Of a stretch of DNA of 64,000 bases, positions 1-64,000 are shown in pieces. Each line of letters begins with the position of its first letter. Positions within the stretch are counted from its first letter, which is position 1. The position numbers and the translations under genes are program-made. Origin of the DNA: a virus; IMG/VR virus record IMGVR_UViG_3300035169_000087, positions 35,072 to 99,071 of that record; one strand, 5' to 3'. The notes below the pieces were generated by a model. That model was not told the origin of the DNA. It did no database searches and saw only the letters and a list, made by a program, of their open reading frames with translations.

Positions 1-411
1 CGCCGTCAGCTCGCCGACACACCCACCAGCGAAGCCGCGGTCGCGAAGCTGCGCGAATGGGTGCCCGACTATGAGGCGGGCGCGTCGCACATCGCGATGC
101 CGGTCGCCACCGCCCGCAAACTGCTCGACGTCGTGGACCGCGCCGAGAACGCACGCGACCAGATCGCCGGTCAGCTCGCCGAGGCACGCAACCTGCTGGC
201 CGCGTCGGGCCGCGCGGAAGCGATCGCGACCGCGCTGCGCATGTACGCCGACAAGCTCGACGCCGTTCCCCTGGAGTGCACTGCGCTGACCGGTCCCGTC
301 TGGTACGGGCAGGGCTGGCGTGACGCGGTGAACCACCTGCGGGACCTGACGGACGGGCTGAGGACGGAGCCGGTCGCGGCGCGTGGACCGGACGCCGGGA
401 GCGCCACGTGA
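1..411 (+). CDS. Hypothetical protein, 5' end outside window
   Basis: The frame is open from the first base of the window, so the true start lies upstream; a GTG at 61 is the first internal candidate. The visible part is mostly helical and charged (an ARKLLDVVDRAEN-like helix) with a Trp/Tyr-containing stretch near the C-terminus. It ends in a 4-base GTGA overlap with the methyltransferase gene, so the two are probably cotranslated. No family recognised. Confidence 0.7.
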   Translation, partial: RRQLADTPTSEAAVAKLREWVPDYEAGASHIAMPVATARKLLDVVDRAENARDQIAGQLAEARNLLAASGRAEAIATALRMYADKLDAVPLECTALTGPVWYGQGWRDAVNHLRDLTDGLRTEPVAARGPDAGSAT

Positions 412-1184
412 CCGCGCCCTACTTCGACGACGGCCAGGTGCAGCTGTACCTCGGCGATGTCCGCGAGATCCTGCCGCAACTCGGAATCGCCGCCGATGTG
501 ATCGTCACTGACTGCCCGTACGGCGTCACCAGCCACAAATGGGACCGGTGGGTCGAGAACTGGCCCACCCTGGCCGCGTCCGCCGCCCCCGCCATGTGGG
601 CGTTCGGCACCCTCGGGATGTTCATGGCCCACGCCGCCGAGTTCAAGTCAGCGGGCTGGAAGCTCTCCCACGACGTGGTCGACGTGATCTGGGAGAAGCA
701 CAACCCCTCCGGCCCGGACGCCGACCGGTTCCGGCGCATCCATGAGCAGGCCGGGCTGTTCTACCGCGGCCCGTGGTCCGGGGTGCACCACGAGCCGCAG
801 CGCATCACCACCGGCGTCGTGGAGCGCGGCCGGGTCATCGCGAGCCACAAGGACATCGGACACCGCAGCGCGTACACCGGCAGGGCCGACTGGGAGGACG
901 ACGGCACGCGGCTGCAGGTCTCGGTGATCCGCGCGCGGTCGATGCACCGGATGGGCAATATCGCGCCAACGCAGAAGCCGACGTCCGTGCTGGAGCAGTT
1001 GATCCGGTACAGCTGCCCGCGCGGCGGGATGGTCCTGGACTTGTTCGCGGGTTCGGCCTCGACGCTGGTCGCGGCGCGGGCGTGCGGGCGCCGTGGGGCC
1101 GGCATCGAGGGCGACGAGGCGCAGATCGAGAAGGCCGCGATGCGCCTGTCGCAGGGCGTGCTGGACCTGGGCGGTGCGGCGTGA
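408..1184 (+). CDS. Beta-class DNA methyltransferase (N4-cytosine/N6-adenine)
   Basis: 258 aa. The catalytic motif IV TDCPYG lies at residues 34-39 and the AdoMet-binding motif I (DLFAGSAS) near residue 210, so the order IV - target region - I marks the beta class of amino-methyltransferases. The middle holds a TQKPTSVLEQLI segment (motif X-like helix). No restriction partner is adjacent, so it is probably an orphan phage methylase that protects or marks the element's DNA. The GTG start overlaps the upstream stop (GTGA). Target specificity cannot be read from sequence. Confidence 0.9.
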   Translation: MTAPYFDDGQVQLYLGDVREILPQLGIAADVIVTDCPYGVTSHKWDRWVENWPTLAASAAPAMWAFGTLGMFMAHAAEFKSAGWKLSHDVVDVIWEKHNPSGPDADRFRRIHEQAGLFYRGPWSGVHHEPQRITTGVVERGRVIASHKDIGHRSAYTGRADWEDDGTRLQVSVIRARSMHRMGNIAPTQKPTSVLEQLIRYSCPRGGMVLDLFAGSASTLVAARACGRRGAGIEGDEAQIEKAAMRLSQGVLDLGGAA

Positions 1185-1363
1185 CGTACCGCCGCCCGTC
1201 CCCCACCGTCCCGGCCGTGGCCCCACGCCGCCCGGTGTTCGCGCTCAACACCCCGACCGGCCCGTGCGCCCGCTGCCGCCAGCCGCACCACCGCTACGGG
1301 CCCGGCGGGCAGCCGCTGTGCCCCACATGCCGCCCGCCCGCAGCCAAGCCGTCCGCCGCCTGA
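1181..1363 (+). CDS. Small zinc-ribbon-like protein
   Basis: 60 aa, GTG start in a 4-base overlap with the methyltransferase stop. A CARC pair and a CPTC pair are spaced about 16 residues apart, a compact Cys4 zinc-binding arrangement, in a Pro/Arg-rich background. Position suggests translation coupled to the methylase. Function unknown; nucleic-acid binding is a guess. Confidence 0.6.
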   Translation: MTYRRPSPTVPAVAPRRPVFALNTPTGPCARCRQPHHRYGPGGQPLCPTCRPPAAKPSAA

Positions 1364-1400
1364 TCCACACGCTGTGCACAACGACCGACAGGAGAACCCG

Positions 1401-2126
1401 ATGAACGACACCAGCAAGGCCACCGCCACCCAGGAGCCCGAGTGGATCGACGACGGGCACCAGGTGCGCGTCACCCTCGACTACGCCCAGTTCACCTTCG
1501 CCGTCATCTGCCCGTCAGACGGTGTCGACCTGACCGGCAAGGGCTGGGCCGACCTCCCGGCGTGCCGCCGCGCCGGAGACGACGACGGCAACCCCGACCC
1601 CGGCAAGTCGCCCACCGCGACCTGCGGGCTGGCGATGCTCGCCACGGAGTTCGCGACCGACGAGTTCTTCGACGAGAAGGCGCCCGCGTTCGAGGTGGTC
1701 TCGCCGTTCCCGGTCGAGTACCACTTCGGCTGGGACGGCGACGCGGTGTACGTGCGGCCGAAGACCCAGCCGGAGAGCGACGAGGCTAAGCGCCTGCTGA
1801 TCGCCGATGCGTCCGCGTACCTCGCCGTGATCCACCGGCACGCGAACCGTCACGACGTGCTCGGCGTTGACCTCGGCTGCGCCGGGTGCGCGCTGCTCGA
1901 CCGGATCGAAGCCGAACCCGAGCTGCCGTTCACGCCGGTGGCGCGCGATGACCGGCACTTCTCCCCCGGCTACCGGGGTGAGATCCCGAACCACCTCGGC
2001 CGCGCGGAAACCTGCGTGTTCCCGGAGTGCCGCACCGCACAGAGCCAGCACGAGGCTGTCGCGGACATTCAGGACCTCACGTACGAGCTGTTCGCCGACC
2101 GCGACAGCCGGGACGGGGACGCGTGA
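1401..2126 (+). CDS. Hypothetical protein
   Basis: 241 aa, ATG start 7 bases after a GGAG ribosome site at 1391. Acidic, with scattered cysteines (ICPSDG, a C-terminal CAGC and ETCVFPEC). The stop overlaps the WhiB-like start by one base (TGATG). The composition and conserved-looking Cys/His suggest a metal-binding fold, but no family is recognised. Confidence 0.75.
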   Translation: MNDTSKATATQEPEWIDDGHQVRVTLDYAQFTFAVICPSDGVDLTGKGWADLPACRRAGDDDGNPDPGKSPTATCGLAMLATEFATDEFFDEKAPAFEVVSPFPVEYHFGWDGDAVYVRPKTQPESDEAKRLLIADASAYLAVIHRHANRHDVLGVDLGCAGCALLDRIEAEPELPFTPVARDDRHFSPGYRGEIPNHLGRAETCVFPECRTAQSQHEAVADIQDLTYELFADRDSRDGDA

Positions 2127-2497
2127 TGACGCACACCGCGGCCGTCCCGTGGGCGAACACCCCACGCCCCCGCACCAGCCCGCCGAGCTCCGTCACCCGC
2201 GCCAAGTTCACCGACACCGAACCGGCCGGCGAGAACTGGCGACACCGTGCCGAGTGCGTGAATGAGGACCCTGAGTTGTTCTTCCCGATCGGGAACACCG
2301 GCCCAGCGCTCCTGCAGATCGAAGACGCGAAGGCCGTGTGCCGTCGCTGCGACGTGATCGACCGCTGCCTGACGTGGGCGCTGGAGTCCGGACAGGATCA
2401 CGGCGTCGCGGGAGGCGCGAGCGAGGACGAGCGCCGGACCATGAAGCGCCGGGAGTCCCGCCGCCGCCAGCAAGACGCAAGGCGTGACGCCGCATGA
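2126..2497 (+). CDS. WhiB-family [4Fe-4S] transcription regulator
   Basis: 123 aa. The four iron-sulfur cysteines are at residues 44, 72, 75 and 81 in the WhiB pattern C-x27-C-x2-C-x5-C. They are followed by GVAGGASEDER, which matches the family's G[VI]WGG turn with Ala in place of Trp, then a basic Arg/Lys tail. WhiB proteins bind principal sigma factor or DNA and are common in actinophages, where they can redirect host transcription or block superinfection. ATG 2126 is chosen over GTG 2123 because it gives the usual TGATG overlap. Confidence 0.93.
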   Translation: MTHTAAVPWANTPRPRTSPPSSVTRAKFTDTEPAGENWRHRAECVNEDPELFFPIGNTGPALLQIEDAKAVCRRCDVIDRCLTWALESGQDHGVAGGASEDERRTMKRRESRRRQQDARRDAA

Positions 2498-3000
2498 CCG
2501 CCCCGACGGACGCGCCGGCCGCGACCGACGACCTGCACGGCAAACCCCTGACCGCCCGCGAAGTACAGATCCTGCGGCTACTCGCCGACGGACACACCGA
2601 CCCGAGCATCGCCACCGCGCTGCACCTCTCGCCGAACACCGTCAAAGCCCACATGCGCCGGATCTTCATCAAGCTCGGGGCGCGGTCCCGCGCCAACGCC
2701 GTTTCGCTCGGCTACCTGCAGCGCGTCCTGCTCGTGCCGGGGCCGGTGGCGGTCAAGGCGTTCCCGCGGGTGAGCGAGCAGGCGGTGCTGGTGCGCCGCT
2801 GGGTGTCCACGGGCAAGGCGCAGATCGTGCGGCGGGGCGCGGGTTTGACGCGGGCTCAGGTGGCGGCGGACTGCGGGGTCACCGGGGCGGTGGTCGCGGG
2901 CTGGGAGACCGGTGTGGGGCGGCCGTCGGGTGAGCCGTTGGAGGCGTACTACCGGGCGCTGGTGGCGATGGCTCAGGCCGCGGAAGAGCGGGCCGCGTGA
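2494..3000 (+). CDS. LuxR-type HTH protein with second C-terminal HTH
   Basis: 168 aa. Residues about 18-72 are a GerE/LuxR helix-turn-helix (LTAREVQILRLLADG, then LSPNTVKAHMRRI). The C-terminal third (LTRAQVAADCGVTGAVVAGWE) resembles an XRE-type HTH. No receiver or ligand domain is present, so it is a stand-alone DNA-binding protein. It overlaps the WhiB-like stop by 4 bases (ATGA). Two HTH units in one short chain is unusual. Confidence 0.85.
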   Translation: MTAPTDAPAATDDLHGKPLTAREVQILRLLADGHTDPSIATALHLSPNTVKAHMRRIFIKLGARSRANAVSLGYLQRVLLVPGPVAVKAFPRVSEQAVLVRRWVSTGKAQIVRRGAGLTRAQVAADCGVTGAVVAGWETGVGRPSGEPLEAYYRALVAMAQAAEERAA

Positions 3001-3214
3001 GCGTGGCGGGCGGCAGTCAGGGGGCGCGGAGCTCTCACAGCCCCGTAGAGCCTCTGGCGCGAAGCCACTCAAGCCTGTTTAGGCGTAAGCGAGTCCAGGC
3101 CGCCTACGGCCCGCACAGCCCGCTTCTCGGCGGTCGAAACCGCCATTCGCTCGGTGCAGCCGCAACCCGACAGCCCCGACAAGCCCCAAATGCACACAAT
3201 CCGGAAGGACCCCA
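3001..3214 (+). other. Gap with hairpins; no convincing gene
   Basis: About 210 bases. A GTG-started frame from 2997 to 3218 (73 codons) overlaps the previous stop, but its product is Arg/Ser/Pro-rich without a recognisable pattern. Two small hairpins are visible: GCCT-GTTT-AGGC near 3075 and GGCGGT-CGAA-ACCGCC near 3133. It may hold a promoter or leader for the next small genes. Confidence 0.4.
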
Positions 3215-3298
3215 GTGACGCAACCCCTCGAAGCCGCCCCCGCCACGCTCGCCGCCGTCCAGATGGGCCACCACGAGACCGACAGGAGCGACCGGTGA
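3215..3298 (+). CDS. Possible 27-residue small protein
   Basis: GTG start after GGAAGGA at about 3203, ending in a 4-base GTGA overlap with the next HTH gene. The peptide (starting VTQPLEAAPATL) is mildly amphipathic. Its best support is the ribosome site and the coupling architecture that recurs throughout the window; it may be only a leader for the downstream gene. Confidence 0.4.
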   Translation: MTQPLEAAPATLAAVQMGHHETDRSDR

Positions 3299-3627
3299 CC
3301 AGCCTCACGCCCGACCTGCTCGCCGCGTGGCCCGCACGCCCCGGCGCACCAGTCCTGATCGCAGACGCGGTCCTGGACGCCGTCCGCCACGGACACATCC
3401 CCCCGCACACCACCCCACCCGAACCGGCCCGCGGGCCACTGACCCCGCGCCAGCACCAGGTCCTCATGCTGCTCATGCGCGGACACACCAAGGCACGGAT
3501 CGGGGCCGAGCTCGGGATCGCCGAGGACACGGTGCGCAACCTGGTGCGGCAGGCGTACGAGCGGCTGGGCGCCCACAACCGGGTGCAGGCCGCGATCGCG
3601 CTCGGGATGCTCGGAGGCGAGCGGTGA
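3295..3627 (+). CDS. Small LuxR-type HTH protein
   Basis: 110 aa. GTG 3295 is chosen because GACAGGAG lies just upstream and the start overlaps a short upstream frame by GTGA. The C-terminal half is a GerE-type HTH (LTPRQHQVLMLLMRGHTK, IAEDTVRNLVRQAY, LGAHNRVQAAIALG). It is related in design to the 2494-3000 protein but lacks its second HTH. Likely an element-encoded transcription regulator. Confidence 0.8.
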   Translation: MTSLTPDLLAAWPARPGAPVLIADAVLDAVRHGHIPPHTTPPEPARGPLTPRQHQVLMLLMRGHTKARIGAELGIAEDTVRNLVRQAYERLGAHNRVQAAIALGMLGGER

Positions 3628-4043
3628 CCGGCGACCTGCGCATGCGGATCGCCCGCGCCCTGGCCGACCACGCACAAGCCGACCTCGCACTGGACGCGCA
3701 CCACTACGGCCCCGAGAAGTGGCTGTGCTGCGCCGACGCCGTACTCGCCGCGCTCCCGGACAGCCCCGACGACCTCGACCAGCTCATCCGCGAGCAAGCC
3801 GCCGCAGATCCGCGATTCGCAACCGGCTACATCGAAGCCCAGTACTCGGCGCGCCTGCGTGCCCTCGATGACCTGTTGGCCGCCGTGTGGCTGTTCATCG
3901 ACTGGCGGCACGTCACGGAGCGGCTGACGGCCGAGCAGAGGACGTTGTTCGCCGACGCGGTCGAGGCATCCAGCGCGCGCATCGCGCAGGCCGATCCGAC
4001 GTATGGCGAGCCCGTGATGACGGACCGGTGGTGGCAGCCGTGA
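3624..4043 (+). CDS. Hypothetical helical protein
   Basis: 139 aa, GTG start in a GTGA overlap. Alpha-helical, with an LCCADAVLAALPDSPDDLDQL segment resembling small regulatory or clamp-like host-takeover proteins, but no family is assignable. Followed in the same coupled string by a short membrane peptide. Confidence 0.7.
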   Translation: MTGDLRMRIARALADHAQADLALDAHHYGPEKWLCCADAVLAALPDSPDDLDQLIREQAAADPRFATGYIEAQYSARLRALDDLLAAVWLFIDWRHVTERLTAEQRTLFADAVEASSARIAQADPTYGEPVMTDRWWQP

Positions 4044-4147
4044 CGTTGCATGTGGCCGCGCGTCTGCTGTGCGCTGTGGCGTCCGGCGTGTTCACCGGGC
4101 AAGTCGCGTGGATGCTCACCGGCGCGGCGAAAGGCGGCCGACCTTGA
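4040..4147 (+). CDS. Small single-pass membrane peptide
   Basis: 35 aa, GTG start overlapping the previous stop (GTGA) and ending in a TTGA overlap with the next gene. One hydrophobic segment (AARLLCAVASGVFTGQVAWML) spans most of the protein. Function unknown. Confidence 0.55.
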   Translation: MTLHVAARLLCAVASGVFTGQVAWMLTGAAKGGRP

Positions 4148-4599
4148 GCGACTACTGGCACGAGCAGCGCTACGACGACGCGTTCTTCGCGATCCACAGC
4201 CGAATGCCCGGCGAGCCCAAGCCCAAGCCGACCCGCATCCTGATCACCGGCAGTCGCGACTACACCAGCGTCCACGCCATGCGCACCGTCCTACGCGCCA
4301 TCCTCGACGAACACGGCCAACACGCCGTCATCGTCCACGGCGACGCACGCGGAGCCGACCGCCTCGCCGCCCAGATCGCCGAAGCCTTCGGCATGAAAAC
4401 CGAGCCGTGGCCGGCCGACTGGGACCGGCGCGGCAAAGCCGCCGGGTTCATCCGCAACCAGGCGATGGTCGACGCAGGCGCGGACCTGTGCCTGGCGTTC
4501 CTCGTCGCAGGACTGCCGTGCAAGGGCACGCGGGACTGTGCTCACCGCGCGGAAAAGGCAGGCATCCCGGTTCGCTGGCACACGCAGGGTGCGCGGTGA
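4144..4599 (+). CDS. DUF2493 (SLOG-like, YspA-type) nucleotide-binding protein
   Basis: 151 aa from a TTG start that forms a 4-base TTGA overlap with the membrane peptide. The core reads RILITGSRDYTS, then VIVHGDARGADRLAAQIAE, then FIRNQAMVDAGADLCLAF. This is the Rossmann-like pattern of DUF2493/SLOG proteins, which bind nucleotide-type ligands. Such genes are frequent in actinophages and have been proposed to sense or process nucleotide signals. The substrate is not readable here. Confidence 0.85.
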   Translation: MSDYWHEQRYDDAFFAIHSRMPGEPKPKPTRILITGSRDYTSVHAMRTVLRAILDEHGQHAVIVHGDARGADRLAAQIAEAFGMKTEPWPADWDRRGKAAGFIRNQAMVDAGADLCLAFLVAGLPCKGTRDCAHRAEKAGIPVRWHTQGAR

Positions 4600-4718
4600 C
4601 GCGCCGCAAGCGTTGGCGTCCGCCCTGGCCGGTGCAGCTCGCCGGGGTGTTCGCCGCGTGCGCGGCAGCGGCGCTCACGTGGACCGAGGCGCTACGGCTA
4701 CTGGGGATGCGGCGGTGA
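4596..4718 (+). CDS. Small membrane protein
   Basis: 40 aa, GTG start in a GTGA overlap with the DUF2493 gene. A basic N-terminus (TRRKRWRPPW) precedes one hydrophobic helix (QLAGVFAACAAAALTWTEAL). It is the last gene of this rightward string before the convergent repressor-like gene. Confidence 0.55.
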   Translation: MTRRKRWRPPWPVQLAGVFAACAAAALTWTEALRLLGMRR

Positions 4719-4723
4719 GCGGG

Positions 4724-4942
4724 TCAGGACTCGGCGCGCTTCGGGGTGCGCACGTACCGCTCGTTCGGTGGGATGCCGTGGTCGCGGGCGATGTTGCGGA
4801 TCGTCGTGTACGTGTACTCGGCGCGTTTGGCCACGTCAGTTGGCCGGTCGCCGCATTGCAGGGCAGCGACGATCTCGGCTTCGAGGTCTCTGCGCGCACG
4901 GTCGAGCCGGGCGCGGGCGCGCTTGATCGGATCGTCGGTCAT
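4724..4942 (-). CDS. Small HTH DNA-binding protein (candidate repressor)
   Basis: 72 aa, the only leftward gene in the first 11 kb. The start is the ATG at 4942 (MTDDPIKRARARLDRARRD); a longer in-frame extension has no ribosome site. The middle (DRPTDVAKRAEYTYTTIRNIARDHG) is a helix-turn-helix. It is divergent from the operon starting at 5083 and separated from it by a repeat-bearing 140-base region, the arrangement expected of an autoregulating local repressor. Confidence 0.75.
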   Translation of the reverse strand: MTDDPIKRARARLDRARRDLEAEIVAALQCGDRPTDVAKRAEYTYTTIRNIARDHGIPPNERYVRTPKRAES

Positions 4943-5082
4943 GCAACAGAGGGTAGCGCAAGGAAGTGTTGCAAGAAAGGCGTGCGAAGTGGTTGCGATC
5001 AACAGGCCATCCCGCTAGTTTTAGTTGCGCAAGGAAGTTACGCAATGCAACGTCGCTAAGGCGACGCGGAGGGGAACCCGAG
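4943..5082. promoter_or_regulatory. Divergent promoter region with paired operator-like repeats
   Basis: Two copies of GCGCAAGGAAGT lie at 4956-4967 and 5027-5038. The 21-base context of the two copies matches at most positions, and the second copy is framed by an inverted repeat TTGCG-N11-CGCAA (5025-5045). The region separates the leftward HTH gene (4942) from the rightward operon (5083), so these are the obvious candidate operators of that HTH protein. TTGCAA half-sites also recur. Confidence 0.6.
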
Positions 5083-5448
5083 ATGATCACGCTGAGCCTG
5101 CCGAAGCCCCAGGACCACCTGCCCAAGCAGCCCCACCGCACCACCGGCAAGCCCGGCACCCCCTGGCAGCGCGCAGTCGCCGCCTACCGCAACCGGTCCG
5201 TGCTCACCGCCGCTGGATACCTCGCCTCCATCGGGGCGGACGCCGAGACGATCCGCAGGTTCGCCAGTTCCTTCGGCCGCAAGGTCGCGCAGGCCTACCG
5301 GGCCGCGACCGGCAGCGAGCCGACGCGCAACGGACTGGCGCTCGTGCGCGGCCAGCTGATGCGGGTGTTCGCGTACGGCGACCGCGCCCTGTTGGCTTCC
5401 GTGGCCCGCGACTACCACGCCACCGCCGCACTCGCGGAGGTCGCCTAG
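5083..5448 (+). CDS. Hypothetical protein
   Basis: 121 aa, ATG preceded by CGGAGGGG at about 5068. Basic and helical (WQRAVAAYRNRSVLTAAGYLA, then RFASSFGRKVAQAYRA). It is the first gene rightward of the divergent control region, so it is probably under the adjacent HTH protein. It ends at an amber codon, beyond which the same frame stays open into the next gene. Confidence 0.7.
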   Translation: MITLSLPKPQDHLPKQPHRTTGKPGTPWQRAVAAYRNRSVLTAAGYLASIGADAETIRRFASSFGRKVAQAYRAATGSEPTRNGLALVRGQLMRVFAYGDRALLASVARDYHATAALAEVA

Positions 5449-5472
5449 ACCAACTTCAACGAGATCGCCGCG

Positions 5473-5808
5473 ATGCCGATGGATCAGCGACGCGAAGCCG
5501 TTGCCGCCATCGACGTGAACGCGCTTCCGGCCGAAGATCAGCAGGCGCTCGTCGCGGCCGTCATGGCTCCCGAACCGCCGAAGCCGCAGCCCGACGCTCT
5601 CCCGCACATTCGCGCCCGCATCCCACTCAAGCGCGGCAACGGCTTCTACCGGCCCACCTACGGCCCGAGCGAGAACGGTTCGCGCACTCTGTGCGGCGCG
5701 CCCGCCGGACTCGACTTCACCTTCGCCGAGGCGCGCAACCTGGGCGAGAAGCCGGTGTGCCCGGCATGCAAGACCATCCGCGCCGCAGCCAAGAACGGAG
5801 CTTCCTGA
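5473..5808 (+). CDS. Hypothetical Cys-containing protein
   Basis: 111 aa from ATG 5473; only a weak GAG precedes it. The C-terminus carries TLCGAP and a VCPACKTI pair that could bind zinc, and TYGPSENGSRTLCG resembles small actinophage Cys-rich proteins. It lies in the same frame as the gene upstream, separated only by a TAG stop and eight codons, so either weak reinitiation or readthrough is possible. Confidence 0.65.
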   Translation: MPMDQRREAVAAIDVNALPAEDQQALVAAVMAPEPPKPQPDALPHIRARIPLKRGNGFYRPTYGPSENGSRTLCGAPAGLDFTFAEARNLGEKPVCPACKTIRAAAKNGAS

Positions 5809-6281
5809 TGACCGACCCCACGACGCCCGACCCGCTGCACTTCGACCCGACCGAGTTCTCACACATCGTCGTGGACGGACCCAACGCCGAGGAGACCTGG
5901 ACCACGGCGCAGTGGAACGACTACATCGACCGGTGCAAGGACCCGAAGACCGGCGGCGAAATCATCTTCAAGGTCGTGCGGCTGGTACCCGCCGCGGCCA
6001 CCGAACAGATCACCCTGGACGCGCTCTACGCCGCCGACGGTATCCAGCTCGACTTCGAGGCGCTGCGCCGCTACTTCCACCGCGCCGTGACCTACGCGCT
6101 TCCGCACGCAACCGGAAGCTCCGAGGGCTGGCGCACGGCGAAGGTCGAGCACCTCGCCGAGTGGATGGCGAATTTCCTGACCGCTGGCATCGGTCCGACG
6201 TTGCACGAGGAGGCCGTGGCCGGCGGCGTGAAGGTCGCCCGCCAGTTCCTCGCCGACGAGCGCGCCAAGAACGGAGCCTGA
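5808..6281 (+). CDS. Hypothetical protein
   Basis: 157 aa, ATG after ACGGAG, overlapping the previous stop by one base (TGATG). Acidic N-terminus (DPTTPDPLHFDPTEFSHIV), mixed alpha/beta, with a helical C-terminal half. No family recognised. A longer frame that includes it upstream is explained by overlap with the two preceding genes. Confidence 0.75.
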   Translation: MTDPTTPDPLHFDPTEFSHIVVDGPNAEETWTTAQWNDYIDRCKDPKTGGEIIFKVVRLVPAAATEQITLDALYAADGIQLDFEALRRYFHRAVTYALPHATGSSEGWRTAKVEHLAEWMANFLTAGIGPTLHEEAVAGGVKVARQFLADERAKNGA

Positions 6282-6283
6282 CC

Positions 6284-7060
6284 GTGACCACCACTACCGT
6301 CCCGGACCTGATGCTCGCGCATGTCGAGTCGCGCACCCTGAAAGGCGACCGCTCCTACCAACAGGACGCCGCCGACTGGTCGCGGGCTGTGGACCCGGAC
6401 ACAGGCCTGCCGGTGATCGTGGCGGCAGTCGCGGACGGCTGCGGGTCCGGCTCGGGCTCGGGCCGGATCGCACGGGCCGCAGTGAGCCTCGCGGTACAGA
6501 TCGCCGCCTGCTATGGCGCCGAACACCTCGACCGGGCGATCGACGCCGCACGCGAGATCATCGACGCCCGGTTCCCTCGCCGCGGCCGCAACGACAACTC
6601 GACGCTCGTGCTCGCCTACTACGACGCCGCGCGCCTGCGGGTGGCGTGGATCGGGGACTCGCGCGCCTACGCCCTCGCCGCCGACGGGCAGTTGCATCAG
6701 CTGACGAAGGACCACAACCTCGCGCCGCACGCCCCTAACGTGCTCACCCGCGCACTACTCGCGGACGGCAACCACCGGCACGGGGACGCGTGGGAGGGCT
6801 GCGAGTCGCACACCCCGCAGGTCGCCGATCCGCTGCTCGGCCGTCCGTTCGCGCCGCCGCCCGCGCGGATCCTGTTGTGCACGGACGGGGCGTGCGGGCC
6901 ACTGGCGGACGAGGAGATCGCGAGCACCCTGGCGAGCACGTCGGACGCTTCGTCGGCGGCGCGGCGGCTCGCGGCACGCGCCGTGCGTACCGCCAGGGCC
7001 GCGGGCGAGAAGGCGGACAACGCGACCGCGTTCGTCATCGACCTGGGCGGGGTGGACTGA
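6284..7060 (+). CDS. PP2C-family Ser/Thr protein phosphatase
   Basis: 258 aa, GTG start 2 bases after the upstream stop. PP2C landmarks are in order: SYQQDAAD near residue 25 (N-terminal motif), VADGCGSG with D51-G52, WIGDSRAY with D125, LLCTDGACG with D201, and a terminal DNATAFVID with D245-N246. These Asp residues ligate the two metal ions in the family. It would dephosphorylate proteins phosphorylated by host Hanks-type kinases. A phosphatase of this type in a phage-like accessory region suggests host signalling control. Confidence 0.92.
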   Translation: MTTTTVPDLMLAHVESRTLKGDRSYQQDAADWSRAVDPDTGLPVIVAAVADGCGSGSGSGRIARAAVSLAVQIAACYGAEHLDRAIDAAREIIDARFPRRGRNDNSTLVLAYYDAARLRVAWIGDSRAYALAADGQLHQLTKDHNLAPHAPNVLTRALLADGNHRHGDAWEGCESHTPQVADPLLGRPFAPPPARILLCTDGACGPLADEEIASTLASTSDASSAARRLAARAVRTARAAGEKADNATAFVIDLGGVD

Positions 7061-7332
7061 TGCCCGTCTCCCCGCCGCAGTCGCGCTTGTCGCGTCGTGA
7101 GGTTCTGTCGCTGGTCGAGCGCGGCGAGGTGTACCGGTACACGGACCCGCTCTCCCACTGGTCCGCGCCGGGCCGACGCGGTTACCGCGTCATCGTGACC
7201 GCGCATGTGCGTTCGCTGATCGCGGACGGCCTGGTCGTGGAGGGCGTGGCGCGCGGCCAGGTCGTGTACGCCGCCCCGTCCGACACGGGCCGCACCCAGC
7301 TCGCCACCCTCACGGAAGGCTCCCCGTCGTGA
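7060..7332 (+). CDS. Small winged-helix-like protein
   Basis: 90 aa, ATG in a TGATG overlap with the phosphatase. SRREVLSLVERGEVYRY followed by GYRVIVTAHVRSLIADGLV resembles a short winged helix. The coupled position makes it the likely partner of the phosphatase gene. Function inferred only from fold-like pattern. Confidence 0.6.
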   Translation: MPVSPPQSRLSRREVLSLVERGEVYRYTDPLSHWSAPGRRGYRVIVTAHVRSLIADGLVVEGVARGQVVYAAPSDTGRTQLATLTEGSPS

Positions 7333-7664
7333 CGATCTCCGACGTTCAGCATCTCGCGCTCGTCGCCGCAGCCGCCGGCGAGGAATGGCGCGCCGGCCAG
7401 CCGTACATCGGGCGTTTCGCCCGCGGCATGCAGGACGCACAGACCGCGCTGCGCAAGATCCTCGAAGCGCACGCCGAAGACCGCGACGGCCTCGAAACCG
7501 CGCTGCGCGCCTACCTCGCCGAGGGTCCCGCGTTGGACAGCGACGACTACGACCGGGGCGGCGAGTGCGTGCACAGCGACGTCGAGTACGTGCTCGACGG
7601 CGACCGGTACACGATCGCGGACCTGCTCGCCACTATCACCGACACCACGGAAGGCCAGTCATGA
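7329..7664 (+). CDS. Hypothetical protein
   Basis: 111 aa, GTG start overlapping the previous stop by 4 bases. Helical N-terminus and an acidic C-terminal half (SDDYDRGGECVHSDVEYVLD). No recognised domain. Confidence 0.7.
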   Translation: MTISDVQHLALVAAAAGEEWRAGQPYIGRFARGMQDAQTALRKILEAHAEDRDGLETALRAYLAEGPALDSDDYDRGGECVHSDVEYVLDGDRYTIADLLATITDTTEGQS

Positions 7665-7813
7665 TCGCGAACACCGAGCCGACGACGCGCGTCCGGTTGG
7701 ACCCGCTGGCCGAGTTCGAGTTGATGCTCGGGCAGCTCGCGGCCGAGGGCTTGTCGATCCCGGCTGCTGAGGCGCTGCGCCTGTTCCGGCTCGCGATGGC
7801 CGCACGCACCTGA
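7661..7813 (+). CDS. Small hypothetical protein
   Basis: 50 aa, ATG in a 4-base overlap (ATGA). A single long helix (DPLAEFELMLGQLAAEG, EALRLFRLAMAA) suggests a coiled-coil or dimer element. Followed by a 79-base gap before the next gene. Confidence 0.6.
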   Translation: MIANTEPTTRVRLDPLAEFELMLGQLAAEGLSIPAAEALRLFRLAMAART

Positions 7814-7892
7814 CCCCCGTGCCGGTCCCGACCCCACGCGGACCGGCACCCGAACACCAACCACCCGCCGCCACAACCAAGGAGGACCGCCC

Positions 7893-8279
7893 GTGTCCTA
7901 CAGCAACCGCTTCACCGGCGAGATCACCATCACGCCGCCGCTGACCGCCGCAGAGATCCGCCGCGCACCCGACCTCGACCAGGAATGGGACGTGCACCTG
8001 CGGGTCACCGAAACCACCGAACAGACCCCGGATGGCGAGATCACCCGCTACAGCGCGGACGCGATCGTCGGCCCCGACGAGCCATGCAACGGCTACGACG
8101 CGGAAGACCAGATCCGTGGCCTCGTCGCGTTGTTCGCGGACGGGCACGAGTTCTCCGGGCACATCCAGGTGGACTGGGATCCGGGCTTTGGCGACCCGCC
8201 GGACCGGTACGTCGTGCGCGGCCGTGAGGTCGTCAAGGTCAGCCCCGTGATCGTGTGGCCGGACGAGGCGGGCGCGTAA
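7893..8279 (+). CDS. DUF6205-like protein
   Basis: 128 aa, GTG after a strong AAGGAGG. The pattern FTGEITITPPL at the start, a long central stretch (DEPCNGYDAEDQIRGLVALF) and the ending YVVRGREVVKVSPVIVWPDE match my memory of DUF6205 proteins from Streptomyces genomes and phages. Beta-rich; function of that family is unknown. Confidence 0.75.
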   Translation: MSYSNRFTGEITITPPLTAAEIRRAPDLDQEWDVHLRVTETTEQTPDGEITRYSADAIVGPDEPCNGYDAEDQIRGLVALFADGHEFSGHIQVDWDPGFGDPPDRYVVRGREVVKVSPVIVWPDEAGA

Positions 8280-8476
8280 TGCCTGACGCCGTTTCCACTT
8301 TCGAGCAGGTCCAGGCGTACGAGGCTGAGCGCGCCGAGATCATGGCCCGCTACACGCCCCGCCTCAAGGCCATGGCGAGCAACGACCCGCTGTACCCGCA
8401 CGTGTGGAACGAGCGCGCCGCAGCCCTCGCCGCGTGCGCCCGCAAACATCGGATGCCCAGCGACGGGAGAGCGTGA
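8279..8476 (+). CDS. Small helical protein
   Basis: 65 aa, ATG overlapping the previous TAA by one base. Predominantly helical and charged (FEQVQAYEAERAEIMARYTPR). Tightly coupled to both neighbours. No family recognised. Confidence 0.65.
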   Translation: MPDAVSTFEQVQAYEAERAEIMARYTPRLKAMASNDPLYPHVWNERAAALAACARKHRMPSDGRA

Positions 8477-9039
8477 TGCCCGAGCCCCGCACCCCCGAAG
8501 ACCTGGAACTGCTGTCCGCGCACTCCGGTTTCACCGCGGTCCAGGACGGCATCGAATGGCTCGAGGGCACCGGTTGCATTCCCGAGTCGGCGTCCGCGAT
8601 CCGGTTGCTGGACATGCAGAACGACGCGCGCGGCCGGGAGATCGACCGCGCCAACGCGGTGATCGCCACCGTGCGCGACGAGCTCGCGGACCGGATCCGG
8701 TACGCCGAGGAAATGGTGCGGCTCAGCGAGTCCGTCCCCAACGCGCGGGCCGAGTCGTGGTGGGACGAGCGCCGCCGTACGTTCGCTGACGCGCTCGCGC
8801 TGGTCGAGAAGCAGCTCGCCGTGTTCTACGGGGAAGCGTCCCGCTACTGGGCTGTGTGGTCCGAGGACGAGCGGCTGCTGGAACTGCTGGAGTACGACGA
8901 CCGGCCGCGTACTGAGGCTGAGGCGCGAGCCGACCTGCGTGAGCCCGTCGTGCCGCTCACCGGCCGGCTGGAACTGATCGACCGGGCGCGGCTGACGCAG
9001 CTGCGCGAGACCTTCGAGAGCAACAACAAGGAGCAGTGA
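8476..9039 (+). CDS. Hypothetical coiled-coil protein
   Basis: 187 aa, ATG in a TGATG overlap. Heptad-like helices run through DARGREIDRANAVIATV and later TFADALALVEKQLAVFYGE. Acidic overall. The position in the coupled string suggests a shared transcript with its neighbours; role unknown. Confidence 0.7.
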   Translation: MPEPRTPEDLELLSAHSGFTAVQDGIEWLEGTGCIPESASAIRLLDMQNDARGREIDRANAVIATVRDELADRIRYAEEMVRLSESVPNARAESWWDERRRTFADALALVEKQLAVFYGEASRYWAVWSEDERLLELLEYDDRPRTEAEARADLREPVVPLTGRLELIDRARLTQLRETFESNNKEQ

Positions 9040-9503
9040 TGGGCCAGTCCACGAACGCGATGCTGATGTACGGCTACGACCTGGACACCGCCGACGGCTG
9101 GAAGTTCGTCGAAGCCGGGGAGTGGGGGCAACTCGCCGCGCCCTGGTACGACGAGGACAGCGACCTCGAGTCCGTCGAGCAGGCCGTCAAAGTCCTCTAT
9201 GACGCCATTCCCGGTGCGCCCGAAGCCGACGACGACTGGGATCGGCAGGAGGCTGTCAAGGAGCACTACGGCGTGTGGTTCGAAGGCCACTGTTCCGACG
9301 CCTACACCATGTACGCGCTGGTCGCGTTCGAGAACACGGCGCGGCGCGGCTACCCCGAACTGATCGACTGGCGGGAGTTGGAGCAGCGGCGGGAGCGGGA
9401 GGGCTGGGACGCGAAGCTCGCCCGAGCGTTCGAAGTCCTGGGGATCACACCGAAGCAGGAGCGGCCTGGCTGGCTGCTCGCGTCGTATGCGGACTCGATG
9501 TGA
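9039..9503 (+). CDS. Hypothetical acidic protein
   Basis: 154 aa. ATG 9039 is chosen over GTG 9036 because AAGGAG is optimally spaced and the TGATG overlap recurs. Rich in Asp, Glu and Trp (APWYDEDSDLESVEQAVK, EADDDWDRQEAVK). No family recognised. Confidence 0.7.
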   Translation: MGQSTNAMLMYGYDLDTADGWKFVEAGEWGQLAAPWYDEDSDLESVEQAVKVLYDAIPGAPEADDDWDRQEAVKEHYGVWFEGHCSDAYTMYALVAFENTARRGYPELIDWRELEQRREREGWDAKLARAFEVLGITPKQERPGWLLASYADSM

Positions 9504-10003
9504 TGGCCGGGCCGGTGCGCGGCAGCAACCAGGACGGCGGCGCGATCCCCACGGGCGGCCGTATGGACCTTGTTCGCTTGCTGGACGGCGACGACGAGAA
9601 GCTTGTGGGCGACCTCCTCGACTGGCAGTACGCCGCGGTCGCCCGGTTCCTCGCGGAGGCTGGTGCCGTACACCCGAAGGTGCACACGCCGACGCGCATC
9701 ATCAACTACCTCGAACGGCACGGTTGGCGGCGCATCGAGTCGCCGAAGCCGCCGCCGGGGGTGCTGGCGTCCTGGCCGTGGTGGTCGCCGCCGGATCCGG
9801 GCGACATGCGCTGGGCGCATCCGTCCGGCATCGAACTGGACGCGCCCCTGTGTGACGACGTGCCGCGTTACGCGGAGGCCGTGCTGGACGCCGTGGACCG
9901 CATCGTCTGGGCCGCGACCGGGCGGCCGCTCGCGCCACCGCCTGCGGCCGTCACGGAAGTCCTGTTGGAGATCGCGCAGCAGCCGGACGAGGTGGCATGG
10001 TGA
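9503..10003 (+). CDS. Hypothetical protein
   Basis: 166 aa, ATG overlapping the previous stop (TGATG). Contains WQYAAVARFLAEAG and VHTPTRIINYLERHGWRRI, mixed helix with a Pro/Trp-rich middle. An internal ATG at 9563 is an alternative start. Function unknown. Confidence 0.65.
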   Translation: MAGPVRGSNQDGGAIPTGGRMDLVRLLDGDDEKLVGDLLDWQYAAVARFLAEAGAVHPKVHTPTRIINYLERHGWRRIESPKPPPGVLASWPWWSPPDPGDMRWAHPSGIELDAPLCDDVPRYAEAVLDAVDRIVWAATGRPLAPPPAAVTEVLLEIAQQPDEVAW

Positions 10004-10173
10004 CTGATCTGGCCAACTACCGCGCCCTGGCTGCTACTGCGCGCGACGACACCAGCGACGGGCTGACCGCTCGCGAACCGCTGCCGGGTCGCCGAACTGT
10101 GGCGCCTGGTCTGGAGTTCGGCGGTCACTTGCTGGCCGTGAACCGGACGGACGCGCGGGAGGACGAGTGGTGA
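10000..10173 (+). CDS. Small hypothetical protein
   Basis: 57 aa, GTG start and both ends in 4-base GTGA overlaps with neighbours, the main evidence that it is translated. Sequence begins VTDLANYRALAATARDDT. No recognisable domain. Confidence 0.5.
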   Translation: MTDLANYRALAATARDDTSDGLTAREPLPGRRTVAPGLEFGGHLLAVNRTDAREDEW

Positions 10174-10982
10174 GCGGCTGGCGGTCCCTGTTCGCGGCGA
10201 TGAGCCCTCGGATGCGTCGCCTGGTGCGCTGGTCGCTCGCACTGATGGCCGGGCAGCTGCTCGCGGTCGTGGCGCGGGTGGTGGAGTTTGTTCTCTCCGC
10301 TCCCGTCTCGGTGTGGGTGCCAACGTCGGTGCTGATGTTCGGTCTCGGCGGCCCGTGTATCGGGTTGTCGCTGCGGATGCGGGCGGTGCGGCTGGCCGAG
10401 GACGCCGAGGCGCAGGCTGAACGTGTGCGTCGCGCGGAGTTCCTGCGGTTGCGCGCACCCGACCCGCTGCCCGGTCAGTGCCCGGTGTGCGCGTACGACG
10501 ACCTTGGCGTGCTGGGCGAGCGGGACCGTGATCTGGGGGTGGAAGGCACGGAGTTGGCCCGCGTGGTGGCGTACGGCCCACACCGGGCGCACAGCGAGTG
10601 CGCTGCCGTCGTGCCGTACGTGCCGCCGCCGCGCTCCACGTCGGGCGGTATGACGCTGGGGCATGCCGTGCTCGCGCTGGACGGTAGGCCGCATCTGTGT
10701 CGGTGCCCGCAGTGCGAACGCGCCCGGCCGAGGTCAACGAGGGGCGGCTACGCGGCGGGCGACGTGCCCGTGAGCCAGATGGGGCCGCTACCCGAGGTGC
10801 TGACGCGGCCCGCGCTCAAGCCGCCGCTCGTCAACGGCACACTGCGAGACTCCATCAAGGTCACGGGCACGTATTGGGCCCGGTGCGGTCGCTGCCCGTG
10901 GATCGGTTCGGCCGGGACGCAGGATGCCACCGAGGGCCTGCTGCGAGTGCACGCCCAGACGTGCCGCAAGCGCAAGCGCTGA
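10170..10982 (+). CDS. Membrane protein with zinc-ribbon-like cytoplasmic region
   Basis: 270 aa. Two hydrophobic helices near residues 20-70 (LALMAGQLLAVVARVVEFVL; VLMFGLGGPCIGLSL) are followed by a helical arm and Cys pairs CPVC, CRCPQC and CGRCPW. Residues 199-214 carry VPVSQMGPLPEVLTRP, almost repeated in the leftward gene at 16810-17151. It probably sits in the inner membrane with a metal-binding domain in the cytoplasm. Family unknown. Confidence 0.7.
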   Translation: MSGWRSLFAAMSPRMRRLVRWSLALMAGQLLAVVARVVEFVLSAPVSVWVPTSVLMFGLGGPCIGLSLRMRAVRLAEDAEAQAERVRRAEFLRLRAPDPLPGQCPVCAYDDLGVLGERDRDLGVEGTELARVVAYGPHRAHSECAAVVPYVPPPRSTSGGMTLGHAVLALDGRPHLCRCPQCERARPRSTRGGYAAGDVPVSQMGPLPEVLTRPALKPPLVNGTLRDSIKVTGTYWARCGRCPWIGSAGTQDATEGLLRVHAQTCRKRKR

Positions 10983-11142
10983 CGCGTCCGCCCCGGCGCG
11001 GGGGGGGGTGCGACCGGGGCGGGTTCCCGCTGTCGAGTGCGGGCGGGCACACCAGGTCGGGGGGCCGGGCCGGGCGCGCAGGTCGAGCGTAACCCGCAGA
11101 TGCGGCAGACGTACTGCGTTTGTCGCAGGAGTGCGCTTCACT

Positions 11143-11361
11143 ATGGGCGTGACGGATGCCGCGCCGTGGGATCTACTCGACCGCCTGGACGCGGCCGCCC
11201 TGAATGCGGGGAACATTCACGACGACCTGTGCGCCCAGTTCACTGAGGGCGAAGTGTTGCCGTGCTCGTGCGGGATCCCGGCGCTGTTGACGGACGCGGC
11301 GGAGTTCGTGCGTTCCCTCGCGGTTGAGGACGCAGTCACGCAGGCGCAGCGGGCGGCCTGA
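11143..11361 (+). CDS. Small hypothetical protein
   Basis: 72 aa from ATG 11143, with AGGAG about 11 bases upstream; an in-frame GTG at 11131 is possible. Acidic and helical, with a CSCG pair. A 160-base gap containing a run of nine G residues separates it from the previous gene. Its 3' end overlaps the convergent leftward gene by 26 bases. Confidence 0.6.
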   Translation: MGVTDAAPWDLLDRLDAAALNAGNIHDDLCAQFTEGEVLPCSCGIPALLTDAAEFVRSLAVEDAVTQAQRAA

Positions 11362-11632
11362 GCAGGGTTGACGGCCCGCAGACCATGCACGCGATCCCGT
11401 CCGGCCCCGCCACCCACCACGACTGGTCGTGGCCGCATGCCGGCACGTCCGCTCCGCCGAAGTGTTTCTCGTCGAGATGCGCACGCGCACGCTGGGCGAG
11501 TTGCGCCAGCGTCTCACCGCCGACGAAACCGGAGAACCAGCCCGGTCCGCCCTTCGTCGTGTCGCACACGGGGCAGCACAGGACCGCGCCGCCCTCGATC
11601 TCGCCGACTGCGAACTGAATCGGGGCGATCAA
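11336..11632 (-). CDS. Small Cys/His zinc-finger-like protein
   Basis: 98 aa from a TTG start that overlaps the upstream stop by TTGA. Two Cys pairs (LCCPVCDTT; CGHD..CMVCG) with ARAHLDEKHF between them suggest a zinc-binding module. Last gene of the leftward block 13228-11336, ending convergently. Confidence 0.65.
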   Translation of the reverse strand: MIAPIQFAVGEIEGGAVLCCPVCDTTKGGPGWFSGFVGGETLAQLAQRARAHLDEKHFGGADVPACGHDQSWWVAGPDGIACMVCGPSTLLRPPAAPA

Positions 11633-11835
11633 GGCAGTAGTCCTTCGCGTTGCATGGCCTGCTCAAGTTGCCGGCGGATCCCCGGGTCCAGGTCGGGCGG
11701 CAGCTCCCCGTACAACAGGACATGCCCGGCGACGCGGCTGATCTCGTCGGCGACGAGCCGTTGTACCGGGTTGAGTTTCGCCCGTTCCCGTTCGACCGCC
11801 GTACTCACGGCCGCGAACACACCCGGCTCAGTCAT
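11629..11835 (-). CDS. Small helical protein
   Basis: 68 aa, ATG start inside an 8-base overlap (ATGACTGA) with the gene upstream. Helical throughout (VAAVSTAVERERAKLNPVQRL; DPGIRRQLEQAMQREG is typical of its style). Unknown function. Confidence 0.6.
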   Translation of the reverse strand: MTEPGVFAAVSTAVERERAKLNPVQRLVADEISRVAGHVLLYGELPPDLDPGIRRQLEQAMQREGLLP

Positions 11836-12223
11836 GCGCTTTCCCGGTGAGTAGTTCCCGTGCCCTGGCGATCAGCGCGCCGCCAGCGTCGTTGGGGTGT
11901 GCGGCGAGCCACCGGTCGAGTAGCGCGACCGCTCCCGGCCTGGTGCTGCGTACGTCGCTGGTTTCGCCGCTGTGCGTCTCGATGGAGGTGTCGCGTACGA
12001 GCGTGAGCCGGTCGTCCGGGGCCATGGGTAGGCGCAGCGTGACCTCGACCGTGGGTTTCGGCAGCGCCTCGATCCGGGTGGGCAGCGACATGCCGGGCGT
12101 GTGATCAACGGGTAGTCCGCGCTGAATCGAGCAGCCGACCAGTTCCCCGAACAGGTCCGATTCCTGCCCGTCCACGGTCAGCAGGCCACGGCCGCCGACC
12201 AGAGACACCACGAAGTCAGGCAC
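11828..12223 (-). CDS. Hypothetical protein
   Basis: 131 aa from GTG 12223, which gives an 8-base overlap (GTGCCTGA) with the preceding gene. N-terminal strand-rich part (DFVVSLVGGRGLLTVDGQE), then PKPTVEVTLRLPMAPDDR and a helical C-terminus. No family recognised. Confidence 0.65.
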   Translation of the reverse strand: MPDFVVSLVGGRGLLTVDGQESDLFGELVGCSIQRGLPVDHTPGMSLPTRIEALPKPTVEVTLRLPMAPDDRLTLVRDTSIETHSGETSDVRSTRPGAVALLDRWLAAHPNDAGGALIARARELLTGKAHD

Positions 12224-12626
12224 CGGTTGCCTCCCGGATCGCGGTGTACGTGCCACACGGCCACGCGACGGGCACCGTGTCATCCAGGTCGCTCTCGCAG
12301 CACTCCGAGCACACGACCCGCGTATCGCCCTCTACCGGCAGGTGAACGCCCAGCGCGGCCAGCGCGGCGGTATTGCCCTCCAGGGAGGCGCAGGTCGCGT
12401 TGTAGTCGGCGGCGGCTTCCTCGTAGGCTGCGGCGATCTCGCGGCGTCGTTGCGCCCGCTGCTGGCGCTGGTTGAGTTCGTGCGCGGACCGCTCGGCCGG
12501 GCTGAGGCCGACGCTCAGCGGGCCCGCGTACTTCGCTTGGCGGGCGATCTCTGCGGCGAGGTTGCGTAGCGGCGCGGCCAGGTCGTACGCCTGGATGCCG
12601 GTCGGTACCGGCGTGGGCTCGGTCAC
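12216..12626 (-). CDS. Hypothetical coiled-coil plus Cys-pair protein
   Basis: 136 aa, GTG start in a GTGA overlap. A long basic helix (ELNQRQQRAQRRREIAAAYE) is followed by a C-terminal CSECC motif. It may be a small metal-binding structural protein. Unknown. Confidence 0.65.
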   Translation of the reverse strand: MTEPTPVPTGIQAYDLAAPLRNLAAEIARQAKYAGPLSVGLSPAERSAHELNQRQQRAQRRREIAAAYEEAAADYNATCASLEGNTAALAALGVHLPVEGDTRVVCSECCESDLDDTVPVAWPCGTYTAIREATGA

Positions 12627-13228
12627 GGCGCGTCCAGGACGTATCCGACGCGGATCACAGCCCAGCACTCGCGCTCGGACCACGCGGTGAGCAGTGCGTG
12701 CATGTCGGCCGAGCCGCGCCGGGTGGTGCGGTTTTCGCCGCCGACGTAGGCGCCGTGCTCGCCGAACCAGCGCACCGACACCGGGACGGTATCGGCAGCG
12801 CCGTGTTCAGCGACCGCTGCGGCCGTGGACTCGTCCCATACGGCCTGGCATACGGTGCAGCGCCGGGCCAGCCACTCGGGCGGGTACGCGATCGGGCCGA
12901 TGCCACCGTAGGGGCTGGCCGTGCGGCGCGTGTACTTGGTTTCCACGGCCTTCGACCCGCATTTGCGGCACGTCGCGTGCTCCCCGGAGTAGGGCGGTAG
13001 CGTGACGGGTTTCGGGATGCCGGGGGTCGCGCAGCAGTCGTTGATCTGTTCGTCGATGCCGTACGCCGGCATGTCGGCGGGCGCGTAGCCGGGTCTCTTG
13101 CAGCACACGGTTTTGCCGCGGTACGCGTAGCCGTCTGGTGCGGGTCCGTAGCGGTGGGTCCAGGTGCCGTCGCCGGTGCGTTCGAAGATGACCGGCTCAA
13201 GTGCGGCGTCAGGCGTTTCGTTCGGCAC
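12623..13228 (-). CDS. Hypothetical zinc-binding protein
   Basis: 201 aa from GTG 13228, the first gene of the leftward block. Cys clusters TVCCKRPG, DCCATPG, TCRKCGSK and CTVCQAVW indicate one or two zinc sites; a C-terminal WSERECWAVIRVG helix-strand follows. It is divergent from the Y-RNA array promoter, so the 120 bases before the array probably contain both promoters. Confidence 0.7.
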   Translation of the reverse strand: MPNETPDAALEPVIFERTGDGTWTHRYGPAPDGYAYRGKTVCCKRPGYAPADMPAYGIDEQINDCCATPGIPKPVTLPPYSGEHATCRKCGSKAVETKYTRRTASPYGGIGPIAYPPEWLARRCTVCQAVWDESTAAAVAEHGAADTVPVSVRWFGEHGAYVGGENRTTRRGSADMHALLTAWSERECWAVIRVGYVLDAP

Positions 13229-13313
13229 GCGCCTAGTGTGCCTCGCCGGGCGGTGTTTCGTTGCGCGGAATCCGGATCGACGCAACGGATCGTAGGTGGC
13301 GATCGTCAAACGA

Positions 13314-13343
13314 TTCGCCCGCGACACCCGGCAGCGCTACGGT
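13314..13343 (+). promoter_or_regulatory. Candidate promoter of the Y-RNA array
   Basis: A TTCGCC box near 13314 and a TACGGT box at 13338-13343 are separated by 18 bases. A start 8 bases downstream would fall on the first base of the outer helix of the first RNA. This is a weak match to actinobacterial sigma-70 consensus; support is mainly its position. Confidence 0.4.
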
Positions 13344-13350
13344 AGGGCTC

Positions 13351-13422
13351 GCCCCGGTGCGCACGGTACGGGTTACTTCTTTCATGCAGAAACAACACCC
13401 GCACCGGACCTGATCTCGGGGC
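13351..13422 (+). ncRNA. Y-RNA-like ncRNA 0 (short form, no tRNA-like module)
   Basis: 72 nt. Outer helix GCCCCG (13351-13356) pairs with CGGGGC (13417-13422). An internal loop has GTGCGCA (13357-13363) opposite a segment ending ATCT (13413-13416). The inner helix is CGGT/ACCG, an A-C mismatch, then CGGGT/ACCCG. The end loop holds a small TTTC-ATGCA-GAAA hairpin. The loop motifs recur in the three following RNAs and probably form the Ro-binding site. It lacks the T-arm and D-arm of its neighbours. Confidence 0.7.
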
Positions 13423-13439
13423 ACACAACTGAACAATGA

Positions 13440-13593
13440 CTGCGAACGCCCGTCAGGTGCGCAGGAGAGGGCTACTTCACTCTGTAAAAGTGGCAGTCCG
13501 GGTTCGAGTCCCGGCAGGCCCGTAACAGGGCCCGTAGTGTAACGGCAGCACGCTCGTCGCCTTCCCCGACTCGATCTCTGGCGGCACTCGCAG
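13440..13593 (+). ncRNA. Y-RNA-like ncRNA 1 with tRNA-like module
   Basis: 154 nt. Outer pairing is CTGCGA/TCGCAG and CAG/CTG. The Ro-site-like loop is GTGCGCA (13457-13463) opposite GATCT (13573-13577). The inner helix is GGAGAGGGC/GCCTTCCCC with one mismatch. Inside are, in order: a hairpin CACT-CTGTAAA-AGTG (13478-13492), a T-arm CCGGG-TTCGAGT-CCCGG (13498-13514), an acceptor-like stem CAGGCCC/GGGCCCG closed by GTAACA (13515-13534), then a D-arm GTGT...GCAC (13537-13551). The order T-arm, acceptor, D-arm is a circular permutation of tRNA, as in YrlA-type Y RNAs. Confidence 0.75.
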
Positions 13594-13602
13594 TGGACAG
13601 CA

Positions 13603-13725
13603 CCTCCCGGTGCGTAGGCGACGCGTACTTCTCGCTAGGGATATCGGTTCGAATCCGAGAGCCGCTTCGGCGGCGACGGCGTGACGGTAACCGCCATTTC
13701 GCGTAGCCGCCCTGATCTCGGGAGG
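13603..13725 (+). ncRNA. Y-RNA-like ncRNA 2 with tRNA-like module
   Basis: 123 nt. Outer helix CCTCCCG (13603-13609) pairs with CGGGAGG (13719-13725). Internal loop GTGCGTA lies opposite CTGATCT. The inner helix GGCG/CGCC plus ACGCG/CGCGT is split by a bulged AGC (13705-13707). The domain beyond has a small hairpin TCTC-GCTA-GGGA, a T-arm with loop TTCGAAT, an acceptor-like stem GCCGC/GCGGC capped by a UUCG tetraloop, and a D-arm GGCG...CGCC with GG in its loop. The UUCG cap means the stem is closed, so this is not a normal tRNA gene. Confidence 0.8.
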
Positions 13726-13737
13726 AGCAAGCATCGG

Positions 13738-13880
13738 GGTCGCGCCCGGTGCGACGGAGACGGGTCCTTCTTAGGGTTGCTGGTTCGAATCCAGTCGAGT
13801 CGCTTAGGCGGCTCGTAGCGCAATCTGGTAGCGCATAAGAGCAGTTCAATCCCGCCACCATTCCGATCTCGGGCGCGACC
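13738..13880 (+). ncRNA. Y-RNA-like ncRNA 3 with tRNA-like module
   Basis: 143 nt, 38 bases before the Ro gene. Outer helix GGTCGCGCCCG (13738-13748) pairs perfectly with 13870-13880. Loop GTGCGA faces ATCT. Inner pairing is CGGAG/TTCCG and CGGG/CCCG around an asymmetric bulge. The tRNA-like part has T-arm GCTGG-TTCGAAT-CCAGT, acceptor-like stem CGAGTCGC/GCGGCTCG closed by UUAG, and D-arm GCGC-AATCTGGTA-GCGC. The D- and T-arms are textbook tRNA elements, so tRNA-modifying enzymes may act on it. Confidence 0.8.
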
Positions 13881-13917
13881 ACCTTTCCCGCTCCTCCCCT
13901 TCCCGTGGGAGTCGAGC

Positions 13918-16770
13918 ATGGCCCGTTTCAACACCCCGACCGCGAAGCCCGCGGTCCACTCGCCGATCATGGGCGAGCGCACCGCGTCCGGGCGCACCTT
14001 CGAAGGCGGCGCAGGCTACGCGCGGGACGCCAAGTCGGAACTCTTCCTGCTCGCCGTCTCGAACTTCGTGTCCACCGACACGTTCTACGAGAAGGCCGAC
14101 GACCGCGACGAGCGGTTCGAACGCCTCGTGCACCAGGTCGCGGTCGAGGACCCGGACTGGATGGGCCGGTTCATCCCGTGGCTGCGCAGCGAGGCCAACA
14201 TGCGCACCGCGTCCCTCGTCGCGGCCGCCGAGTCCGTCAAGGCACGACTGGACGCCTACGACGCTTCTCTCGCCGGGAACGAGCAGCCTGCGGACGCGCT
14301 CAAGAAGCCGGTCAACCGCGCACTGATCAACGCTGCGTGCCAGCGGCCCGACGAACCCGGTGAACTACTCGCCTACTGGACATCCCGCCACGGACGCGCC
14401 CTGCCCAAGCCCGTCAAGCGAGGCATCGCCGACGCCGTGCGACGCCTCTACAACGGCAAGTCGCTGATCAAATACGACACCGCGTCGCACGGCTACCGGT
14501 TCGGCGACGTCCTCAACCTCGTACACGCCGACCCCGAACCGGACAAGCCGTGGCAGGGCGAGCTTTTCAAGTACGCCCTGGACCGGCGCCACCACCCGGC
14601 TGAGGCGGTCGTACCGGAATCGAACCGCACGCTCACCGCGAACAGTGCGCTGCTCGCGCTGCCCGTCGACCAGCGGCGCGCGTTCCTGCGCGGCCCCGAC
14701 GCCGCGGCGCGCCTCACCGAGGCCGGGTTCACGTGGGAGATGCTGGCCGGGTGGCTGCAGGGCCCGATGGACGCCGAGGCGTGGGAGGCCGTGATCCCGT
14801 CGATGGGGTACATGGCGTGCCTCGCCGAGGGAACCCCGGTCTGGCTGGCCGATGGCACCACCGCACCGATCGAGGACGTGGTGGCCCGCAAGCTGCCAGT
14901 GCTCTCCTACGACAAAGCATGGGACAGCCGGCCGGTCAAATACGGTCCCAACCAGGGGCCACGTGACCAGTCGGTGGGCAACCTCGTGCCTACGATCCCG
15001 TCTGCGTGGCTCGACACCGGCGTGCGCCCCATTGCGGCCGTGCGGTTCGCCTCGGGCCGCGTCATTGAGGCCACCTACGATCACCGGTGGGTACGCCAAC
15101 GTCGAAGCGGCCGCCAGGCGTGGGAATGGAACACGACTAGTGAGCTGCGGGTCGGCGACCGCATCCCGGTCCCTCTGACCGCCGATACGTTCGGCGATGA
15201 GGGAGACGCCTGGGATGGCTACTTTGTTGGGGGCATGCTCGGCGACGGTGGCATGACAGTGCTGACCCCGGAGTTTCATGGCGACCCGAACAACGGCGCT
15301 GTGGCGTTCATGCGCGAATACGCAGCCAAACACGGCTGCGACGTTCGCGAGGACACGAACGGTGCGATCGTGCGCATGCGATTCCCGTTCAAACAGTGGA
15401 AGCGGAATCCGCTGGCGGAGATCCTTCGCCGGTACGAGGTCTGGGGAAAGCGTTGCGAGGCCAAAGCACTGCCCAACCGGCCCTTCAGCCGGGAGTTCTG
15501 GATCGGCGCGCTATCCGGTCTGATCGATACTGACGGCTGCGTCCGGGAGCGCACCAACGCCAAGGGCACCCTGCACGGCTCGGTCGAGTATGCCACCGTG
15601 TCCCGACGGCTCGCCGAGCAAGTGTCCGATGTGCTGCTGCGTCTCGGGGTAACCAACATCATCCGCGAGAGGGCGCCACTCAGCCGGCCCGACGCAGCCA
15701 TCCAGAGCCGCCACACCCTCTTCGTCGTGGAAACGAACCGGGCGACGGCGCTGGTTCGTCTCGCCGAACTCCTCGACCTGCGGATCAGCTACAAAGCCGC
15801 GCGGCTCGCTAGCCTGGCGGAGCGCTTGGCGCATGTAGCTCCGGCTTCGAGCGAGATGCACGGATACGACAAGGCCGTGGCTCTGGATCGCGTGGTAGCG
15901 ATCGAGGACGCCGGAGAGCGCGCGACATATTGCGTCACGGTCGACGCCTCGAACTTGTTTGTGGCTAATGGCATTGTGACGGGCAATTGCCTGCGCAACC
16001 TGAGGAATTTCGACGAGACCGGCGTCCCGGACGATGTCGCCGAGCAGGTCATCGCGAAGCTCAAGGATCCGGCCGAGGTCGCCCGCTCGCGACAGTTGCC
16101 GTTCCGGTTCCTCTCGGCGTACCGGGCGGCTCCGTCGCTGCGCTGGTCGTATCCGCTGGAGGTCGCGATCGGCCGCTCCCTGGGCAACGTGCCGGCGCTG
16201 TCGGGCCGCACGCTGATCCTCGTGGACACCTCGGGTTCGATGAACGCGGGGTTCAGTAAGGACGGGACGCTGATGCGGTGGGACGCTGCGGCGCTGTTCG
16301 GGATCGCACTGGGGCATCGTTGCGCTGCGGCGGACGTGGTGTCGTTCTCCTCGCTTCAGTACTACTACGGGCAGCCGGGTGGCGCGAACGTGAAGGCGTT
16401 CCCGCTGAGCAAGGGCGAGTCGGTGCTGCGGTCGCTGGAGCGGTGGCGTGGCGGCGGCTGGTTCCTGGGCGGGGGTACGGAGACTGCGGCGGCGTTGCGG
16501 GCGACGTTCCAGGGCCATGACCGTGTGGTGGTGTTGACGGACGAGCAGGCGGCGCATGACGGGGTGGAGGTGACGCGGAGCGTGCCGGAGTCGGTGCCGA
16601 TGTACACGTGGAACCTGGCGGGTTACGCGCGGGGGCATGCGCCGTCGGGTGGGCGGAATCGGCATGCGTTTGGGGGGCTGACGGATCAGGCGTTCAAGAT
16701 GATTCCGTTGCTTGAGGGCGGCCGGGACGGTTCCTGGCCGTGGGATGCGGAGACGGTGCCCGCGCGGTAG
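13918..16770 (+). CDS. rsr: Ro60/Rsr TROVE-vWA RNA-binding protein, interrupted by an intein
   Basis: 950 aa as translated, 560 aa after removing the intein. The N-terminal extein (to residue 300) is the TROVE HEAT-like ring. The C-terminal extein carries a vWA domain with an intact MIDAS motif DTSGSMN (D770, S772, S774) and later VVVLTDEQ. Ro proteins bind misfolded RNAs through the ring and Y RNAs on its outer face, and assist RNA quality control and stress survival. ATG 13918 follows GGGAG. Four Y-RNA-like RNAs lie directly upstream on the same strand, so RNA and protein are probably made together. Confidence 0.93.
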   Translation: MARFNTPTAKPAVHSPIMGERTASGRTFEGGAGYARDAKSELFLLAVSNFVSTDTFYEKADDRDERFERLVHQVAVEDPDWMGRFIPWLRSEANMRTASLVAAAESVKARLDAYDASLAGNEQPADALKKPVNRALINAACQRPDEPGELLAYWTSRHGRALPKPVKRGIADAVRRLYNGKSLIKYDTASHGYRFGDVLNLVHADPEPDKPWQGELFKYALDRRHHPAEAVVPESNRTLTANSALLALPVDQRRAFLRGPDAAARLTEAGFTWEMLAGWLQGPMDAEAWEAVIPSMGYMACLAEGTPVWLADGTTAPIEDVVARKLPVLSYDKAWDSRPVKYGPNQGPRDQSVGNLVPTIPSAWLDTGVRPIAAVRFASGRVIEATYDHRWVRQRRSGRQAWEWNTTSELRVGDRIPVPLTADTFGDEGDAWDGYFVGGMLGDGGMTVLTPEFHGDPNNGAVAFMREYAAKHGCDVREDTNGAIVRMRFPFKQWKRNPLAEILRRYEVWGKRCEAKALPNRPFSREFWIGALSGLIDTDGCVRERTNAKGTLHGSVEYATVSRRLAEQVSDVLLRLGVTNIIRERAPLSRPDAAIQSRHTLFVVETNRATALVRLAELLDLRISYKAARLASLAERLAHVAPASSEMHGYDKAVALDRVVAIEDAGERATYCVTVDASNLFVANGIVTGNCLRNLRNFDETGVPDDVAEQVIAKLKDPAEVARSRQLPFRFLSAYRAAPSLRWSYPLEVAIGRSLGNVPALSGRTLILVDTSGSMNAGFSKDGTLMRWDAAALFGIALGHRCAAADVVSFSSLQYYYGQPGGANVKAFPLSKGESVLRSLERWRGGGWFLGGGTETAAALRATFQGHDRVVVLTDEQAAHDGVEVTRSVPESVPMYTWNLAGYARGHAPSGGRNRHAFGGLTDQAFKMIPLLEGGRDGSWPWDAETVPAR
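14818..15987 (+). mobile_element. LAGLIDADG intein in Ro60
   Basis: 390 residues, from Cys301 to Asn690 of the precursor. Splicing blocks: A CLAEGTPVWLADG, B ATYDHRWV, endonuclease motifs GYFVGGMLGDGG and IGALSGLIDTDG (two LAGLIDADG helices with acidic residues kept), F YCVTVDASNLFVANG and the C-terminal splice junction TGN followed by Cys691. The usual penultimate His is Gly here, a variant seen in some splicing-competent inteins. Excision would join ...GYMA to CLRNLRNF. The insertion point is between the TROVE and vWA parts. Confidence 0.92.
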
Positions 16771-16777
16771 AACCAGT

Positions 16778-16810
16778 GGCCCCGTGCTCGACGGAACCAG
16801 GCGCGGGGCC
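16778..16810. terminator. Bidirectional terminator-like hairpin
   Basis: GGCCCCGTGC (16778-16787) pairs with GCGCGGGGCC (16801-16810) around a 13-base loop, 10 pairs including one G-U. It lies between the convergent rsr gene and the leftward block ending at 16810. No U-run is obvious. Confidence 0.55.
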
Positions 16811-17151
16811 TACGGGCAGTCGCAGTGCCCGCAGTGGTGGTGCACGCTCGGCGGGGGCGGTGTCACCTGCTGCGTGGTGAGGACCGGCGGCCGGACGGTG
16901 CCGCGCGGGGACTTCTGCCCGAGGCCGGGCCGGGTGAGCACGTCCGGAAGCGGGCCCATAGCGGACACGGGCACGTTAGCCGCCATGTATCTGCGTCGCT
17001 GCTTGCCTTGCGCCTGCCGGAGTTCGGCCCTGTGGCGGGCGGTGTTCTCGACGATCCCGAGTTCCAGTTCCAGGGCGCGGATGCGGGCCCAGGTGCGCCG
17101 ATACCTGCGGTATCGGATCAGGCGCACCAGTAGACGCGCTAGCCAGGTCAC
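16810..17151 (-). CDS. Basic amphipathic protein with VPVSxMGPLPxVLTRP motif
   Basis: 113 aa from GTG 17151 (GTGA overlap with the DUF6221-like gene). The N-terminus is a hydrophobic/basic helix (WLARLLVRLIRYRRYRRTWAR), then a charged helix, then residues 60-75 VPVSAMGPLPDVLTRP, nearly identical to a segment of the 10170-10982 protein. It ends in a His/Cys cluster (HHHCGHCDC) that may bind metal. Probably membrane-associated. Confidence 0.7.
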   Translation of the reverse strand: MTWLARLLVRLIRYRRYRRTWARIRALELELGIVENTARHRAELRQAQGKQRRRYMAANVPVSAMGPLPDVLTRPGLGQKSPRGTVRPPVLTTQQVTPPPPSVHHHCGHCDCP

Positions 17152-17588
17152 AGCACCCACTTCTCGTCCCAGCCTTGGCGTCCCGCGTACGGGGCGGCGA
17201 GCAGGCGCGCTGTGAGGCACGGCGCCCACAGGTCACCGTTGAAGTCCGGGTCGCTCTGGCGGTCCTGGCAGAAGTAGCGCCGTGTCCCGTCGTCGAGTTC
17301 CGCGTAGGAGGTCATGTGCAGGCCCAGGATCGCCCGCTTCGTCTCGACCTCAGCGAGCACGTGGGCCGGATCCCAGCGCGCGATGTGGACGCCGACAGTC
17401 TCGTCAATGTCCTCGATCCCGGTTGCGACTACACCGCCGGACGCCCCCACCGAACCGCGAAAGAGGGTCCACTGCGGATCTGGTGTGCCGTCCGTGGTGC
17501 CCGCAGCCAGCGCGGACTGCATCGCGATCTGCTCGTCTCCGGCGAGGCATTTCTCGAGGAACGCGGTGATCGCGGCAACGTCAGTCAC
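17148..17588 (-). CDS. DUF6221-like protein
   Basis: 146 aa, GTG start. The stretch HIARWDPAHVLAEVETKRAI followed later by LTARLLAAPYAGRQGWDEKW fits the DUF6221 pattern common in Streptomyces genomes and their prophages (my recollection of the family). Function unknown. Overlaps both neighbours by a few bases. Confidence 0.75.
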   Translation of the reverse strand: MTDVAAITAFLEKCLAGDEQIAMQSALAAGTTDGTPDPQWTLFRGSVGASGGVVATGIEDIDETVGVHIARWDPAHVLAEVETKRAILGLHMTSYAELDDGTRRYFCQDRQSDPDFNGDLWAPCLTARLLAAPYAGRQGWDEKWVL

Positions 17589-17901
17589 GCTCGACCTCCA
17601 CGCCGAGTTCCTTCGCGATGGCGCGCACCGTCGGGCACGGGTAGTCGCGCGCCAAGAACTCGTCCGTTCCGTCGCTGCATTCGTCGCAGATCGGCTTGCC
17701 CTCCAATGTGCCCTCCACGGCGATACGCGGCTTGTGCAATTCGAGGACCGCGTGCAGGCTCCCGGCTATCACGGACGCCCAGCGCGCGAACTCGGCGAGC
17801 TTGCCGTCACCGATCATGTTCGCGCGGGAGCGCCACCCGATGGTCGCGCCCATGAACCGCTGGACCTCGGCGCGCAACGCTTCCACATCCAGGTCAGGCA
17901 T
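17581..17901 (-). CDS. Hypothetical protein, paralogue of next gene upstream
   Basis: 106 aa, ATG start. Helical N-terminus, LELHKPR, then ICDECSDG and an ending YPCPTVRAIAKELGVE. The same layout appears in the 17894-18193 product, showing tandem duplication. The Cys residues may bind zinc. Similar endings occur in DUF6221-like proteins. Confidence 0.7.
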   Translation of the reverse strand: MPDLDVEALRAEVQRFMGATIGWRSRANMIGDGKLAEFARWASVIAGSLHAVLELHKPRIAVEGTLEGKPICDECSDGTDEFLARDYPCPTVRAIAKELGVEVERD

Positions 17902-18193
17902 TCGTCTCCAGTCCGAGCTGTTTCGCGATGGCCTCGACGGTCTCGCAGGGGTAACCGGTCGGGTTGCAGATCTCTGGCCCGATGTCCATGCAGACGGAGC
18001 AGTCCTTGACGTGCGGCTTGCTCCCGATGCCTGCCCAGCGGGGCTTGTGCAGGTCGAGGGCGGCGGTCAGCGCGCCGCGCATCTTGATCGCCTCCGAGTG
18101 CCCCTCGACGGGGCAGTCGTCGCGCCACCGGCCGCAGATGTCATCGAGCCAGCCGTCCAGCCGCTCCCGGATCGCCGCGTCGAGGTCAGTCAC
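17894..18193 (-). CDS. Hypothetical protein, paralogue of next gene downstream
   Basis: 99 aa from GTG 18193. Shares with its downstream neighbour the order helix - LDLHKPR - CSVCMD - YPCETVEAIAKQLGLE. Tandem duplication with about one-third identity by eye. The frame stays open well upstream but that part belongs to the disrupted gene at 18186-18445. Confidence 0.7.
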   Translation of the reverse strand: MTDLDAAIRERLDGWLDDICGRWRDDCPVEGHSEAIKMRGALTAALDLHKPRWAGIGSKPHVKDCSVCMDIGPEICNPTGYPCETVEAIAKQLGLETNA

Positions 18194-18445
18194 GGCGCAA
18201 GAGCCAGTCGGCGAGTCGCGGCAGGCGCAGGGCGTCGGCAATCGCCCAGAACAGGGCCGACGCGGCGTCGCGGTATCGCTGGGCGTCCTCGGCCAGGGTC
18301 CCGGGTGGTGGCCTGTCAGGCATCGTTGTCGCCTTCGTCGAGATGTTGCGGATCGTGTGCACGGTCCCGTCCGCGCCGACCATGGCAAGGTGCCGGGTGG
18401 CATTCGTTCGTCAACGACGACTTGCGGCAGAGGCTGCTCGGTCAC
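18186..18445 (-). pseudogene. Hypothetical gene with apparent single-base frameshift
   Basis: A GTG at 18445 overlaps the upstream stop by GTGA and reads VTEQPLPQVVVDERMPPGTL; at about 18384 the sensible frame shifts to MVGADGTVHTIRNISTKA and runs to the stop at 18186. Joined by one added base the product would be about 87 aa. The second frame alone has an ATG at 18383 but no ribosome site. Could be a real mutation, a sequencing error or two separate small genes. Confidence 0.5.
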
Positions 18446-18633
18446 CGTGTCCTCCTGGCGTACCAGCGCCTTACCCGCGCGATGCCGGGCTCGATCAGCA
18501 GTGCGGCGGCGAGCGAGTTGCACCAGGCTTCCCAGCCGGTGTGCCCGTGCCAGCGTGCGAGGTCCCCGACGGCCACGAGCGCGAGGATCAGGGTAGGGCG
18601 CGCCCACCAGGCGCGACGTAGACGGTCAAGCAC
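18442..18633 (-). CDS. Small membrane protein
   Basis: 63 aa from GTG 18633, which follows GGAG at good spacing (GTG 18642 is the alternative). Two hydrophobic stretches (PTLILALVAVGDLARW; WCNSLAAALLIEPGI) and a basic C-terminus. Coupled to both neighbours. Confidence 0.6.
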   Translation of the reverse strand: MLDRLRRAWWARPTLILALVAVGDLARWHGHTGWEAWCNSLAAALLIEPGIARVRRWYARRTR

Positions 18634-19003
18634 CGTCGCCACGCTCCGGTTTGAGCGGCCCGAACCGGTCCGCGACCTCCTGCAGATCCAGCAGCCACAG
18701 GCCGTGCACGTCGTCGCTGACGTTCTCAAACACCGGGGTGAGCCGGTTCGGGCGCCAGCCGTGCATCTGCCACCGGTCGCCGTCCGACCCGACGAGGATC
18801 TTGCCCAGCGGGTAGGTCACACCGAAGCGGCCGGTCCACTGGGTCGGCACAGACTGGGTTTTGAGTTCGGCGACGAGCTGGTCGGCTTCGTTGAGTAGCC
18901 GGATGATGTCGTTCACGACGAGGGCGAAGGATTCGCTGTGCTTGGCGACGGCGTGCCGGGTTCGGCCTAGGCGTTCGCTCAGGTCGTTGAGGACTTCAGT
19001 CAC
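18626..19003 (-). CDS. Hypothetical protein
   Basis: 125 aa, GTG start in a GTGA overlap. N-terminal helices (LNDLSERLGRTRHAVAKHSE, VVNDIIRLLNEADQLVAEL) and a Trp-rich C-terminal part (DGDRWQMHGWRPNRL). No family recognised. Confidence 0.65.
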   Translation of the reverse strand: MTEVLNDLSERLGRTRHAVAKHSESFALVVNDIIRLLNEADQLVAELKTQSVPTQWTGRFGVTYPLGKILVGSDGDRWQMHGWRPNRLTPVFENVSDDVHGLWLLDLQEVADRFGPLKPERGDGA

Positions 19004-19314
19004 GCGTAGCCCCGGATCTGCGGCGGCGCGTCCCCGCCACGGGAACGGCGCACGGCTTCCCGGACCCCGTCGAGGCCGCGCAGCGGGGCAGGTGCCGCGA
19101 AGTCCCCGATGCCGGTGTGGATCTCGTGCGTTGGCGGCTTGCGGCACACGCACTGTTCCGGGTTGGCGTAGGCGCGTGCGGCGATGTGCGGGTGGCGGTG
19201 GGATTGCTCGCTCCAGCCGCACAGGCAGTTGCCCGCGCCGGACCCTGGGTCGGCCTGGTAGGGGTGGACGCGCGGCATGTCGGGGTAGCCCATGCGCCCA
19301 GTATCGCTGCTCAC
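19000..19314 (-). CDS. Hypothetical Cys/His-rich protein
   Basis: 104 aa, GTG start overlapping the preceding stop by GTGA. CLCGWSEQSHRHPH and CVCRKPPTHEIH suggest two metal-binding half-sites of the type found in many small actinophage proteins. Unknown role. Confidence 0.65.
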   Translation of the reverse strand: MSSDTGRMGYPDMPRVHPYQADPGSGAGNCLCGWSEQSHRHPHIAARAYANPEQCVCRKPPTHEIHTGIGDFAAPAPLRGLDGVREAVRRSRGGDAPPQIRGYA

Positions 19315-19799
19315 GTCTGCTGGTCGGTGCCGGTTTGCGCCCTGGGCGTGAGCGCCCGCTCGCGCAGGTGCTCGGGCAGGGTCGCGGCGGCCCGGAGGAT
19401 CGCCTCAGAGACCTGGCTCGGGTCTCCCTGACCGTGCCAGCCGTGCTCGCCCTCGAGGTACCGGTGCGGCGGCCGCCACGCTTCGACACGGTCGGGGAGC
19501 ATCCGCAGCCAGCCGTATCGACCTTCGCCGGTGGTGTGCGCGCCGTGCGGGCCTGGCTCCTGGACGGCGGCGAGCCATACGCACAGCCCGGCCCAGTCGC
19601 GGCTGTTCGGGATGGGCGCCCAGGCGAGGACGATCACTTCGGTGAAGCCGCGCAGTTTCGGGTTCGGGTGGTCGACGAAGTGGACGCGCACGACTTGCGC
19701 GCCCCGCACGAGGATCAACTCCGGCGGCGGGTCGGCGAGCGCAGGCAACGGCGGCTCGTCCAGCCACTGGTCCGGATCGCCCGCTGCTGCCTCACTCAC
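19311..19799 (-). CDS. Hypothetical protein
   Basis: 162 aa, GTG start. Beta-rich middle (ELILVRGAQVVRVHFVDH, GFTEVIVLAWAPIPN) and a helical C-terminus (SEAILRAAATLPEHLRERA). No recognised family. Confidence 0.65.
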   Translation of the reverse strand: MSEAAAGDPDQWLDEPPLPALADPPPELILVRGAQVVRVHFVDHPNPKLRGFTEVIVLAWAPIPNSRDWAGLCVWLAAVQEPGPHGAHTTGEGRYGWLRMLPDRVEAWRPPHRYLEGEHGWHGQGDPSQVSEAILRAAATLPEHLRERALTPRAQTGTDQQT

Positions 19800-19803
19800 G
19801 GGA

Positions 19804-20250
19804 TCAGTGCAGGACCCTCGGCCGCAGCACGAGCAGGTCGCCGGTACGCACCCCTAGTTCGGCGGTGAGGGCGAGATCGTCGAGTTCGACGCCGCTATCG
19901 GTGAACAGGCCGAGTTGCGCTTCGCAGCGAGTGGTGTCGGCGTCGGGCTGGTGTGCGTGGATGGCGGCGCGTAGTAGTTCGATGGTTTTCGTGCCGCCGG
20001 TGAGCGGTAGTTGCTTGTCGGTGCCGTTCCAGGTGACGGTCACGGTTCCGGGTTCCATCCGGCCAGTATCCCGCGCCGGGTCAGTCTCCGTCCGGGTGCG
20101 CGTCTTGCCGTCGAAAGCACGTAGCGCGCGGGTCAGCCGTTCCAGGTCGGTCGGGATCTCGAACGGTCTGGGTGGCGGCATCGGGTAGTCGATGTAGGCG
20201 GGGAGCACCATCACGGGCTCGCCGGCCTCGGCCTGAGTTGACTCGGTCAC
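19804..20250 (-). CDS. Protein with ubiquitin-like (beta-grasp) C-terminal domain, candidate
   Basis: 148 aa from GTG 20250. Residues from about 66 read GTVTVTWNGTDKQLPL, a helix TIELLRAAIHAHQ, then QLGLFTDSGVELDD, LTAELGVRTGDLLVLRPR: the strand-strand-helix-strand-strand order and ending pattern of ubiquitin-like/YukD-type folds. No Gly-Gly tail, so conjugation is unlikely. An internal ATG before GTVTV could make a stand-alone domain. Fold assignment is by eye. Confidence 0.55.
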   Translation of the reverse strand: MTESTQAEAGEPVMVLPAYIDYPMPPPRPFEIPTDLERLTRALRAFDGKTRTRTETDPARDTGRMEPGTVTVTWNGTDKQLPLTGGTKTIELLRAAIHAHQPDADTTRCEAQLGLFTDSGVELDDLALTAELGVRTGDLLVLRPRVLH

Positions 20251-20681
20251 TGGTCGTTCCATTCGGTGGTGTCACGTGCTGCGGCGTCTTTGAGCATGTC
20301 GGCGAGCAGGTCCGCCTGGTTCTCGTCGAGCAGCAGGTCGGCCACGGTCTCATCGTCGCGGTTGAGGGGAACGAGGATGCGGCCCTGGTTCCAGGTGACG
20401 GATTCACCCCACGCGTAGCGCGGAAGGCCCAGCGGGTCCACGACGATCGACGCCCCGGTCATGTCGTCCGGTGTCGGGGTGCGTATGTCGTGCACGGCCC
20501 GCGCCATGGCCTCGTGGCAGCGGGTGCAGTCGGCTGCCGGGCCGTCGTGAAGGGTGATCAGGTGCAGGGCTTCGGTGATGGTGTAGCGGGCGATCATCTC
20601 GTCGGGTGCGCCTGCGCGCCGCTCGGCGATGATGCGCCGGATGATGCGCTGCGGACCGGTCAGTGCGACGGGCACGGTCAC
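20247..20681 (-). CDS. Hypothetical protein
   Basis: 144 aa, GTG start. Helical N-terminus, a CTRCHEAM pair, then MTGASIVVDPLG, a short motif also seen in the 26027-26455 product, and a C-terminal strand/helix region (GRILVPLNRDDETVADLLLD). Function unknown. Confidence 0.65.
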   Translation of the reverse strand: MTVPVALTGPQRIIRRIIAERRAGAPDEMIARYTITEALHLITLHDGPAADCTRCHEAMARAVHDIRTPTPDDMTGASIVVDPLGLPRYAWGESVTWNQGRILVPLNRDDETVADLLLDENQADLLADMLKDAAARDTTEWNDQ

Positions 20682-20923
20682 CGCGCTTTCCTTCGTGCGT
20701 GCCAGCGGCTCAGGCGCAGTGCGAGACGCCCGCGCCAGGTCGTGGAGAGGTGGGCGTCGAGTTCCGCTTGCAGCCGGTCGACCCTCAGTCCTGTGCTAGC
20801 AGCGCGCAGTTCGGGGAGTGACGGGCCGAGCGCGAAGTTGGCTGCGAGGTTCGCCATTGCCTCGGCTGCGGTGGGCGTGACGGCGCGGTGTAGGGCGGCA
20901 AGGTCCGGCAGGTCGTCGGTCAC
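20678..20923 (-). CDS. Small helical protein
   Basis: 81 aa from GTG 20923 (GTGA overlap). Helical (ALHRAVTPTAAEAMANLAAN; DRLQAELDAHLSTTWRGRL) with a very basic end (RLSRWHARRKAR). Unknown. Confidence 0.6.
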   Translation of the reverse strand: MTDDLPDLAALHRAVTPTAAEAMANLAANFALGPSLPELRAASTGLRVDRLQAELDAHLSTTWRGRLALRLSRWHARRKAR

Positions 20924-21438
20924 GTCTCCTCCTGCGCTGATTGTGCCGCGCCCGGCCCGTTGTCGGCGGCCCGCCAGTCGATGCCCGCGTCGTACTCCCA
21001 GCCCGAGTCGCCCCACGACTTCGACGACCAGAACCAGCCCTCGTACTGGCCGGGTACGGTCGGCCAGTTGACGGTGTCGCCGTCGTCGAAGGGGCAGCGC
21101 TGACCGTATTTGAGGGCGTCGCAGGCCGGAGTGTGGGTGAGGGTGTAGCGCGGTTCGTCGCGCACGCTCGTGAATGCGGGGTCGGCGTTGGCGGCCCAGG
21201 TGGCGGGGTGATGGACGGGCACGAGTTCCACGGTGAGGCGGTGGGGTTCCTCTTCGCCGTCGGTCGGCGCGGTGGTTCGTAGCGAGTCGTATGCGTTGAG
21301 GATGCCTGCGAGTCCGCGCAGGCTCGTGCCGCCGGGCTTGTCGTGTAGGACGACCAGTTCGGGCGGCAGCGTCTCCCACGTCCACGGCCCGATCGTGCTG
21401 CCGTCAGTGGCCGGTGCGGCCCGCGTCTCGGGGGTCAC
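20920..21438 (-). CDS. Hypothetical protein
   Basis: 172 aa from GTG 21438 in a GTGA overlap. Contains ELVVLHDKPGGTSLRG, a beta-rich core (RLTVELVPVHHPATW) and an acidic, Trp-rich C-terminus (YEGWFWSSKSWGDSGWE). No family recognised. Confidence 0.65.
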   Translation of the reverse strand: MTPETRAAPATDGSTIGPWTWETLPPELVVLHDKPGGTSLRGLAGILNAYDSLRTTAPTDGEEEPHRLTVELVPVHHPATWAANADPAFTSVRDEPRYTLTHTPACDALKYGQRCPFDDGDTVNWPTVPGQYEGWFWSSKSWGDSGWEYDAGIDWRAADNGPGAAQSAQEET

Positions 21439-21881
21439 GGCGCGATCCCCCGGTCCCACGTGTACAGCGGCTCGCCGTCCCCGTCCTCGCTCTCGTACTC
21501 GGTCACGAACGCGTCGTAGCCCTCGCCGGCCAGGATCCGTACCGTCTGGTCAATGACCCACGCCTTGTGGTGGTCGCCGTCGGTCTGGCCGTCGCCCGCG
21601 AGTAGTTCCAGGGCGAGTTGCACGCGCTCCGTGTCGGTCTCGGCCTGCTGGCGTTCGAACACGCCCCATACGCGCTTGCCGCCGCTGTGTGCGTCGTCGA
21701 GCAGCCAGCCGCGGTTGTCGTCGTCGCGGTGCGGCACGGGAAGCCAGTGGGCTTCCTCGTCGCTCGCGGGCCCCGTCTGGACGGCTCGCGCGATGGCGGA
21801 CTGCTTCGTGGCGAACCCGTAGGTGACCTCGGCGCAGGCGTCGGGGTGGTCCCAGTGGTACAGGTCGAACACGGTCCTCAT
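21435..21881 (-). CDS. Hypothetical acidic protein
   Basis: 148 aa from ATG 21881, placed after GGAG. Begins MRTVFDLYHWDHPDACAEVT. Alternating strands and acidic helices, ending in a DGDGEPLYTWD segment. It starts a coupled run, since its ribosome site lies in a 50-base spacer. Confidence 0.7.
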   Translation of the reverse strand: MRTVFDLYHWDHPDACAEVTYGFATKQSAIARAVQTGPASDEEAHWLPVPHRDDDNRGWLLDDAHSGGKRVWGVFERQQAETDTERVQLALELLAGDGQTDGDHHKAWVIDQTVRILAGEGYDAFVTEYESEDGDGEPLYTWDRGIAP

Positions 21882-21931
21882 GCTGGCACTCCGAGCTGGG
21901 CGTCGTGGTTGTCGGCGGGGTGCGTTCTGTG

Positions 21932-22192
21932 CTACCACCAGGAGTCGAGCACGTCCCCGTTGTATGTCGCCGCCTCGTAGTATCCGATCTCGCCGCAGTA
22001 CTCGGACAGGCACGCGAGCGCCCGGTGCACTTGGCACTGGTGCAGGGGCTCACCGGTGGCGCGCTCGGGGTCGGTGTGGGCGAGGACGAAGCGTTCCCGG
22101 TCCGTCCAGGCGAGGTGCCCGGTGATGGTTAGTTCGCGTTGGCGGGCTTTGACGGTGTCGATCGACGGGCAGCCGTCTGCGGTGTCGGTCAC
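21932..22192 (-). CDS. Small hypothetical protein
   Basis: 86 aa from GTG 22192 (GTGA overlap). Contains ELTITGHLAWTDRERFVLAH and CLSEYCGEIGYYE. May be a small zinc-binding protein; not assignable. Confidence 0.6.
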   Translation of the reverse strand: MTDTADGCPSIDTVKARQRELTITGHLAWTDRERFVLAHTDPERATGEPLHQCQVHRALACLSEYCGEIGYYEAATYNGDVLDSWW

Positions 22193-22602
22193 GGCGCGGT
22201 CCTCTCGCTCTCGGCGGTGTCGAGGGCGTCGTCGGTGCGCCACCGATGCGAACAGCGTCCGCACGTGCGGTGGAAGTGCCCGGTGTCGCGGTTCTCCGGC
22301 GCGATCGAGCCCCAGTCGCCGGAGCAGTATTCGATCGCGACGTCGGGGCTGCCGCACTTGCGGCACGGCAGGTCGGGCACCTGGGGCGGCGGGTTGCCGG
22401 TCCACGGGTCCTCGTTGAGCGCGGCGGTGAGTTGTGTGCTGGCGTCGGTGAATGCGGCTTGGGCGAACTTCACGCGCTGTGCGTCGTCGGGCCCGTAGGT
22501 GGTGGGTGCGTAGGTGGCCCAGTGTTCGGCGAGTGCGCGGGCGCGGGTGAGGTGGGCTTCGGCGGTTAGGGCGCGGCGGCGCCAGTCCTCGGTGTCGGTC
22601 AT
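22189..22602 (-). CDS. Hypothetical protein with Cys4 zinc-ribbon
   Basis: 137 aa from ATG 22602. N-terminal helical region, then LPCRKCGSPDVAIEYC and TCGRCSHRW, a Cys4-like ribbon, and a charged tail. First gene of the leftward run that ends at 16810. It is divergent from the HTH/Nudix gene at 22695, so 22603-22694 should hold two promoters. Confidence 0.65.
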   Translation of the reverse strand: MTDTEDWRRRALTAEAHLTRARALAEHWATYAPTTYGPDDAQRVKFAQAAFTDASTQLTAALNEDPWTGNPPPQVPDLPCRKCGSPDVAIEYCSGDWGSIAPENRDTGHFHRTCGRCSHRWRTDDALDTAESERTAP

Positions 22603-22694
22603 GGCCGTGTTCCTGTCTGGGTGCATCGGGCTGGCAAGTGACTCAGCGCTCTGGCGCTTGTACGGTACGAGGCGGGCGAGCGGAGGACGGTCGC

Positions 22695-23351
22695 GTGGTC
22701 GTGGTCGAGCGGTGGACCGGCGGGCGGGCGTGCCTGCTGCAGGCCGCACTGCGCCACACCAACGCCGGGTTCGCGCAGGATCTGGGTGTCGGGGTGCGCA
22801 CTGTGGCCGGGTGGCATGAGATGCCGAGTCTGGTGCCGCGCACGGAGGTGCAGCAGCTCCTCGATATCGCGTTGGAGCGGGCGTCCGGGGCGGCGCAGGA
22901 GCGTTTCGCGCGGCTGCAGGCTGAGGCTGCCCCGGCTGGTGGCGCGCAGGCCCTGACGGTGGCTGTCGCGGTCGTACAGCGCGCGGACAGCGTGCTGCTG
23001 GTGTGTCGGCGCGACGAGTCCGCGTCGGGGCTGCGCTGGCAATTCCCCGCGGGGGTCGTCAAGCCTGGCGCGGATCCGGGTGCGGTGGCCGTGTCCGAGA
23101 CGCTGGGTGAGACCGGCGTGCATGCTGCGGTACGGGCCCACCTCGGCCGGCGCGTGCACCCGCTGACCGGCGTGGTCTGCGAGTACGTGCTGTGCGACTA
23201 CCTGACCGGGCAGGCCCGTAACGCCGACACGCTGGAGAACCTGGATGCGACGTGGGTACCGATCGCTAGCCTGGCCAGGTTCGTTCCCCTGGACGCCGTG
23301 TACCCGCCGATCCTGACCGCACTGGAGAGCGACCGTGACGCAGCCGACTGA
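22695..23351 (+). CDS. HTH domain fused to a degenerate Nudix domain
   Basis: 218 aa from GTG 22695, 8 bases after GGAGG. Residues about 12-60 form an HTH-like unit (FAQDLGVGVRTVAGWHEM). The C-terminal part has the Nudix fold, but the catalytic box reads GVVKPGADPGAVAVSETLGE, lacking the conserved Glu and Arg of GX5EX7REUXEEXGU. It may bind a nucleotide as an effector instead of hydrolysing it. It overlaps the next, intact Nudix gene by 17 bases. Confidence 0.8.
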   Translation: MVVVERWTGGRACLLQAALRHTNAGFAQDLGVGVRTVAGWHEMPSLVPRTEVQQLLDIALERASGAAQERFARLQAEAAPAGGAQALTVAVAVVQRADSVLLVCRRDESASGLRWQFPAGVVKPGADPGAVAVSETLGETGVHAAVRAHLGRRVHPLTGVVCEYVLCDYLTGQARNADTLENLDATWVPIASLARFVPLDAVYPPILTALESDRDAAD

Positions 23352-23751
23352 GGCCGACGCCAAGCCGCCGATCGCCGCTGCGGTGGTTGTGCAGGACGGG
23401 ACGGTGCTGCTGGTGCGCCGCCGGGTCGCGGAGGGCACGCTGCTGTGGCAGCTGCCTGCGGGGGCGGTGGAGGACGGTGAGAGCCCGGAAGACGCTGCGG
23501 TGCGGGAAACCCTCGAGGAGACCGGCCTGAGCGTCGAGGCGGTGCGGATGCTCGGCCAGCGCACGCACCCGGCCACCGGCCGCGAAATGTCGTACTGGGC
23601 GTGCGAGGTCGTCGCGGGGCTGGCTACGGTCGCTGACCGCGACGAGTTGGACGCGGTCGCGTGGGTCGCGCTGGACGGGCTCGAGGCGCACGTCCCGGGC
23701 GGGTTCTTCGAGCCCGTACAGGAGTACCTGATCGCGGCACTGAAGCACTGA
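23335..23751 (+). CDS. Nudix hydrolase
   Basis: 138 aa, GTG start. The full Nudix box is present: GAVEDGESPEDAAVRETLEE followed by TGL, with all catalytic Glu and the Arg in place. N-terminal strand VAAAVVVQDGTVLLVRRR-like region fits the family. It should hydrolyse a nucleoside-diphosphate-linked compound; the substrate is unreadable. The overlap with the regulator-like gene suggests that gene senses the substrate or product. Confidence 0.9.
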   Translation: MTQPTEADAKPPIAAAVVVQDGTVLLVRRRVAEGTLLWQLPAGAVEDGESPEDAAVRETLEETGLSVEAVRMLGQRTHPATGREMSYWACEVVAGLATVADRDELDAVAWVALDGLEAHVPGGFFEPVQEYLIAALKH

Positions 23752-23779
23752 GCCGCGCCGTGCTCGCCGCCTGACCCGA

Positions 23780-24142
23780 TCACAGGGCGCTGCGTCCCTC
23801 GGCCTCGCCCGAGCAGCCCAGGCAGGGCGTCTGGTCGTAGCCGGTGGCGCGGCAGTTGTGGCAGCCCTTGCCGGGCACGTCGGGTGCGGGCGAGCACACG
23901 ACGCACACGTGCGAGCGTCCGCACGGGAACTCCACTACGCGCGGGTCCTTCGCGTAGGGCCATACGCCACTGGCCTTCTCGGCGGCGCGCTTCTCGTGCA
24001 GCCGCTCCAGGTAGTCGATGACGCGTCCGACGCGGCGGTGTTCCGCGCGGGCGTCCTTGAGCATGGCGGCGATGGCGTCGGGCGACGCGTGGATCTCGAA
24101 ACGCTCCCGGCCGCGACTCTGTACGTCCCAGTGTGCGGGCAT
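23780..24142 (-). CDS. Hypothetical protein with DnaJ-like zinc-finger repeats
   Basis: 120 aa from ATG 24142 (one-base overlap TGATG). Helical N-terminus (IAAMLKDARAEHRRVGRVID) and a C-terminal Cys region CVVC, CHNC, CLGC spaced like DnaJ CXXCXG repeats. Likely zinc-binding. Convergent with the Nudix gene. Confidence 0.65.
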   Translation of the reverse strand: MPAHWDVQSRGRERFEIHASPDAIAAMLKDARAEHRRVGRVIDYLERLHEKRAAEKASGVWPYAKDPRVVEFPCGRSHVCVVCSPAPDVPGKGCHNCRATGYDQTPCLGCSGEAEGRSAL

Positions 24143-24585
24143 CACGCACCGTCCTCGTGCGGGTAGGTGCCGGGTGTCGGCGGCATGAGTTTCGGGGTGG
24201 ACAGGCCGTGGAACACGGCGTCCAAGCTGTCCTTCGGCTCCCGGTATTCCTCGGTGACGCTCCAGCCGTGCTGGTCGAGCCAGGTGACCCACTCGTACAG
24301 CTGCGCGACCGCGCCGGGTCCGTGGCCGAGGACGGCCATGCAGTCGTGTTTGTGGTAGGCGTCTTCGGGGGTCCACGGCCAGGGGTCGGGTTGCGGGTCG
24401 AGGTCGTAGATGTGGCTGTAGTCGAGGTAGTTGCTGCCGAGGGTGATGCCGACGCAGTCGCGCCCGATGCCGCAGGTTCCGGCGAATTGGGCGGTCGCGC
24501 CGTGGCGTGCGGCCCAGGCGGTGATGGCGAGGACGTGTTGGGGGTCGACTCCGGCGAGCGGGTCGGTGGTTTCTTCGGTGGTCAC
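24142..24585 (-). CDS. Hypothetical protein
   Basis: 147 aa from GTG 24585, preceded by CAGGAGGAACCC, one of the best ribosome sites in this block. Contains HGATAQFAGTCGIGRDCVGI and acidic Trp-rich stretches. Unknown function. Divergent from the membrane protein gene at 24732. Confidence 0.65.
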   Translation of the reverse strand: MTTEETTDPLAGVDPQHVLAITAWAARHGATAQFAGTCGIGRDCVGITLGSNYLDYSHIYDLDPQPDPWPWTPEDAYHKHDCMAVLGHGPGAVAQLYEWVTWLDQHGWSVTEEYREPKDSLDAVFHGLSTPKLMPPTPGTYPHEDGA

Positions 24586-24731
24586 GGGTTCCTCCTGGGG
24601 GTCGTTCGATGGTTGCACCGGGACGCAGCCAGGCGCGCACGGTTTGCGCGGCTGGTCACGGTCGCGTCACGGCTGGGGCAGTGCACTGACAGCGGCGCTA
24701 CGGTGCGTGGACCGGCATCGAGGGGTGGGGT

Positions 24732-25244
24732 ATGGCTGACAGCGGTCCGAAGCGGGGCGTGGGGTATTGGCTGCTCAAGCACGGCACGTTCACGGTGCTG
24801 GTGTCGATCGGGTTGTTGTTCCTGGCGGCGTTCGGGCTGATCAAGGCGACGGGGTTCCGGCAGTATCACGCGCCGGCGGATAGCGGGGCCGGGGTGGTGG
24901 TGTCGAGTGGTCCGGCCGCGGTGGGCAGCACGCAGGCCGCTGCCCCGCCAGCCAGTGCCGCAGCGTCCCCGGCGCAGATGCTCGCGGACCTGGACGGTGA
25001 CACGCAGCCTGTCGCGGACTATCAGGCCGCACTGGACGCGCTGGGTCCGAAGTGCACGCAGGATGAGGCGCACGTCGCCGCCCTGGGTAACGCCGGGTAC
25101 GAGGACCTGATCAAGAACGGGGTGAACGACGAGACGCGGCTGTCGGTGCTCAAGCACCTGTCGGATTCGATCCCGGCGAGTCTCGGGCGCACGGACTGCG
25201 TGGGCATCCTCTCGGGCTACCTCGTGCTGCGCGAACAAGGCTGA
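24732..25244 (+). CDS. Membrane-anchored extracytoplasmic protein
   Basis: 170 aa. A short cytoplasmic N-terminus is followed by one hydrophobic helix (FTVLVSIGLLFLAAFGLIKA), then an Ala/Ser/Pro-rich linker and a C-terminal domain with two Cys (GPKCTQDEAHVAALG; RTDCVGILSGYL) that could form a disulfide outside the cell. This topology suits a surface or superinfection-exclusion protein, but that is inference. Confidence 0.7.
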   Translation: MADSGPKRGVGYWLLKHGTFTVLVSIGLLFLAAFGLIKATGFRQYHAPADSGAGVVVSSGPAAVGSTQAAAPPASAAASPAQMLADLDGDTQPVADYQAALDALGPKCTQDEAHVAALGNAGYEDLIKNGVNDETRLSVLKHLSDSIPASLGRTDCVGILSGYLVLREQG

Positions 25245-25270
25245 GACGGCTCGCCGAACACAGGCGCCGG

Positions 25271-25354
25271 TTACAGGCCCGCGCACTCCCGGACCCACGC
25301 GATGGCCCGGCGTTCCCAGCCCATCAGCGCAGGGAACACCGGGCCATAGAAGCG
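25271..25354 (-). pseudogene. Possible C-terminal gene remnant
   Basis: Directly after the amber stop of the MazF-like gene, the same frame continues as RFYGPVFPALMGWERRAIAW and ends at TAA after about 27 codons. The stretch looks protein-like but has no ribosome site or start of its own besides an internal GTG. It could be a remnant of a disrupted gene or a readthrough extension. Confidence 0.3.
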
Positions 25355-25675
25355 CTAGAGCGCCAGCGCCGAACGCAGTCCGGCCGCTACGCGCAGCATC
25401 GTGCCCGGCGTGAGCGCACCGCCGTCGCGTTTGACCTCGTCCGCGTACATGACGGCGATGTTGTCGCACAGGACCCGGCCGACCAGCGGGTCCTGCGGCG
25501 CGAGTTCGATGATGCTGTCGAGACGCGGCTTGGTCGTGGTCGTGATCCGTACCACTAGCGCGCTGCCCAGCCGGGCATTGCGCCCGTTGTTGCTCACAAC
25601 CAGGTACGGCTTGTCGCCGCGCCCCAGGTCGGCGTAGTAGATCCTGCCTCGGGTCAGTCCGGGGACTGCTGGCAA
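25355..25675 (-). CDS. mazF: MazF/PemK-family endoribonuclease toxin
   Basis: 106 aa from a TTG at 25675, 3 bases after the antitoxin stop; no better start exists. The core RGRIYYADLGRGDKPYLVVS, VVRITTTTKP and VLCDNIAVMYADEV matches the MazF barrel, in which RIYYADL and VVSN carry substrate-binding residues. It should cut mRNA at short sites when free of antitoxin. The adjacent upstream gene is the antitoxin candidate. Confidence 0.85.
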   Translation of the reverse strand: MPAVPGLTRGRIYYADLGRGDKPYLVVSNNGRNARLGSALVVRITTTTKPRLDSIIELAPQDPLVGRVLCDNIAVMYADEVKRDGGALTPGTMLRVAAGLRSALAL

Positions 25676-25678
25676 GGC

Positions 25679-25975
25679 TCAGTCCTCCGTGTCGCGCACG
25701 CGCTTGCGCATGGCGGCTTCGTAGGCGCGGTCCTCGTCGTCCTGCATGGCTGCCAGTGCCGCGTAGCCGTGGTCCTGTACGCGTTCCTTGACGGCGGTCA
25801 GGCCGAGGTGCAGGAGTGCCTGGAGGGTGGCTGCTTCGGAGCGGGTGGCGTCGGGGCCGGCGAGTTCGGTCAGGGCGTCGTGGACGGGCGTGCCGTCGGT
25901 GCGGGCTTGGGTGAGCGCGGCTTGTTCGTCGGGGGTGAGGGGGACGCTCTTGCGGATCGTTTCGGCGGCGGTCAT
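25679..25975 (-). CDS. mazE: Antitoxin of the MazF pair
   Basis: 98 aa, ATG start. A short N-terminal DNA-binding-like strand-helix part (TIRKSVPLTPDEQAAL) is followed by helices and an acidic C-terminus (DDEDRAYEAAMRKRV). It is immediately upstream of and probably cotranslated with the toxin. No strong family signature; the call rests on order, size and the operator repeats upstream. Confidence 0.7.
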   Translation of the reverse strand: MTAAETIRKSVPLTPDEQAALTQARTDGTPVHDALTELAGPDATRSEAATLQALLHLGLTAVKERVQDHGYAALAAMQDDEDRAYEAAMRKRVRDTED

Positions 25976-25986
25976 GCATCAGATGA

Positions 25987-26009
25987 TGCTGCAATTCGTG
26001 CTGCAATTC
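25987..26009. promoter_or_regulatory. Direct-repeat operator candidate of the MazEF pair
   Basis: TGCTGCAATTC occurs twice, at 25987-25997 and 25999-26009, one base apart, just upstream of the antitoxin start at 25975. Twelve-base periodic repeats at this position suit autoregulation by the antitoxin or complex. Confidence 0.6.
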
Positions 26010-26026
26010 AACCGGGTTGGTGGCGG

Positions 26027-26455
26027 TCATTCGGCGAGCCGTTCCAGTGCGCGCTCGTTGCGGTTCATGGTGTCGCGCAGTCGGGCGGCGAACTCGGGGT
26101 CCTCACGCCGCTGCGCGATCCGCTCGTCAAGGTCGGGCTCCTCGCAGTCGCCGGGTTCGATGACGATCGACGCCCCGGTGAGGTCGGGTGTGCCGTCCGG
26201 GTGTAGCGGCGAGGTGGGTTCGGGTGGTGGTGCGAGGCGTTGGGCGCGGCGTGCTTTCATGCGGGCGAGCCGTTGCGCGTCGGTGGGCTTGGTCCACTGG
26301 TGCCAGCTGGCCGAGGCGCGGTATCGCAGGTAGTGGCCGTACTGCGGGATGCCGCACCATCGGCAGCCGTCAGGTGTGGGTGTCTCGCCGGTCTTGGTCC
26401 AGTGTGTGGGCGAGTACCGCAGGCCCGTGGCCTGGTCGATCGTAACGAGGGTCAC
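26027..26455 (-). CDS. Hypothetical protein
   Basis: 142 aa, GTG start. Zinc-like CRWCGIPQYGHYL in the N-terminal part, LTGASIVIEPGD in the middle (shared with the 20247-20681 product), and a charged C-terminal helix (ERIAQRREDPEFAARLRD) that resembles antitoxin-like or phage coiled helices. Unknown function. Confidence 0.65.
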   Translation of the reverse strand: MTLVTIDQATGLRYSPTHWTKTGETPTPDGCRWCGIPQYGHYLRYRASASWHQWTKPTDAQRLARMKARRAQRLAPPPEPTSPLHPDGTPDLTGASIVIEPGDCEEPDLDERIAQRREDPEFAARLRDTMNRNERALERLAE

Positions 26456-26868
26456 GGCTCAGTCCTCCTGGTGGCCGGTCCGGCCGCCCGTGCCCGCGAG
26501 TGGGGGCGTGGGATCGGCAGCGGGCAGCCTGCGGCGTGCCACGCCAGCACGTCGGCCGCGGTCATGCCGTTCACGATGACGTCCGGGGCGGCTTTCTTGG
26601 CGAGTTCCAGCGCCTCCTCCAGCGGGAAGCGGTGCTCGGCGAGCCATTCGTCCTCGCGCTCGGAGGGGATGTGCTCGTAGTCCCATTCGCCGTTGCGGCT
26701 GAGGCAGTTGGACCAGCGTTTGATGGCCCACAGTCCGCGGCCGCGGTATTCGACGGTCAGTTCCCAGCTGTTGGCGTCGGGGGTCTCGTCGGGTAGGCAG
26801 GTGACGGTGTAGGCGGTCGGGTAGGCGGCGGGGTGTTCGGGGCTTGCTGATGGCCGCAGGTGTGTCAC
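26452..26868 (-). CDS. Hypothetical protein
   Basis: 138 aa from GTG 26868, preceded by TCAGGAGGAACC. Contains a beta-rich part (WELTVEYRGRGLWAIKRW), an acidic EHIPSEREDEWLAE section and a helical AALELAKKAAP-like region. The preceding 200 bases are the repeat-rich region. No family recognised. Confidence 0.65.
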   Translation of the reverse strand: MTHLRPSASPEHPAAYPTAYTVTCLPDETPDANSWELTVEYRGRGLWAIKRWSNCLSRNGEWDYEHIPSEREDEWLAEHRFPLEEALELAKKAAPDVIVNGMTAADVLAWHAAGCPLPIPRPHSRARAAGPATRRTEP

Positions 26869-26910
26869 TGGTTCCTCCTGAGAGTCGATCGATGGTCGCA
26901 CCGGCGGCGG

Positions 26911-27080
26911 GCGTATGCGCAGCGTTTCCGCAGGTCAGCGAGCCGTGTACCCCTGCCGCCGTATTTCCGCAGGTCAGAGGCGGTGTGTACCCCTGTGTAG
27001 GCTTTTCCGAAACTCCCACGTATGCGCATGGGTGGAGAAAACCGGAAACCCCTACACAGGGGTACACTCCCGCAGGTCAC
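26911..27080. repeat. Iteron/inverted-repeat cluster, candidate replication origin
   Basis: TTTCCGCAGGTCAG occurs at 26925-26938 and 26964-26977, with a partial copy (CCGCAGGTCA) at 27070-27079. GTGTACCCCTG occurs at 26945-26955 and again at 26985. A perfect 16-base inverted repeat GTGTACCCCTGTGTAG (26985-27000) / CTACACAGGGGTACAC (27052-27067) encloses a nested TTTTCCG/CGGAAA pair and a CGTATGCGCA box that also appears at 26912. It sits beside the primase/helicase gene, the usual place for a phage or plasmid origin. A complex operator or terminator is the alternative. Confidence 0.6.
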
Positions 27081-28540
27081 AGCGTTTCCCCCGTGTCCCC
27101 GCCAGCCAGCATCAGACCGGGATAGACGTAGCCGGCACTCGTGCGCTTCTTGGTGAACTCGCGCGCCGCCATCGACTCAGCGAAAGCGTTCTCAGTGCCC
27201 GGCTCCTCGCCGTTGTGCAGGCACCACGACTTCCACGCCTCGAACAGCACCCGCGAGCGCCCGGCCGCAGTCGGATTCTTCACCGTCCGCTCCTCCAGGA
27301 ACCGGCCCAGCGCGTCACTCGCCGCCTGGTACGCAGCAGTACGCGCCCTCACTGCTTCCGGCGGGTTCAGCCCTTCCTTGCAATAGGCCAGCCAGCCCTG
27401 ATGCGCCCACGCGATCACCTCGGACGCGGCCAGTTTCAGCCGCTCCGGCAGGCTCCCGTCGCGCTCCTCCTCGGGGATCACCACGTCGAACGGCACGACG
27501 AGGATGCGCCGCCACACCGCCGGGTCGTCACCGGACACCCTGGGCAGGTGGTTAGTCATCATGATCAGTGCGTGGGACGGGTCGAACGTGATCGGGTTGC
27601 GGTGCATCAGGTTCGCCTCGATCGGGTCGCCGCCCGTCAGCCGCTTCATCGTCGACTCGGAGAACCGGCGCTCCTTCTCCGTCTCCGAGCAGAACACCAG
27701 CCGCGCACCGCGCAGCCGCATCTTGAACGCGCCGTGCCGTTCGTGCTTGGACTCCATCAGCAGCGCGGGATCGACCTCGATCGCGTAGTCCCCGAACGCG
27801 GCGAGCAGCGCGTCGCGCAGCGTGCCCTTCCCGTTCGCTCCGGTCCCGGTGAAGATCGGCATGATGTGCTCGGTGACCTTCCCGGACATGCAGTAGCCAA
27901 CCAGCCGTTGCACGAACGCGCGGATCTGCTCGTCGGGCAGGATGCGCTCCAGGAATGTGTGCCACTCGTGGCATCGGTCGCCGTTAAGCGCGCCGCCCGC
28001 GACCTTGGTGATCAGGTCCGTGCGGCCGTGCTTGCGGGTCTCCCCCGTGTGCAGGTCGAGCGTGCCGGCTGCGGTGTTGAACACGTACGGGTCGGCGTCC
28101 AGCCACTTCGGCGAGGTGGAGATCGGATGGAGGGCGGCTGCGATGCGGGCGATGCCCTCCATCGCCGATGCGCTCTCCATGCGCCGCAGCTCCTTGAACA
28201 GCGCGTTGCGCTGCTCCTTGTCCGCGACCGCCACGGCGTCTTGCAGTGCGCGCTGGATGGTGGCCTTGACGCTGCGGACCTCGACGCGCATGTCGTCTCT
28301 TAGCCAGCGGCATCCGTCCCAGGTGTGCCAGCCGAGGTCGTGCACGTGTCGTAGCGCGAGGGCGTGTTCGCTGGCGAAGCGTTCGGCCATGCGCAATTGC
28401 CCGCGGTGCTCGACGGGTTTCGTGGGTGGCTGGCCGGGATCTTCGGGCATCTCGGGTGCAGCGCCGTACTGCGCTTCGGCGGTTTCCCGCTCGAAAGCGC
28501 GCCATGCGGCGAACGCCTTGTTGTCGGCCAGTTCCGTCAC
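27077..28540 (-). CDS. P4-type primase/SF3 helicase (D5-like)
   Basis: 487 aa, GTG start. Walker A FTGTGANGKGT with Lys238, then an SF3-style C-terminal core: FCSETEKERRFSESTMKRL (sensor region), NPITFDPSHALIMMTNHLP and WRRILVVPFD. A D5 N-terminal-like region precedes the ATPase. No primase catalytic triad is obvious, so primer synthesis may need another protein. It should unwind DNA at the element's origin. The stop overlaps a repeat of the adjacent cluster. Confidence 0.9.
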   Translation of the reverse strand: MTELADNKAFAAWRAFERETAEAQYGAAPEMPEDPGQPPTKPVEHRGQLRMAERFASEHALALRHVHDLGWHTWDGCRWLRDDMRVEVRSVKATIQRALQDAVAVADKEQRNALFKELRRMESASAMEGIARIAAALHPISTSPKWLDADPYVFNTAAGTLDLHTGETRKHGRTDLITKVAGGALNGDRCHEWHTFLERILPDEQIRAFVQRLVGYCMSGKVTEHIMPIFTGTGANGKGTLRDALLAAFGDYAIEVDPALLMESKHERHGAFKMRLRGARLVFCSETEKERRFSESTMKRLTGGDPIEANLMHRNPITFDPSHALIMMTNHLPRVSGDDPAVWRRILVVPFDVVIPEEERDGSLPERLKLAASEVIAWAHQGWLAYCKEGLNPPEAVRARTAAYQAASDALGRFLEERTVKNPTAAGRSRVLFEAWKSWCLHNGEEPGTENAFAESMAAREFTKKRTSAGYVYPGLMLAGGDTGETL

Positions 28541-28863
28541 TGTCCACCGTCCAGGATTTCGAGTTCGGCGGGCGTGAACCAGTCGCGCCAGGTGATGCCG
28601 TCGTGGTGGCCGCTACTGCGATCGATCGGTTCGGGGACGGTTCCTCGTAGCCGGTCGGCGTCACGGCGGATCGAGCGGGCGAGTTGAGCCCACCACTGCG
28701 CCACCTCGCGGTGCGCTGCGGCGTAACCGGCATCTAGTCCGTCCGCGTAGCCCATGGCGTACTGCTCGGCTTCGTTCAGCGCGTTGACACGCAACCGCCC
28801 GAGCTCAGCCGCGACGTCCGTCGCCTCGACCACAACGCGCGGGCGATCGTCCAGTGCGGTCAC
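28537..28863 (-). CDS. Hypothetical protein
   Basis: 108 aa from GTG 28863 (GTGA overlap at both ends). Helical, with QYAMGYADGLDAGYAAAHRE and RSIRRDADRLRG; acidic ending WFTPAELEILDGG. Coupled between the GIY-YIG gene and the helicase, so possibly a replication accessory. Not assignable. Confidence 0.65.
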   Translation of the reverse strand: MTALDDRPRVVVEATDVAAELGRLRVNALNEAEQYAMGYADGLDAGYAAAHREVAQWWAQLARSIRRDADRLRGTVPEPIDRSSGHHDGITWRDWFTPAELEILDGGQ

Positions 28864-29708
28864 CATCCTCCCCTCCACCAGTAGCGCTGATCGAGACCCG
28901 CAGACTCCCGGATGTGCCCGCGCGCCAACAGGTAATGGAGCGTCTGGCGAACAGTCATCTCATCGACGCCGTACATCTGCTGAAGCTCAGCGACTGTAGG
29001 CAGGAATCCGTCGGGGAACCGCCGGGCGCGGATATCCCGTTTCAACGCCTCGGTCGTCTGCTGAAACCGGTCGTACCGCGAGCGTGTGACCACGTAGATC
29101 CTGCGCTTAGCTCGCGCCACGTGACTCGACGCGCCAACACGCGTGGCACCGTCGTCGTTGTACTCCGGCTGCTCAACAGCGATGACGCGGTCCTCCTCGG
29201 CCGCCGCCGAAAAGCGATCGTGATGCCATACGACTTCCCGCGTGGCGACCTCGCGCCACCAATACTGCGCGCGCTCGTGTTCGGTGAATCGCTTCTCGGG
29301 ATCGTCGCTTATCCCGACGTAGAGGAGGGCCCCCGACTCTGAGAACAGTCTGTAGACGGCAGTTGGCTTCGACTCGACCGACGCGCTGCGTTTTGGAACC
29401 CCAGAGGCTTGCGTGCGCCACGTGGGCGGGATGAGTAGCCGAAACCTGGTTGGCGGCCTCCAGTGGCACGGATGGGCCTTTGCCGCCGAGAAGTCCTCAG
29501 CCTCCACGAGTTCGGCCTTCGCCAAGGCTTCTAGGACGCTAAGGATTTCGCCCGCCGGGATCCCGCTCTCCTCGACGAGCGTGTAGCCGTGGAGTTGGCA
29601 TTCGTGCGTCTGCCCGTCAGCGCGGTCCGCGACGAGCAACAGCAGTGCCTTCGCCTCATAGGACGGGACCTCCTGCTGGCGCGCCCACTCCATCGCGTAT
29701 CGGCTCAC
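28860..29708 (-). CDS. GIY-YIG nuclease-like protein flanked by HTH domains
   Basis: 282 aa, GTG start. An N-terminal winged-helix-like part (ILSVLEALAKAELVEAEDF) precedes AVYRLFSESGALLYVGISDD, which carries the GIY-YIG-type strands and FTEHERAQYWW. The C-terminal part (TVAELQQMYGVDEMTVRQTL) is a GntR-like HTH. The domain is close to that of the 35106-36002 protein. Plausible role: sequence-guided DNA nicking or homing-type activity, inferred. Confidence 0.75.
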   Translation of the reverse strand: MSRYAMEWARQQEVPSYEAKALLLLVADRADGQTHECQLHGYTLVEESGIPAGEILSVLEALAKAELVEAEDFSAAKAHPCHWRPPTRFRLLIPPTWRTQASGVPKRSASVESKPTAVYRLFSESGALLYVGISDDPEKRFTEHERAQYWWREVATREVVWHHDRFSAAAEEDRVIAVEQPEYNDDGATRVGASSHVARAKRRIYVVTRSRYDRFQQTTEALKRDIRARRFPDGFLPTVAELQQMYGVDEMTVRQTLHYLLARGHIRESAGLDQRYWWRGGW

Positions 29709-29736
29709 GCGGCCACCACCATTTCGTGCGCAGGAC

Positions 29737-29782
29737 TAGGGAAGTGCATGTGTTGCTGTTGTTGCCGCAGCTCTCTAGGGAT
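29737..29782. promoter_or_regulatory. TAGGGA operator-like sites between divergent genes
   Basis: TAGGGA occurs at 29737-29742 and 29776-29781 in the region between the leftward GIY-YIG gene (29708) and the GntR gene (29840). The same word forms an inverted repeat further right at 30660-30680. These are candidate sites for the GntR protein. Confidence 0.5.
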
Positions 29783-29839
29783 GTACGGTTGTGGCGTGAG
29801 CACGAGAGACGTGCACACCAGTGCCAGAGGGGAGCGCGC

Positions 29840-30583
29840 ATGCCGGAGCGCCGCGCGAAGGCGCCGAAGTTCGAGCAGACCGCTGCGAGGATTCGGACAC
29901 GGATCAGATCCGGCGAGTTGAAACCGGGCGACAAGCTCCCCATGGAGGATGCCCTCGCCAAGCAGTACGAGGTCGCTAAACCGACCATGCGCGCCGCGCT
30001 GGCCGTGCTCGAACGCGAGGGGTTGATCGCGGCGAAGCGGGGGGTCGGATTCGTCGTCCGCTCCACGCACAAGATCAGGCGCAATGAGACGAAGCGCCTT
30101 CTGTCCAGCGTGTGGGGCGACGGCCGGTCCATGTGGGTCGAGGACATAGGCACGGTCCCGACCCCGAAGGATCTCGTTGTAGACCTTGTCGACGCTCCCC
30201 CGCATGTCGCGCAGATTCTTGGCCAGGGCAACGCGTGGGTGCGGGATCGTGGCTACGAAGTCGGCGACCAGGTCGTGCTGCTCGCCGCTTCGTATGTGCC
30301 GGAAGAGATCGCGGACGGCACGCTCATTACGCAGAAGGACACTGGGCCGGGAGGCACGTACGGGCGGCTCAAAGACGCCGGCCACGGACCCGTGCGCTTC
30401 GAGGTGGTGGTGGGCGCTCGGCCGCCGACGCGCGAGGAGACGCTGCGGCTCGGCGTGAGCCCGGCCGTGCCCATGATTACCGAGCTGCGTACGGCGTTCG
30501 ACGCAAGCGGCCGGGCAGTCGAAGTCAACGAGATGGTGCTGGACTCGACGGTCTTCACGCTGCAATTCGATATCACCGCCTAG
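29840..30583 (+). CDS. GntR/UTRA-family transcription regulator
   Basis: 247 aa from ATG 29840 after GAGGGGAG. N-terminal winged HTH: KFEQTAARIRTRIRSGELKP, YEVAKPTMRAALAVLEREGL, then a UTRA-type ligand domain (ITELRTAFDASGRAVEVNE). In actinomycete plasmids and AICEs, a GntR-type Kor protein represses transfer and spread genes, and this gene stands at the start of the matching block here. It likely represses itself and the 30731 operon through TAGGGA sites. Confidence 0.9.
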   Translation: MPERRAKAPKFEQTAARIRTRIRSGELKPGDKLPMEDALAKQYEVAKPTMRAALAVLEREGLIAAKRGVGFVVRSTHKIRRNETKRLLSSVWGDGRSMWVEDIGTVPTPKDLVVDLVDAPPHVAQILGQGNAWVRDRGYEVGDQVVLLAASYVPEEIADGTLITQKDTGPGGTYGRLKDAGHGPVRFEVVVGARPPTREETLRLGVSPAVPMITELRTAFDASGRAVEVNEMVLDSTVFTLQFDITA

Positions 30584-30597
30584 TCACGTAGGGACTC

Positions 30598-30635
30598 AAG
30601 CCCCGGCTGCCCGATGGGTCGCCGGGGCTTCTTGG
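30598..30635 (+). terminator. Rho-independent-like terminator after GntR
   Basis: AAGCCCCGGC (30598-30607) pairs perfectly with GCCGGGGCTT (30621-30630) around a 13-base loop, followed by CTTGG with partial U content. It ends the GntR transcript before the next promoter region. Confidence 0.75.
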
Positions 30636-30659
30636 TTCTATGGGAACAATAACATCTAC

Positions 30660-30680
30660 TAGGGAGGCTGGACATCCCTA
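30660..30680. promoter_or_regulatory. Inverted-repeat operator TAGGGA-N9-TCCCTA
   Basis: TAGGGA (30660-30665) and TCCCTA (30675-30680) are perfect inverses 9 bases apart in the promoter region of the 30731 gene. GntR-type dimers commonly bind such sites. The same half-site occurs twice upstream of the GntR gene. Confidence 0.6.
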
Positions 30681-30730
30681 AGGGTTGGTGGTTTCATGGA
30701 AACAGAAGGAACACCGAAGGAGCCGAACCC

Positions 30731-30940
30731 ATGGAGACCGCAGAGATGCCGGAGCTGCTGACCGTGGCCGAGGTCTGCGCCATGACCCGGCAGAGCAAGA
30801 CCAGCGTTCACCGCGAGATCGAGGCCAACGAGTTCGATGTCAAGCGCATCGGGCCGAAGCGCGGATCGATCCGCGTGACCCGGGCCTCAGTCGAGGCGTA
30901 CCTGTCCCGGCGCACGATCACCGCCCCTGCCGCGGCCTGA
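30731..30940 (+). CDS. Excisionase/MerR-like HTH protein
   Basis: 69 aa, ATG after GAAGGAGCC. LLTVAEVCAMTRQSKTSVHR followed by EIEANEFDVKRIG and RVTRASVEAYLSRR is the excisionase-type winged HTH. In AICEs an Xis-like gene sits near the replication and transfer genes. No integrase is visible in this window, so it may act as a plain regulator. Confidence 0.8.
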   Translation: METAEMPELLTVAEVCAMTRQSKTSVHREIEANEFDVKRIGPKRGSIRVTRASVEAYLSRRTITAPAAA

Positions 30941-31023
30941 ACCGCACCGCGACCGCACCGGTCGCGCATCGACCGCACGACACACGCCCCGAAAGCTGAA
31001 ACCAGCCCCCGAAGGAGCCTGAC

Positions 31024-31176
31024 ATGGCCTGCAAGCCCAACTGCGGCGGCTGCCGCGACTGCGCCGGAACCGAACTGAACGACGACAACGGCACCGCCCA
31101 CGACAACCCGACGCTTCAGCGCGCCGGCCGGACCTGGGACCAGAGCCGCACAGGCCGCCGGGGACGCCGGTCCTAA
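31024..31176 (+). CDS. Small Cys-rich protein
   Basis: 50 aa, ATG after GAAGGAGCC. N-terminal CKPNCGGCRDC gives four Cys in ten residues, likely metal-binding or disulfide-linked, and an Arg-rich tail. Unknown role. Confidence 0.6.
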   Translation: MACKPNCGGCRDCAGTELNDDNGTAHDNPTLQRAGRTWDQSRTGRRGRRS

Positions 31177-31201
31177 CTTCCACCCGGCCGAGCGGTCCAC
31201 A

Positions 31202-31227
31202 CCCGAGTTCGAGTCTCGGGCGGCCAC
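31202..31227 (+). other. tRNA 3'-end-like sequence (T-arm), possible attachment-site core
   Basis: CCCGAG-TTCGAGT-CTCGGG forms a T-arm with a proper T-loop and is followed by CGGCCAC, like the 3' end of a tRNA. No 5' tRNA half is present. Tailed phages and AICEs often integrate in tRNA 3' ends, and their attP carries such a piece; an Xis-like gene is 260 bases upstream. Could be chance. Confidence 0.35.
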
Positions 31228-31271
31228 GTAGAACCAGCCCAGCCCAGCCCGACTAGCGAAGGAGCACGCAC

Positions 31272-31451
31272 ATGGCCAAGCCGAAGCACACCGTCCCCGC
31301 CGTCGAAGTCACCTACCCGAACGGCGACACCCGCTACAGCCTCAACCACGGCTCCCGCGGCGACGGCTCCACCACCCGGGACGTGCGCGGCTACGAGGCG
31401 CGCGGCGGGTTCGTGGTCACCGAACGCAGCGATGAGGTCAAGCAGTACTGA
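31272..31451 (+). CDS. Small hypothetical protein
   Basis: 59 aa, ATG after GAAGGAGCAC. Beta-rich (VEVTYPNGDTRYSL; GGFVVTERSDEV). No family recognised. It belongs to the rightward run of small genes starting at 30731. Confidence 0.6.
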   Translation: MAKPKHTVPAVEVTYPNGDTRYSLNHGSRGDGSTTRDVRGYEARGGFVVTERSDEVKQY

Positions 31452-31594
31452 CCGGCCCGGCGTCCCTGCGGCCCGCCCCCCCGGCCGCAGGGGCTCCAGA
31501 CCAGCCAGCACCAGCAACACCCGCACAGACCGCAGACAGCGCGAAGCCCCGGCGCTGCAGCAACAGCACCGGGGCCCTTATCGAAAGGTTGGTC

Positions 31595-31795
31595 ATGGCG
31601 ACCGAAACCACCGTACCGAACGCCACCGACACCGAGCTAGCCGCACGCGCCGCCCTCACCACCGCACCCGGCCAGGACATCGACGCCGACAACGAGCGCG
31701 CCCTGAACCTGTACCTCAACGGCATCCGCGCCGCACGCTACGCCGCCGCCGCGTCCCTCACCCGGATCCTCGACGAGCGCATGGCCGGCGTCTGA
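31595..31795 (+). CDS. Small helical protein
   Basis: 66 aa from ATG 31595, preceded by GAAAGG (a TTG 6 bases earlier is possible). Helical with conserved-looking NLYLNGIRAARYAAAASL. The stop overlaps the next start by one base (TGATG). Confidence 0.6.
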   Translation: MATETTVPNATDTELAARAALTTAPGQDIDADNERALNLYLNGIRAARYAAAASLTRILDERMAGV

Positions 31796-32187
31796 TGACC
31801 GCGCCCCGCACCCTTCCCGCGCACCAGATCCTCACCGGCGACCGCGTCAACCTCTACGGCCACTGGCACACCGCAGGTCGCGTCACCCTCGAAAACGGCG
31901 AGCACGACAGCACCGTGCACCTCGTCCTCGACCACGGCGCCAGCGACGCCGACCTGCCCGCACACGACCTGTTCCACGTCATCCGCACCGTCACCCACAC
32001 CCAAGGCCCCGACGGTCAGATCCGCATCCGCATCGACCCCGCCGCCCCGGCCATGAGCCCCGCCGACGCCCGCGTGCACGCCGCCGCGATCCTCCAGGCA
32101 GCCGACGACGCCGACGCCGCCAACGGCCACCCCTTCGGCCTCATGCCCCTCGTCCCCGACAACCTTGCTGACGGGGGCCTGACGTGA
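31795..32187 (+). CDS. Hypothetical protein
   Basis: 130 aa, ATG in a TGATG overlap. Begins MTAPRTLPAHQILTGDRVNL; beta-rich first half and helical end (ARVHAAAILQAADDADAANG). Unknown. Confidence 0.65.
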   Translation: MTAPRTLPAHQILTGDRVNLYGHWHTAGRVTLENGEHDSTVHLVLDHGASDADLPAHDLFHVIRTVTHTQGPDGQIRIRIDPAAPAMSPADARVHAAAILQAADDADAANGHPFGLMPLVPDNLADGGLT

Positions 32188-32480
32188 ACGCCTGCGCCCT
32201 CAAGTTCCGGCCGCTGCGGCACGTGGCGACCGTCACGCACTCCGCGCCCGGTGAGGCTGTCGTCACCTGCACCTGCGAGCAACTGCGCTCCGCCGTGGAC
32301 GTAGACGCCCCCGACTCGCTGACCTTCGTCCTCACCGACCACCTGACCCGCGCCGCCAACGGCACCGGCCGCCTGCTCGTGGACGACACCCGCACCCGCC
32401 GCCGCTACACCGTCACCGACGACAACGCGCCCGAGATCAGCCTCCTGCTGACCGGCGCGACCCTGGCCGGTGCCCGATGA
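32184..32480 (+). CDS. Hypothetical protein
   Basis: 98 aa, GTG in a GTGA overlap. Mixed strands (HVATVTHSAPGEAVVTCTC) and a helical segment; two Cys near CTCEQL. Unknown. Confidence 0.6.
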   Translation: MNACALKFRPLRHVATVTHSAPGEAVVTCTCEQLRSAVDVDAPDSLTFVLTDHLTRAANGTGRLLVDDTRTRRRYTVTDDNAPEISLLLTGATLAGAR

Positions 32481-32683
32481 ACGGCCAGACGCCCCGCGGC
32501 ACACGCGAGAAAGACACCACCCGCCCCGACGACGGCGAACTGTGCGCGTTCAGCGACAAATACGGCCCGCACATCCCCGCCCCCGCCGTCGTCATCGGCC
32601 GCGACGAACACGGCAACCGCCGCATCGCCTGCGTCCCCACCTGCCCCAAACCCGCCACCGACCAGAACGGAGCAGCGGCATGA
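32477..32683 (+). CDS. Small hypothetical protein
   Basis: 68 aa, ATG in a 4-base overlap. Acidic middle, then AVVIGRDEHGNRRIACVPTC with two Cys. Unknown. Confidence 0.6.
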   Translation: MNGQTPRGTREKDTTRPDDGELCAFSDKYGPHIPAPAVVIGRDEHGNRRIACVPTCPKPATDQNGAAA

Positions 32684-32883
32684 GGACCACCGGAACCGCC
32701 ACCGACGCGGCCCAGCAAACTGGCGCCTGGCTCCGTCAAGGCGCAGCCGTCGACTCGCAACGCGCCTTCGGCACCTGGCACCACTACCCCATCGCCTCCG
32801 CCACCGACACAGCCCCGCCGCCCCGCAAGCCCGACCTGGACATCCCCGGCTACGGCCAGACCGACCACTACCCGGCGATCTGA
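32680..32883 (+). CDS. Small hypothetical protein
   Basis: 67 aa, ATG in an ATGA overlap. Contains QQTGAWLRQGAAVDSQRAFG and GYGQTDHYPAI. Unknown. Confidence 0.55.
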   Translation: MRTTGTATDAAQQTGAWLRQGAAVDSQRAFGTWHHYPIASATDTAPPPRKPDLDIPGYGQTDHYPAI

Positions 32884-32893
32884 GGCGACGACG

Positions 32894-33376
32894 ATGACGC
32901 TCAAGCCCCTCGCGCTAGCCGCCGCCAGGCTGCGCACCCTCGCCCGCAAACCCAACCCCGCCCACGACGACCGGCAACCCTGCCTAACCCCAGACCCGTT
33001 CACCGCGCCGCCCTTCGACCCCGACGCCCTGCACCGAAACGACGACCCCGACAACGGCCCGGACATCCACACCGGATTGCCGTGGAACCACTGCGGCCGC
33101 CTCGACGGGCAGCCCGGCATGGTCTGGTACGCCACCGTCCGCAAGGTACGCGGCGACCAGCTCAAGGCCGGCGACTGGCTCGGCAGCCTCGACCACCGCG
33201 GCGCCCGCATGATCTGCCAGATCCGGGACGGCGCAAGCGAGCCCGGTTCGTCCCGCACCGTCGTGTTCAGTGCCGGAGACACCGAGACCGTGCGCTGCGA
33301 CATCGAATACGACGTCGTCGACCCGGACTCGCAAGTCACCCCGGACGGTACCCCCGTCGCGACCGGATGGCAGTGA
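32894..33376 (+). CDS. Hypothetical protein
   Basis: 160 aa, ATG with GAGGCGACG upstream. Contains GLPWNHCGRLDGQPGMVWYA and AGDWLGSLDHRGARMIC, with a beta-rich C-terminal part ending DTETVRCDIEYDVVDPD. Unknown function. Confidence 0.65.
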   Translation: MTLKPLALAAARLRTLARKPNPAHDDRQPCLTPDPFTAPPFDPDALHRNDDPDNGPDIHTGLPWNHCGRLDGQPGMVWYATVRKVRGDQLKAGDWLGSLDHRGARMICQIRDGASEPGSSRTVVFSAGDTETVRCDIEYDVVDPDSQVTPDGTPVATGWQ

Positions 33377-33386
33377 GGCGACGATC

Positions 33387-33683
33387 ATGACCCCGCGTTC
33401 GCGAGCCGCCCAGCGCCGCCGCATCATCCTCACCGCCACCACGGTGTCCGGCATCGGATTCGTCGCCGCGATCGCAACCGGCCACTGGCACCTCGCCGGA
33501 GCCTTCGCGCTGCTGCTCGTGATCGCCTGGGTCGCCGCGCTCATCGAACGCCGGATCCGCGACAACCGCCGGCCGCTGGTGTCGCTCGTCCACCTGCGCC
33601 GCCAACGCCGCGACGGCGAGCCCCGCCAGTGGGTGCCGCCGAAGTACCGCGGCTGGCACCACGACGACGAGAAAGGGAACTGA
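33387..33683 (+). CDS. Small membrane protein (two helices)
   Basis: 98 aa, ATG. Two adjacent hydrophobic segments (LTATTVSGIGFVAAIATG; AGAFALLLVIAWVAALIE) followed by a basic tail. Spread-type (Spd) proteins of actinomycete plasmids are often of this size and topology, but similarity was not testable here. Confidence 0.65.
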   Translation: MTPRSRAAQRRRIILTATTVSGIGFVAAIATGHWHLAGAFALLLVIAWVAALIERRIRDNRRPLVSLVHLRRQRRDGEPRQWVPPKYRGWHHDDEKGN

Positions 33684-33684
33684 C

Positions 33685-33840
33685 ATGGCCCTGCGCCTCA
33701 CCTGGAGCAGCCGCAGCGGACTGCGCCTGACCGAATCCGTGCGCGTCGGCAAACGACTGCGCCTGTGGGAGTCGATCCCGCTCACCCGAGGCAAGAACCG
33801 GCGCCGACGCACCCGTAAAGGCGCCAGCTACCGGCTCTGA
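33685..33840 (+). CDS. Small basic protein
   Basis: 51 aa, ATG after GAAAGGGAAC. Rich in Arg/Lys and Ser (ALRLTWSSRSGLRLTES; RGKNRRRRTRKGASYRL). Could bind nucleic acid or the membrane. Unknown. Confidence 0.6.
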   Translation: MALRLTWSSRSGLRLTESVRVGKRLRLWESIPLTRGKNRRRRTRKGASYRL

Positions 33841-33929
33841 CCGGCCACCGGTGGCCCGCCTGCCCGCACGCAGACGGACCCGCCGTGGGCGACCAGCCCC
33901 CCGCAACAACCACGAAGGAGACCAGCACC

Positions 33930-34100
33930 ATGGCAGCCATGGACAAGACCCAAGCCGCCTCGAAGCAGAGCGACAACCGGCTGCGGGCCGCGCTGGAAGC
34001 GGGCGACACCACGTCCGTCCAGCTCGGCACCAGCATCAACAAGCAGCGCGACCAGGTCGCGCGCCTCGGCTTCGGCAAGGGCGGTAGCGGCCGCAACTGA
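33930..34100 (+). CDS. Small helical protein
   Basis: 56 aa, ATG with GAAGGAG upstream. KTQAASKQSDNRLRAALEAG continues into a basic GFGKGGSGRN tail. Unknown. Confidence 0.55.
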   Translation: MAAMDKTQAASKQSDNRLRAALEAGDTTSVQLGTSINKQRDQVARLGFGKGGSGRN

Positions 34101-34165
34101 ACAGGCCCGCACGCAGGCAGACCGCCGCGGGCGACCAGCCCGAACCCGACAACGAGGAGAACGCA

Positions 34166-34438
34166 ATGGCACGCAAGCAGCCCCAGCCCGTCAGCTACGA
34201 GACCGACATCTTCGGCGAAGGCGTCGCCGTAGACCCCAAGGGCGCCGACCGCACGCGCACCAGCCAGGCCCACGGCCGCCACGCCGCGGACGCGGTCATC
34301 GCCGCCACACCAGCACCAGCCAGACGGCCACCCGCACCCGATAACCCGCCCGGCCCGGCCGACCACCACCGGCCGGGCCCAACAACCCGAAGGAGAGGGC
34401 TATGGCCCGCCCCAAGCGCGACGACGTCACCCCGCTGA
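34166..34438 (+). CDS. Small Pro-rich hypothetical protein
   Basis: 90 aa, ATG after GAGGAGAACGC. The N-terminal half (SYETDIFGEGVAVDPKGADR) looks genuine; the C-terminal half is Pro/Ala/Arg-rich and overlaps the next gene by 37 bases, so the true end is uncertain. Confidence 0.5.
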   Translation: MARKQPQPVSYETDIFGEGVAVDPKGADRTRTSQAHGRHAADAVIAATPAPARRPPAPDNPPGPADHHRPGPTTRRRGLWPAPSATTSPR

Positions 34439-34572
34439 CCGTCACCGTCCTGAACGAGCAGGGCCAGCCCACCACCGAAATCAAGGTCAACGGCTGGACC
34501 TCCGCGAACGCCGTCACCGCGAAATACGCGGACAACGGCAAGCAGACCCAAGTCACCCCCCGCACCAACTGA
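34402..34572 (+). CDS. Small beta-rich protein
   Basis: 56 aa, ATG after AAGGAGAGGG, a strong ribosome site. LTVTVLNEQGQPTTEIKVNG continues into TAKYADNGKQTQV, strand-rich. Unknown. Confidence 0.6.
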   Translation: MARPKRDDVTPLTVTVLNEQGQPTTEIKVNGWTSANAVTAKYADNGKQTQVTPRTN

Positions 34573-34606
34573 CCCGCCCGACGACCCGCCGAAGGAGGCG
34601 ACACCG

Positions 34607-34900
34607 ATGCTCACCATCACCCTGCTGCTGCTCGTCCTGGGCGCCCTGCTCGCCTCCTTCGGCATGCTCGGGTTCTACGGCAACTGGACCAGCACCCCCG
34701 ACCACGACTCGCTGCGCTTCGTGCAGGCCCTCGCAAAGACCGGCCGGCGACTGGCCTACACGGGACTCGCCCTGTGCGTCCTGCACTACTCGGTCGGCGG
34801 CCCGGCACTGGCCGCGCTACTGCTCGTCGGCGCTCTCGCCCTCGCCACCTACCGAACCCGCACCACCAACACCATCGTCCCGACCGGAGCCACGCCGTGA
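34607..34900 (+). CDS. Small polytopic membrane protein
   Basis: 97 aa, ATG after GAAGGAGGCG. Hydrophobic stretches at both ends (TITLLLLVLGALLASFG; LAALLLVGALALATY) and one in the middle, so three membrane helices. Resembles Spd/transfer-associated membrane proteins by size; not assigned. Confidence 0.65.
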   Translation: MLTITLLLLVLGALLASFGMLGFYGNWTSTPDHDSLRFVQALAKTGRRLAYTGLALCVLHYSVGGPALAALLLVGALALATYRTRTTNTIVPTGATP

Positions 34901-35100
34901 CCGAGCCCGCGGGCATTCCCGACTCGGCCGACACAGACCCCTCGCGCCGCGACCAGGCGCAGCGCGAGGCATCCGCCGCCGGCGCCAACCGGCGACACAA
35001 CCCGGCCCGGACAGGTGACCCCTCCACCCTGTCCGGGCCGGGACTAACCGCGAAAAGGAGCCGACCATGCCCACCTCGCCCCATGCGGCACACGGCATGA
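34897..35100 (+). CDS. Possible small hypothetical protein
   Basis: 67 aa, GTG in a GTGA overlap. Ser/Arg/Ala-rich and low in pattern, ending RPCPPRPMRHTA; it stops about 6 bases before the end of the leftward gene. The overlap is the best evidence. Confidence 0.4.
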   Translation: MTEPAGIPDSADTDPSRRDQAQREASAAGANRRHNPARTGDPSTLSGPGLTAKRSRPCPPRPMRHTA

Positions 35101-35105
35101 GCCGG

Positions 35106-36002
35106 CTAACGCTTGGCGAGCCTCTCGAAGATCTTCACGGCGAGGACGCCACCCACCCCGCACGCAGCACCGACCTCGTCAACTGTGACCTGGCTGAAGA
35201 ACTGAGGGAAGTTGCTCAGGTTGACCACAGAGCACACGCCGATTCCAGAAATGGCAGCCCAGGCCGCTTGCCAGGTCGTCGGGGACGCCCCAATGTCGCC
35301 GAGCCTCAGGACGAACCGCTCCCTCGCCAACAGGTGGCTCCGGTCACGCCAGTCCTTCAACGCGGGCTCGGGACAGCCGTCCGCATTGTGGATGCTCAAC
35401 GTGAAGAACCCCGGCAGCAACTCGTAGTCCCAGGCCAGGATCCTGGCCGCGCGGCGATAGAGATCATCGATCGCGCCGAGATCCTTCATCGGCCCGCAGT
35501 TCCAGTAGCCGAGGTGCGGGATCTGCGGAAACCAGATCCGTACGCGCCCTCGCGAGGCTTGATCTTGCTGGTCCGCGCAGATGACCGCGGCATAGTGCGG
35601 GTTGGCGTCCCGCCAGGCCGTCCCGCCGCGCGGGTGCTTCATCGCGGACGCGAGCAGGCCAAGGCGCCATGGGCGTGGCTCGTGATTCCCCGGCGTGTCC
35701 GTGGCTTCCCGCCCGAGTCGCTGATCGTAGTCACGTCGCTTGTTGTGGATCGGGTTCTCGTACTTGATCGCGCAGTATTCCTCAATGGCCGCGCCGAGGC
35801 GCGAACTGTGCCAGACGACGGTCCGCCAGTGCACGTCACCCCACCATGGCTTGTCTCGCGCATGCTCCCGCCAGCGCCCATCGGTGTCGTATGCGATGCC
35901 CGCGTACAGCAGGCGCTCATCCCGGTTATAGAGCCGGTAGACCCCGGTTCGGCGGTCCGGCGCGCAGTGAAGCGAGTTGCACTTGCGCGTCATCAGGCCC
36001 AC
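35106..36002 (-). CDS. GIY-YIG domain protein
   Basis: 298 aa. The N-terminal GVYRLYNRDERLLYAGIAYD with WREHARDKPWW and TVVWHSSRLGAAIEEY matches the GIY-YIG core and is clearly paralogous to the domain in the 28860-29708 protein. GTG 36002 or ATG 35993 starts; neither has a good ribosome site. The C-terminus (GIGVCSVVNLSNFPQFFSQV) may be another small domain. A long open frame on the opposite strand is its shadow. Confidence 0.75.
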   Translation of the reverse strand: MGLMTRKCNSLHCAPDRRTGVYRLYNRDERLLYAGIAYDTDGRWREHARDKPWWGDVHWRTVVWHSSRLGAAIEEYCAIKYENPIHNKRRDYDQRLGREATDTPGNHEPRPWRLGLLASAMKHPRGGTAWRDANPHYAAVICADQQDQASRGRVRIWFPQIPHLGYWNCGPMKDLGAIDDLYRRAARILAWDYELLPGFFTLSIHNADGCPEPALKDWRDRSHLLARERFVLRLGDIGASPTTWQAAWAAISGIGVCSVVNLSNFPQFFSQVTVDEVGAACGVGGVLAVKIFERLAKR

Positions 36003-36029
36003 GCCCAGCCGGCCGCAGCCGGCCGAAGC

Positions 36030-36290
36030 TCACTCGTCGGATGTGCGCCCCCCGGCGATCTGCTGGGCAGCGGAGCGGGAGATGCCCAGCTTCTGGGCGA
36101 CCTCGGCGTGCGACGCGCCCAGGGCGCGCATTTCCTGTACGCCGGACCTGCGGATTTCAGCGGCTTCGGGAATCGCCTCTTGGAGAGACCGGATGAGTTC
36201 CTGGGCGGCTTGCGCCCGCCGTTCCGGGTCTTCGATAGCGCGAACGGTATCGAGCATCCGCTCAATCTCCGATTCCCTGTTCGTCGCCAT
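36030..36290 (-). CDS. Small HTH protein
   Basis: 86 aa, ATG start. N-terminal coiled region (RESEIERMLDTVRAIEDPERR) and a C-terminal HTH (ASHAEVAQKLGISRSAAQQIAGG). Divergent from the DUF2637 gene at 36378 with a perfect palindrome between them, so it is the natural candidate to bind it. Confidence 0.8.
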   Translation of the reverse strand: MATNRESEIERMLDTVRAIEDPERRAQAAQELIRSLQEAIPEAAEIRRSGVQEMRALGASHAEVAQKLGISRSAAQQIAGGRTSDE

Positions 36291-36315
36291 GAGGCGCAGT
36301 GTAGATCCATGGCAT

Positions 36316-36340
36316 TACTGTACAGCCACCCTGTACAGTA
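36316..36340. promoter_or_regulatory. Perfect inverted-repeat operator TACTGTACAG-N5-CTGTACAGTA
   Basis: The two 10-base arms (36316-36325 and 36331-36340) are exact reverse complements, and each contains the palindrome CTGTACAG. The element lies between the HTH gene (36290) and the DUF2637/FtsK operon (36378). It is a strong candidate operator for the transfer-type operon, possibly overlapping its promoter. Confidence 0.75.
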
Positions 36341-36377
36341 GGGGGATACGAATTCACCACTCAAAGGAGTTCGACAA

Positions 36378-37286
36378 ATGGCACCCAAGAGCGCCGTTCC
36401 GATCGAAGTGCCAGCGTTCACGCGCTGGGCACTACGCATTGGCGGCGGTGCAGCCCTGGTCTGCGGCGCCATCCTCTCGTTCTTCGCGCTCTACGGGCTC
36501 GCCGTCATGAACGGCTGGCCCCGCTACATCGCCTGGGCGCTGCCCGGCAGCGTCGATGTGCTCACCGCTACCGCCGCAGTCGTCGCCATGTCCGTGCCGC
36601 GCGCGCACCGCGGCGCCAGCATCGCGCACTGGAGCGCCGCCGCGAGCCTTCTGATCACCGTCGGCTGCAACGTCGAGTTCCACGCGCTACTGCCGGCCAC
36701 CCGCTGGAGCATCGGGCACGTCTTCCTCGTCGCCACCGGCGCCGTGCCCGCGATCGTCGTCGAGCTGATCCTCGTGATGCAGATGTACCTCGGTGACGGC
36801 GCCGTCCTGGCCGGCGCCGACCACGCGCCCGTCGTCCAACCCAAGGCGCAGTCGTCCAAGAACGGCGCCGTCGGCCAGTCGTCCAAGAGCGCCGCGGCCG
36901 ACCGTGTGGACGGCCAGTCGTCCACGGCTGCGCCGGTCGAAGTCGTCCACGCGGACGACCTCCCGGCCGTCCAGAACGCTCCGTCGTCCACGCGAACCAT
37001 GGACGAGGACTCGTCCAACCAGGCGGCCACGGACGAGCAGGACGAGCTGATCGTCCAGATCGGCCGGACGGTCTACGAGGCGGTCAAGACCGAGCTCGGC
37101 AAGCGACCGCCGCAGCAGGCGTTCTGCGACGCGCTCGCCGCCGCCGCGGCGCCGCACGTCGATGCCGGGCGGCTACCGGAGACGTACCGCAGCCCGTCGA
37201 TCTCGACCGCCAAGCGCGTGCGCAAGGACGTCGAAGACCGATTTCCCGGGCTCTCGCCCCTGCACCTGATCCGGGCCGCATCATGA
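36378..37286 (+). CDS. SpdA-like/DUF2637 membrane protein
   Basis: 302 aa, ATG after AAAGGAG. The N-terminal half has about four hydrophobic helices (FTRWALRIGGGAALVCGAIL; IVVELILVMQMYLGDG). The C-terminal half is a Ser/Ala-rich linker and a helical module (IGRTVYEAVKTELGKRPPQQ). DUF2637 proteins accompany FtsK-type transfer genes in actinomycete plasmids and AICEs, where spread (Spd) proteins help intramycelial movement. It overlaps the FtsK gene by 4 bases. Confidence 0.85.
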   Translation: MAPKSAVPIEVPAFTRWALRIGGGAALVCGAILSFFALYGLAVMNGWPRYIAWALPGSVDVLTATAAVVAMSVPRAHRGASIAHWSAAASLLITVGCNVEFHALLPATRWSIGHVFLVATGAVPAIVVELILVMQMYLGDGAVLAGADHAPVVQPKAQSSKNGAVGQSSKSAAADRVDGQSSTAAPVEVVHADDLPAVQNAPSSTRTMDEDSSNQAATDEQDELIVQIGRTVYEAVKTELGKRPPQQAFCDALAAAAAPHVDAGRLPETYRSPSISTAKRVRKDVEDRFPGLSPLHLIRAAS

Positions 37287-39481
37287 GTACGCGCCGCACG
37301 GAAATCGATGTGATGCAACGCGGAGGAGAACACGATCGCCTCCCCGCGCATCGCGGACACGTCTCCCCCGGCTACCTTGCATCACGTCAAGCGGACATGA
37401 TCGAGGCGCTGCTGCCGCTGCCGCACTCCGCCGTCACCTACCGTCAGCCCCGCGAGCCGGTCCTCAAGCGGCTCGCCGAAGGGGCCGCAGACGGGCTGGT
37501 CGCGTACAAAGGCGTGCTGGTCACGCCGCTGATCACCGCGCCGGTCACGTTCGCCGGGGCGCTCACGCACAGTGGGACGCACCACGCACTGTTCGGCGGC
37601 CTGAGCCTCGCCGCGTCCGCGATCTTCGGTGCCGTGACCGCTGTCACCTCGCTCGCGCACATCACGAACGAAACGATGCCGCATCAGATCGCCACCGAAC
37701 GCGCGGGGCACGCAGGGAAGATCATCGCGACGGCGTTCGGGTTCATGGTCACATTCTTCGACTACGGCGCCGCAGCACTCTCAGCCCCGCTCTCCGGTCC
37801 CTCGTGGGGCGCCGCCGTCCTATCCACGCTCGGCATCGGCGGCGCCCTTGCCATGGCGATCCACGAGGAACGCTCCAACGGCCACGCCCGCGAAACCCAC
37901 CGCATCGAAGCCGTCGCCGACCTCGCGTCCGCCGTCAAAACCGTCCAGCCGCCCTCGTTCACCCCGCCGCCCATGGACGGCGTCAGCGTCCACCCGGTCG
38001 GTTCGCTGGTTGTGTGGGCGATGGCCGACAACGGCCTGCACGGCGCGAGCGTGGACGGCATGCCGGCGATCCTGGACGAGCGGCGCTGGACGGTCACGAT
38101 CAACCATCCGGGGATCTCCGTGCGGCGCGTGACCGCCAAGCTGGACGATCTGGCGTCCAGTCTGCGGGTCATCACCGGCGGGCTGCGTATCGCCCGCGGT
38201 GAGCATGAGCACCAGACCGTGTGGACGGTCAACAACACGCCCCTGGCTGAGATCGCGCCGGCCGGTGCGCACCCGATCACCGAACTGGACCCCGCGGCGC
38301 GCCTGTCGATCTGGGACGGGGTGCACCTCGGCGAGGACGACAACAACCGGCCGGTGGACGTGCGCCTGGCCGGCCGGGCCGGGATCTTCATCGCGGGCGC
38401 GCCGGGGTCCGGCAAGTCCAACGGTGTCGCCGCGGTCACGTGCACCGCGGTGGCCGCGCACGACGCGGAACTGTGGACGATCGACGGCGCCGGGCGTGAG
38501 TTGGCGATGTTCGACGCGGTGGCGCGCTACTCCACGCGGTTCGACATGGACGAGGCGATCGACCTGCTTTCGCTGCTGAAGGACGAGATGATCCGGCGCA
38601 GTGAAATCCTCGCGGGGCTCGGGGCGACGGAATTCACGCGGGAAATCGCGCACGAGCAGGGGATCAACGTCATTTTCTATGTGATCGGCGAGGTGTCGCA
38701 CTACACCGCGAACGACACCGAGCCGAAAGCCAAACGCAAGTTCAACTCGCTGCTGACGGATATCACCCCGCGGGGCCGGGCGAACGCGATGGTCGCGGTG
38801 CTCGACTCGCAGAAGCCGGAGGACCGGCTTATCCCGTCCGCTATCCGCGACCAGATCCCGCTGAAACTCGCCCTGAAGTGCGAGACGGAGGAGCAGGTCG
38901 TCACGATCCTGGGCCGCGGGATGCAGAAGCTGTGCCCGGCGCATCTGCTGCCGTTGGACGAGGAGGGCAAGAGCCTGGGGTTCGGGTATTTGAAGGGTGT
39001 TCCGGGCCGGGAGCCGTTCCGGATGCGTACGCGTCTGATCACCGCGGATGAGCGCAAGGCTGTGATCGCGGCGCGTGTCGCCGGCCGCGGTACCCCGCCG
39101 GAGGGCCCCGGTGGTGGCGCGCCCGAGCCGTCGGACGACGCGGGCTGGTCGCGTCCCGCCCGGCCGTCGTATCTGCGTGCGGTGCAGACGCCGCAGTTCC
39201 CGGACGGGCGGCGCGTGGACGACGACCGGGTGGCGCTGTGGAACGCCTTGGACCGTTTCCCGGGCGGCTTCACCTACAACGAAGTCGGTGAGCTGGCCGG
39301 CTCGCTCGGCATTCTCAACGGGCGTTCGGGGGTGCAGCGTCCGCTGGACAATTGGGGTCGGTCCGGGTACCTGGTGAAGATCGGCACGCGTTCGGGTGCG
39401 GCCGGGCAGGCGCCGGCTGTGTGGCGCAAGGCCACCCATGAGGAGTTCAAGGCGGGCAGCGGCGAGAGGCAGGCCGGGTGA
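37283..39481 (+). CDS. FtsK/SpoIIIE-type DNA translocase (Tra-like)
   Basis: 732 aa. N-terminal hydrophobic region, then an ATPase core with Walker A GAPGSGKS (Lys378), LWTIDGAGRELAMFD, YVIGEVSHYTAN and LDSQKPEDRLIP. This motor drives double-stranded DNA through membranes, as TraSA/TraB proteins do in Streptomyces mycelial transfer. A C-terminal winged HTH (DRFPGGFTYNEVGELAG) resembles the DNA-recognition end. Coupled to the DUF2637 gene. Confidence 0.9.
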   Translation: MSTRRTEIDVMQRGGEHDRLPAHRGHVSPGYLASRQADMIEALLPLPHSAVTYRQPREPVLKRLAEGAADGLVAYKGVLVTPLITAPVTFAGALTHSGTHHALFGGLSLAASAIFGAVTAVTSLAHITNETMPHQIATERAGHAGKIIATAFGFMVTFFDYGAAALSAPLSGPSWGAAVLSTLGIGGALAMAIHEERSNGHARETHRIEAVADLASAVKTVQPPSFTPPPMDGVSVHPVGSLVVWAMADNGLHGASVDGMPAILDERRWTVTINHPGISVRRVTAKLDDLASSLRVITGGLRIARGEHEHQTVWTVNNTPLAEIAPAGAHPITELDPAARLSIWDGVHLGEDDNNRPVDVRLAGRAGIFIAGAPGSGKSNGVAAVTCTAVAAHDAELWTIDGAGRELAMFDAVARYSTRFDMDEAIDLLSLLKDEMIRRSEILAGLGATEFTREIAHEQGINVIFYVIGEVSHYTANDTEPKAKRKFNSLLTDITPRGRANAMVAVLDSQKPEDRLIPSAIRDQIPLKLALKCETEEQVVTILGRGMQKLCPAHLLPLDEEGKSLGFGYLKGVPGREPFRMRTRLITADERKAVIAARVAGRGTPPEGPGGGAPEPSDDAGWSRPARPSYLRAVQTPQFPDGRRVDDDRVALWNALDRFPGGFTYNEVGELAGSLGILNGRSGVQRPLDNWGRSGYLVKIGTRSGAAGQAPAVWRKATHEEFKAGSGERQAG

Positions 39482-39906
39482 TGGGGCGGCGTAAGCGCAA
39501 GGGCCTGTTCGCGATCCTGTTCCCGGAGCTCCATAAGGCGGTCCGCAGGGCGGCGCACGACATGCGTCCAGACCGTGCCATCGGCAGGATGATGAGCGTT
39601 CCGGAGTTGAAATCCGGTGTCCGCCCGCTTGTCGGCACCCGCACCACGCATGTGACCGGTGAGACCCGTAAGAAGCAGGTTACCGGTGTGCAGCGCAAGC
39701 AGACCGCGGCGGCCAACAAGGCGACCCGGAAGATCCAGCCGCGTGGTACCGGGAAGGCCGTGGTGACGAAGCGGAACAAGCGCGGCCAGTTCGACAGCGT
39801 CAAGGCGATGAGCCCGCACGAGCTGGCCGCTTATGAGCGCGCGGTCGCCAAGGGTGAAACCCCGCCGCCTGCGGTGCGCTGGGCGGGTACGCGCCGCGCC
39901 GGCTGA
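39481..39906 (+). CDS. Basic hypothetical protein
   Basis: 141 aa from ATG 39481 (TGATG overlap with the translocase). Highly basic, rich in Lys/Arg/Thr (GETRKKQVTGVQRKQTAAAN), pI clearly high, probably nucleic-acid binding. Linked to the translocase by position. Confidence 0.65.
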   Translation: MGRRKRKGLFAILFPELHKAVRRAAHDMRPDRAIGRMMSVPELKSGVRPLVGTRTTHVTGETRKKQVTGVQRKQTAAANKATRKIQPRGTGKAVVTKRNKRGQFDSVKAMSPHELAAYERAVAKGETPPPAVRWAGTRRAG

Positions 39907-39944
39907 CCGATACTTGCCTCATCCGCCCGACCGAAGGAGCCCCC

Positions 39945-40079
39945 GTGGACCGCCCCGACCGCCGCGACCTGGAATCCGCCGTCCGTGAGGTGCGCCGAGT
40001 CCCACTGGGCGAACTCGCCGAGCGGGCCGCCGAGGCATCCGCCGGAACCAGCCCCGTCGCTTTCAACAGTTCCCTCTAG
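39945..40079 (+). CDS. FxSxx-COOH peptide (RiPP precursor candidate)
   Basis: 44 aa, GTG after CGAAGGAGCC. Contains SAVREVRRVPLGELAERAAE and ends in FNSSL at the carboxyl terminus, matching the FxSxx-COOH motif of FxsA-type precursors that a radical-SAM enzyme (FxsB) modifies. The next gene encodes a similar peptide. No maturase is visible in this window, so the maturase may be in the host or off the window. Confidence 0.6.
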   Translation: MDRPDRRDLESAVREVRRVPLGELAERAAEASAGTSPVAFNSSL

Positions 40080-40087
40080 GAGCCCGC

Positions 40088-40246
40088 ATGCCCACCGCCC
40101 CGACCGTCGAACGCCCCGATGCCCGCGCCCTGCCCAGCGCCGTCCGCGACGTGCGCCTTATCCCGCTGCGTGCCTGCGGCCAGGCCACCGAGCCCGCCAT
40201 CCCGGTCCGCAGCACGCCCGCCACCGGTTTCCAAAGCTCGATTTAG
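40088..40246 (+). CDS. FxSxx-COOH peptide (RiPP precursor candidate), paralogue
   Basis: 52 aa, ATG after CTAGGAGCCC. Shares ERPDARALPSAVRDVRLIPL with the previous peptide and ends FQSSI, another FxSxx tail. The two genes are 8 bases apart. Small size and matching ends argue for real precursors rather than chance. Confidence 0.6.
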   Translation: MPTAPTVERPDARALPSAVRDVRLIPLRACGQATEPAIPVRSTPATGFQSSI

Positions 40247-40274
40247 AGACCGCAACCGCAGTACCCTGAACCCC

Positions 40275-40598
40275 ATGACGACCGGCACCGTCACCATCAA
40301 CGAGCACGTGCGCCTGCGACAGTCCTTCACCGAGGGGCCGCCGGTCGCGGTCGCCCCGGTGGGCACCCTGGAGACCGGTGACCCGGTCATGGATGCCGCG
40401 CTCGCCCTCGCGGTGGTGTGCGTGCGGCACTGTCAGCCGCGTGACCGGCGTGATTACGTCTATGAGGCCGTCAACCCGGCCGGGCAGCCGTTCCTCGGTG
40501 AGGGTGACAGCGAGGTTGTGCGGCTGCGCGCGGCGTTGGCGGGCACGGACTGCGGGATCGAGGCGCAGCGGGCGGCGTTGCAGGCGGCAGGCGGGTAG
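40275..40598 (+). CDS. Hypothetical protein
   Basis: 107 aa from ATG 40275. No good ribosome site precedes it; a TACCCT box 8 bases upstream makes a leaderless transcript possible. Strand-rich N-terminus (TVTINEHVRLRQSF), helical end. Unknown function. Confidence 0.6.
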   Translation: MTTGTVTINEHVRLRQSFTEGPPVAVAPVGTLETGDPVMDAALALAVVCVRHCQPRDRRDYVYEAVNPAGQPFLGEGDSEVVRLRAALAGTDCGIEAQRAALQAAGG

Positions 40599-40625
40599 GC
40601 TCGGCGCGAGCAATGTACGGCGGCG

Positions 40626-40651
40626 GCCCCGCGTTCTGGATGGCGCGGGGC
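40626..40651 (+). terminator. Terminator-like hairpin
   Basis: GCCCCGCG (40626-40633) pairs with CGCGGGGC (40644-40651) around a 10-base loop, followed by TTCGTCGTTCT. It ends the peptide/40275 transcript ahead of a new promoter. Confidence 0.65.
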
Positions 40652-40675
40652 TTCGTCGTTCTCCGCCCACTCCGC

Positions 40676-40704
40676 TTGACACTTCGCATCACGTGATGCA
40701 TAGT
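40676..40704 (+). promoter_or_regulatory. Sigma-70-type promoter with embedded palindromic operator
   Basis: -35 TTGACA (40676-40681) and a CATAGT -10 box (40699-40704) are 17 bases apart. The perfect 14-base palindrome GCATCACGTGATGC (40686-40699) fills the spacer, so a bound repressor would block the polymerase. It drives the 40741 gene, whose ribosome site is GGAGGAC. Confidence 0.8.
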
Positions 40705-40740
40705 TAGAGGTGCCAGGACGGAACCAACCCGGAGGACACC

Positions 40741-41142
40741 ATGGCCCGCCAAAGCATCCAACTCGCACAGATCAGCCCCGCCGACATCATCGCCGACACA
40801 GACCTCGACCTGCCCGAAGAGTTCTACGACAGCCCCCGCGCCGTCGAGCGCCTCGAATACGCCATCGCCGACGCCGTCACCAATCTCCTGCCCGACCTGC
40901 TGATCGTCGCGCAGTCCGAGCGCCTCGACGGCTCCCGCGTCTGGAACGTCCTGCAGCCCCTCGACCCCGCCACCAAGCGCGTCGGCAGCCGGGGCATGTT
41001 GGAAGACGACGCCACCCCCGCGCACGAGCAGGCCACCGCCTGGCTCACGGACCTCTCCCGCGTCGCGCAGGCCATCAACCTCGACGAGATCGCCCGCGAC
41101 GCCGTCCGGCACGCGGGCCTCGCGCTCCAAGCCGATGCCTGA
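40741..41142 (+). CDS. Hypothetical protein
   Basis: 133 aa, ATG after CCGGAGGACACC. Acidic and helical (LEYAIADAVTNLLPDLLIVA), ending NLDEIARDAVRHAGLALQ. First gene after the regulated promoter, overlapping the next by 8 bases. Unknown. Confidence 0.7.
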   Translation: MARQSIQLAQISPADIIADTDLDLPEEFYDSPRAVERLEYAIADAVTNLLPDLLIVAQSERLDGSRVWNVLQPLDPATKRVGSRGMLEDDATPAHEQATAWLTDLSRVAQAINLDEIARDAVRHAGLALQADA

Positions 41143-41377
41143 GCCGACTGAGACCTGGGGTATCGCACAGGTCGCCGAGTTCTTGCGCATCCAGAAGGGC
41201 TCGGCGCGCGGGCTGCTCTCCCGCTGGGGCGTGAAGGCCGTGCGCTACGAGCCCGGCGAGTCTGGCCGACCCGAAGCCCGCTACGACGCCGAGCAGGTAC
41301 GCGACGAAGCACGCCGACGCCCCGGCAGGGGCGCACGCACCGACCTGACCGCCACCAAAGAGAGGGCAACACCGTGA
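41135..41377 (+). CDS. Small HTH protein
   Basis: 80 aa, ATG. WGIAQVAEFLRIQKGSARGL plus LSRWGVKAVRYEPG looks like a MerR/excisionase-type HTH with a basic tail. It could regulate the adjacent palindromic promoter. Not otherwise assignable. Confidence 0.7.
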   Translation: MPEPTETWGIAQVAEFLRIQKGSARGLLSRWGVKAVRYEPGESGRPEARYDAEQVRDEARRRPGRGARTDLTATKERATP

Positions 41378-41781
41378 GCGACGAGGACACCTGGCCCATC
41401 GCGATCGACCCGCCCGAATGCGGCTGCACCGAATGCATCACCGGCGAATACGTGCCACTGGAGCGGGTGACCCGCGAGCAAATCGTGGACCTGCTCACCG
41501 GCCGCATCGCCAACCACCTCAGCGACTGGCACAACGAGCACACCAGCGTGACCGTCACGGTGCGCATCGACGAGCACTCGTGGGAACTCACCCCCGAGCA
41601 GGGTGCGCAGCTGATCGGCACACAGGACCCTGGCAGCGCGGCACGTGTCGCCGAGATCCGCGCGGCTCTCTCTCGCGGCTGGGTGAACGACGCGGACTAC
41701 CGACCCGACGATGTGTGGCCCGCAGCCGCGCGGGACCTGCTGCGCGCACTCGACGGCACGACACGGAAGGAACTGACATGA
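41374..41781 (+). CDS. Hypothetical protein
   Basis: 135 aa, GTG in a GTGA overlap. Starts with a Cys-rich ECGCTECITGEYVPL segment, then helix (REQIVDLLTGRIANHLS) and strand (SVTVTVRIDEHSWEL). Unknown. Confidence 0.65.
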   Translation: MSDEDTWPIAIDPPECGCTECITGEYVPLERVTREQIVDLLTGRIANHLSDWHNEHTSVTVTVRIDEHSWELTPEQGAQLIGTQDPGSAARVAEIRAALSRGWVNDADYRPDDVWPAAARDLLRALDGTTRKELT

Positions 41782-42200
41782 CCTGGCTCGACTGGCTCGG
41801 CGTCGCGTTCTGTGCCGTCGTCGCCGTTGCGTTCCTCACGTGGGCGGCCAACAGCCTGTACAAGGCGTGGCCGCGCATGCCCGACACTCGGCGACAGGAA
41901 CCGCGCTCCCCGATGCAGATGTACCTCGACGGCAACGGCGACCTGTCCAACGTCCGCGCCGTCGCGCTACTCGCCGAAGCCGAACGAGGCTGGAACCGCA
42001 ACCACCGGCGTAACGCCGAGGACGACCCGCAGGAACCCAAGCCCGCTCGCGGGGACTACGACTCAATCGGCAACGATGCCGCGTTGCTGTGTAGCGGCAT
42101 CGTCGTGGCCCCTGACGCGTATATCACGATGCCGTCCGGTGAAACGATCACGGGCGCTGAGTTCCATCGACGTGCGGGGGTCACTTCTGGCGACGACTGA
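41778..42200 (+). CDS. Membrane-anchored hypothetical protein
   Basis: 140 aa, ATG in an ATGA overlap. One N-terminal membrane helix (WLGVAFCAVVAVAFLTWAA) then an acidic, Asn/Arg-rich soluble part. Unknown. Confidence 0.65.
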   Translation: MTWLDWLGVAFCAVVAVAFLTWAANSLYKAWPRMPDTRRQEPRSPMQMYLDGNGDLSNVRAVALLAEAERGWNRNHRRNAEDDPQEPKPARGDYDSIGNDAALLCSGIVVAPDAYITMPSGETITGAEFHRRAGVTSGDD

Positions 42201-42216
42201 CCGCGCACACGCAACC

Positions 42217-42245
42217 GCACCCCGCCATCGGAACTGGCGGGGTGC
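42217..42245 (+). terminator. Terminator-like hairpin
   Basis: GCACCCCGCC (42217-42226) pairs perfectly with GGCGGGGTGC (42236-42245), loop 9 bases, then GGCGTTTC. It ends the 40741 operon. Confidence 0.75.
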
Positions 42246-42341
42246 GGCGTTTCAGCGTACGGCACGGGGTCTCGAGGCGTGCGGCGAACGTGCCTCACGC
42301 GCGACGCAGCGTGCACTTCGCAGATTGGGTTGCGCGGCGGA

Positions 42342-42401
42342 TTGACACAGGTCACACTCGCGCCAGAACGACAAGGGCGCACCGCTCGTCACGGTGCGCC
42401 C
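42342..42401 (+). promoter_or_regulatory. Promoter and leader hairpin ahead of the 42457 gene
   Basis: A TTGACA box lies at 42342-42347; the -10 is unclear (CAGAAC near 42365 is poor). A 9-base-pair hairpin GGGCGCACC (42375-42383)/GGTGCGCCC (42393-42401) sits in the presumed leader. The stretch 42201-42456 holds no convincing gene. Confidence 0.45.
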
Positions 42402-42456
42402 GACGCCGATAAGGCCGACTCCCCACATGGTAGAACGCACCACCGGGAGTTGACGC

Positions 42457-43269
42457 ATGCCCAAACACCAAGTCCCGAACTGGCCGCCGACCCCGGACGC
42501 GCACCACGAACCCGGACCCAGCTACGGCGACTGCCCATTTCGCTGCAACTCCCGCTACCGCGCCGCCACCCGCGACCACGACACCGCCCTCAACGCGTGG
42601 ATCGAACGCGGCCACACCGGCCCCGAACCCGCACCCCCCGAAATCGACCCCTGGCCCGGCGACCCCGTGTTCTGCCGCCGCTGCGCACCCGTCATCCGCG
42701 GCGCACTACGCGAACTACCCCTCGCCCACACCGCCCTGCGCTCCGTCGCGTTCCTCACCCGCACCGCGAGCGCCGACGAAGAACGACGCGGACGCTCCGA
42801 CGCTCCACCCTCCCCCAGCCCCGGCGCAGACCACGCCGACGAAATCACGCGCACCACCACCGCATGGGAAGACGACCTGCGCCGCCACCTACGCCACACC
42901 GCAGCAACCGACCAGTTCGGCGACCCGCACGCCACCCTCACCGCCGCAGTCGAATACCTCAACACCCACTGGACCGCGATGATCGGGCGGGAAGAATGCG
43001 CGGCAGACTTCGGCCAGGAAATCTGGCGGCTGCACGCCGTCGCCCTCGCGATGGTCAAGAACAAGCCCGTACGCCGGCACCTGCCCGCGCCGTGCCCCTC
43101 GTGCGACACCCTCAGCCTCATCCAGGAGGAGGGCATCGCGGGAAAACCCTGGTACGTCGAATGCCTGGAACGCGCAGGCGGGTGCGGCAGGCTGTATCAA
43201 GAGTCCGAGTACCTGTGGCTCACCCAGCTGCTCACCGGCGGCCACGTTCGTAAGCCTGTGGCGGCGTGA
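42457..43269 (+). CDS. Hypothetical zinc-binding protein
   Basis: 270 aa, ATG after CGGGAG. Three Cys clusters: GDCPFRCNSRYR near the N-terminus, FCRRCAP, and APCPSCDTLSLI with a following CLERAGGCGRL, so at least one Cys4 ribbon. Middle is helical and acidic. Similar to small replication- or transcription-related actinophage proteins, not assignable. Confidence 0.7.
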   Translation: MPKHQVPNWPPTPDAHHEPGPSYGDCPFRCNSRYRAATRDHDTALNAWIERGHTGPEPAPPEIDPWPGDPVFCRRCAPVIRGALRELPLAHTALRSVAFLTRTASADEERRGRSDAPPSPSPGADHADEITRTTTAWEDDLRRHLRHTAATDQFGDPHATLTAAVEYLNTHWTAMIGREECAADFGQEIWRLHAVALAMVKNKPVRRHLPAPCPSCDTLSLIQEEGIAGKPWYVECLERAGGCGRLYQESEYLWLTQLLTGGHVRKPVAA

Positions 43270-43520
43270 GCGGCCTGCCGGAGTACCTGACCATCGAGGA
43301 CGCCGCAGCGTGGGCGCACCGCGGCGAGCGCACGATCAAGCGGTGGATGACCGCCCGGTTGCTGACGACCTACCAGCGGCGTTGGGACGGGGCGCTCATG
43401 GTCGCGTCCAAGGAGTTGGTCCTCGTCGAGCGTTCGATGCGCCGCCGGAACGTGGCCGCCAGCCGGGCGGGGCGTCCTCGCCGCGCCGCAGGTGGCGGGG
43501 GAATTGACGCAGGCAGTTAG
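43266..43520 (+). CDS. MerR/excisionase-like HTH protein
   Basis: 84 aa, GTG in a GTGA overlap. LTIEDAAAWAHRGERTIKRW then MTARLLTTYQRRWDG is a classic MerR-type HTH; the tail is Arg-rich. Third such small HTH protein in the block (with 30731 and 41135). Confidence 0.75.
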   Translation: MSGLPEYLTIEDAAAWAHRGERTIKRWMTARLLTTYQRRWDGALMVASKELVLVERSMRRRNVAASRAGRPRRAAGGGGIDAGS

Positions 43521-43567
43521 CTTGGTCCATTCTGGCGTTATTCGGCGCACTGTCGCTGAGCGAAGCT

Positions 43568-43612
43568 AAGACTGGGCCGCCGTCCGTGAGGGCCGCGGCC
43601 CAAAGTCTTTTC
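43568..43612 (+). terminator. Rho-independent terminator
   Basis: AAGACT-GGGCCGC (43568-43580) pairs with GCGGCCC-(AA)-AGTCTT (43595-43609), then a run of four T. Strongest intrinsic terminator in this half of the window; it closes the 42457 transcript. Confidence 0.8.
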
Positions 43613-43730
43613 GGTGCCGGACTTGGGCCGGTTTTAACGCGAGCGGTGGCCTTCGGGTCGCCGCTCGACGCTTTTCCGAACGAGGCGGGATGAGCCTCGC
43701 AACCATCACCACGTTGCGAAGGACTCCCCC

Positions 43731-43949
43731 ATGCAGAACATCACGATCGAACGCTACGGCGAGCACGAAGCGAAGAACTCCGTCACCGGCGAGGGCTTCT
43801 CCGCGTGTATCTCCGGCCAGGACGACACCGGCGCGGGCTGGGTGTTCTGGCTGGATGAGACCGGCCGCCCGTGCGTGTACTTCCCGAACCGGGAGCCGTC
43901 TGGCGCGGTGCTCGAGCCGCAGATCTCGCTGCTTCCGGTAGCGGCCTGA
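43731..43949 (+). CDS. Small hypothetical protein
   Basis: 72 aa, ATG with GAAGGA upstream. Beta-rich (SVTGEGFSACISGQDDTGAG; FWLDETGRPCVYFPN). Set apart by terminator-like structures on both sides, so it has its own transcript. Unknown. Confidence 0.6.
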   Translation: MQNITIERYGEHEAKNSVTGEGFSACISGQDDTGAGWVFWLDETGRPCVYFPNREPSGAVLEPQISLLPVAA

Positions 43950-43957
43950 CCGAAACC

Positions 43958-44071
43958 TCCGGCCGCCCCGCCCGCGGCCGGATCTTCTCCGCGCCGCGTA
44001 CCGAGGGACGCGCGGCGCGGAGCTCCAACTTCCGGCGCGCGAAATTCACGGACGTCGGACGCGCGCCGGAA
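43958..44071 (+). other. Three consecutive perfect hairpins
   Basis: Hairpin a: TCCGGCCGC (43958-43966)/GCGGCCGGA (43974-43982). Hairpin b: CTCCGCGCCGCG (43987-43998)/CGCGGCGCGGAG (44011-44022). Hairpin c: TTCCGGCGCGC (44030-44040)/GCGCGCCGGAA (44061-44071). They fill the 140 bases between 43949 and 44091. Possible strong terminator, structured leader or processing site ahead of the late block. Confidence 0.6.
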
Positions 44072-44090
44072 CACAACGCCGGGAGGTGCC

Positions 44091-44432
44091 GTGACCGGGC
44101 TCGCCCCTGAGCGTGCGGACCGCGCCATCGCCCGCGTCCTCGCAGGCGGACTCGACGACTGGCACGACATCACCGCCACCGCCGTGCAGTACGCCAGCCG
44201 CACCGGCAACAGCTACCAGCGCGAGGTCCGCATCGACGCCACCTCGGCCGACTACTCCAACCCCACGCTCGCCGTCCCCTTCGAAGCATGCGACCGCGTA
44301 CCGGCCATCGGCGAGCCCGCGTTCATCTACGCGCCCGAAGGTGCCGAAAGCCGCGCGGTCATCACCGGCATCGACGAGGACAGGCGACTCGTCCGGTTCG
44401 ACCCGTTGCCGTGGGACCCGCCGCCCGAGTAA
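44091..44432 (+). CDS. Hypothetical protein
   Basis: 113 aa, GTG after GGGAGGTGCC. Strand-rich (AVQYASRTGNSYQREVRID; ALAVPFEACDRVP-like). First gene after the hairpin cluster; starts a rightward run that continues to the tail fibre. Unknown. Confidence 0.6.
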   Translation: MTGLAPERADRAIARVLAGGLDDWHDITATAVQYASRTGNSYQREVRIDATSADYSNPTLAVPFEACDRVPAIGEPAFIYAPEGAESRAVITGIDEDRRLVRFDPLPWDPPPE

Positions 44433-44491
44433 CGACAGGAACCACGATCAGCACCACCCTCACCGCCGTCCGACCAGCCGGGGACGCGACC

Positions 44492-44686
44492 GTGACCACA
44501 TACCGGCCACCCAGACTCGGCGACCTCATCCACGTGCGCATCGGCGACGGCGACGAACACTCCACTCTGCTGCAAACCGTCGGCGACGACGGCAAGACCC
44601 TCACCCTGACCGGCCCGACCCCGCACGGCGACCTTCGTGTCGTCATCCGCCGCGTCGACCGGTACCTCACCCCGCTGGAGACCTGA
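44492..44686 (+). CDS. Small hypothetical protein
   Basis: 64 aa from GTG 44492. The frame is open upstream to the previous stop and a better-looking start just after AGGAACC would need an ATC codon, so the start is uncertain. Strand-rich (PRLGDLIHVRIGDGDEHS; KTLTLTGPTPHGDLRV). Overlaps the next gene by one base. Confidence 0.5.
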   Translation: MTTYRPPRLGDLIHVRIGDGDEHSTLLQTVGDDGKTLTLTGPTPHGDLRVVIRRVDRYLTPLET

Positions 44687-45015
44687 TGTCCCTCCCCAAG
44701 ACCGCCGAGACCAAGGCCGAGCAGCTTTGGGCCGACCTGAAGGCCGACGGCCACCACCTCGCCGAGCGGGCGAAGGAGATCCTCGACGAGCTGCGCGGTG
44801 ACGCCCCGAAGCTCGAAGCCGAAGCCGCAGCGGACGCCGCCGACGTGGCCCACACCGCCGAAACGCAGGGCGTACAGCCCGCGATCGCCGAGGCCGAGCA
44901 CGACGGCGTGACCCTCGCCGAAGACACCGGACACGACGTGGCCGCAGCCGTCGAAGGACCGGCGAAGACCGAGACTGCGCCGACTGAGGCCCCGGCGAGC
45001 GAGCCGACCGCGTGA
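44686..45015 (+). CDS. Ala/Glu-rich helical protein
   Basis: 109 aa, ATG in a one-base overlap. Helical and acidic (ETKAEQLWADLKADGHHLAE; AEAAADAADVAHTAETQG), a low-complexity coiled protein. Possibly structural or scaffold-like; not assignable. Confidence 0.55.
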   Translation: MSLPKTAETKAEQLWADLKADGHHLAERAKEILDELRGDAPKLEAEAAADAADVAHTAETQGVQPAIAEAEHDGVTLAEDTGHDVAAAVEGPAKTETAPTEAPASEPTA

Positions 45016-45314
45016 GCGCCCCAACTCCCAGCGTCGGCCGCGTAGTCCACTACGTCTCGTACGGCACCCCAGGCGGCGAATACACCAGCGAATGCCGGGC
45101 CGCCATCGTCACCGCCGTAGACGACGGCGTCACCACGCTGCTCGACCTGGACGTCACCGGCAGCGGCGAGATCACCCGCGCGCAGACGCAAGGCACGCCG
45201 ACCGTCAGCCTGTGCGTCCTGAATCCGGCCGGCCTGTTCTTCAACCAGGGCGTCAAGCAGGACGAAACCGGCCACGCGGGCGGCAGTTGGCACTGGCCGG
45301 AGAGGGTGGCCTGA
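45012..45314 (+). CDS. Hypothetical phage protein
   Basis: 100 aa, GTG in a GTGA overlap. GRVVHYVSYGTPGGEYTSEC and the ending AGLFFNQGVKQDE-GGSWHWPE look like a recurrent small actinophage protein (recollection, not checked). Function unknown. Confidence 0.65.
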   Translation: MSAPTPSVGRVVHYVSYGTPGGEYTSECRAAIVTAVDDGVTTLLDLDVTGSGEITRAQTQGTPTVSLCVLNPAGLFFNQGVKQDETGHAGGSWHWPERVA

Positions 45315-45475
45315 TGCTGTTCGCGATCCTCGCTGCCGTCACTGCGGGAGTCGGCTTCGTCCTCAACGGCGTCGGCGCACACACCAGCCCCTGGCTCTCC
45401 CCGACCGGGTTGCTCCTGGCCGCCGTCGCACTCCTTGCGCTGCACTTCGCCGGCGTCGGCCCGCGCAAACCGTGA
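45314..45475 (+). CDS. Small two-helix membrane protein (holin-like size)
   Basis: 53 aa, ATG overlapping the upstream stop by one base. Two hydrophobic segments (LFAILAAVTAGVGFVLNG; LLLAAVALLALHFAGVG). Location next to a C40-like peptidase gene is compatible with lysis, but there is no specific holin signature. Confidence 0.5.
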   Translation: MLFAILAAVTAGVGFVLNGVGAHTSPWLSPTGLLLAAVALLALHFAGVGPRKP

Positions 45476-45603
45476 ACGTCACCGGCGGCTGCTGTCCGGT
45501 CTTCATCAGCGAGCCGGGCGCACGCATCCGACGCCTCAACTGCTGCCCCACGCACGGAGGTGGCGCATGTCCCTCTACGAACCGGGCCGCTACATCTGCG
45601 TAG
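45472..45603 (+). CDS. Possible Cys-rich small protein
   Basis: 43 aa, GTG in a GTGA overlap. Two CC pairs (TGGCCPVFISEP; RLNCCPTHGG) and another Cys. It overlaps the next gene by 37 bases, so one of the two may use a different start. Confidence 0.4.
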   Translation: MNVTGGCCPVFISEPGARIRRLNCCPTHGGGACPSTNRAATSA

Positions 45604-46073
45604 GCGGCAAGGGCTTCGTCCCCCGCGTCATCGAAATCGCGACCCGCAGCAAATTCGCGCACGTCGTCATGGTCGAAACCCGCGACGGCGGCATCATCGA
45701 GGCCATGCCCGGCGGCGTACGGCGCGCCCACATCAGCCAATACGCCGGACTGCCCGCGTGCAGCAACCTCGCCGAACGCATGACCGCCACCCAGCAGGCG
45801 CAGATCCTCACCGCCGCACAAGGCATGATCGGCGTTCCGTACAACGACCTCGCGATAGCCGACGACGCGCTCGAATCCCTCGGTGTCGTGTGGAAGTGGT
45901 TCGCGAACCTCGCCAACGGCGACCACGAAGTGATCTGTAGCCAAGCGGTATCAATGTGGGGCGCGGCGGCCGGGCTCGACTGGTCCTGCGGCAAACGCGA
46001 CCTGTGCGAAGTCACCCCGGCGAACCTCGCCAAGCGGCCGTGGACGGTCTCCATCGACATCGAGACCGCGTAG
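45567..46073 (+). CDS. YiiX/NlpC-P60-like permuted papain-fold protein
   Basis: 168 aa, ATG after CGGAGG. GRYICVGGKGFVPRVIEIAT, SKFAHVVMVETRDGG with a conserved His and then VICSQAVSMWG with a Cys: the His-before-Cys order of YiiX-type C40 relatives. Such proteins cut peptidoglycan peptides or act as amidases. In this place it could serve lysis or virion cell-wall penetration. Confidence 0.7.
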   Translation: MSLYEPGRYICVGGKGFVPRVIEIATRSKFAHVVMVETRDGGIIEAMPGGVRRAHISQYAGLPACSNLAERMTATQQAQILTAAQGMIGVPYNDLAIADDALESLGVVWKWFANLANGDHEVICSQAVSMWGAAAGLDWSCGKRDLCEVTPANLAKRPWTVSIDIETA

Positions 46074-46091
46074 CCGGGACGGGGGCCGCTC

Positions 46092-46460
46092 GTGACGCTG
46101 GCCAACACCTGGAACTGGCAGATCCCCGTCGGCGCGCAATCCGCCGCGAGCTTCCAGATCGAAAACCCCGACGGCTCCCCCTACCCGATCACCGGAGCGA
46201 CCTGGGAGTTCGTGGTGCGCTCCGCCGCGGCAGGCGGCAGCGCCCTAGTGTTCTCGGTCACCACCAGCGCGAACGCGAGCGGGCTGCTGACCGTCACCAC
46301 GTCGCCGACCTCCACCGTCGCGCTCACTCTTTACCCCGCGGCCACCGCGGCCCTGGCGCCGGGCAGCTACTCGATGGCGCTGTGGATGGACCCCGGCACC
46401 ACCGGCGCGCTGCTGTGGGTCACCGGGACGCTCGGCGTCACCGCGGTCGCCCAACCGTAG
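46092..46460 (+). CDS. Baseplate/fibre-associated beta protein, candidate
   Basis: 122 aa, GTG. Beta-rich (QSAASFQIENPDGSPYPIT; GATWEFVVRSAAAGG), similar in pattern to the N-terminal domain of phage baseplate upper proteins (BppU). It precedes the fibre-like gene by 10 bases. Function inferred from position and pattern. Confidence 0.55.
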   Translation: MTLANTWNWQIPVGAQSAASFQIENPDGSPYPITGATWEFVVRSAAAGGSALVFSVTTSANASGLLTVTTSPTSTVALTLYPAATAALAPGSYSMALWMDPGTTGALLWVTGTLGVTAVAQP

Positions 46461-46470
46461 GGGGTGCCCG

Positions 46471-48432
46471 GTGTCGCAGCCGACCGTGATCGTGCAGCAG
46501 GTCAACCCGCTCGTGATCGCGTCGGCGGCCGGGGCCCAAGGACCGCAGGGCCCGTCCGGCGGTGGCGGCGGAAGCGCCCTGGCGCGCACGGGCGTGAAGA
46601 CCGGCAACTACACGGCAGCAGCCGGGGACCTGGTTCCGGTCGACACCACCAGCCAGGCCGTCACGATCGCCCTGCCGTCCGCGCCGCCGGACAAGACGCA
46701 GGTCGCCGTGGAACTGGTCACTCAAGGCGGCAGCAACGCCGTGACGGTCGCGTGCTCCGGCAGCGACGTGCTGTCGAAAACCGGCGGACCCACCAGTCTC
46801 GCCCTGCCGCTACTCGGTCAGGCCGCGTGGCTCGAATACACCGCGGCCGGCGCCATCTGGACGCCGCTGTCCATCGGCTACCAGCTCGCGGCGCTCGACG
46901 CCCGATACGACGCCACCGGCGCCGCGTCGGCGGCCCTGACCGCGGCTGAAGCCAACGCCGCAGCCACGTACGTGCCGCTCTCGGCCGAGGGCGCCCCCAA
47001 CGGCGTCGCCACCCTCGACGGTTCGGGTCATCTGACAGCGGCGCAAGCGGCGAACTTAGTCGACCTGAGCGCCAATCAGTCCGTCGGCGGCACCAAGGCG
47101 TTCACCAGCCCCCCGACCGCGCCGAGCCCCGTCGGCTCTACGGACCTGGTCAACAAGGCATACGCCGACTCCATCGCCCAGGGCCTCTCGGTCAAACCCT
47201 CCGCGCGGCTGGCCACCACCGCAGCGCTGCCCGCGAACACGTACAACAACGGCGCGTCCGGACTCGGCGCGACCCTGACCGCCACCGCCACCGGCGTGCT
47301 GAGCGTCGACGGTCAGGCCGTGGCCGCAGGCGACCGCATCCTCGTGCAGAACGAGGCCGCGCCCGCGAACAACGGCCTGTACCAGTGCACTGCCGCCGGG
47401 GGCGTCGGCGTCGCCTACGTCCTCACGCGCACCCTCGACATGGACCTTGCCGTCCAGATCCCCGGCGCGTTCGTGTTCGTCGAGCAAGGCAGCGTCAACG
47501 CAGCCGCCGGGTTCGTGGTCGCAGGCGCCGGGCCCTACGTCATCGGAACCACCGCGATGACGTGGACGCAGTTCTCCGGCGCGGGCGAGATCCTGGCCGG
47601 GCACGGCCTGACCAAGACCGGCAACACGCTCGCGCTGGCCGCTCCCGTCGCCGCGAGCGACCTGCCGAGCCTCGACCAGCTCACCGCGCCAGCCAGTGCG
47701 CTCAGCCTCAACAGCCAGAAAGTCACGTCGCTCGCCAACGGGACACTGGCCACCGACGCCGCCGCGTTCGGGCAGATCCCCGTCGCCGGGGCCACTGCCG
47801 GGACGTATGCGGCCGGCAACGACTCGCGCGTCACCGGGGCCGCACAGAAGAGCGCGAACCTCAGCGACCTGGGCAACATCCCCGCCGCGCGCACCGCCCT
47901 GGGCCTGGGCACGCAGGCGCAGCAGAACTTCGGCACCCCCACCGGCGCCCTCGCCGAGATCATCACGCCCTGGAACTGCAACACCTCCGGCGGCTCACCC
48001 CTGACCGCGGGCGTCCTGATCCTCAACCTGATCCGGCCCGGCCCGATCCTGGTCACCAACCTCGCGATCTGGATCACCCTCGCCGGGATCACCGCCAACG
48101 GCGTCAACGCCCTCGCGCTCTACGACGAGAGCGCGACCCTGATCGACCAGACCGGCGACATGTCCGCGCAGTTCGCGACCCTCGGCCTCGCTGAGGCGCC
48201 GCTGGGGGCGCAACACCAACTCGCCGCGAACACGAACTACTACATCGGGGTCCTCGCGCACTTCTCCGGCACGACGCCGAAAGCCGCCTCGTCACTCGCG
48301 GGCGTCACGATCCCGGTGATGCGCGGGCACTACCTGTCGCTGACCAAATCGAGCATCGCGTCGTTCCCGGCGAGTTTCACCCCGTCCACGTACGCCACCT
48401 CGACCGCGGCGTACGCGATGCAGATGAGCTGA
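46471..48432 (+). CDS. Tail fibre/receptor-binding-like protein
   Basis: 653 aa, GTG. An N-terminal collagen-like GAQGPQGPSGGGGG stretch, long Ala/Ser/Thr-rich shaft, repeated LTDAAAFGQIP-type and NLSDLGNIPAARTALGLG segments characteristic of fibre shafts, and a beta-rich C-terminal part that should face the host. The gene is upstream of the terminase instead of downstream of the tail genes, an unusual place. Confidence 0.8.
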   Translation: MSQPTVIVQQVNPLVIASAAGAQGPQGPSGGGGGSALARTGVKTGNYTAAAGDLVPVDTTSQAVTIALPSAPPDKTQVAVELVTQGGSNAVTVACSGSDVLSKTGGPTSLALPLLGQAAWLEYTAAGAIWTPLSIGYQLAALDARYDATGAASAALTAAEANAAATYVPLSAEGAPNGVATLDGSGHLTAAQAANLVDLSANQSVGGTKAFTSPPTAPSPVGSTDLVNKAYADSIAQGLSVKPSARLATTAALPANTYNNGASGLGATLTATATGVLSVDGQAVAAGDRILVQNEAAPANNGLYQCTAAGGVGVAYVLTRTLDMDLAVQIPGAFVFVEQGSVNAAAGFVVAGAGPYVIGTTAMTWTQFSGAGEILAGHGLTKTGNTLALAAPVAASDLPSLDQLTAPASALSLNSQKVTSLANGTLATDAAAFGQIPVAGATAGTYAAGNDSRVTGAAQKSANLSDLGNIPAARTALGLGTQAQQNFGTPTGALAEIITPWNCNTSGGSPLTAGVLILNLIRPGPILVTNLAIWITLAGITANGVNALALYDESATLIDQTGDMSAQFATLGLAEAPLGAQHQLAANTNYYIGVLAHFSGTTPKAASSLAGVTIPVMRGHYLSLTKSSIASFPASFTPSTYATSTAAYAMQMS

Positions 48433-48445
48433 GGGGGTAGCCGCG

Positions 48446-49096
48446 ATGACCGACACGCTCCAGGACGCCCCGCTCGGGGTGTGCGCGTGCGGGCAGCCCA
48501 ACGAGGGCGCCTACCAGCGGCACCTCGCCCAGGCCGAGTACGACGCGCTACCGGACGAGCTCAAGCCAATCGACGGGTACGCCGTCACCGCCGTACACGC
48601 CTGCGGGGACTGCCTACCCGACCCGATCTGCGCCCACCCCGACGAAGGCCCCGTGCCGTGCCCGGTCTGCCACGCCGAACCCGGTGCGCAGTGCACGAAG
48701 CCCGACGGCAGCCCCCGCCCGGTCGGACATCGCGAACGCGCCGCCGCACAACCCCGGCCGGACACGTGCACCCACGCCCACCGCGAGGACTGCACCAGCC
48801 CCGACGCCTGCCAGTGCTCCGGCGACGACCAGCCGCCCGCACGGCTACCCCGCGTCATCCTGCCGCCCACCCAGCAGCAGATCCTCACCGACCTGGGTGT
48901 GGCGCCCGCGATGCTCGCCCGCGCCGTCGAACTGATCGCGCAGCGCGGCATCGACCCGACCCGGGTGCGCGGCGGATTCCGCACCGGGCTCACCCAGGAC
49001 AACCGGCCGGCGATCCTCTTCGACTACGCGGTCGGCACCGACGCGCACGGCCGCGAACAAACCGAGACGCGCATCGAACCCATCGAAGTACCGTGA
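48446..49096 (+). CDS. Cys-rich zinc-finger protein
   Basis: 216 aa, ATG. CACGQPN, CGDCLPDP, then CPVCHAEPGAQCTKPDGSP followed by HRERAA: the CxxC-PGxxC-H pattern common in small actinophage zinc proteins. A helical C-terminal half follows. Overlaps the ParB/MTase gene by 4 bases. Role unknown. Confidence 0.7.
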   Translation: MTDTLQDAPLGVCACGQPNEGAYQRHLAQAEYDALPDELKPIDGYAVTAVHACGDCLPDPICAHPDEGPVPCPVCHAEPGAQCTKPDGSPRPVGHRERAAAQPRPDTCTHAHREDCTSPDACQCSGDDQPPARLPRVILPPTQQQILTDLGVAPAMLARAVELIAQRGIDPTRVRGGFRTGLTQDNRPAILFDYAVGTDAHGREQTETRIEPIEVP

Positions 49097-50340
49097 CCGC
49101 CGCACCAGCCGCCTACCTCGCAACCCGCGACATCCCACTCGACGAACTCACCCCGTTCCCCGGAAACGCCAAACGCGGCGACGTCGAAGCCATCCGCGCA
49201 TCCCTGCGCCGCAACGGCCAGTACCGCTCGCTCATCGTGCGGGAAATCCCCAACGGCCCGCTGATCGTCCTCGCGGGCAACCACACCATGCAGGCACTCG
49301 CCGCCGAAGGCCACGCCGCGGCGCGCTGCGAGATCGTCCAATGCGACGACGCCACCGCACGGCGTATCAACCTCGCCGACAACCGCACCGCCGAACTCGG
49401 CACCTACGACGACGACGCGCTCGCCGAACTCATCACCGCGCTCGACGGCGACTACGACGGCACCGGATACGCACAGGACGACATAGACGCGATCCTCAAC
49501 CAAAACGAGGAACTGCCCGCAGTCCTCAGTGACCCGGACGACGTACCCGATACGCCTACCCGGCCCGTCAGCGCACCCGGAGACGTATGGTGCCTCGGCC
49601 CGCACCGCGTCCTATGCGGCGACTCCACCGACATCGCCGCCGTCGAAACCATGCTCGACGGCGACCGCTGCGACTGCATGTGGACCGACCCGCCCTACGG
49701 CGTGAACTACGTCGGCAAGACCGCCGACGCCCTCACCATCGAGAACGACGGTGCCGGGAACCTGCCGGAACTCCTCGCTGGCGCCTTCGCCGTCGCAACC
49801 GCCGCGCTCACCCCAGGCGCAGCGGTATACATAGCGCACCCGCCGGGTGCGCTATCGAAGACCTTCCGGGACTCATTCGACGAAGCCGGATGGTCGTACC
49901 GGCAGGGCCTCGTCTGGGTCAAGGACACACTCGTACTCGGGCGCTCCGACTACCACTACCGGCACGAACCGATCATGTACGGGTTCACCGATGGCGGCGA
50001 AGGCCGCCGGGGACGCGGCGGCGAGAACTGGCACGGCGACAACGCGCAAACCAGCGTCTTCGAGATCCCGAAACCGCCGCGCAACCAAGAGCACCCGACC
50101 ATGAAGCCCGTGGAACTCGTCACCCGGTGCCTCAGCAACTCCACCGCCCCTGGCGCCCGGGTATACGAGCCGTTCGGCGGTAGCGGGACCACGCTGATAG
50201 CGGCCCACACGATCGGGCGCATCGCACGCGTCGTCGAACCGGCATCAAGCCGATACTCGCCTCAACAGGCCAGCCACACGACTTCACCTAGCCAGCGTTC
50301 GCCGAACGCATGGAAAGCCGAACGCGCCAACAGGGGGTGA
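49093..50340 (+). CDS. ParB-nuclease-domain/DNA methyltransferase fusion with altered C-terminus
   Basis: 415 aa, GTG in a GTGA overlap. N-terminal ParB-like domain (LDELTPFPGNAKRGDVEAI; VLAGNHTMQALAAEGH), then a beta-class MTase with TDPPYGVNYVGK (motif IV) and a motif I segment YEPFGGSGTTL late in the chain. From about 50240 the frame leaves the expected ending; another frame reads TGIKPILASTGQPHDFT and stops at 50291. That suggests an out-of-frame deletion near the C-terminus. Common phage gene next to terminase. Confidence 0.8.
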   Translation: MTAAPAAYLATRDIPLDELTPFPGNAKRGDVEAIRASLRRNGQYRSLIVREIPNGPLIVLAGNHTMQALAAEGHAAARCEIVQCDDATARRINLADNRTAELGTYDDDALAELITALDGDYDGTGYAQDDIDAILNQNEELPAVLSDPDDVPDTPTRPVSAPGDVWCLGPHRVLCGDSTDIAAVETMLDGDRCDCMWTDPPYGVNYVGKTADALTIENDGAGNLPELLAGAFAVATAALTPGAAVYIAHPPGALSKTFRDSFDEAGWSYRQGLVWVKDTLVLGRSDYHYRHEPIMYGFTDGGEGRRGRGGENWHGDNAQTSVFEIPKPPRNQEHPTMKPVELVTRCLSNSTAPGARVYEPFGGSGTTLIAAHTIGRIARVVEPASSRYSPQQASHTTSPSQRSPNAWKAERANRG

Positions 50341-50343
50341 GCG

Positions 50344-50859
50344 ATGCCGCGCCGCCGCTCCCCCGAAACCATGGAGAAGGACGCCAGGGCCTACGACCTG
50401 TTCCGTCGCGGCCTGTCCTACCGGCAGATCGCCACGGAAATCGGCTACGCGAGCACCGGCACCGCATTCGAGGCCGTGCGCCGCGCCGCGAAGGAATCCA
50501 CCAGCGACGCACTCAAGGACGCCGAAGCGACACAGGCATTCCTCGACCGGTTCCAGGACTACCGGCGCGCCGCCCAGCGAGTCCTATCCACCCGGCACTT
50601 CGTCACCACCCAAGGCGGCAAGCTCGTTACCGGCCTGGATGGGCAGCCGCTCATCGACGACGATCCGGTGCTGCGCGCGCTCGACCGCCTACTGAAGATC
50701 GACGACACCGAGCTGCGGCTACGCGACCTGTACCCGGCGGCGAAGTCCCGCGTCGAAGTTATCACCGAAGACGCAGTCGATGCCGAGTGCGCCAAGCTCA
50801 TCGAGGAGATCCAGGAGCGGGAGCGTGAAGCCGCCGCTACTGATCCAAGCGCCGCCTGA
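50344..50859 (+). CDS. Terminase small subunit-like protein
   Basis: 171 aa, ATG. N-terminal HTH-like region (RRGLSYRQIATEIGYASTGT) and a long helical C-terminal part (YRRAAQRVLSTRHFVT). By position, size and domain it should recognise the packaging site and partner the large subunit, whose gene it overlaps by 35 bases. Confidence 0.75.
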   Translation: MPRRRSPETMEKDARAYDLFRRGLSYRQIATEIGYASTGTAFEAVRRAAKESTSDALKDAEATQAFLDRFQDYRRAAQRVLSTRHFVTTQGGKLVTGLDGQPLIDDDPVLRALDRLLKIDDTELRLRDLYPAAKSRVEVITEDAVDAECAKLIEEIQEREREAAATDPSAA

Positions 50860-52339
50860 CAAGATCCTGCTTCTTGCGCAGCTGCAGAAGCGGCGCAAAG
50901 AGCTACAAGCAGAAAGTGCGCACCTGCGTCGCCGCACGTGGCGCAGCCCGGGTGAACTGGCAGCGTATTTGGATCCACGCACAGTCCACACTCCCGCGCT
51001 GCGACTCCTCGATCAAAACCTGATCGACATCGCGGGGCGCCGCACGCAACGACTGCTGTGGACGATGAGCCCCCAGGAAGGCAAGTCCCAGCGCATCGCC
51101 CGCACCTTCCCGCTGTGGCTACTACTGCGCAACCCCGACGCGCGCATCGGCATCGCGTCCTACGAACTCGGAGTCGCCCGCCGCTGGGGCCGCGCGATCC
51201 GCAACGACATCAAGGCGCACCCGGAACTCGGGCTGCGCGTGCGCGACGACACCTCCGCCGCGCACGAATGGCAACTCGACGGCCACGACGGGTCCGTGTA
51301 CTGCGTCGGCATCGGCGGCGCGCTCACCGGCCGCCCCATCGACGGCGTCCTGATCATCGACGACCCGGTCAAAGGCCGCGCCGAGGCCGACTCCGATACC
51401 TACCGGCAGATAGCCGTCGACTGGTGGTCTGAGACCGCGTCCACGCGCCTTGCCCCCGGCACCCCGGTCGTCATGGACATGACCCGCTGGCACGAGGCCG
51501 ACCTCGGCGGCCACATGCTCGCGAACCACCGCAGCGAATGGACGTACGTCAACATTCCCGCGCTCGCCGACCACGACCCCGCGAAAGGCGAGAGTGATCC
51601 GCTCGGGCGCGAACCGGGCGAATGGATGCTCTCCGCGCGCGGCCGCGACACCGCGAACTGGGAGCAGCGACGCCGCGACGCCGGCTCGCGCGGATTCGCG
51701 GCCCTCTATCAAGGGCGCCCCGCACCCGCCGAGGGCACGCTGTTCAAGCGCGGCGACTGGCAGTACTACAGCAGCGCACTGGTGCGCTGCGGAAGCGACG
51801 GCGCATGGCGCGCTGACTCCATGGACGAGGTCATCCAGTCCTGGGACATGGCGTTCAAAGACACCAGGGGCAGCGACTACGTTGTCGGCCAGGTGTGGGG
51901 ACGCAAAGACGCCGACGTGTTCCTGCTCGACCAGGTACGGGCCCGCCTCGACTTCCCGGCGACGTGCCACGCGGTCGCCGCGCTGTCGGCGAAGTGGCCG
52001 CAGGCGAACGGGAAACTCGTTGAGGACAAGGCGAACGGCCCCGCCGTGATCGCGCAGTTGCGTTCGCGCGTGCCGGGCCTGATCGCGGTCACGCCGAAGG
52101 ATTCGAAGTACGCGCGGGCGTCCGCTGTGGCGCCGTTTGCCGAGGCGCACAACGTGCACCTCCCCGATCCTGCCGCGGCGCCGTGGGTCGGGGACTTCGT
52201 GGAGGAGTGCGCCGGGTTCCCGAATTCGGCGCACGACGACCAGGTCGACGCTATGTCGCAGGGCGTGTCCCGGCTGCTCGGCGACCAGGGTTCTGCGGAT
52301 CAGGCGATGCAATGGCTGCGCGGCTTCGCCCCGGCGTGA
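50825..52339 (+). CDS. terL: Terminase large subunit
   Basis: 504 aa from GTG 50825, preceded by GGAGCGG. ATPase: Walker A-like SPQEGKS with Lys87 and Walker B VLIIDDP with Asp179-Asp180. Nuclease: WDMAFKDTRGSDY with Asp341 and a late HDDQVDA with Asp471/Asp472/Asp475. It translocates and cuts DNA into the prohead. It overlaps the small-subunit gene; the start cannot be earlier without losing the ribosome site. Confidence 0.93.
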   Translation: MKPPLLIQAPPDKILLLAQLQKRRKELQAESAHLRRRTWRSPGELAAYLDPRTVHTPALRLLDQNLIDIAGRRTQRLLWTMSPQEGKSQRIARTFPLWLLLRNPDARIGIASYELGVARRWGRAIRNDIKAHPELGLRVRDDTSAAHEWQLDGHDGSVYCVGIGGALTGRPIDGVLIIDDPVKGRAEADSDTYRQIAVDWWSETASTRLAPGTPVVMDMTRWHEADLGGHMLANHRSEWTYVNIPALADHDPAKGESDPLGREPGEWMLSARGRDTANWEQRRRDAGSRGFAALYQGRPAPAEGTLFKRGDWQYYSSALVRCGSDGAWRADSMDEVIQSWDMAFKDTRGSDYVVGQVWGRKDADVFLLDQVRARLDFPATCHAVAALSAKWPQANGKLVEDKANGPAVIAQLRSRVPGLIAVTPKDSKYARASAVAPFAEAHNVHLPDPAAAPWVGDFVEECAGFPNSAHDDQVDAMSQGVSRLLGDQGSADQAMQWLRGFAPA

Positions 52340-52349
52340 GGAGTCCACG

Positions 52350-52556
52350 ATGTTGATGCCTCGCAGGCTCGGCGGCAGTTTCGGTGCGACCAGCGGCTTG
52401 TTCCGGGTGCTGCTGTGCCGGGCCGGCGGACGCGGGTTCTGTGGCGCGCACTGGACCGCGAACGACTCGCACGCCCTCGCGGATCATCTGCGTGAGCGCG
52501 GCGTCCACGAGGCGATCTGTAGCAGCGGCGCGCTGAACGGCGTCCCGGTCACCTAG
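52350..52556 (+). CDS. Small hypothetical protein
   Basis: 68 aa from ATG 52350 after GAGGAG. RVLLCRAGGRGFCGAHWTAN with two Cys and a His may bind metal. Sits between terminase and portal. Unknown. Confidence 0.6.
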   Translation: MLMPRRLGGSFGATSGLFRVLLCRAGGRGFCGAHWTANDSHALADHLRERGVHEAICSSGALNGVPVT

Positions 52557-52631
52557 CCCCGGACACCCCACCGGCCCGACCAGGCGTTTCCCGCACCCGC
52601 GACGACTTCCACCGAGGAGGTCGAACGACCG

Positions 52632-55445
52632 GTGTCCCGCCGCAGCAACCGCAACCGCACCCGGCGCCCCACCGGCCAGAGCTACCAAGTACGCCGCTCC
52701 ACCGACGCCGAAATGGCGAAAGCCGCCACCCCCGGCGTCGGGCCCGGCGCCACCCTCTACACCGGCGACCAAGTCGCCGCGCTCCTCAACGCCGGAATCA
52801 ACCCGCAAACCAGCGGCGGCTTCAACCCGCTACCCCGCCTCGACCCGCAAGTCGCCTTCGGCCCCGGGCTGCCACTACTGCCCGCCGCGATCGACCCGGT
52901 ACGCCGCGACACCGGCCGCCCCGAACCCCGCTTCAACGAATACCTCACCTCCAGCAACCTGCCCGGCGTCACCGACCGGCTCGTCCCCTGGAAAGTGCTG
53001 CGCGACGCCTCCGCCGCGGGCGGCGTACCCCGGCGCTGCATCGAGATCCGCAAGTCCGACGTCGCCACCCTCGACTGGGTCATCACCGTCACCAAGCAGG
53101 CCGTGGGCCGCGCCGAGAGCGAAAACCCCGGCCAGTCGCGCGCCGACGTGGAAGCCGACATGCGCAAGCGCCTCGGCCCACAGATCGTGCGCTGCACACA
53201 GTTCTGGGAGCGCCCCGACCCCGGTCAGGACGAAGACTGGATCGAGTGGATCAGCAAACTCCTCGAGGAACACTTCGTCCTCGACGCGATCGCGATCTAC
53301 CCGCGCATGACGTACGGCGGCGACCTGTACGCCATGGAGATCCTGGACGGCAGCACCGTCAAGATCCTGCGGGACTACCGCGGCGGCAAACCGGCACCCC
53401 CGTCGCCCGCCTACCAGCAGATGCTGTGGGGTTTCCCCCGCGGCGAATACGTCGCCGACGTCGACGAGCAGGGCAACATTCCCGGCGGCTACCCCGCCGA
53501 CACCCTGATCTACAAGCGGCGCAACGTGCGCGCCACCACCCCCTACGGGTTCAGCGCCGTCGAACAATGCCTCGAAGACCTCGACGTGTGGCTGCGGCGC
53601 CGCGCCTGGATCCGTGCCGAATACACCGAGGGCACCGTCCCGGCTGCGATGCTGCGCAACACCGCCGCGAACTCCTGGACCCCGCAGCAGGTCCTCGAAT
53701 ACGAGACCGCCCTCAACGACGCCTGGTCCGGGCAGACCCTGGAACGCCACCGGCTGCGGATCCTGCCGCCCGGGTTCGAACTCGAATCGATGCCGGACGT
53801 CGCGGAGCGCTACAAGCCCGAGTACGACCTGTTCCTGCTCAAGCAGCTCGCGAACCACTTCTCGACCACGATCGCGGAACTCAACTTCACCGAGACCGGC
53901 GGCATCGGCAGCAGCGGGTACCACGAGGGCCAGTCGGACATCCGGGAACGCACCGCGACGATGCCGCTGTACCGCTGGCTGCAGAAACTGATCACGCAGA
54001 TCTCGCGGCGGCACCTCGGCATGCCGGCCGAGCTCGAGTTCCGGATCCTGGGCCTGGAGGAAGAGGACGAGGCCGCCGCTGACGCCGTCGCCGACGCGCA
54101 GGTCAAGTCCGGGCGGATGACGTACAACGAGGACCGGGACCGGCGCGGGCTGCCCCGTTACCCGTTCCCCGAGGCCGACATGCCGATCCTCTCGACGACC
54201 CGCGGCGTGATCTTCCTGGAGGGTTCGAGCAAGCTCGCGCCGCCCGGGGAGACCATCACCCCCGTGGAGGCGCCGCCGCGTAAGGACGATGACGGCGACG
54301 GGGTACCCGACGACCTGGAGCCCGCGAAGGACGAAGCGGAGAGCGGCGACGCAGACACGCAGACGACCGACCGGCCCGCACCGCCTGCGGTCAAGGCGGA
54401 GATCGCCGCATACCGCAACTGGGCGCGGCGCAACCCCAAACCCGGCCGGTCCTTCCACGCCGAGATCCTCACCAAAGCCGACGCGCCCGCAGACATGGCC
54501 GGCGACCCGCGCGTCACGTTCACCACGGCGGGCGGTCGCGACCCCGCCCCAAAAGTCGGTGACCCGGCCCGGCCGCACTGGCCGGGCTGGGACCGGGACA
54601 AGGCGACCGCCGCCGTGTGGGCGCCCCGCATCCGCAAGGCCCTGCGCCGCGCGCTGAACACTAGGGCGCTCGCCGAAGCGTGGCTCGCCGCAAGCCACCC
54701 CGCGCTGCGCAAAGCCGACGAGGCGGACCTACCCGACGACTTCAGCGACCAGCCCGACGGCCCGGACGTGTACGGCCCGGACCCCGGCGGCTGGCTCGCC
54801 GAGTACGGCGTCGACCTCACCACCGTGCTGGCCGCGCTGATCGTCGGCCTGTGGGTCGAGGGCTACGCGATCGGCGACCTGTCCGCGACCGCCGTGCTGA
54901 CCGGCACGGCGGACGTCGACTGGTCCCGGTGGACGCCCGGGGATGCCGACGCCGCGCGGCTCGTGCTGGATGAGAACGGGCGCAACGGCCTGAAACTGCT
55001 ACTGGATCAGGCCGGGATCAGCATCCGGTCGATCGCCGCAGGGCGGCTGGACAAGCTCGCGCAGGCCCTGGCTGACGCGCTGGCGCGCGGAGACTCCTCC
55101 GCCGCGCTCGCCGCCGCACTGCGCGGGATCCTCGACGACCCGGCGTGGGCCGACATGGTGGCGATCACCGAACTGGCGCGCGCCACCAGTACCGCGTCGA
55201 TGAACAGCTACCGCGCCAACGGCATCGAAGCGACGTACTGGGCTTCGGCTGACGACGACAGGGTCTGTCCCCTGTGCGAGGAGAACGAGGCTCAGGGCGC
55301 GGTGCCGCTCGGAGCGGCGTTCCCCAGCGGAGACCCGCAGCCACCTATCCACCCGCTGGATAGGTGCTGTCTTCTGCCCTCGGTCGTGGCGCTATCCGAG
55401 ATCGACCCGGCCGATCTGGCTGGGGTCGGCGCAGTCAACGGCTGA
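52632..55445 (+). CDS. Portal protein fused to MuF-like head protein
   Basis: 937 aa, GTG with CCGAGGAGG upstream. Portal part through about residue 560 (WKVLRDASAAGGVPRR, TPYGFSAVEQCLEDL, FSTTIAELNFTETGG); acidic linker; then a C-terminal MuF region ending ASADDDRVCPLCEENEAQGA and HPLDRCCLLPS, the CxxC/Cys pattern of Mu gpF-type head morphogenesis proteins. Portal and MuF are separate genes in many phages, fused here. It forms the DNA channel and helps head maturation. Confidence 0.9.
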   Translation: MSRRSNRNRTRRPTGQSYQVRRSTDAEMAKAATPGVGPGATLYTGDQVAALLNAGINPQTSGGFNPLPRLDPQVAFGPGLPLLPAAIDPVRRDTGRPEPRFNEYLTSSNLPGVTDRLVPWKVLRDASAAGGVPRRCIEIRKSDVATLDWVITVTKQAVGRAESENPGQSRADVEADMRKRLGPQIVRCTQFWERPDPGQDEDWIEWISKLLEEHFVLDAIAIYPRMTYGGDLYAMEILDGSTVKILRDYRGGKPAPPSPAYQQMLWGFPRGEYVADVDEQGNIPGGYPADTLIYKRRNVRATTPYGFSAVEQCLEDLDVWLRRRAWIRAEYTEGTVPAAMLRNTAANSWTPQQVLEYETALNDAWSGQTLERHRLRILPPGFELESMPDVAERYKPEYDLFLLKQLANHFSTTIAELNFTETGGIGSSGYHEGQSDIRERTATMPLYRWLQKLITQISRRHLGMPAELEFRILGLEEEDEAAADAVADAQVKSGRMTYNEDRDRRGLPRYPFPEADMPILSTTRGVIFLEGSSKLAPPGETITPVEAPPRKDDDGDGVPDDLEPAKDEAESGDADTQTTDRPAPPAVKAEIAAYRNWARRNPKPGRSFHAEILTKADAPADMAGDPRVTFTTAGGRDPAPKVGDPARPHWPGWDRDKATAAVWAPRIRKALRRALNTRALAEAWLAASHPALRKADEADLPDDFSDQPDGPDVYGPDPGGWLAEYGVDLTTVLAALIVGLWVEGYAIGDLSATAVLTGTADVDWSRWTPGDADAARLVLDENGRNGLKLLLDQAGISIRSIAAGRLDKLAQALADALARGDSSAALAAALRGILDDPAWADMVAITELARATSTASMNSYRANGIEATYWASADDDRVCPLCEENEAQGAVPLGAAFPSGDPQPPIHPLDRCCLLPSVVALSEIDPADLAGVGAVNG

Positions 55446-55512
55446 GATCCGCACCCGCAGCGCACGATGAGCCGCCGCCGCGCGGCCCTTTCGCATACCC
55501 GAAGGAGGCGAC

Positions 55513-57546
55513 GTGGCCACACCCGACCTCCTTGAGGTCTACGCCCCGATCCTGAAGAAGGAGAAGGACCCGAAGACCGGGCATCTCTACGTCTACGGCA
55601 AGATCACCGGCTCCGACCTGGATCACGACCAGCAGCGGATGGATCCGGGCTGGCTCAAGACCGCCGTCCCGGACTGGTTTCGCATCGGTAACCTGCGTCT
55701 CCAGCACGACCCTAAGACCGCGATCGGCAAGGCCGTCGAGCTCGAGGAGAAGAACGACGGCTGGTACATCGGCGCGAAGGTCGTGGACCGGGACGCGATC
55801 GTCAAGGTCGAAGAGGACGTGCTCACCGGGTTCTCCATCGGTGTGAAGAACCATCGGCTCGACTTCTCCAACAAGGCGGACGCGCCCAACGGCACGTGCG
55901 TGGCCGGGCGGATCGTGGAGACCTCGCTCGTCGATGCGCCCTGCCTGGGTAGCGCCAAGATCGCCGATCACTGGCGGCTGCCGCTGGCCAAGGCGGACGG
56001 AAGCGGCGAACTCCAGACCGTCGAGGAGCCCACGCTCGAGCGCGTCGCCTCGCCGACCTACGGCCTTCCCGCCGAACTGTTCGACCGTCTCGCCGCGCCG
56101 GTCAAGCAGGCTCTCGCGGATCTCGCCGCCGCTGGCGCGCAAGTCGACGCACACCCCGAGGCCCCTGCGGACGCCGAGAAGGCTGACGCCCCCACGCCTT
56201 TGGTGGTGAACGTGACGGTGTCCGGCTCGGTCACGAGGTCAGGCGAGTTGGCCGACGAACTGCGCAAGGCGGCCGCGCAGTACGCCACCCGCGCCGCCTC
56301 CACCGCGGGCGAGCCGCTGGAGAAGGCATACACGGCCGAGCAGAAGCGCCAGGCGCTCGCCGCCGGCCAGGCGATGCCCAACGCGAAGGGCGAACCGTCC
56401 TACACGATCAAGACGAAGGCCGACCTGCGGCGCGCCATCAAGGCCGTCGGCCGCGGAAACGCCGATCACAACGACGTGAGAAAGCACATCCTGACCCGGG
56501 CCAAGGCCCTCGGATTGGAGAGCATGGTGCCCGAGAACTGGAACGCCGACGGATCGCTCAAGGATGCGGCCAAGGCCGACACCGCGACGATCGAGAAGGC
56601 CGAGGCGCTGCTGCGTGACGTGCGCGCCCTCGTCCCGGACCTCGCCAAGGCCGACGACGGTGACGACGCGGACGGCGGCGAGGACGGCGGCGAGGACGAG
56701 TCCGGGGACATCGCGGGCGCGCAGGAAGCGATCACCGCGATCGCGAAGCTGATCGTGTCCGAAGCCGAATCCCTCGCGCAGGGCAACCTCAACGAGGCGT
56801 GCGACATCGCGCTGCTGCTGGACGCCGTGCGCGCTCTGAAGTGGTTCCAGGCCAACGAGCGCAATGAGCAGTCCGGCCTCGACGACGGCGCGCTGATGCT
56901 CGCCGACAACCCGGCCGGCACCGACCTGCTCAAGGCCGACGGCAAGAACAGCGGCAACCTCGCGCCCCCGTTCAAGAAGAAGGGCACGAAGGCGTCCGAC
57001 GCCGAAGACGACTCCGACGGCGACGCAGGCGACGACGCTGACGAGCCGGACGACGAGGACGAGAAGCCGGCCGCGAAGAAGAAGACTGCGGCGAAGGCGG
57101 ACGGCGCCGAGCCCCTGCTGACGAAGGCCGAAGCCACCGACGCCATCAACGCCGCCGTCGCAGCCGCACTCGCCCAGAACAACGCACCCCAGAGCGTTCC
57201 GGCCCCCGCGCCGGACACCGTGACCAAGACCGAACTCGCAGACATGGTCAAGAACGCAGTGGCAGAGGCCCGGTCCGCCGACGAGGAGCGCATCACCGCG
57301 CTCACGGCCGACCTGGCGAAGGCCCAAGGCGATCTGAACGCCATCAAGGCGACGCCGGTCCCCGGCGGCCCGGTGCTCACACGCACCGCCGCCCAGCAGG
57401 AGTCCGCGCTGCAAAGCGACTCCCAGGCGCTGCACGCGCAGGCCAACGCGCTCCTGGCGAAGGCGGAGGCGTTCTCCGCGAACCGGGACCTGTCCGAGGG
57501 CTACCGGCAGCGCGCCAAGGCGCTGCTCGCGAAAGCCGCCGCCTGA
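55513..57546 (+). CDS. Prohead serine protease with long scaffold-like C-terminus
   Basis: 677 aa, GTG after GAAGGAGG. The N-terminal third fits the caudovirus prohead (XkdF-type) protease: SDLDHDQQRMDPGWLK and GRIVETSLVDAPCLGS. The rest is acidic, Ala/Lys/Asp-rich and helical, with a terminal coiled segment ALTADLAKAQGDLNAIKATP, as expected of a scaffold that is digested during maturation. Fusion of protease and scaffold is known in several phages. Confidence 0.85.
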   Translation: MATPDLLEVYAPILKKEKDPKTGHLYVYGKITGSDLDHDQQRMDPGWLKTAVPDWFRIGNLRLQHDPKTAIGKAVELEEKNDGWYIGAKVVDRDAIVKVEEDVLTGFSIGVKNHRLDFSNKADAPNGTCVAGRIVETSLVDAPCLGSAKIADHWRLPLAKADGSGELQTVEEPTLERVASPTYGLPAELFDRLAAPVKQALADLAAAGAQVDAHPEAPADAEKADAPTPLVVNVTVSGSVTRSGELADELRKAAAQYATRAASTAGEPLEKAYTAEQKRQALAAGQAMPNAKGEPSYTIKTKADLRRAIKAVGRGNADHNDVRKHILTRAKALGLESMVPENWNADGSLKDAAKADTATIEKAEALLRDVRALVPDLAKADDGDDADGGEDGGEDESGDIAGAQEAITAIAKLIVSEAESLAQGNLNEACDIALLLDAVRALKWFQANERNEQSGLDDGALMLADNPAGTDLLKADGKNSGNLAPPFKKKGTKASDAEDDSDGDAGDDADEPDDEDEKPAAKKKTAAKADGAEPLLTKAEATDAINAAVAAALAQNNAPQSVPAPAPDTVTKTELADMVKNAVAEARSADEERITALTADLAKAQGDLNAIKATPVPGGPVLTRTAAQQESALQSDSQALHAQANALLAKAEAFSANRDLSEGYRQRAKALLAKAAA

Positions 57547-57575
57547 CCCACCGCACCACCCCCACCGACCATCCA

Positions 57576-57600
57576 GGCCCCGCCACCGTGCGGGGCCTTT
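57576..57600 (+). terminator. Terminator/attenuator before capsid gene
   Basis: GGCCCCGC (57576-57583) pairs with GCGGGGCC (57590-57597), then TTT. It lies 22 bases before the capsid start, so it may separate or attenuate transcripts to give high capsid output. Confidence 0.6.
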
Positions 57601-57621
57601 CGCATGGAAGGAGCAGAGCTC

Positions 57622-59367
57622 ATGGCTCTGCCCGCGAACCTCGAACTGCTCTTCGGCGAGTCGCCGGAAGCCCCGACGCTGTCGAAGGCGGAAGTCTCCG
57701 AGCGCTTCGACGACCTGGTCAAGTCCATCGGCACCATGCCGGAGCGGGAGTTGTCCCGCGAGGAGATCGTCACCTCGTTCAAGGCCGGTCGCCCGATCGA
57801 CTTCTCCGACCGCCCGACCACCGCCTACGAGTACGTGGCGAAGGCGCTGGGCTCCCCGGAGCTGACCAAGTCGGTGTCCGCCGACACGGTCGCCTCGGTG
57901 ATGGCGGCCCTGGACGGGCTCAAGGCCCAGCAGCCGGACCTGGTCAAGGACATCAACCTGACCAGCCCGGTCGGTACCGGCCTGGTCGCGTTCGACCTGG
58001 AGGCGCCCGCGAAGATCCTCGCGCCGCGGCCCACGCCGCTGCGCAACTCGATCCCCCGGATCAAGGGCAGCGGCACCAGCCACCGGTTCAAGGTGATCTC
58101 CGGGTTCACCGGTTCCGGTACCGGCGGCGTCGGCAACATCCACCCCGGCATCCTGGACACCACGCAGAACAACTTCGCGCCGTCCGGCGCGGGTAACTCG
58201 CTGTACTACGCCCGCGGCCCGAAGATCCAGTACGCGGGCTCGGACGTCATCCTGCCCTACAGCCAGTTCAGCATGTCGGACGAGGTGACCTGGTCCGCGC
58301 AGTACGCCGGCCAGGGCTACCAGGACATCCGGCAGCTCTCGCGCACCAGCCTGCTGTACGCCAGCATGCTGATGGAGGAGCGGATGCTGCTGATGGGCCG
58401 CGGCACCGCCTCCGGGTACTCGGGTGCTCTGGCCGCGCCGACCGGCACGTCACTGGTGGACAACACGGTCGGCACCGGGCAGGTCGCGCTGACCGGGTAC
58501 ACCACGAACATCTACGTGTACGTCACCGCAGACGCGGGAGCTTTCGGCGAGTCGGTGGTCTCCACGGTGGCGACGATCGCGCCGACCTCGACGCACAACG
58601 TGGTGCTGCGGCTGACCGACGTGCCGCAGGCGCTGGGCTACAAGGTGTACATCGGTACGGGCGCGTCGCAGCCGGCGAACTCGGCGTTCTTCTTCTACGG
58701 CCGGTTCTCGAACCAGGCCGCGAACGGCGGCGGCACGGGCGGCACGGGCATCGTGCTGCAGGGCGCGATCCCGACGACGGGCGCGAACCCGCCCACCGCG
58801 GACACCTCGGCGTATGGCGCCGGGTACGACGGGATCCTGGCGTGGTGCATGGGCTCCTCGTCCGGCTACAACGTCAAGATCAACTCGACGTTCTCGACGA
58901 GCAACCCGGGCAGCGAGTTCCAGACCGCGTTCGCGTCGCTGTACGGCAGCGTGAAGGCGGACCCGGACCGGATCCTGTACAACGGCGCCGACCGCAAGCA
59001 GCAGTCCGACACGCTCAAGGCGGGCACCAGCAACAACTACTTCCTGCAGATCACGCAGGACGAGGTGCGTGGTGTCGCGCTCGGCTCCGTCGCCGTCGCG
59101 ATCATGAACGAGACGACCGGCAAGCGCGTCGAGATGGAAGTCAACCCGTGGATGCCGCAGGGCGTCTGCCCGATCGTCTCCGACGCACTGCCGATCCCGG
59201 ACACCCAGGTCTCCAACGTCTGGTCCGTGTGCAACGTCCAGGAGCTGATGGGCATCGACTGGCCCGTCACGCAGTTCGCGTACGAGTCGTCAAGCTATTG
59301 GTACGGCACGCTGCTATGTTACGCCCCGGCCTGGAACGGCTGCATCTCCGGCGTGACGGCCGCATAG
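57622..59367 (+). CDS. Major capsid protein (HK97-like), candidate
   Basis: 581 aa from ATG 57622, 8 bases after GGAAGGAG; an ATG at 57604 has no spacing. Its place after the protease, the long N-terminal helical arm, GPKIQYAGSDVILPYSQFSM and the C-terminal GKRVEMEVNPWMPQGVCPIV segment suggest the major head protein. A Gly/Thr/Ala-rich section from about residue 275 to 400 looks like an inserted domain of Ig type, longer than usual. Fold not testable here. Confidence 0.8.
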   Translation: MALPANLELLFGESPEAPTLSKAEVSERFDDLVKSIGTMPERELSREEIVTSFKAGRPIDFSDRPTTAYEYVAKALGSPELTKSVSADTVASVMAALDGLKAQQPDLVKDINLTSPVGTGLVAFDLEAPAKILAPRPTPLRNSIPRIKGSGTSHRFKVISGFTGSGTGGVGNIHPGILDTTQNNFAPSGAGNSLYYARGPKIQYAGSDVILPYSQFSMSDEVTWSAQYAGQGYQDIRQLSRTSLLYASMLMEERMLLMGRGTASGYSGALAAPTGTSLVDNTVGTGQVALTGYTTNIYVYVTADAGAFGESVVSTVATIAPTSTHNVVLRLTDVPQALGYKVYIGTGASQPANSAFFFYGRFSNQAANGGGTGGTGIVLQGAIPTTGANPPTADTSAYGAGYDGILAWCMGSSSGYNVKINSTFSTSNPGSEFQTAFASLYGSVKADPDRILYNGADRKQQSDTLKAGTSNNYFLQITQDEVRGVALGSVAVAIMNETTGKRVEMEVNPWMPQGVCPIVSDALPIPDTQVSNVWSVCNVQELMGIDWPVTQFAYESSSYWYGTLLCYAPAWNGCISGVTAA

Positions 59368-59387
59368 CAGCCTGCTGATATAGCGTG

Positions 59388-59414
59388 GTGGCCGGGGCTC
59401 GATGCCCCGGCCAC
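59388..59414 (+). terminator. Strong hairpin after capsid gene
   Basis: GTGGCCGGGGC (59388-59398) pairs perfectly with GCCCCGGCCAC (59404-59414), loop TCGAT. No U-run. It follows the capsid stop by 21 bases and probably ends or stabilises the capsid transcript. Confidence 0.65.
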
Positions 59415-59428
59415 TGCCAGCCCGTAGC

Positions 59429-59462
59429 GAAGGCCCGATACCGGAAGCGGTGTCGGGCCTTC
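59429..59462 (+). other. Second long hairpin after capsid gene
   Basis: GAAGGCCCGATACC (59429-59442) pairs with GGTGTCGGGCCTTC (59449-59462), 14 pairs including one G-U, around a 6-base loop. It lies immediately upstream of the 59485 gene and may also act as a terminator or processing site. Confidence 0.55.
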
Positions 59463-59484
59463 GCCATGAAGTAAGGAGTCCGCA

Positions 59485-59748
59485 ATGCGCCTGGCAGCAC
59501 CGAGCAGCACCGTCGCGGGCATGGAGGTCAAAGGCGCCCAGACCGGCCGCGTCACCCGCTACAACGGCCGGATCATGGACGTGGAGAACCCGGCGCACGT
59601 CAAGGCGCTCATGTCCGAAGGCGCGTTCCCCGTGTCCCTGGCCGGACGCACAAGCGCCGGGCTCGGCTACCGCTGCCCGGCGTGCGGGCACGGCTCGTAC
59701 TTCGTCCGCTGCGGCAAGTGCGGCGGCGACTGTGAAAGGGAGGGCTGA
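59485..59748 (+). CDS. Zinc-ribbon protein of the head-tail region
   Basis: 87 aa, ATG after GTAAGGAGT. C-terminal GYRCPACGHGSYFVRCGKCG is a Cys4 zinc ribbon. N-terminal half is strand-rich. Position suggests a small virion or assembly protein. Confidence 0.7.
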   Translation: MRLAAPSSTVAGMEVKGAQTGRVTRYNGRIMDVENPAHVKALMSEGAFPVSLAGRTSAGLGYRCPACGHGSYFVRCGKCGGDCEREG

Positions 59749-60104
59749 TGCCCCCGCGCACCCGCAAGACCGCCGAGACCCAGCCGCCCGCGCCGTCGCT
59801 CGAAGACGCCGCGACCGACGCCGACACCAGCCCGGAAGCGCCCGAGCAAGACCCGGGCGCAGCCGGACCCGAGGTGAGCCAGCCGGACAACGCGTCCGCC
59901 GAGGACGCGTCCGAGCAGCAGCCCACGGCCGGCGACCCCGCGCCCGCGCCGATCCAGCCGCCGTCACTGACCTACCACTGGGTGTCGGTCAACGGCGACG
60001 GCTCCGAACCCTGCCGCCACTGCCCGCCCGGCGCACCACCGGCTGGCGCAGGCTCCTACGGCTGCCCGCACGGCCAGTGGGTGCGCGTCCAGGACGCCGA
60101 CTGA
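59748..60104 (+). CDS. Hypothetical acidic protein
   Basis: 118 aa, ATG in a TGATG overlap. Pro/Ala/Glu-rich (MPPRTRKTAETQPPAPS start), then HWVSVNGDGSEPCRHCPPGA and CPHGQWVRVQDAD: a small Cys/His motif at the end. The MPPRTR start also opens the 62693 product. Confidence 0.65.
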   Translation: MPPRTRKTAETQPPAPSLEDAATDADTSPEAPEQDPGAAGPEVSQPDNASAEDASEQQPTAGDPAPAPIQPPSLTYHWVSVNGDGSEPCRHCPPGAPPAGAGSYGCPHGQWVRVQDAD

Positions 60105-60562
60105 TGGGAAAGATCGTGCGCGGCAACGGCTCGGCCGCCGTCGCCGTGAGCAGCAGCGGCCAGGACTACCCCGCCGCGCAGGCGGTGGCCCTGACAGACG
60201 GGGAGAACAACCTGGTTTCCCTCGCCGGCGGCGCACTGCCCACCTCCTCCGGTTCCGGCCCCACCGCCTCCCTGAGTGCCGTCACCGCGACCGGGGCGGG
60301 CACGGTCGTCGACCTCGGCGTGGTGCGCTCCTCGCACACCATGCAGACCACCGTCAGCGGCGCGCCCGCCACCGTGTCCGTCAACCTCGAAGGCTCCCTC
60401 GCCGCGGCCGGACCGTGGGCGGTGCTCGCGAACTCCACCTCCACCACCGGGGACGTGCAGACCGCGTCGGGCAAGGCCGTGCGGTACGTGCGCGCGAACC
60501 TGGTGACCCTCACCGGCGGCACCGCGCCCACCGTCACCGCCCTGATCGCCTCCGCACAGTAG
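60104..60562 (+). CDS. Head decoration/structural protein, candidate
   Basis: 152 aa from ATG 60104 (TGATG overlap). Ala/Ser/Thr/Gly/Val-rich beta protein (VALTDGENNLVSLAGGALPT; TVSVNLEGSLAAAGPW), in the place where decoration or minor head proteins are encoded. Role inferred. Confidence 0.6.
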   Translation: MGKIVRGNGSAAVAVSSSGQDYPAAQAVALTDGENNLVSLAGGALPTSSGSGPTASLSAVTATGAGTVVDLGVVRSSHTMQTTVSGAPATVSVNLEGSLAAAGPWAVLANSTSTTGDVQTASGKAVRYVRANLVTLTGGTAPTVTALIASAQ

Positions 60563-60739
60563 ATGGCCGTCACCGTGCGCCTCGCCGCCCCGCGCAGCGA
60601 GAAGATCGCCCACGAACTGGGCGAGGAGTTCACCGTGGACGGCGACGGCAACCTCGTGATCACCGCACGCGAAGGCCGCGCCGAACGCGCCGTGGCGATT
60701 TACGCGGCCGGGACATGGCTCAGCGCCGAAACCGACTGA
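60563..60739 (+). CDS. Small hypothetical protein
   Basis: 58 aa, ATG immediately after the previous stop (no gap). RLAAPRSEKIAHELGEEFTV followed by DGDGNLVITAREGRAERAV, alternating helix and strand. Unknown. Confidence 0.6.
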   Translation: MAVTVRLAAPRSEKIAHELGEEFTVDGDGNLVITAREGRAERAVAIYAAGTWLSAETD

Positions 60740-60779
60740 CCGCCCGTATTCGGCGACCGCGCGAACGGAGGCGGCCGCG

Positions 60780-61664
60780 TTGATCACCCCGTACGTGTCG
60801 GTCGGCTCGTTCAAAGCCCACCCCACCTACCTGGACCTCGGCGACCTGCGCTACGGCGACCCGTCCTCCACCGACCAGGACGCGCAGCTCAACGACCTGC
60901 TGCTGATGTCCAGTGCGTGGGCCGACGGGTACTGCGAGCAGCCGATCTCGGCGCACCAGAACACCCAGAACCTGCGCACCCGTTTCGGCCGCGACGGCAC
61001 CTTGAAGATCCACCCGGATCACACGCCCGTGATCGCGGTGTCCTCGGTCGGCTACGGCTACACGCCCACGACGCTGACCACGATCAGCAACCCGGGCGTG
61101 TGGAGCGAGGACGAACGCAACCTGGTCATCCAGATCGGCGGATCCACCAGCCCGTGGTCCGGGTCGCTGCAGTTCGGTCCCCCGACCGGCGGCTACCCGG
61201 TGTACGCGCAACTGGTCTACGCCGCCGGGTTCGTCGCCACGACCCTCGCCGCGACCGCAGCAGCCGGGGTGTCCGCGCTGCTGGTCACGGACCCCACCGG
61301 CGTGCAGCCCGGGTCGGTGTACCGCATCTGGGAACCCGGCGCCGAGGAAAGCGTCACCGTATCCTCCGCGTTCGTCCCGCCCCCGGTCACCGTGCCCCCG
61401 GTAGCCACCAGCGTCCCGCTCGCCACGCCGACGCTGTTCGCGCACGCCACAGGCCAGGACTTCACGAACATGCACAACGACACGCGCCTGGCGATCGTGA
61501 ACTACACCGTCGCGCAACTGCTGCGCCCGGACACCGCCGCCGAGGACTCCTACCCGGACACGCGCATGGCGTCCGGGACGCGGCAAACCGACTCGCGCAA
61601 GGACGGCTCCGGCCTGATCGACGAGGCCGAACGGCTCCTGGAGCGACTTCGCCGTACCAGGTAG
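60780..61664 (+). CDS. Head-tail connector (adaptor)-like protein
   Basis: 294 aa, TTG start with GGAGGCGG upstream. Contains YLDLGDLRYGDPSSTDQDAQ, a helix DLLLMSSAWADGYCEQ and a beta-rich middle. The helix-plus-long-strand plan and position fit HK97 gp6/SPP1 gp15-type adaptors. Not verified. Confidence 0.6.
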   Translation: MITPYVSVGSFKAHPTYLDLGDLRYGDPSSTDQDAQLNDLLLMSSAWADGYCEQPISAHQNTQNLRTRFGRDGTLKIHPDHTPVIAVSSVGYGYTPTTLTTISNPGVWSEDERNLVIQIGGSTSPWSGSLQFGPPTGGYPVYAQLVYAAGFVATTLAATAAAGVSALLVTDPTGVQPGSVYRIWEPGAEESVTVSSAFVPPPVTVPPVATSVPLATPTLFAHATGQDFTNMHNDTRLAIVNYTVAQLLRPDTAAEDSYPDTRMASGTRQTDSRKDGSGLIDEAERLLERLRRTR

Positions 61665-61710
61665 ACGCGCCGGCCTGCTCCCGCCCGCTCGCCGCGAGAG
61701 GGGCCGCCGC

Positions 61711-62241
61711 GTGTCGATCCAGAACGTCTTGGACGGGATCTGCCAGTACTTCGGCGGCCCCTACGACGCGACCACCCGCACCTACCGCTCCTCACTGGTC
61801 GACGGCGTCGGGGTGGTGCGCCGCGCGTGGGCGAAACGCGACAACCACGCCGACTACTTCAACGGCATGCCGCCCGGCACCCGCACCGGCAGCCAGATCG
61901 TCGTGCACATCGCGCACCAGCGCGAAACCCGCAAAGCCGTGGGCGGCGCGACCAGCGGCCTGAAACGCGCCGCGTACACGGTGGTGCTGCACTGCTACAT
62001 CCGCTCCAACACCCCGCACGCCGAGGACGCCCAAGACGACGTGTACGCGCTGCGCGACGCCCTGGTCGCCAGGCTGCGCCAGGACCGCACCCTCGGCGGC
62101 GCGGTGTTCCAGGCCGGCGAGGCGGTGGAGGGCGAAACCTCCTGGATCGAGTTCGAGTACGGGCAGGCCGAAACCAAGGACGAACTGACCAAGAACTACC
62201 TGTCCATGCAGTTCCCGGCCACCGAGTACCTCTACGCCTGA
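61711..62241 (+). CDS. Tail terminator/completion-like protein
   Basis: 176 aa, GTG. Mixed alpha/beta (QNVLDGICQYFGGPYD; AAYTVVLHCYIRSNTPHAED) with a C-terminal EFEYGQAETKDELTKNYLSM. Located right after the connector, where tail terminator proteins are usually encoded. Inferred from order. Confidence 0.6.
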   Translation: MSIQNVLDGICQYFGGPYDATTRTYRSSLVDGVGVVRRAWAKRDNHADYFNGMPPGTRTGSQIVVHIAHQRETRKAVGGATSGLKRAAYTVVLHCYIRSNTPHAEDAQDDVYALRDALVARLRQDRTLGGAVFQAGEAVEGETSWIEFEYGQAETKDELTKNYLSMQFPATEYLYA

Positions 62242-62648
62242 TGGCCAAGCGGGCACGGCGGCACTCCAGCCGCCGCCACGAGTCGCCCGCCGCCCGACGC
62301 AAGCAGTCGGCGCGCGAGAAAGGCCACAAGCACCCGCACCGCGGCGCCCACGCCCACCGCAAGCACGTACCCCACCGGCACGTGCACCGCCGCAAAGGAC
62401 TCAAGCACCCACACAAGGGCCCGCGCACCAAACGCCACGCGCGGCGCACACCGGTGCGGCACGGCAAGACGAAACACGCGACAACCCGGCACCAGCGCGC
62501 CCACCACCCGCCGCGCGAACGCATCCGCCCCTCCCGGCTCAAACACGGCCGCACCCGCCTGCCCTCCCGGTTCCGCAAAGGCAAACGCATCCGCGGCATG
62601 CGCTCCCCGTTCACCGCCGGCCGCAGGCACATGCGCGCCTGGCGCTGA
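62241..62648 (+). CDS. Extremely basic Arg/His/Lys-rich protein
   Basis: 135 aa from ATG 62241, one-base overlap. Composition is dominated by Arg, Lys and His with few hydrophobics (RRHSSRRHESPAARRKQSAR; GHKHPHRGAHAHRKHVPHRH), so it is strongly cationic and probably unfolded or nucleic-acid/metal-binding. Unusual in a tail block. Translated frame is supported by the ATG overlap and the neighbour at 62693. Confidence 0.65.
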   Translation: MAKRARRHSSRRHESPAARRKQSAREKGHKHPHRGAHAHRKHVPHRHVHRRKGLKHPHKGPRTKRHARRTPVRHGKTKHATTRHQRAHHPPRERIRPSRLKHGRTRLPSRFRKGKRIRGMRSPFTAGRRHMRAWR

Positions 62649-62692
62649 CCGCCCCCTTCCCCGCACCGCCAACCCGAGAGGGAGGCCGCGCC

Positions 62693-62977
62693 ATGCCGCC
62701 GCGCACACGAACCGCCGCGCCAACCCAGGACACCGACCCGCCAGCAGCGCACGCCGCACCCGAACCGGACCGCGGCGGCTGGTTCCGCAACACCGGCCAC
62801 ACCGAACTGACGGTCCTCGGCGACGGGGCCACCGCCGTGCTCGCCCCCGGCCGCATCGCCCCCCTCACCCGCACCCCCACCCACCGGGACCTGGCCGCGG
62901 CCAGCGAAGCGGACTTCCTCGCGCAGCAGGCCGCCGACGAGGCGAGCGCGCCCGGCACCGACGAAACGGAGGCGTAA
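62693..62977 (+). CDS. Small hypothetical protein
   Basis: 94 aa, ATG with GAGAGGGAGGC upstream. MPPRTRTAAPTQDTDPPAA opening resembles the 59748 product; then WFRNTGHTELTVLGDGATAV, a strand-rich part. Likely a small structural or tail-associated protein. Confidence 0.6.
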   Translation: MPPRTRTAAPTQDTDPPAAHAAPEPDRGGWFRNTGHTELTVLGDGATAVLAPGRIAPLTRTPTHRDLAAASEADFLAQQAADEASAPGTDETEA

Positions 62978-62983
62978 AGCGCC

Positions 62984-64000
62984 ATGGCCGGCCCCGTTAC
63001 CTTCCCCAGCATCAAACGGTTCCTCGGGATCGCGAAGGAAACCACCCCCGGCACCCCGGTCGCCCCCGTCGGGTTCCTGCCGATCACCAAGTTCGACTGG
63101 AACGACAAACCCGTGTGGCTCAAGGACATGGGCCTGCGCGGGGTGATGGGCAACGACGCGTTCAACATCATCCAGGGTGTCGAGGTCGGTGAACTCGACT
63201 TCGAAGGCCCCGTGTTCGCCGACGAACTGGGCTACCTGATCGGGAACCTGTTCGGCGCGGATGACACCACCGGATCGAGCGCGCCGTTCACGCACAAGTT
63301 CTCGCTGCTCAACACCGGCAGCGGGCAGCCGACCACGCACACCGCCACCCAGTCCTGGGGGATCACCCCGACGTCCGGCGCGAGGCAGTTCGCGTCGATG
63401 TGCGTGTCGGAGCTCGGGTTCAAGTTCAACGCCGAATCCGAGTTGCTGACCTATACGGCGAAAGCCTCCTCGTGGATCTCCAACGCCGCCGCGGCGGCTC
63501 CCACGGCGACGTTCACGGGCGCGAAGCCGCTGCCGTCGTGGCAGTCGGTGCTCGGTATCGCCGGTCCGGCTACGGGCGGCACGCAGGTGCTGACGGTGCA
63601 GTCCGGGGAGTTCAACTTCAAGCGCGCGATCAAGCCGTATTTCACGGCGCAGAACTCGCAGAACCCGTACATCTTCCAGCGCGGCGGGGTGACCGCGGAC
63701 TGGAAGCTGACGTTCGTCGCCGCGGACGAGAGCCCGCTCACGTACATGCGCAACAACACCCAGCCGCAGATCCAGTTCATTTTGAACAACGGTTTGACGC
63801 TCGGTAACGCGCTGGTGGTGCAGGTGGACATCGCGCAGGCGGCGTTCACGGAGTCCAAGCCGAACTTCGGCGAAGAGGCGATCAAGTTCGACTGTGCCGG
63901 TTCGTGCGTGTTCAACAGCACGAACATCGGTACCAGCGGCGGCCTGGGTCCGGCGACGGTGAGCCTGCAGAACGCGATCGCCGCAGCCACCTACCTGTAA
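62984..64000 (+). CDS. Major tail tube protein-like
   Basis: 338 aa, ATG, ending exactly at the last base of the window. RFLGIAKETTPGTPVAPVGF at the start is the classic opening of siphovirus tail tube proteins; the rest is beta-rich (GLRGVMGNDAFNIIQGVEVG, YIFQRGGVTADWKLTFVAAD). It polymerises into the tail tube. Tape measure and tip genes are expected beyond the window. Confidence 0.85.
   Translation: MAGPVTFPSIKRFLGIAKETTPGTPVAPVGFLPITKFDWNDKPVWLKDMGLRGVMGNDAFNIIQGVEVGELDFEGPVFADELGYLIGNLFGADDTTGSSAPFTHKFSLLNTGSGQPTTHTATQSWGITPTSGARQFASMCVSELGFKFNAESELLTYTAKASSWISNAAAAAPTATFTGAKPLPSWQSVLGIAGPATGGTQVLTVQSGEFNFKRAIKPYFTAQNSQNPYIFQRGGVTADWKLTFVAADESPLTYMRNNTQPQIQFILNNGLTLGNALVVQVDIAQAAFTESKPNFGEEAIKFDCAGSCVFNSTNIGTSGGLGPATVSLQNAIAAATYL

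Follow-up and report, generated by a model that had tools for sequence, protein, structure and literature searches.

A DUF2637/FtsK gene pair of plasmid and AICE type in the circular genome of a putative integrating temperate actinophage

The closest described counterparts of the locus analysed here are the TraB/SpdB2-type dsDNA-transfer modules of actinobacterial plasmids and AICEs. There, TraB is the protein that moves dsDNA; it recognises clt by its 8-bp TRS repeats, and SpdB2 interacts with it (PMC4170104). AICEs were delimited by the joint presence of Int, Tra, and a Rep of the RepSA, RepAM, or Prim-Pol type (Ghinet et al., 2011; PMC3218068). A phage-borne system has also been described: the Streptomyces plasmid-phage pZL12, whose conjugal transfer locus has reportedly been characterised (cited in PMC4487206; PMC3583192) and which a 2020 survey calls a singleton among extrachromosomal actinophages (PMC7157519).

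Here, a window of 64,000 nucleotides was analysed (positions 35,072 to 99,071 of the 99,071-bp virus record IMGVR_UViG_3300035169_000087; coordinates below are those of the window), in which a first-pass annotation had noted a DUF2637/FtsK pair together with phage genes. The reading we favour, with a probability of roughly 0.6, is that of an integrative temperate actinophage (~98.9-kb circle) with an acquired TraB/SpdB2-type dsDNA-transfer module of the plasmid/AICE kind, whose FtsK motor and DUF2637 protein would move the intact circle.

A transfer-type gene pair on a closed phage genome

The element represents an uncultured actinobacterial virus whose genome is complete and circular. Assembly of the full element had been proposed as a check, and the record does close as one ~98.9-kb circle, its ends overlapping within the tail tube gene by 158 bp, 156 of them identical. 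Of the virion and packaging genes named at first pass, the terminase large subunit (50825-52339, plus strand; PHROG_38 1.2e-98, Terminase_6C 1.2e-15), a portal/MuF fusion protein (52632-55445, plus strand; PHROG_2662 1.6e-90), and the tail tube protein (62984-64000, plus strand; Phage_tube_2 4e-16) were identified by profile matches, whereas the capsid was assigned from position: the protein at 57622-59367 (plus strand) matches a PHROG without assigned function (phrog_13692, 2e-86) and is probably the major capsid protein. The circle also encodes a tape measure, phage replication and recombination genes, a MazF/PemK toxin gene and, in the packaging region, a ParB-like domain fused to a DNA methyltransferase (49093-50340, plus strand; PHROG_498 4e-104, PHROG_723 8e-46).

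Both open reading frames of the pair were confirmed. The first (36378-37286, plus strand; 302 aa) encodes an SpdB2-type DUF2637 protein with an N-terminal hydrophobic/TM domain, a linker, and a C-terminal HTH-like segment, the latter alignable with other phage members and with plasmid proteins in the SpdB2 position. Its Pfam DUF2637 match is weak (5.6e-4; 20.3 bits, below the 22.8-bit cut-off), but our own profile, drawn from ten further members in phages and plasmids, retrieved it (E 3.7e-6) and no other protein predicted from the contig. No DUF2637 match was obtained when plasmids were searched by tblastn with this protein. The gene had been labelled SpdA, a name that we drop because the same position holds SpdB2 or DUF2637 in pSVH1 and pFP11.

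The second gene (37283-39481, plus strand; 732 aa), whose start overlaps the stop of the DUF2637 gene, encodes a predicted TraB-like FtsK/SpoIIIE dsDNA translocase with N-terminal hydrophobic segments, a motor with the Walker A sequence GAPGSGKS, and a predicted C-terminal winged helix. FtsK_SpoIIIE was detected by Pfam (5.4e-13) and PHROG_1358 (1.7e-26), and phmmer matched the protein to TraB of pSVH1 (9e-24), to pFP11 (2.6e-25), and to FtsK of a 125-kb Streptomyces zaomyceticus phage-plasmid (2.2e-27). Thus, the plasmid/AICE signature proposed at first pass holds as homology to the actinobacterial dsDNA-transfer module, including the spd gene (DUF2637/SpdB2) beside FtsK that belongs to modules of the TraB/AICE type. 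Nevertheless, identity to characterised TraB is about 25% in the motor region, a remote relationship, and the match to NCBIfam plasmid_TraB (6.4e-9) lies below the equivalog cut-off, so that the protein does not belong to the same equivalog. The Walker A motif is intact, but the Walker B region reads VIGEV, with the usual Asp replaced by Gly and the Glu kept, which makes the activity of the motor uncertain. The C-terminus was modelled as a winged helix (HHH-EE; pLDDT 82-89 in most core blocks), and its PDB fold matches were mostly winged-helix proteins, all weak and none below 0.001; a winged helix is likewise reported for the C-terminus of TraB. A full-length model built from two sequences gave a mean pLDDT of 31 and no usable structure.

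The plasmid search with this FtsK matched 34 records, 31 of them from Streptomyces, and single-protein scans of viral and genome contigs returned no relatives; five members, once aligned, had diverged too far to serve as a query. Among 150 Streptomycetaceae genomes, 36 contained a homolog at 1e-10 or better, the best reaching 1.3e-26, and hence no close donor was found. A 141-aa protein (39481-39906, plus strand), called as a gene whose start overlaps the FtsK stop, is a possible further member of the module; it had no NCBIfam match.

The pair had been described as led by a GntR regulator. However, the GntR/UTRA gene (29840-30583, plus strand; Pfam GntR 4.6e-19, UTRA 1.2e-13) sits 5.8 kb and more than 10 predicted genes upstream, and its role as module leader was rejected on position. 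The nearest regulator candidate is a divergent gene for a small HTH protein (36030-36290, minus strand; 86 aa; PHROG_686 8e-5, weak HTH_23 and sigma-70 r4 matches). Between the divergent genes lies a perfect 10-bp inverted repeat, TACTGTACAG-N5-CTGTACAGTA (36316-36340), a candidate operator whose 8-mer CTGTACAG has no other occurrence in the contig.

Relatives and lifestyle of the element

DUF2637 was found in 5 of 46 records of terminase relatives, in all five above the Pfam cut-off, and four of these also had an FtsK match above cut-off. In several terminase relatives the two genes again lie close together, so that their co-occurrence exceeds chance. The linkage recurs with different motor types; indeed, the FtsK of one related phage matches NCBIfam plasmid_TraB over nearly its full length (1.5e-129). 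In Streptomyces prunicolor, the terminase and DUF2637 are both present, but none of the FtsK queries detected a relative within the 80 kb inspected. In the cultured Glycomyces tenuis DSM 44171, another relative is a chromosomal prophage of 67.6 kb bounded by 44-bp att repeats at a tRNA-Lys. Like the window phage, it has a related terminase (56%), an integrase at a tRNA, a DUF2637 gene, and an FtsK-size gene with an FtsK-like alignment; it differs in its size, in its tRNA-Lys site, and in a motor too diverged for Pfam or NCBIfam.

The window element encodes a tyrosine integrase (PHROG_1, 3.5e-49). Adjoining it, 5' of int, is an attP of 26 bp that exactly reproduces the 3' end of an actinobacterial tRNA-Leu, an end held with at most one mismatch by 213 of 297 sampled genomes of the class Actinomycetes. 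An HTH repressor candidate is also present, and no ParA-type Walker motif occurs in six frames of the element; together, these features give it the look of an integrating temperate phage, though one that may also replicate as a plasmid. Among the proteins scanned, no plasmid Rep was recognised, including RepSA, RepAM, and Prim-Pol replicases, and replication genes were of phage type only, with a D5-type primase and a phage-type initiator. The attP points to integration.

The earlier suggestion of a phage-plasmid therefore stands in part: phage genes and a plasmid/AICE-type module do share one closed circle, but the integrase, the tRNA-Leu attP, and the absence of a ParA-type motif do not favour a plasmid state. 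In its strict form, with the prophage as an autonomous circular plasmid of the pZL12 kind that both packages and conjugates, this explanation is unlikely. It draws on the closed circle, the TraB-type module, and the toxin gene, on the location of the closest FtsK, a circular Streptomyces plasmid of 125 kb whose annotation lists a portal, a major capsid protein, and an integrase, and on pZL12 having FtsK, ParAB, and phage genes. Nevertheless, the circle would look alike from virion or excised phage DNA, no plasmid Rep was recognised among the proteins scanned, and one relative is chromosomally integrated. Far less probable still is an assembly chimera joining a plasmid or AICE to a phage. The contig is metagenomic and its FtsK lacks a close relative, but it closes into one circle that also bears the terminase, portal, and tail genes, which makes a chimera unlikely. 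A second contig of 9,988 bp matches positions 43810-53794 at 100% over 9,985 bp, a span outside the module, and further contigs as well as an isolate genome show the same combination. Thus, the concern raised at first pass, that the two parts might lie on different replicons or in a chimeric contig, was tested and rejected by contig closure and by recurrence in relatives, including the Glycomyces tenuis prophage.

A repeat cluster inside the DUF2637 gene

Six GTCGTCCA 8-mers, a candidate cis site, are clustered within 160 bp of the DUF2637 gene (36831-36990, plus strand) in two reading frames. Over all 99 kb of the contig the word has seven forward copies, and the six that fall there form the contig's top 8-mer cluster; dinucleotide-shuffled versions of the contig reach 3-4. 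Synonymous resampling gave at most four copies of GTCGTCCA, although any 8-mer reached six in 9 of 2,000 resamples. The strongest 8-mer cluster was also inside the DUF2637 gene in two relatives, and tied for top in a third; G020 and S. zaomyceticus showed no convincing cluster in the scan. At the canonical clt position, just after traB, the window element has no intergenic gap. The same blind scan applied to pSVH1 recovered GACCCGGA directly after traB, and in pZL12 the top cluster was not near the FtsK gene.

The GTCGTCCA cluster is a candidate either for a clt/TRS-like site or for a site bound by the C-terminal domain of the DUF2637 protein. In a sister FtsK subfamily (L247-L252), the FtsK C-terminal domain is nearly constant but the repeats in the DUF2637 gene differ, varying together with the DUF2637 C-terminus. 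This argues against the repeats being the TRS of FtsK, and weakens the notion that every cluster is such a site. That the array binds the HTH-like domain of DUF2637 itself, or is partly a by-product of repeated amino acids, has somewhat less than even odds. Besides the L247-L252 covariation, this alternative is favoured by the location of the cluster within the DUF2637 gene in phages where it is strong, by clusters such as those in G003 (coiled coil) and L249, which follow mostly one reading frame, and by the resampling results. Against it, copies lie in two frames in the window, G004, and G029, and in G004 also in intergenic DNA, and the pattern resembles the pSVH1 clt, though its position differs.

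Possible function and comparison with known systems

Carrying virion genes as well as a gene pair that plasmids use for cell-to-cell transfer of dsDNA, the virus may have two routes of spread. The phage circle would become available after excision at the tRNA-Leu attP, or perhaps during replication. The FtsK-type motor would then assemble with the DUF2637 protein, presumably at the septal or hyphal-tip membrane. Its C-terminal winged helix would load it onto the circle at a cis site, possibly the repeat cluster. Pumping of the intact circle into a neighbouring compartment or recipient hypha would provide a second, receptor-independent route besides virions. A broader proposal, put forward tentatively, is a group of integrating temperate actinophages combining virions with TraB-driven transfer of intact circles across septa or hyphal tips, with the transfer site inside the partner gene and several uptakes of plasmid/AICE motors.

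The module could instead act within one mycelium only, in the manner of Spd-like spreading: phage DNA would be moved or segregated across septa, whether vegetative or formed in sporulation, and would not pass to other individuals. We regard this as possible but doubtful: pSVH1 SpdB2 is linked to intramycelial spreading (cited in PMC4170104), FtsK/SpoIIIE motors work at septa, and this model needs no surface or mating factor, but the same TraB carries out transfer in characterised plasmids, so that transfer and spreading are hard to separate. It is improbable that the Tra likeness of the FtsK-type protein reflects only shared motor ancestry and that the protein serves the phage as an accessory (moron) in some other task, for instance in handling host DNA or as a T7SS-like ATPase. 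PHROGs does file such proteins as morons, Walker B is altered, and lytic Streptomyces phages such as Quantum carry FtsK-like genes without an annotated DUF2637 neighbour. However, the linked DUF2637 gene, the plasmid-like order, and the recurrence of this linkage with different motors speak against it, and the window FtsK matches plasmid TraB more strongly than phage FtsK.

Under the favoured reading of an integrating temperate phage with a transfer module, modules of this type also seem, from the present data, to occur in such phages from several actinobacterial hosts, with motors of different types. Should they be functional, prophages could have a way to spread through soil mycelia that needs neither receptors nor lysis, and would escape AICE surveys in which a plasmid-type Rep is required. 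It is now also a testable question what is bound by the 8-bp repeats within the DUF2637 gene.

Among known systems, pFP11, pSTS2, pSVH1, and others have the order GntR ... DUF2637/SpdB2 - (small gene) - FtsK. The TraB-SpdB2 modules of AICE type in pSVH1, pFP11, pSTS2, and pSG5 share with the window phage the DUF2637/SpdB2-position gene followed by FtsK, a homologous motor, and an SpdB2-type protein with a membrane part and a C-terminal HTH-like part. In the plasmids, however, GntR is divergent and close, where the phage has the small HTH gene, and the pSVH1 repeats directly follow traB rather than lying inside the DUF2637 gene. AICEs (PMC3218068) share the integrase, the tRNA att site, and an FtsK/SpoIIIE Tra, but the window phage has a full packaging and tail set and ~99 kb. 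The closest FtsK found, with a match that includes the C-terminal domain, is on the circular 125-kb plasmid of Streptomyces zaomyceticus NBC_00415 (NZ_CP107934), which is a plasmid record with 28.5% FtsK identity and no DUF2637 annotated beside FtsK.

The Streptomyces plasmid-phage pZL12/phiZL12 (GQ919031), one circular element of ~90 kb, shares phage structural genes, an integrase-like gene, an FtsK-type gene, and a GntR regulator. Its FtsK was not detected by phmmer with the window FtsK at 1e-3, and pZL12.73c, near that FtsK, had no Pfam DUF2637 match. Moreover, pZL12 has ParA/ParB and a plasmid lifestyle, in contrast to the tRNA-Leu attP and the lack of a detectable ParA in the window phage. 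A conjugative phage-plasmid is not new in principle, pZL12 being the precedent; here, the DUF2637/FtsK pair recurs in relatives of the window virus, one of them integrated in the chromosome of its host.

The gene pair and the replicon that carries it

Gene calls and profile searches confirmed the two plus-strand ORFs of the first-pass annotation, encoding a DUF2637 (SpdB2-type) protein (36378-37286; Pfam 5.6e-4, slightly under the cut-off) and an FtsK/SpoIIIE motor (37283-39481; Pfam 5.4e-13, PHROG_1358 1.7e-26). The former was the sole match in the contig's predicted proteome (3.7e-6) to our own DUF2637 profile, based on ten further members from phages and plasmids. Pfam/PHROG matches placed terminase, portal and tail genes in the same window, as had been claimed. 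By contrast, the GntR regulator described as leading the pair is a GntR/UTRA gene located 5.8 kb upstream, and therefore does not lead it. Immediately upstream lies a divergent 86-aa HTH gene, separated from the DUF2637 gene by DNA with a perfect 10-bp inverted repeat, a layout similar to that of plasmid transfer modules, which have a divergent regulator. Two GIY-YIG-type endonuclease genes were also detected (28860-29693 and 35106-36002, both on the minus strand), one of them fused to an HTH/initiator-like N-terminus.

Beyond the window (bases 35072-99071), the 99,071-base record encodes tape measure, endolysin, tyrosine integrase, cI-like and excisionase-like HTH proteins, exonuclease VIII, RecT, initiator and DnaB. 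The first and last 158 bases of the record (L002, covering the record start, 1-158; window 63843-64000) match at 156 sites and lie within the tail tube gene; this overlap argues against two replicons or a chimeric assembly, the alternative raised previously. IMG/VR lists the record as linear despite this overlap; the two mismatches would mask an exact end repeat and hide circularity. Once closed, the circle measures about 98.9 kb. A separate 9,988-bp contig corresponds to 43810-53794, identical over 9,985 bp, a stretch that does not reach across the module.

The window also encodes a Ro60/TROVE-like protein with intein and LAGLIDADG domain (13497-13861 and 13918-16770), immediately preceded by three tRNA T-arm-like motifs spaced by roughly 140 bp. 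None was called as a tRNA by ARAGORN, and one matched Rfam YrlA (E 3.1e-6, under the gathering score); they are possible phage Y RNAs beside a Ro partner.

Kinship of the motor and prophage state

In phmmer searches, the closest FtsK was that of a 125-kb circular Streptomyces zaomyceticus plasmid (NZ_CP107934; 2.2e-27), which also carries portal, major capsid and integrase genes, followed by pFP11 (2.6e-25) and TraB of pSVH1 (9e-24). Altogether, 34 plasmid records (31 from Streptomyces) matched, versus 4 phage records. The C-terminal 120 residues were predicted by structure modelling to form a winged helix, with only weak PDB matches, and Gly replaces Asp in the Walker-B motif, which calls for caution on motor function. 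Amid its phage genes, the S. zaomyceticus plasmid contains a very large gene (12339-25700; about 4,450 aa) with a UvrD-helicase domain.

Phage genes and a plasmid/AICE-like module share one element, as the proposed phage-plasmid required; its plasmid state is less favored. Immediately 5' of the integrase, a 26-bp sequence that is single-copy in the contig matches the actinobacterial tRNA-Leu(GAG) 3' end without mismatch; with at most one mismatch, it is present in 213 of 297 genomes sampled from the class Actinomycetes. No ParA-type motif was found in the six-frame translation of the contig, and the ParB-like domain (49093-50340) forms part of a methyltransferase fusion protein encoded close to the terminase. 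Taken together, these features point to integration, with a plasmid prophage as the less likely state. A plasmid-like stability feature is a MazF/PemK-type toxin gene (25355-25975, minus strand; Pfam 3.3e-10), preceded by a small partner gene not assigned to a family.

Occurrence of the module in related phages

A terminase search retrieved many viral contigs and prophages. Among 46 terminase-relative records, five had DUF2637 above the Pfam cut-off, and four of these five also had FtsK above it; gene maps placed both genes on the same strand, few genes apart, in G003, G004, G020 and G029. The fifth record, G024, is an integrated 67.6-kb prophage of Glycomyces tenuis. A 44-bp exact repeat of the tRNA-Lys 3' end flanks it on both sides; an integrase lies at one end and, near the other, a DUF2637 gene and a gene of FtsK size, which can be aligned with the FtsK set and scores below every family cut-off. 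In S. prunicolor, the DUF2637 gene lies 22 kb from the terminase, and no FtsK relative was found within the 80 kb examined. The two genes thus recur together, but only sporadically. With single-sequence queries, phmmer found no match between the window FtsK and the FtsK proteins of G003, G004, G020 and G029, and G003 FtsK matches NCBIfam plasmid_TraB (1.5e-129), indicating that related phages acquired different motor types.

G020 (61.5 kb) carries an exact terminal repeat of 127 bp. Its DUF2637-FtsK module has a divergently oriented GntR gene and, nearby, a resolvase-type (serine) integrase-like ORF. In viral contigs of 21-175 kb (L247-L252), the transfer operon is conserved and comprises five genes: DUF2637, products of ~190 aa, ~500 aa and ~122 aa, and FtsK (~755 aa). 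Two neighbouring NUDIX-type genes of the window phage (22695-23751) resemble, by N-terminal sequence, a pair in G004 (17809-18892).

A repeat cluster and comparison with known transfer systems

A scan for same-strand 8-mer clusters recovered four copies of GACCCGGA immediately 3' of traB in pSVH1, this being its known TRS, the repeat recognised by TraB. Across the 99-kb contig, the strongest cluster was GTCGTCCA, six times at 36831-36990 (6 of the 7 forward copies), within the DUF2637 gene and in two reading frames. Dinucleotide shuffles of the whole contig reached 3 copies, rarely 4; synonymous-codon resampling of the gene gave on average 0.7 copies of GTCGTCCA (maximum 4), and six copies of any 8-mer in 9 of 2000 resamples. 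In G004 (127 kb) and G029 (23 kb), too, the top cluster falls within the DUF2637 gene and occupies two frames, with further copies in intergenic DNA of G004; in G003 the cluster in this gene ties for first place. The same scan found no such cluster in that gene of G020. In FtsK proteins sharing 66-67% identity with G029 FtsK, the C-terminus is almost invariant while the repeats in the DUF2637 gene vary, so the C-terminal HTH-like segment of the DUF2637 protein, instead of FtsK, may read the cluster. We rate the cluster as a putative cis site, which either protein may read.

A conjugative phage-plasmid is already known in principle; new here are the integrating form with a transfer module, its recurrence in relatives and the repeat cluster. 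No report of an integrating phage with a TraB/DUF2637-type module was found in the literature searched, coverage of which was incomplete. That the module is homologous to the transfer modules of plasmids and AICEs is well supported by sequence comparison, and we infer a role in DNA transfer. In the known system, TraB is reported to assemble on the 8-bp TRS repeats of clt and to transport double-stranded DNA, and SpdB2 of pSVH1 is reported to interact with TraB (PMC4170104).
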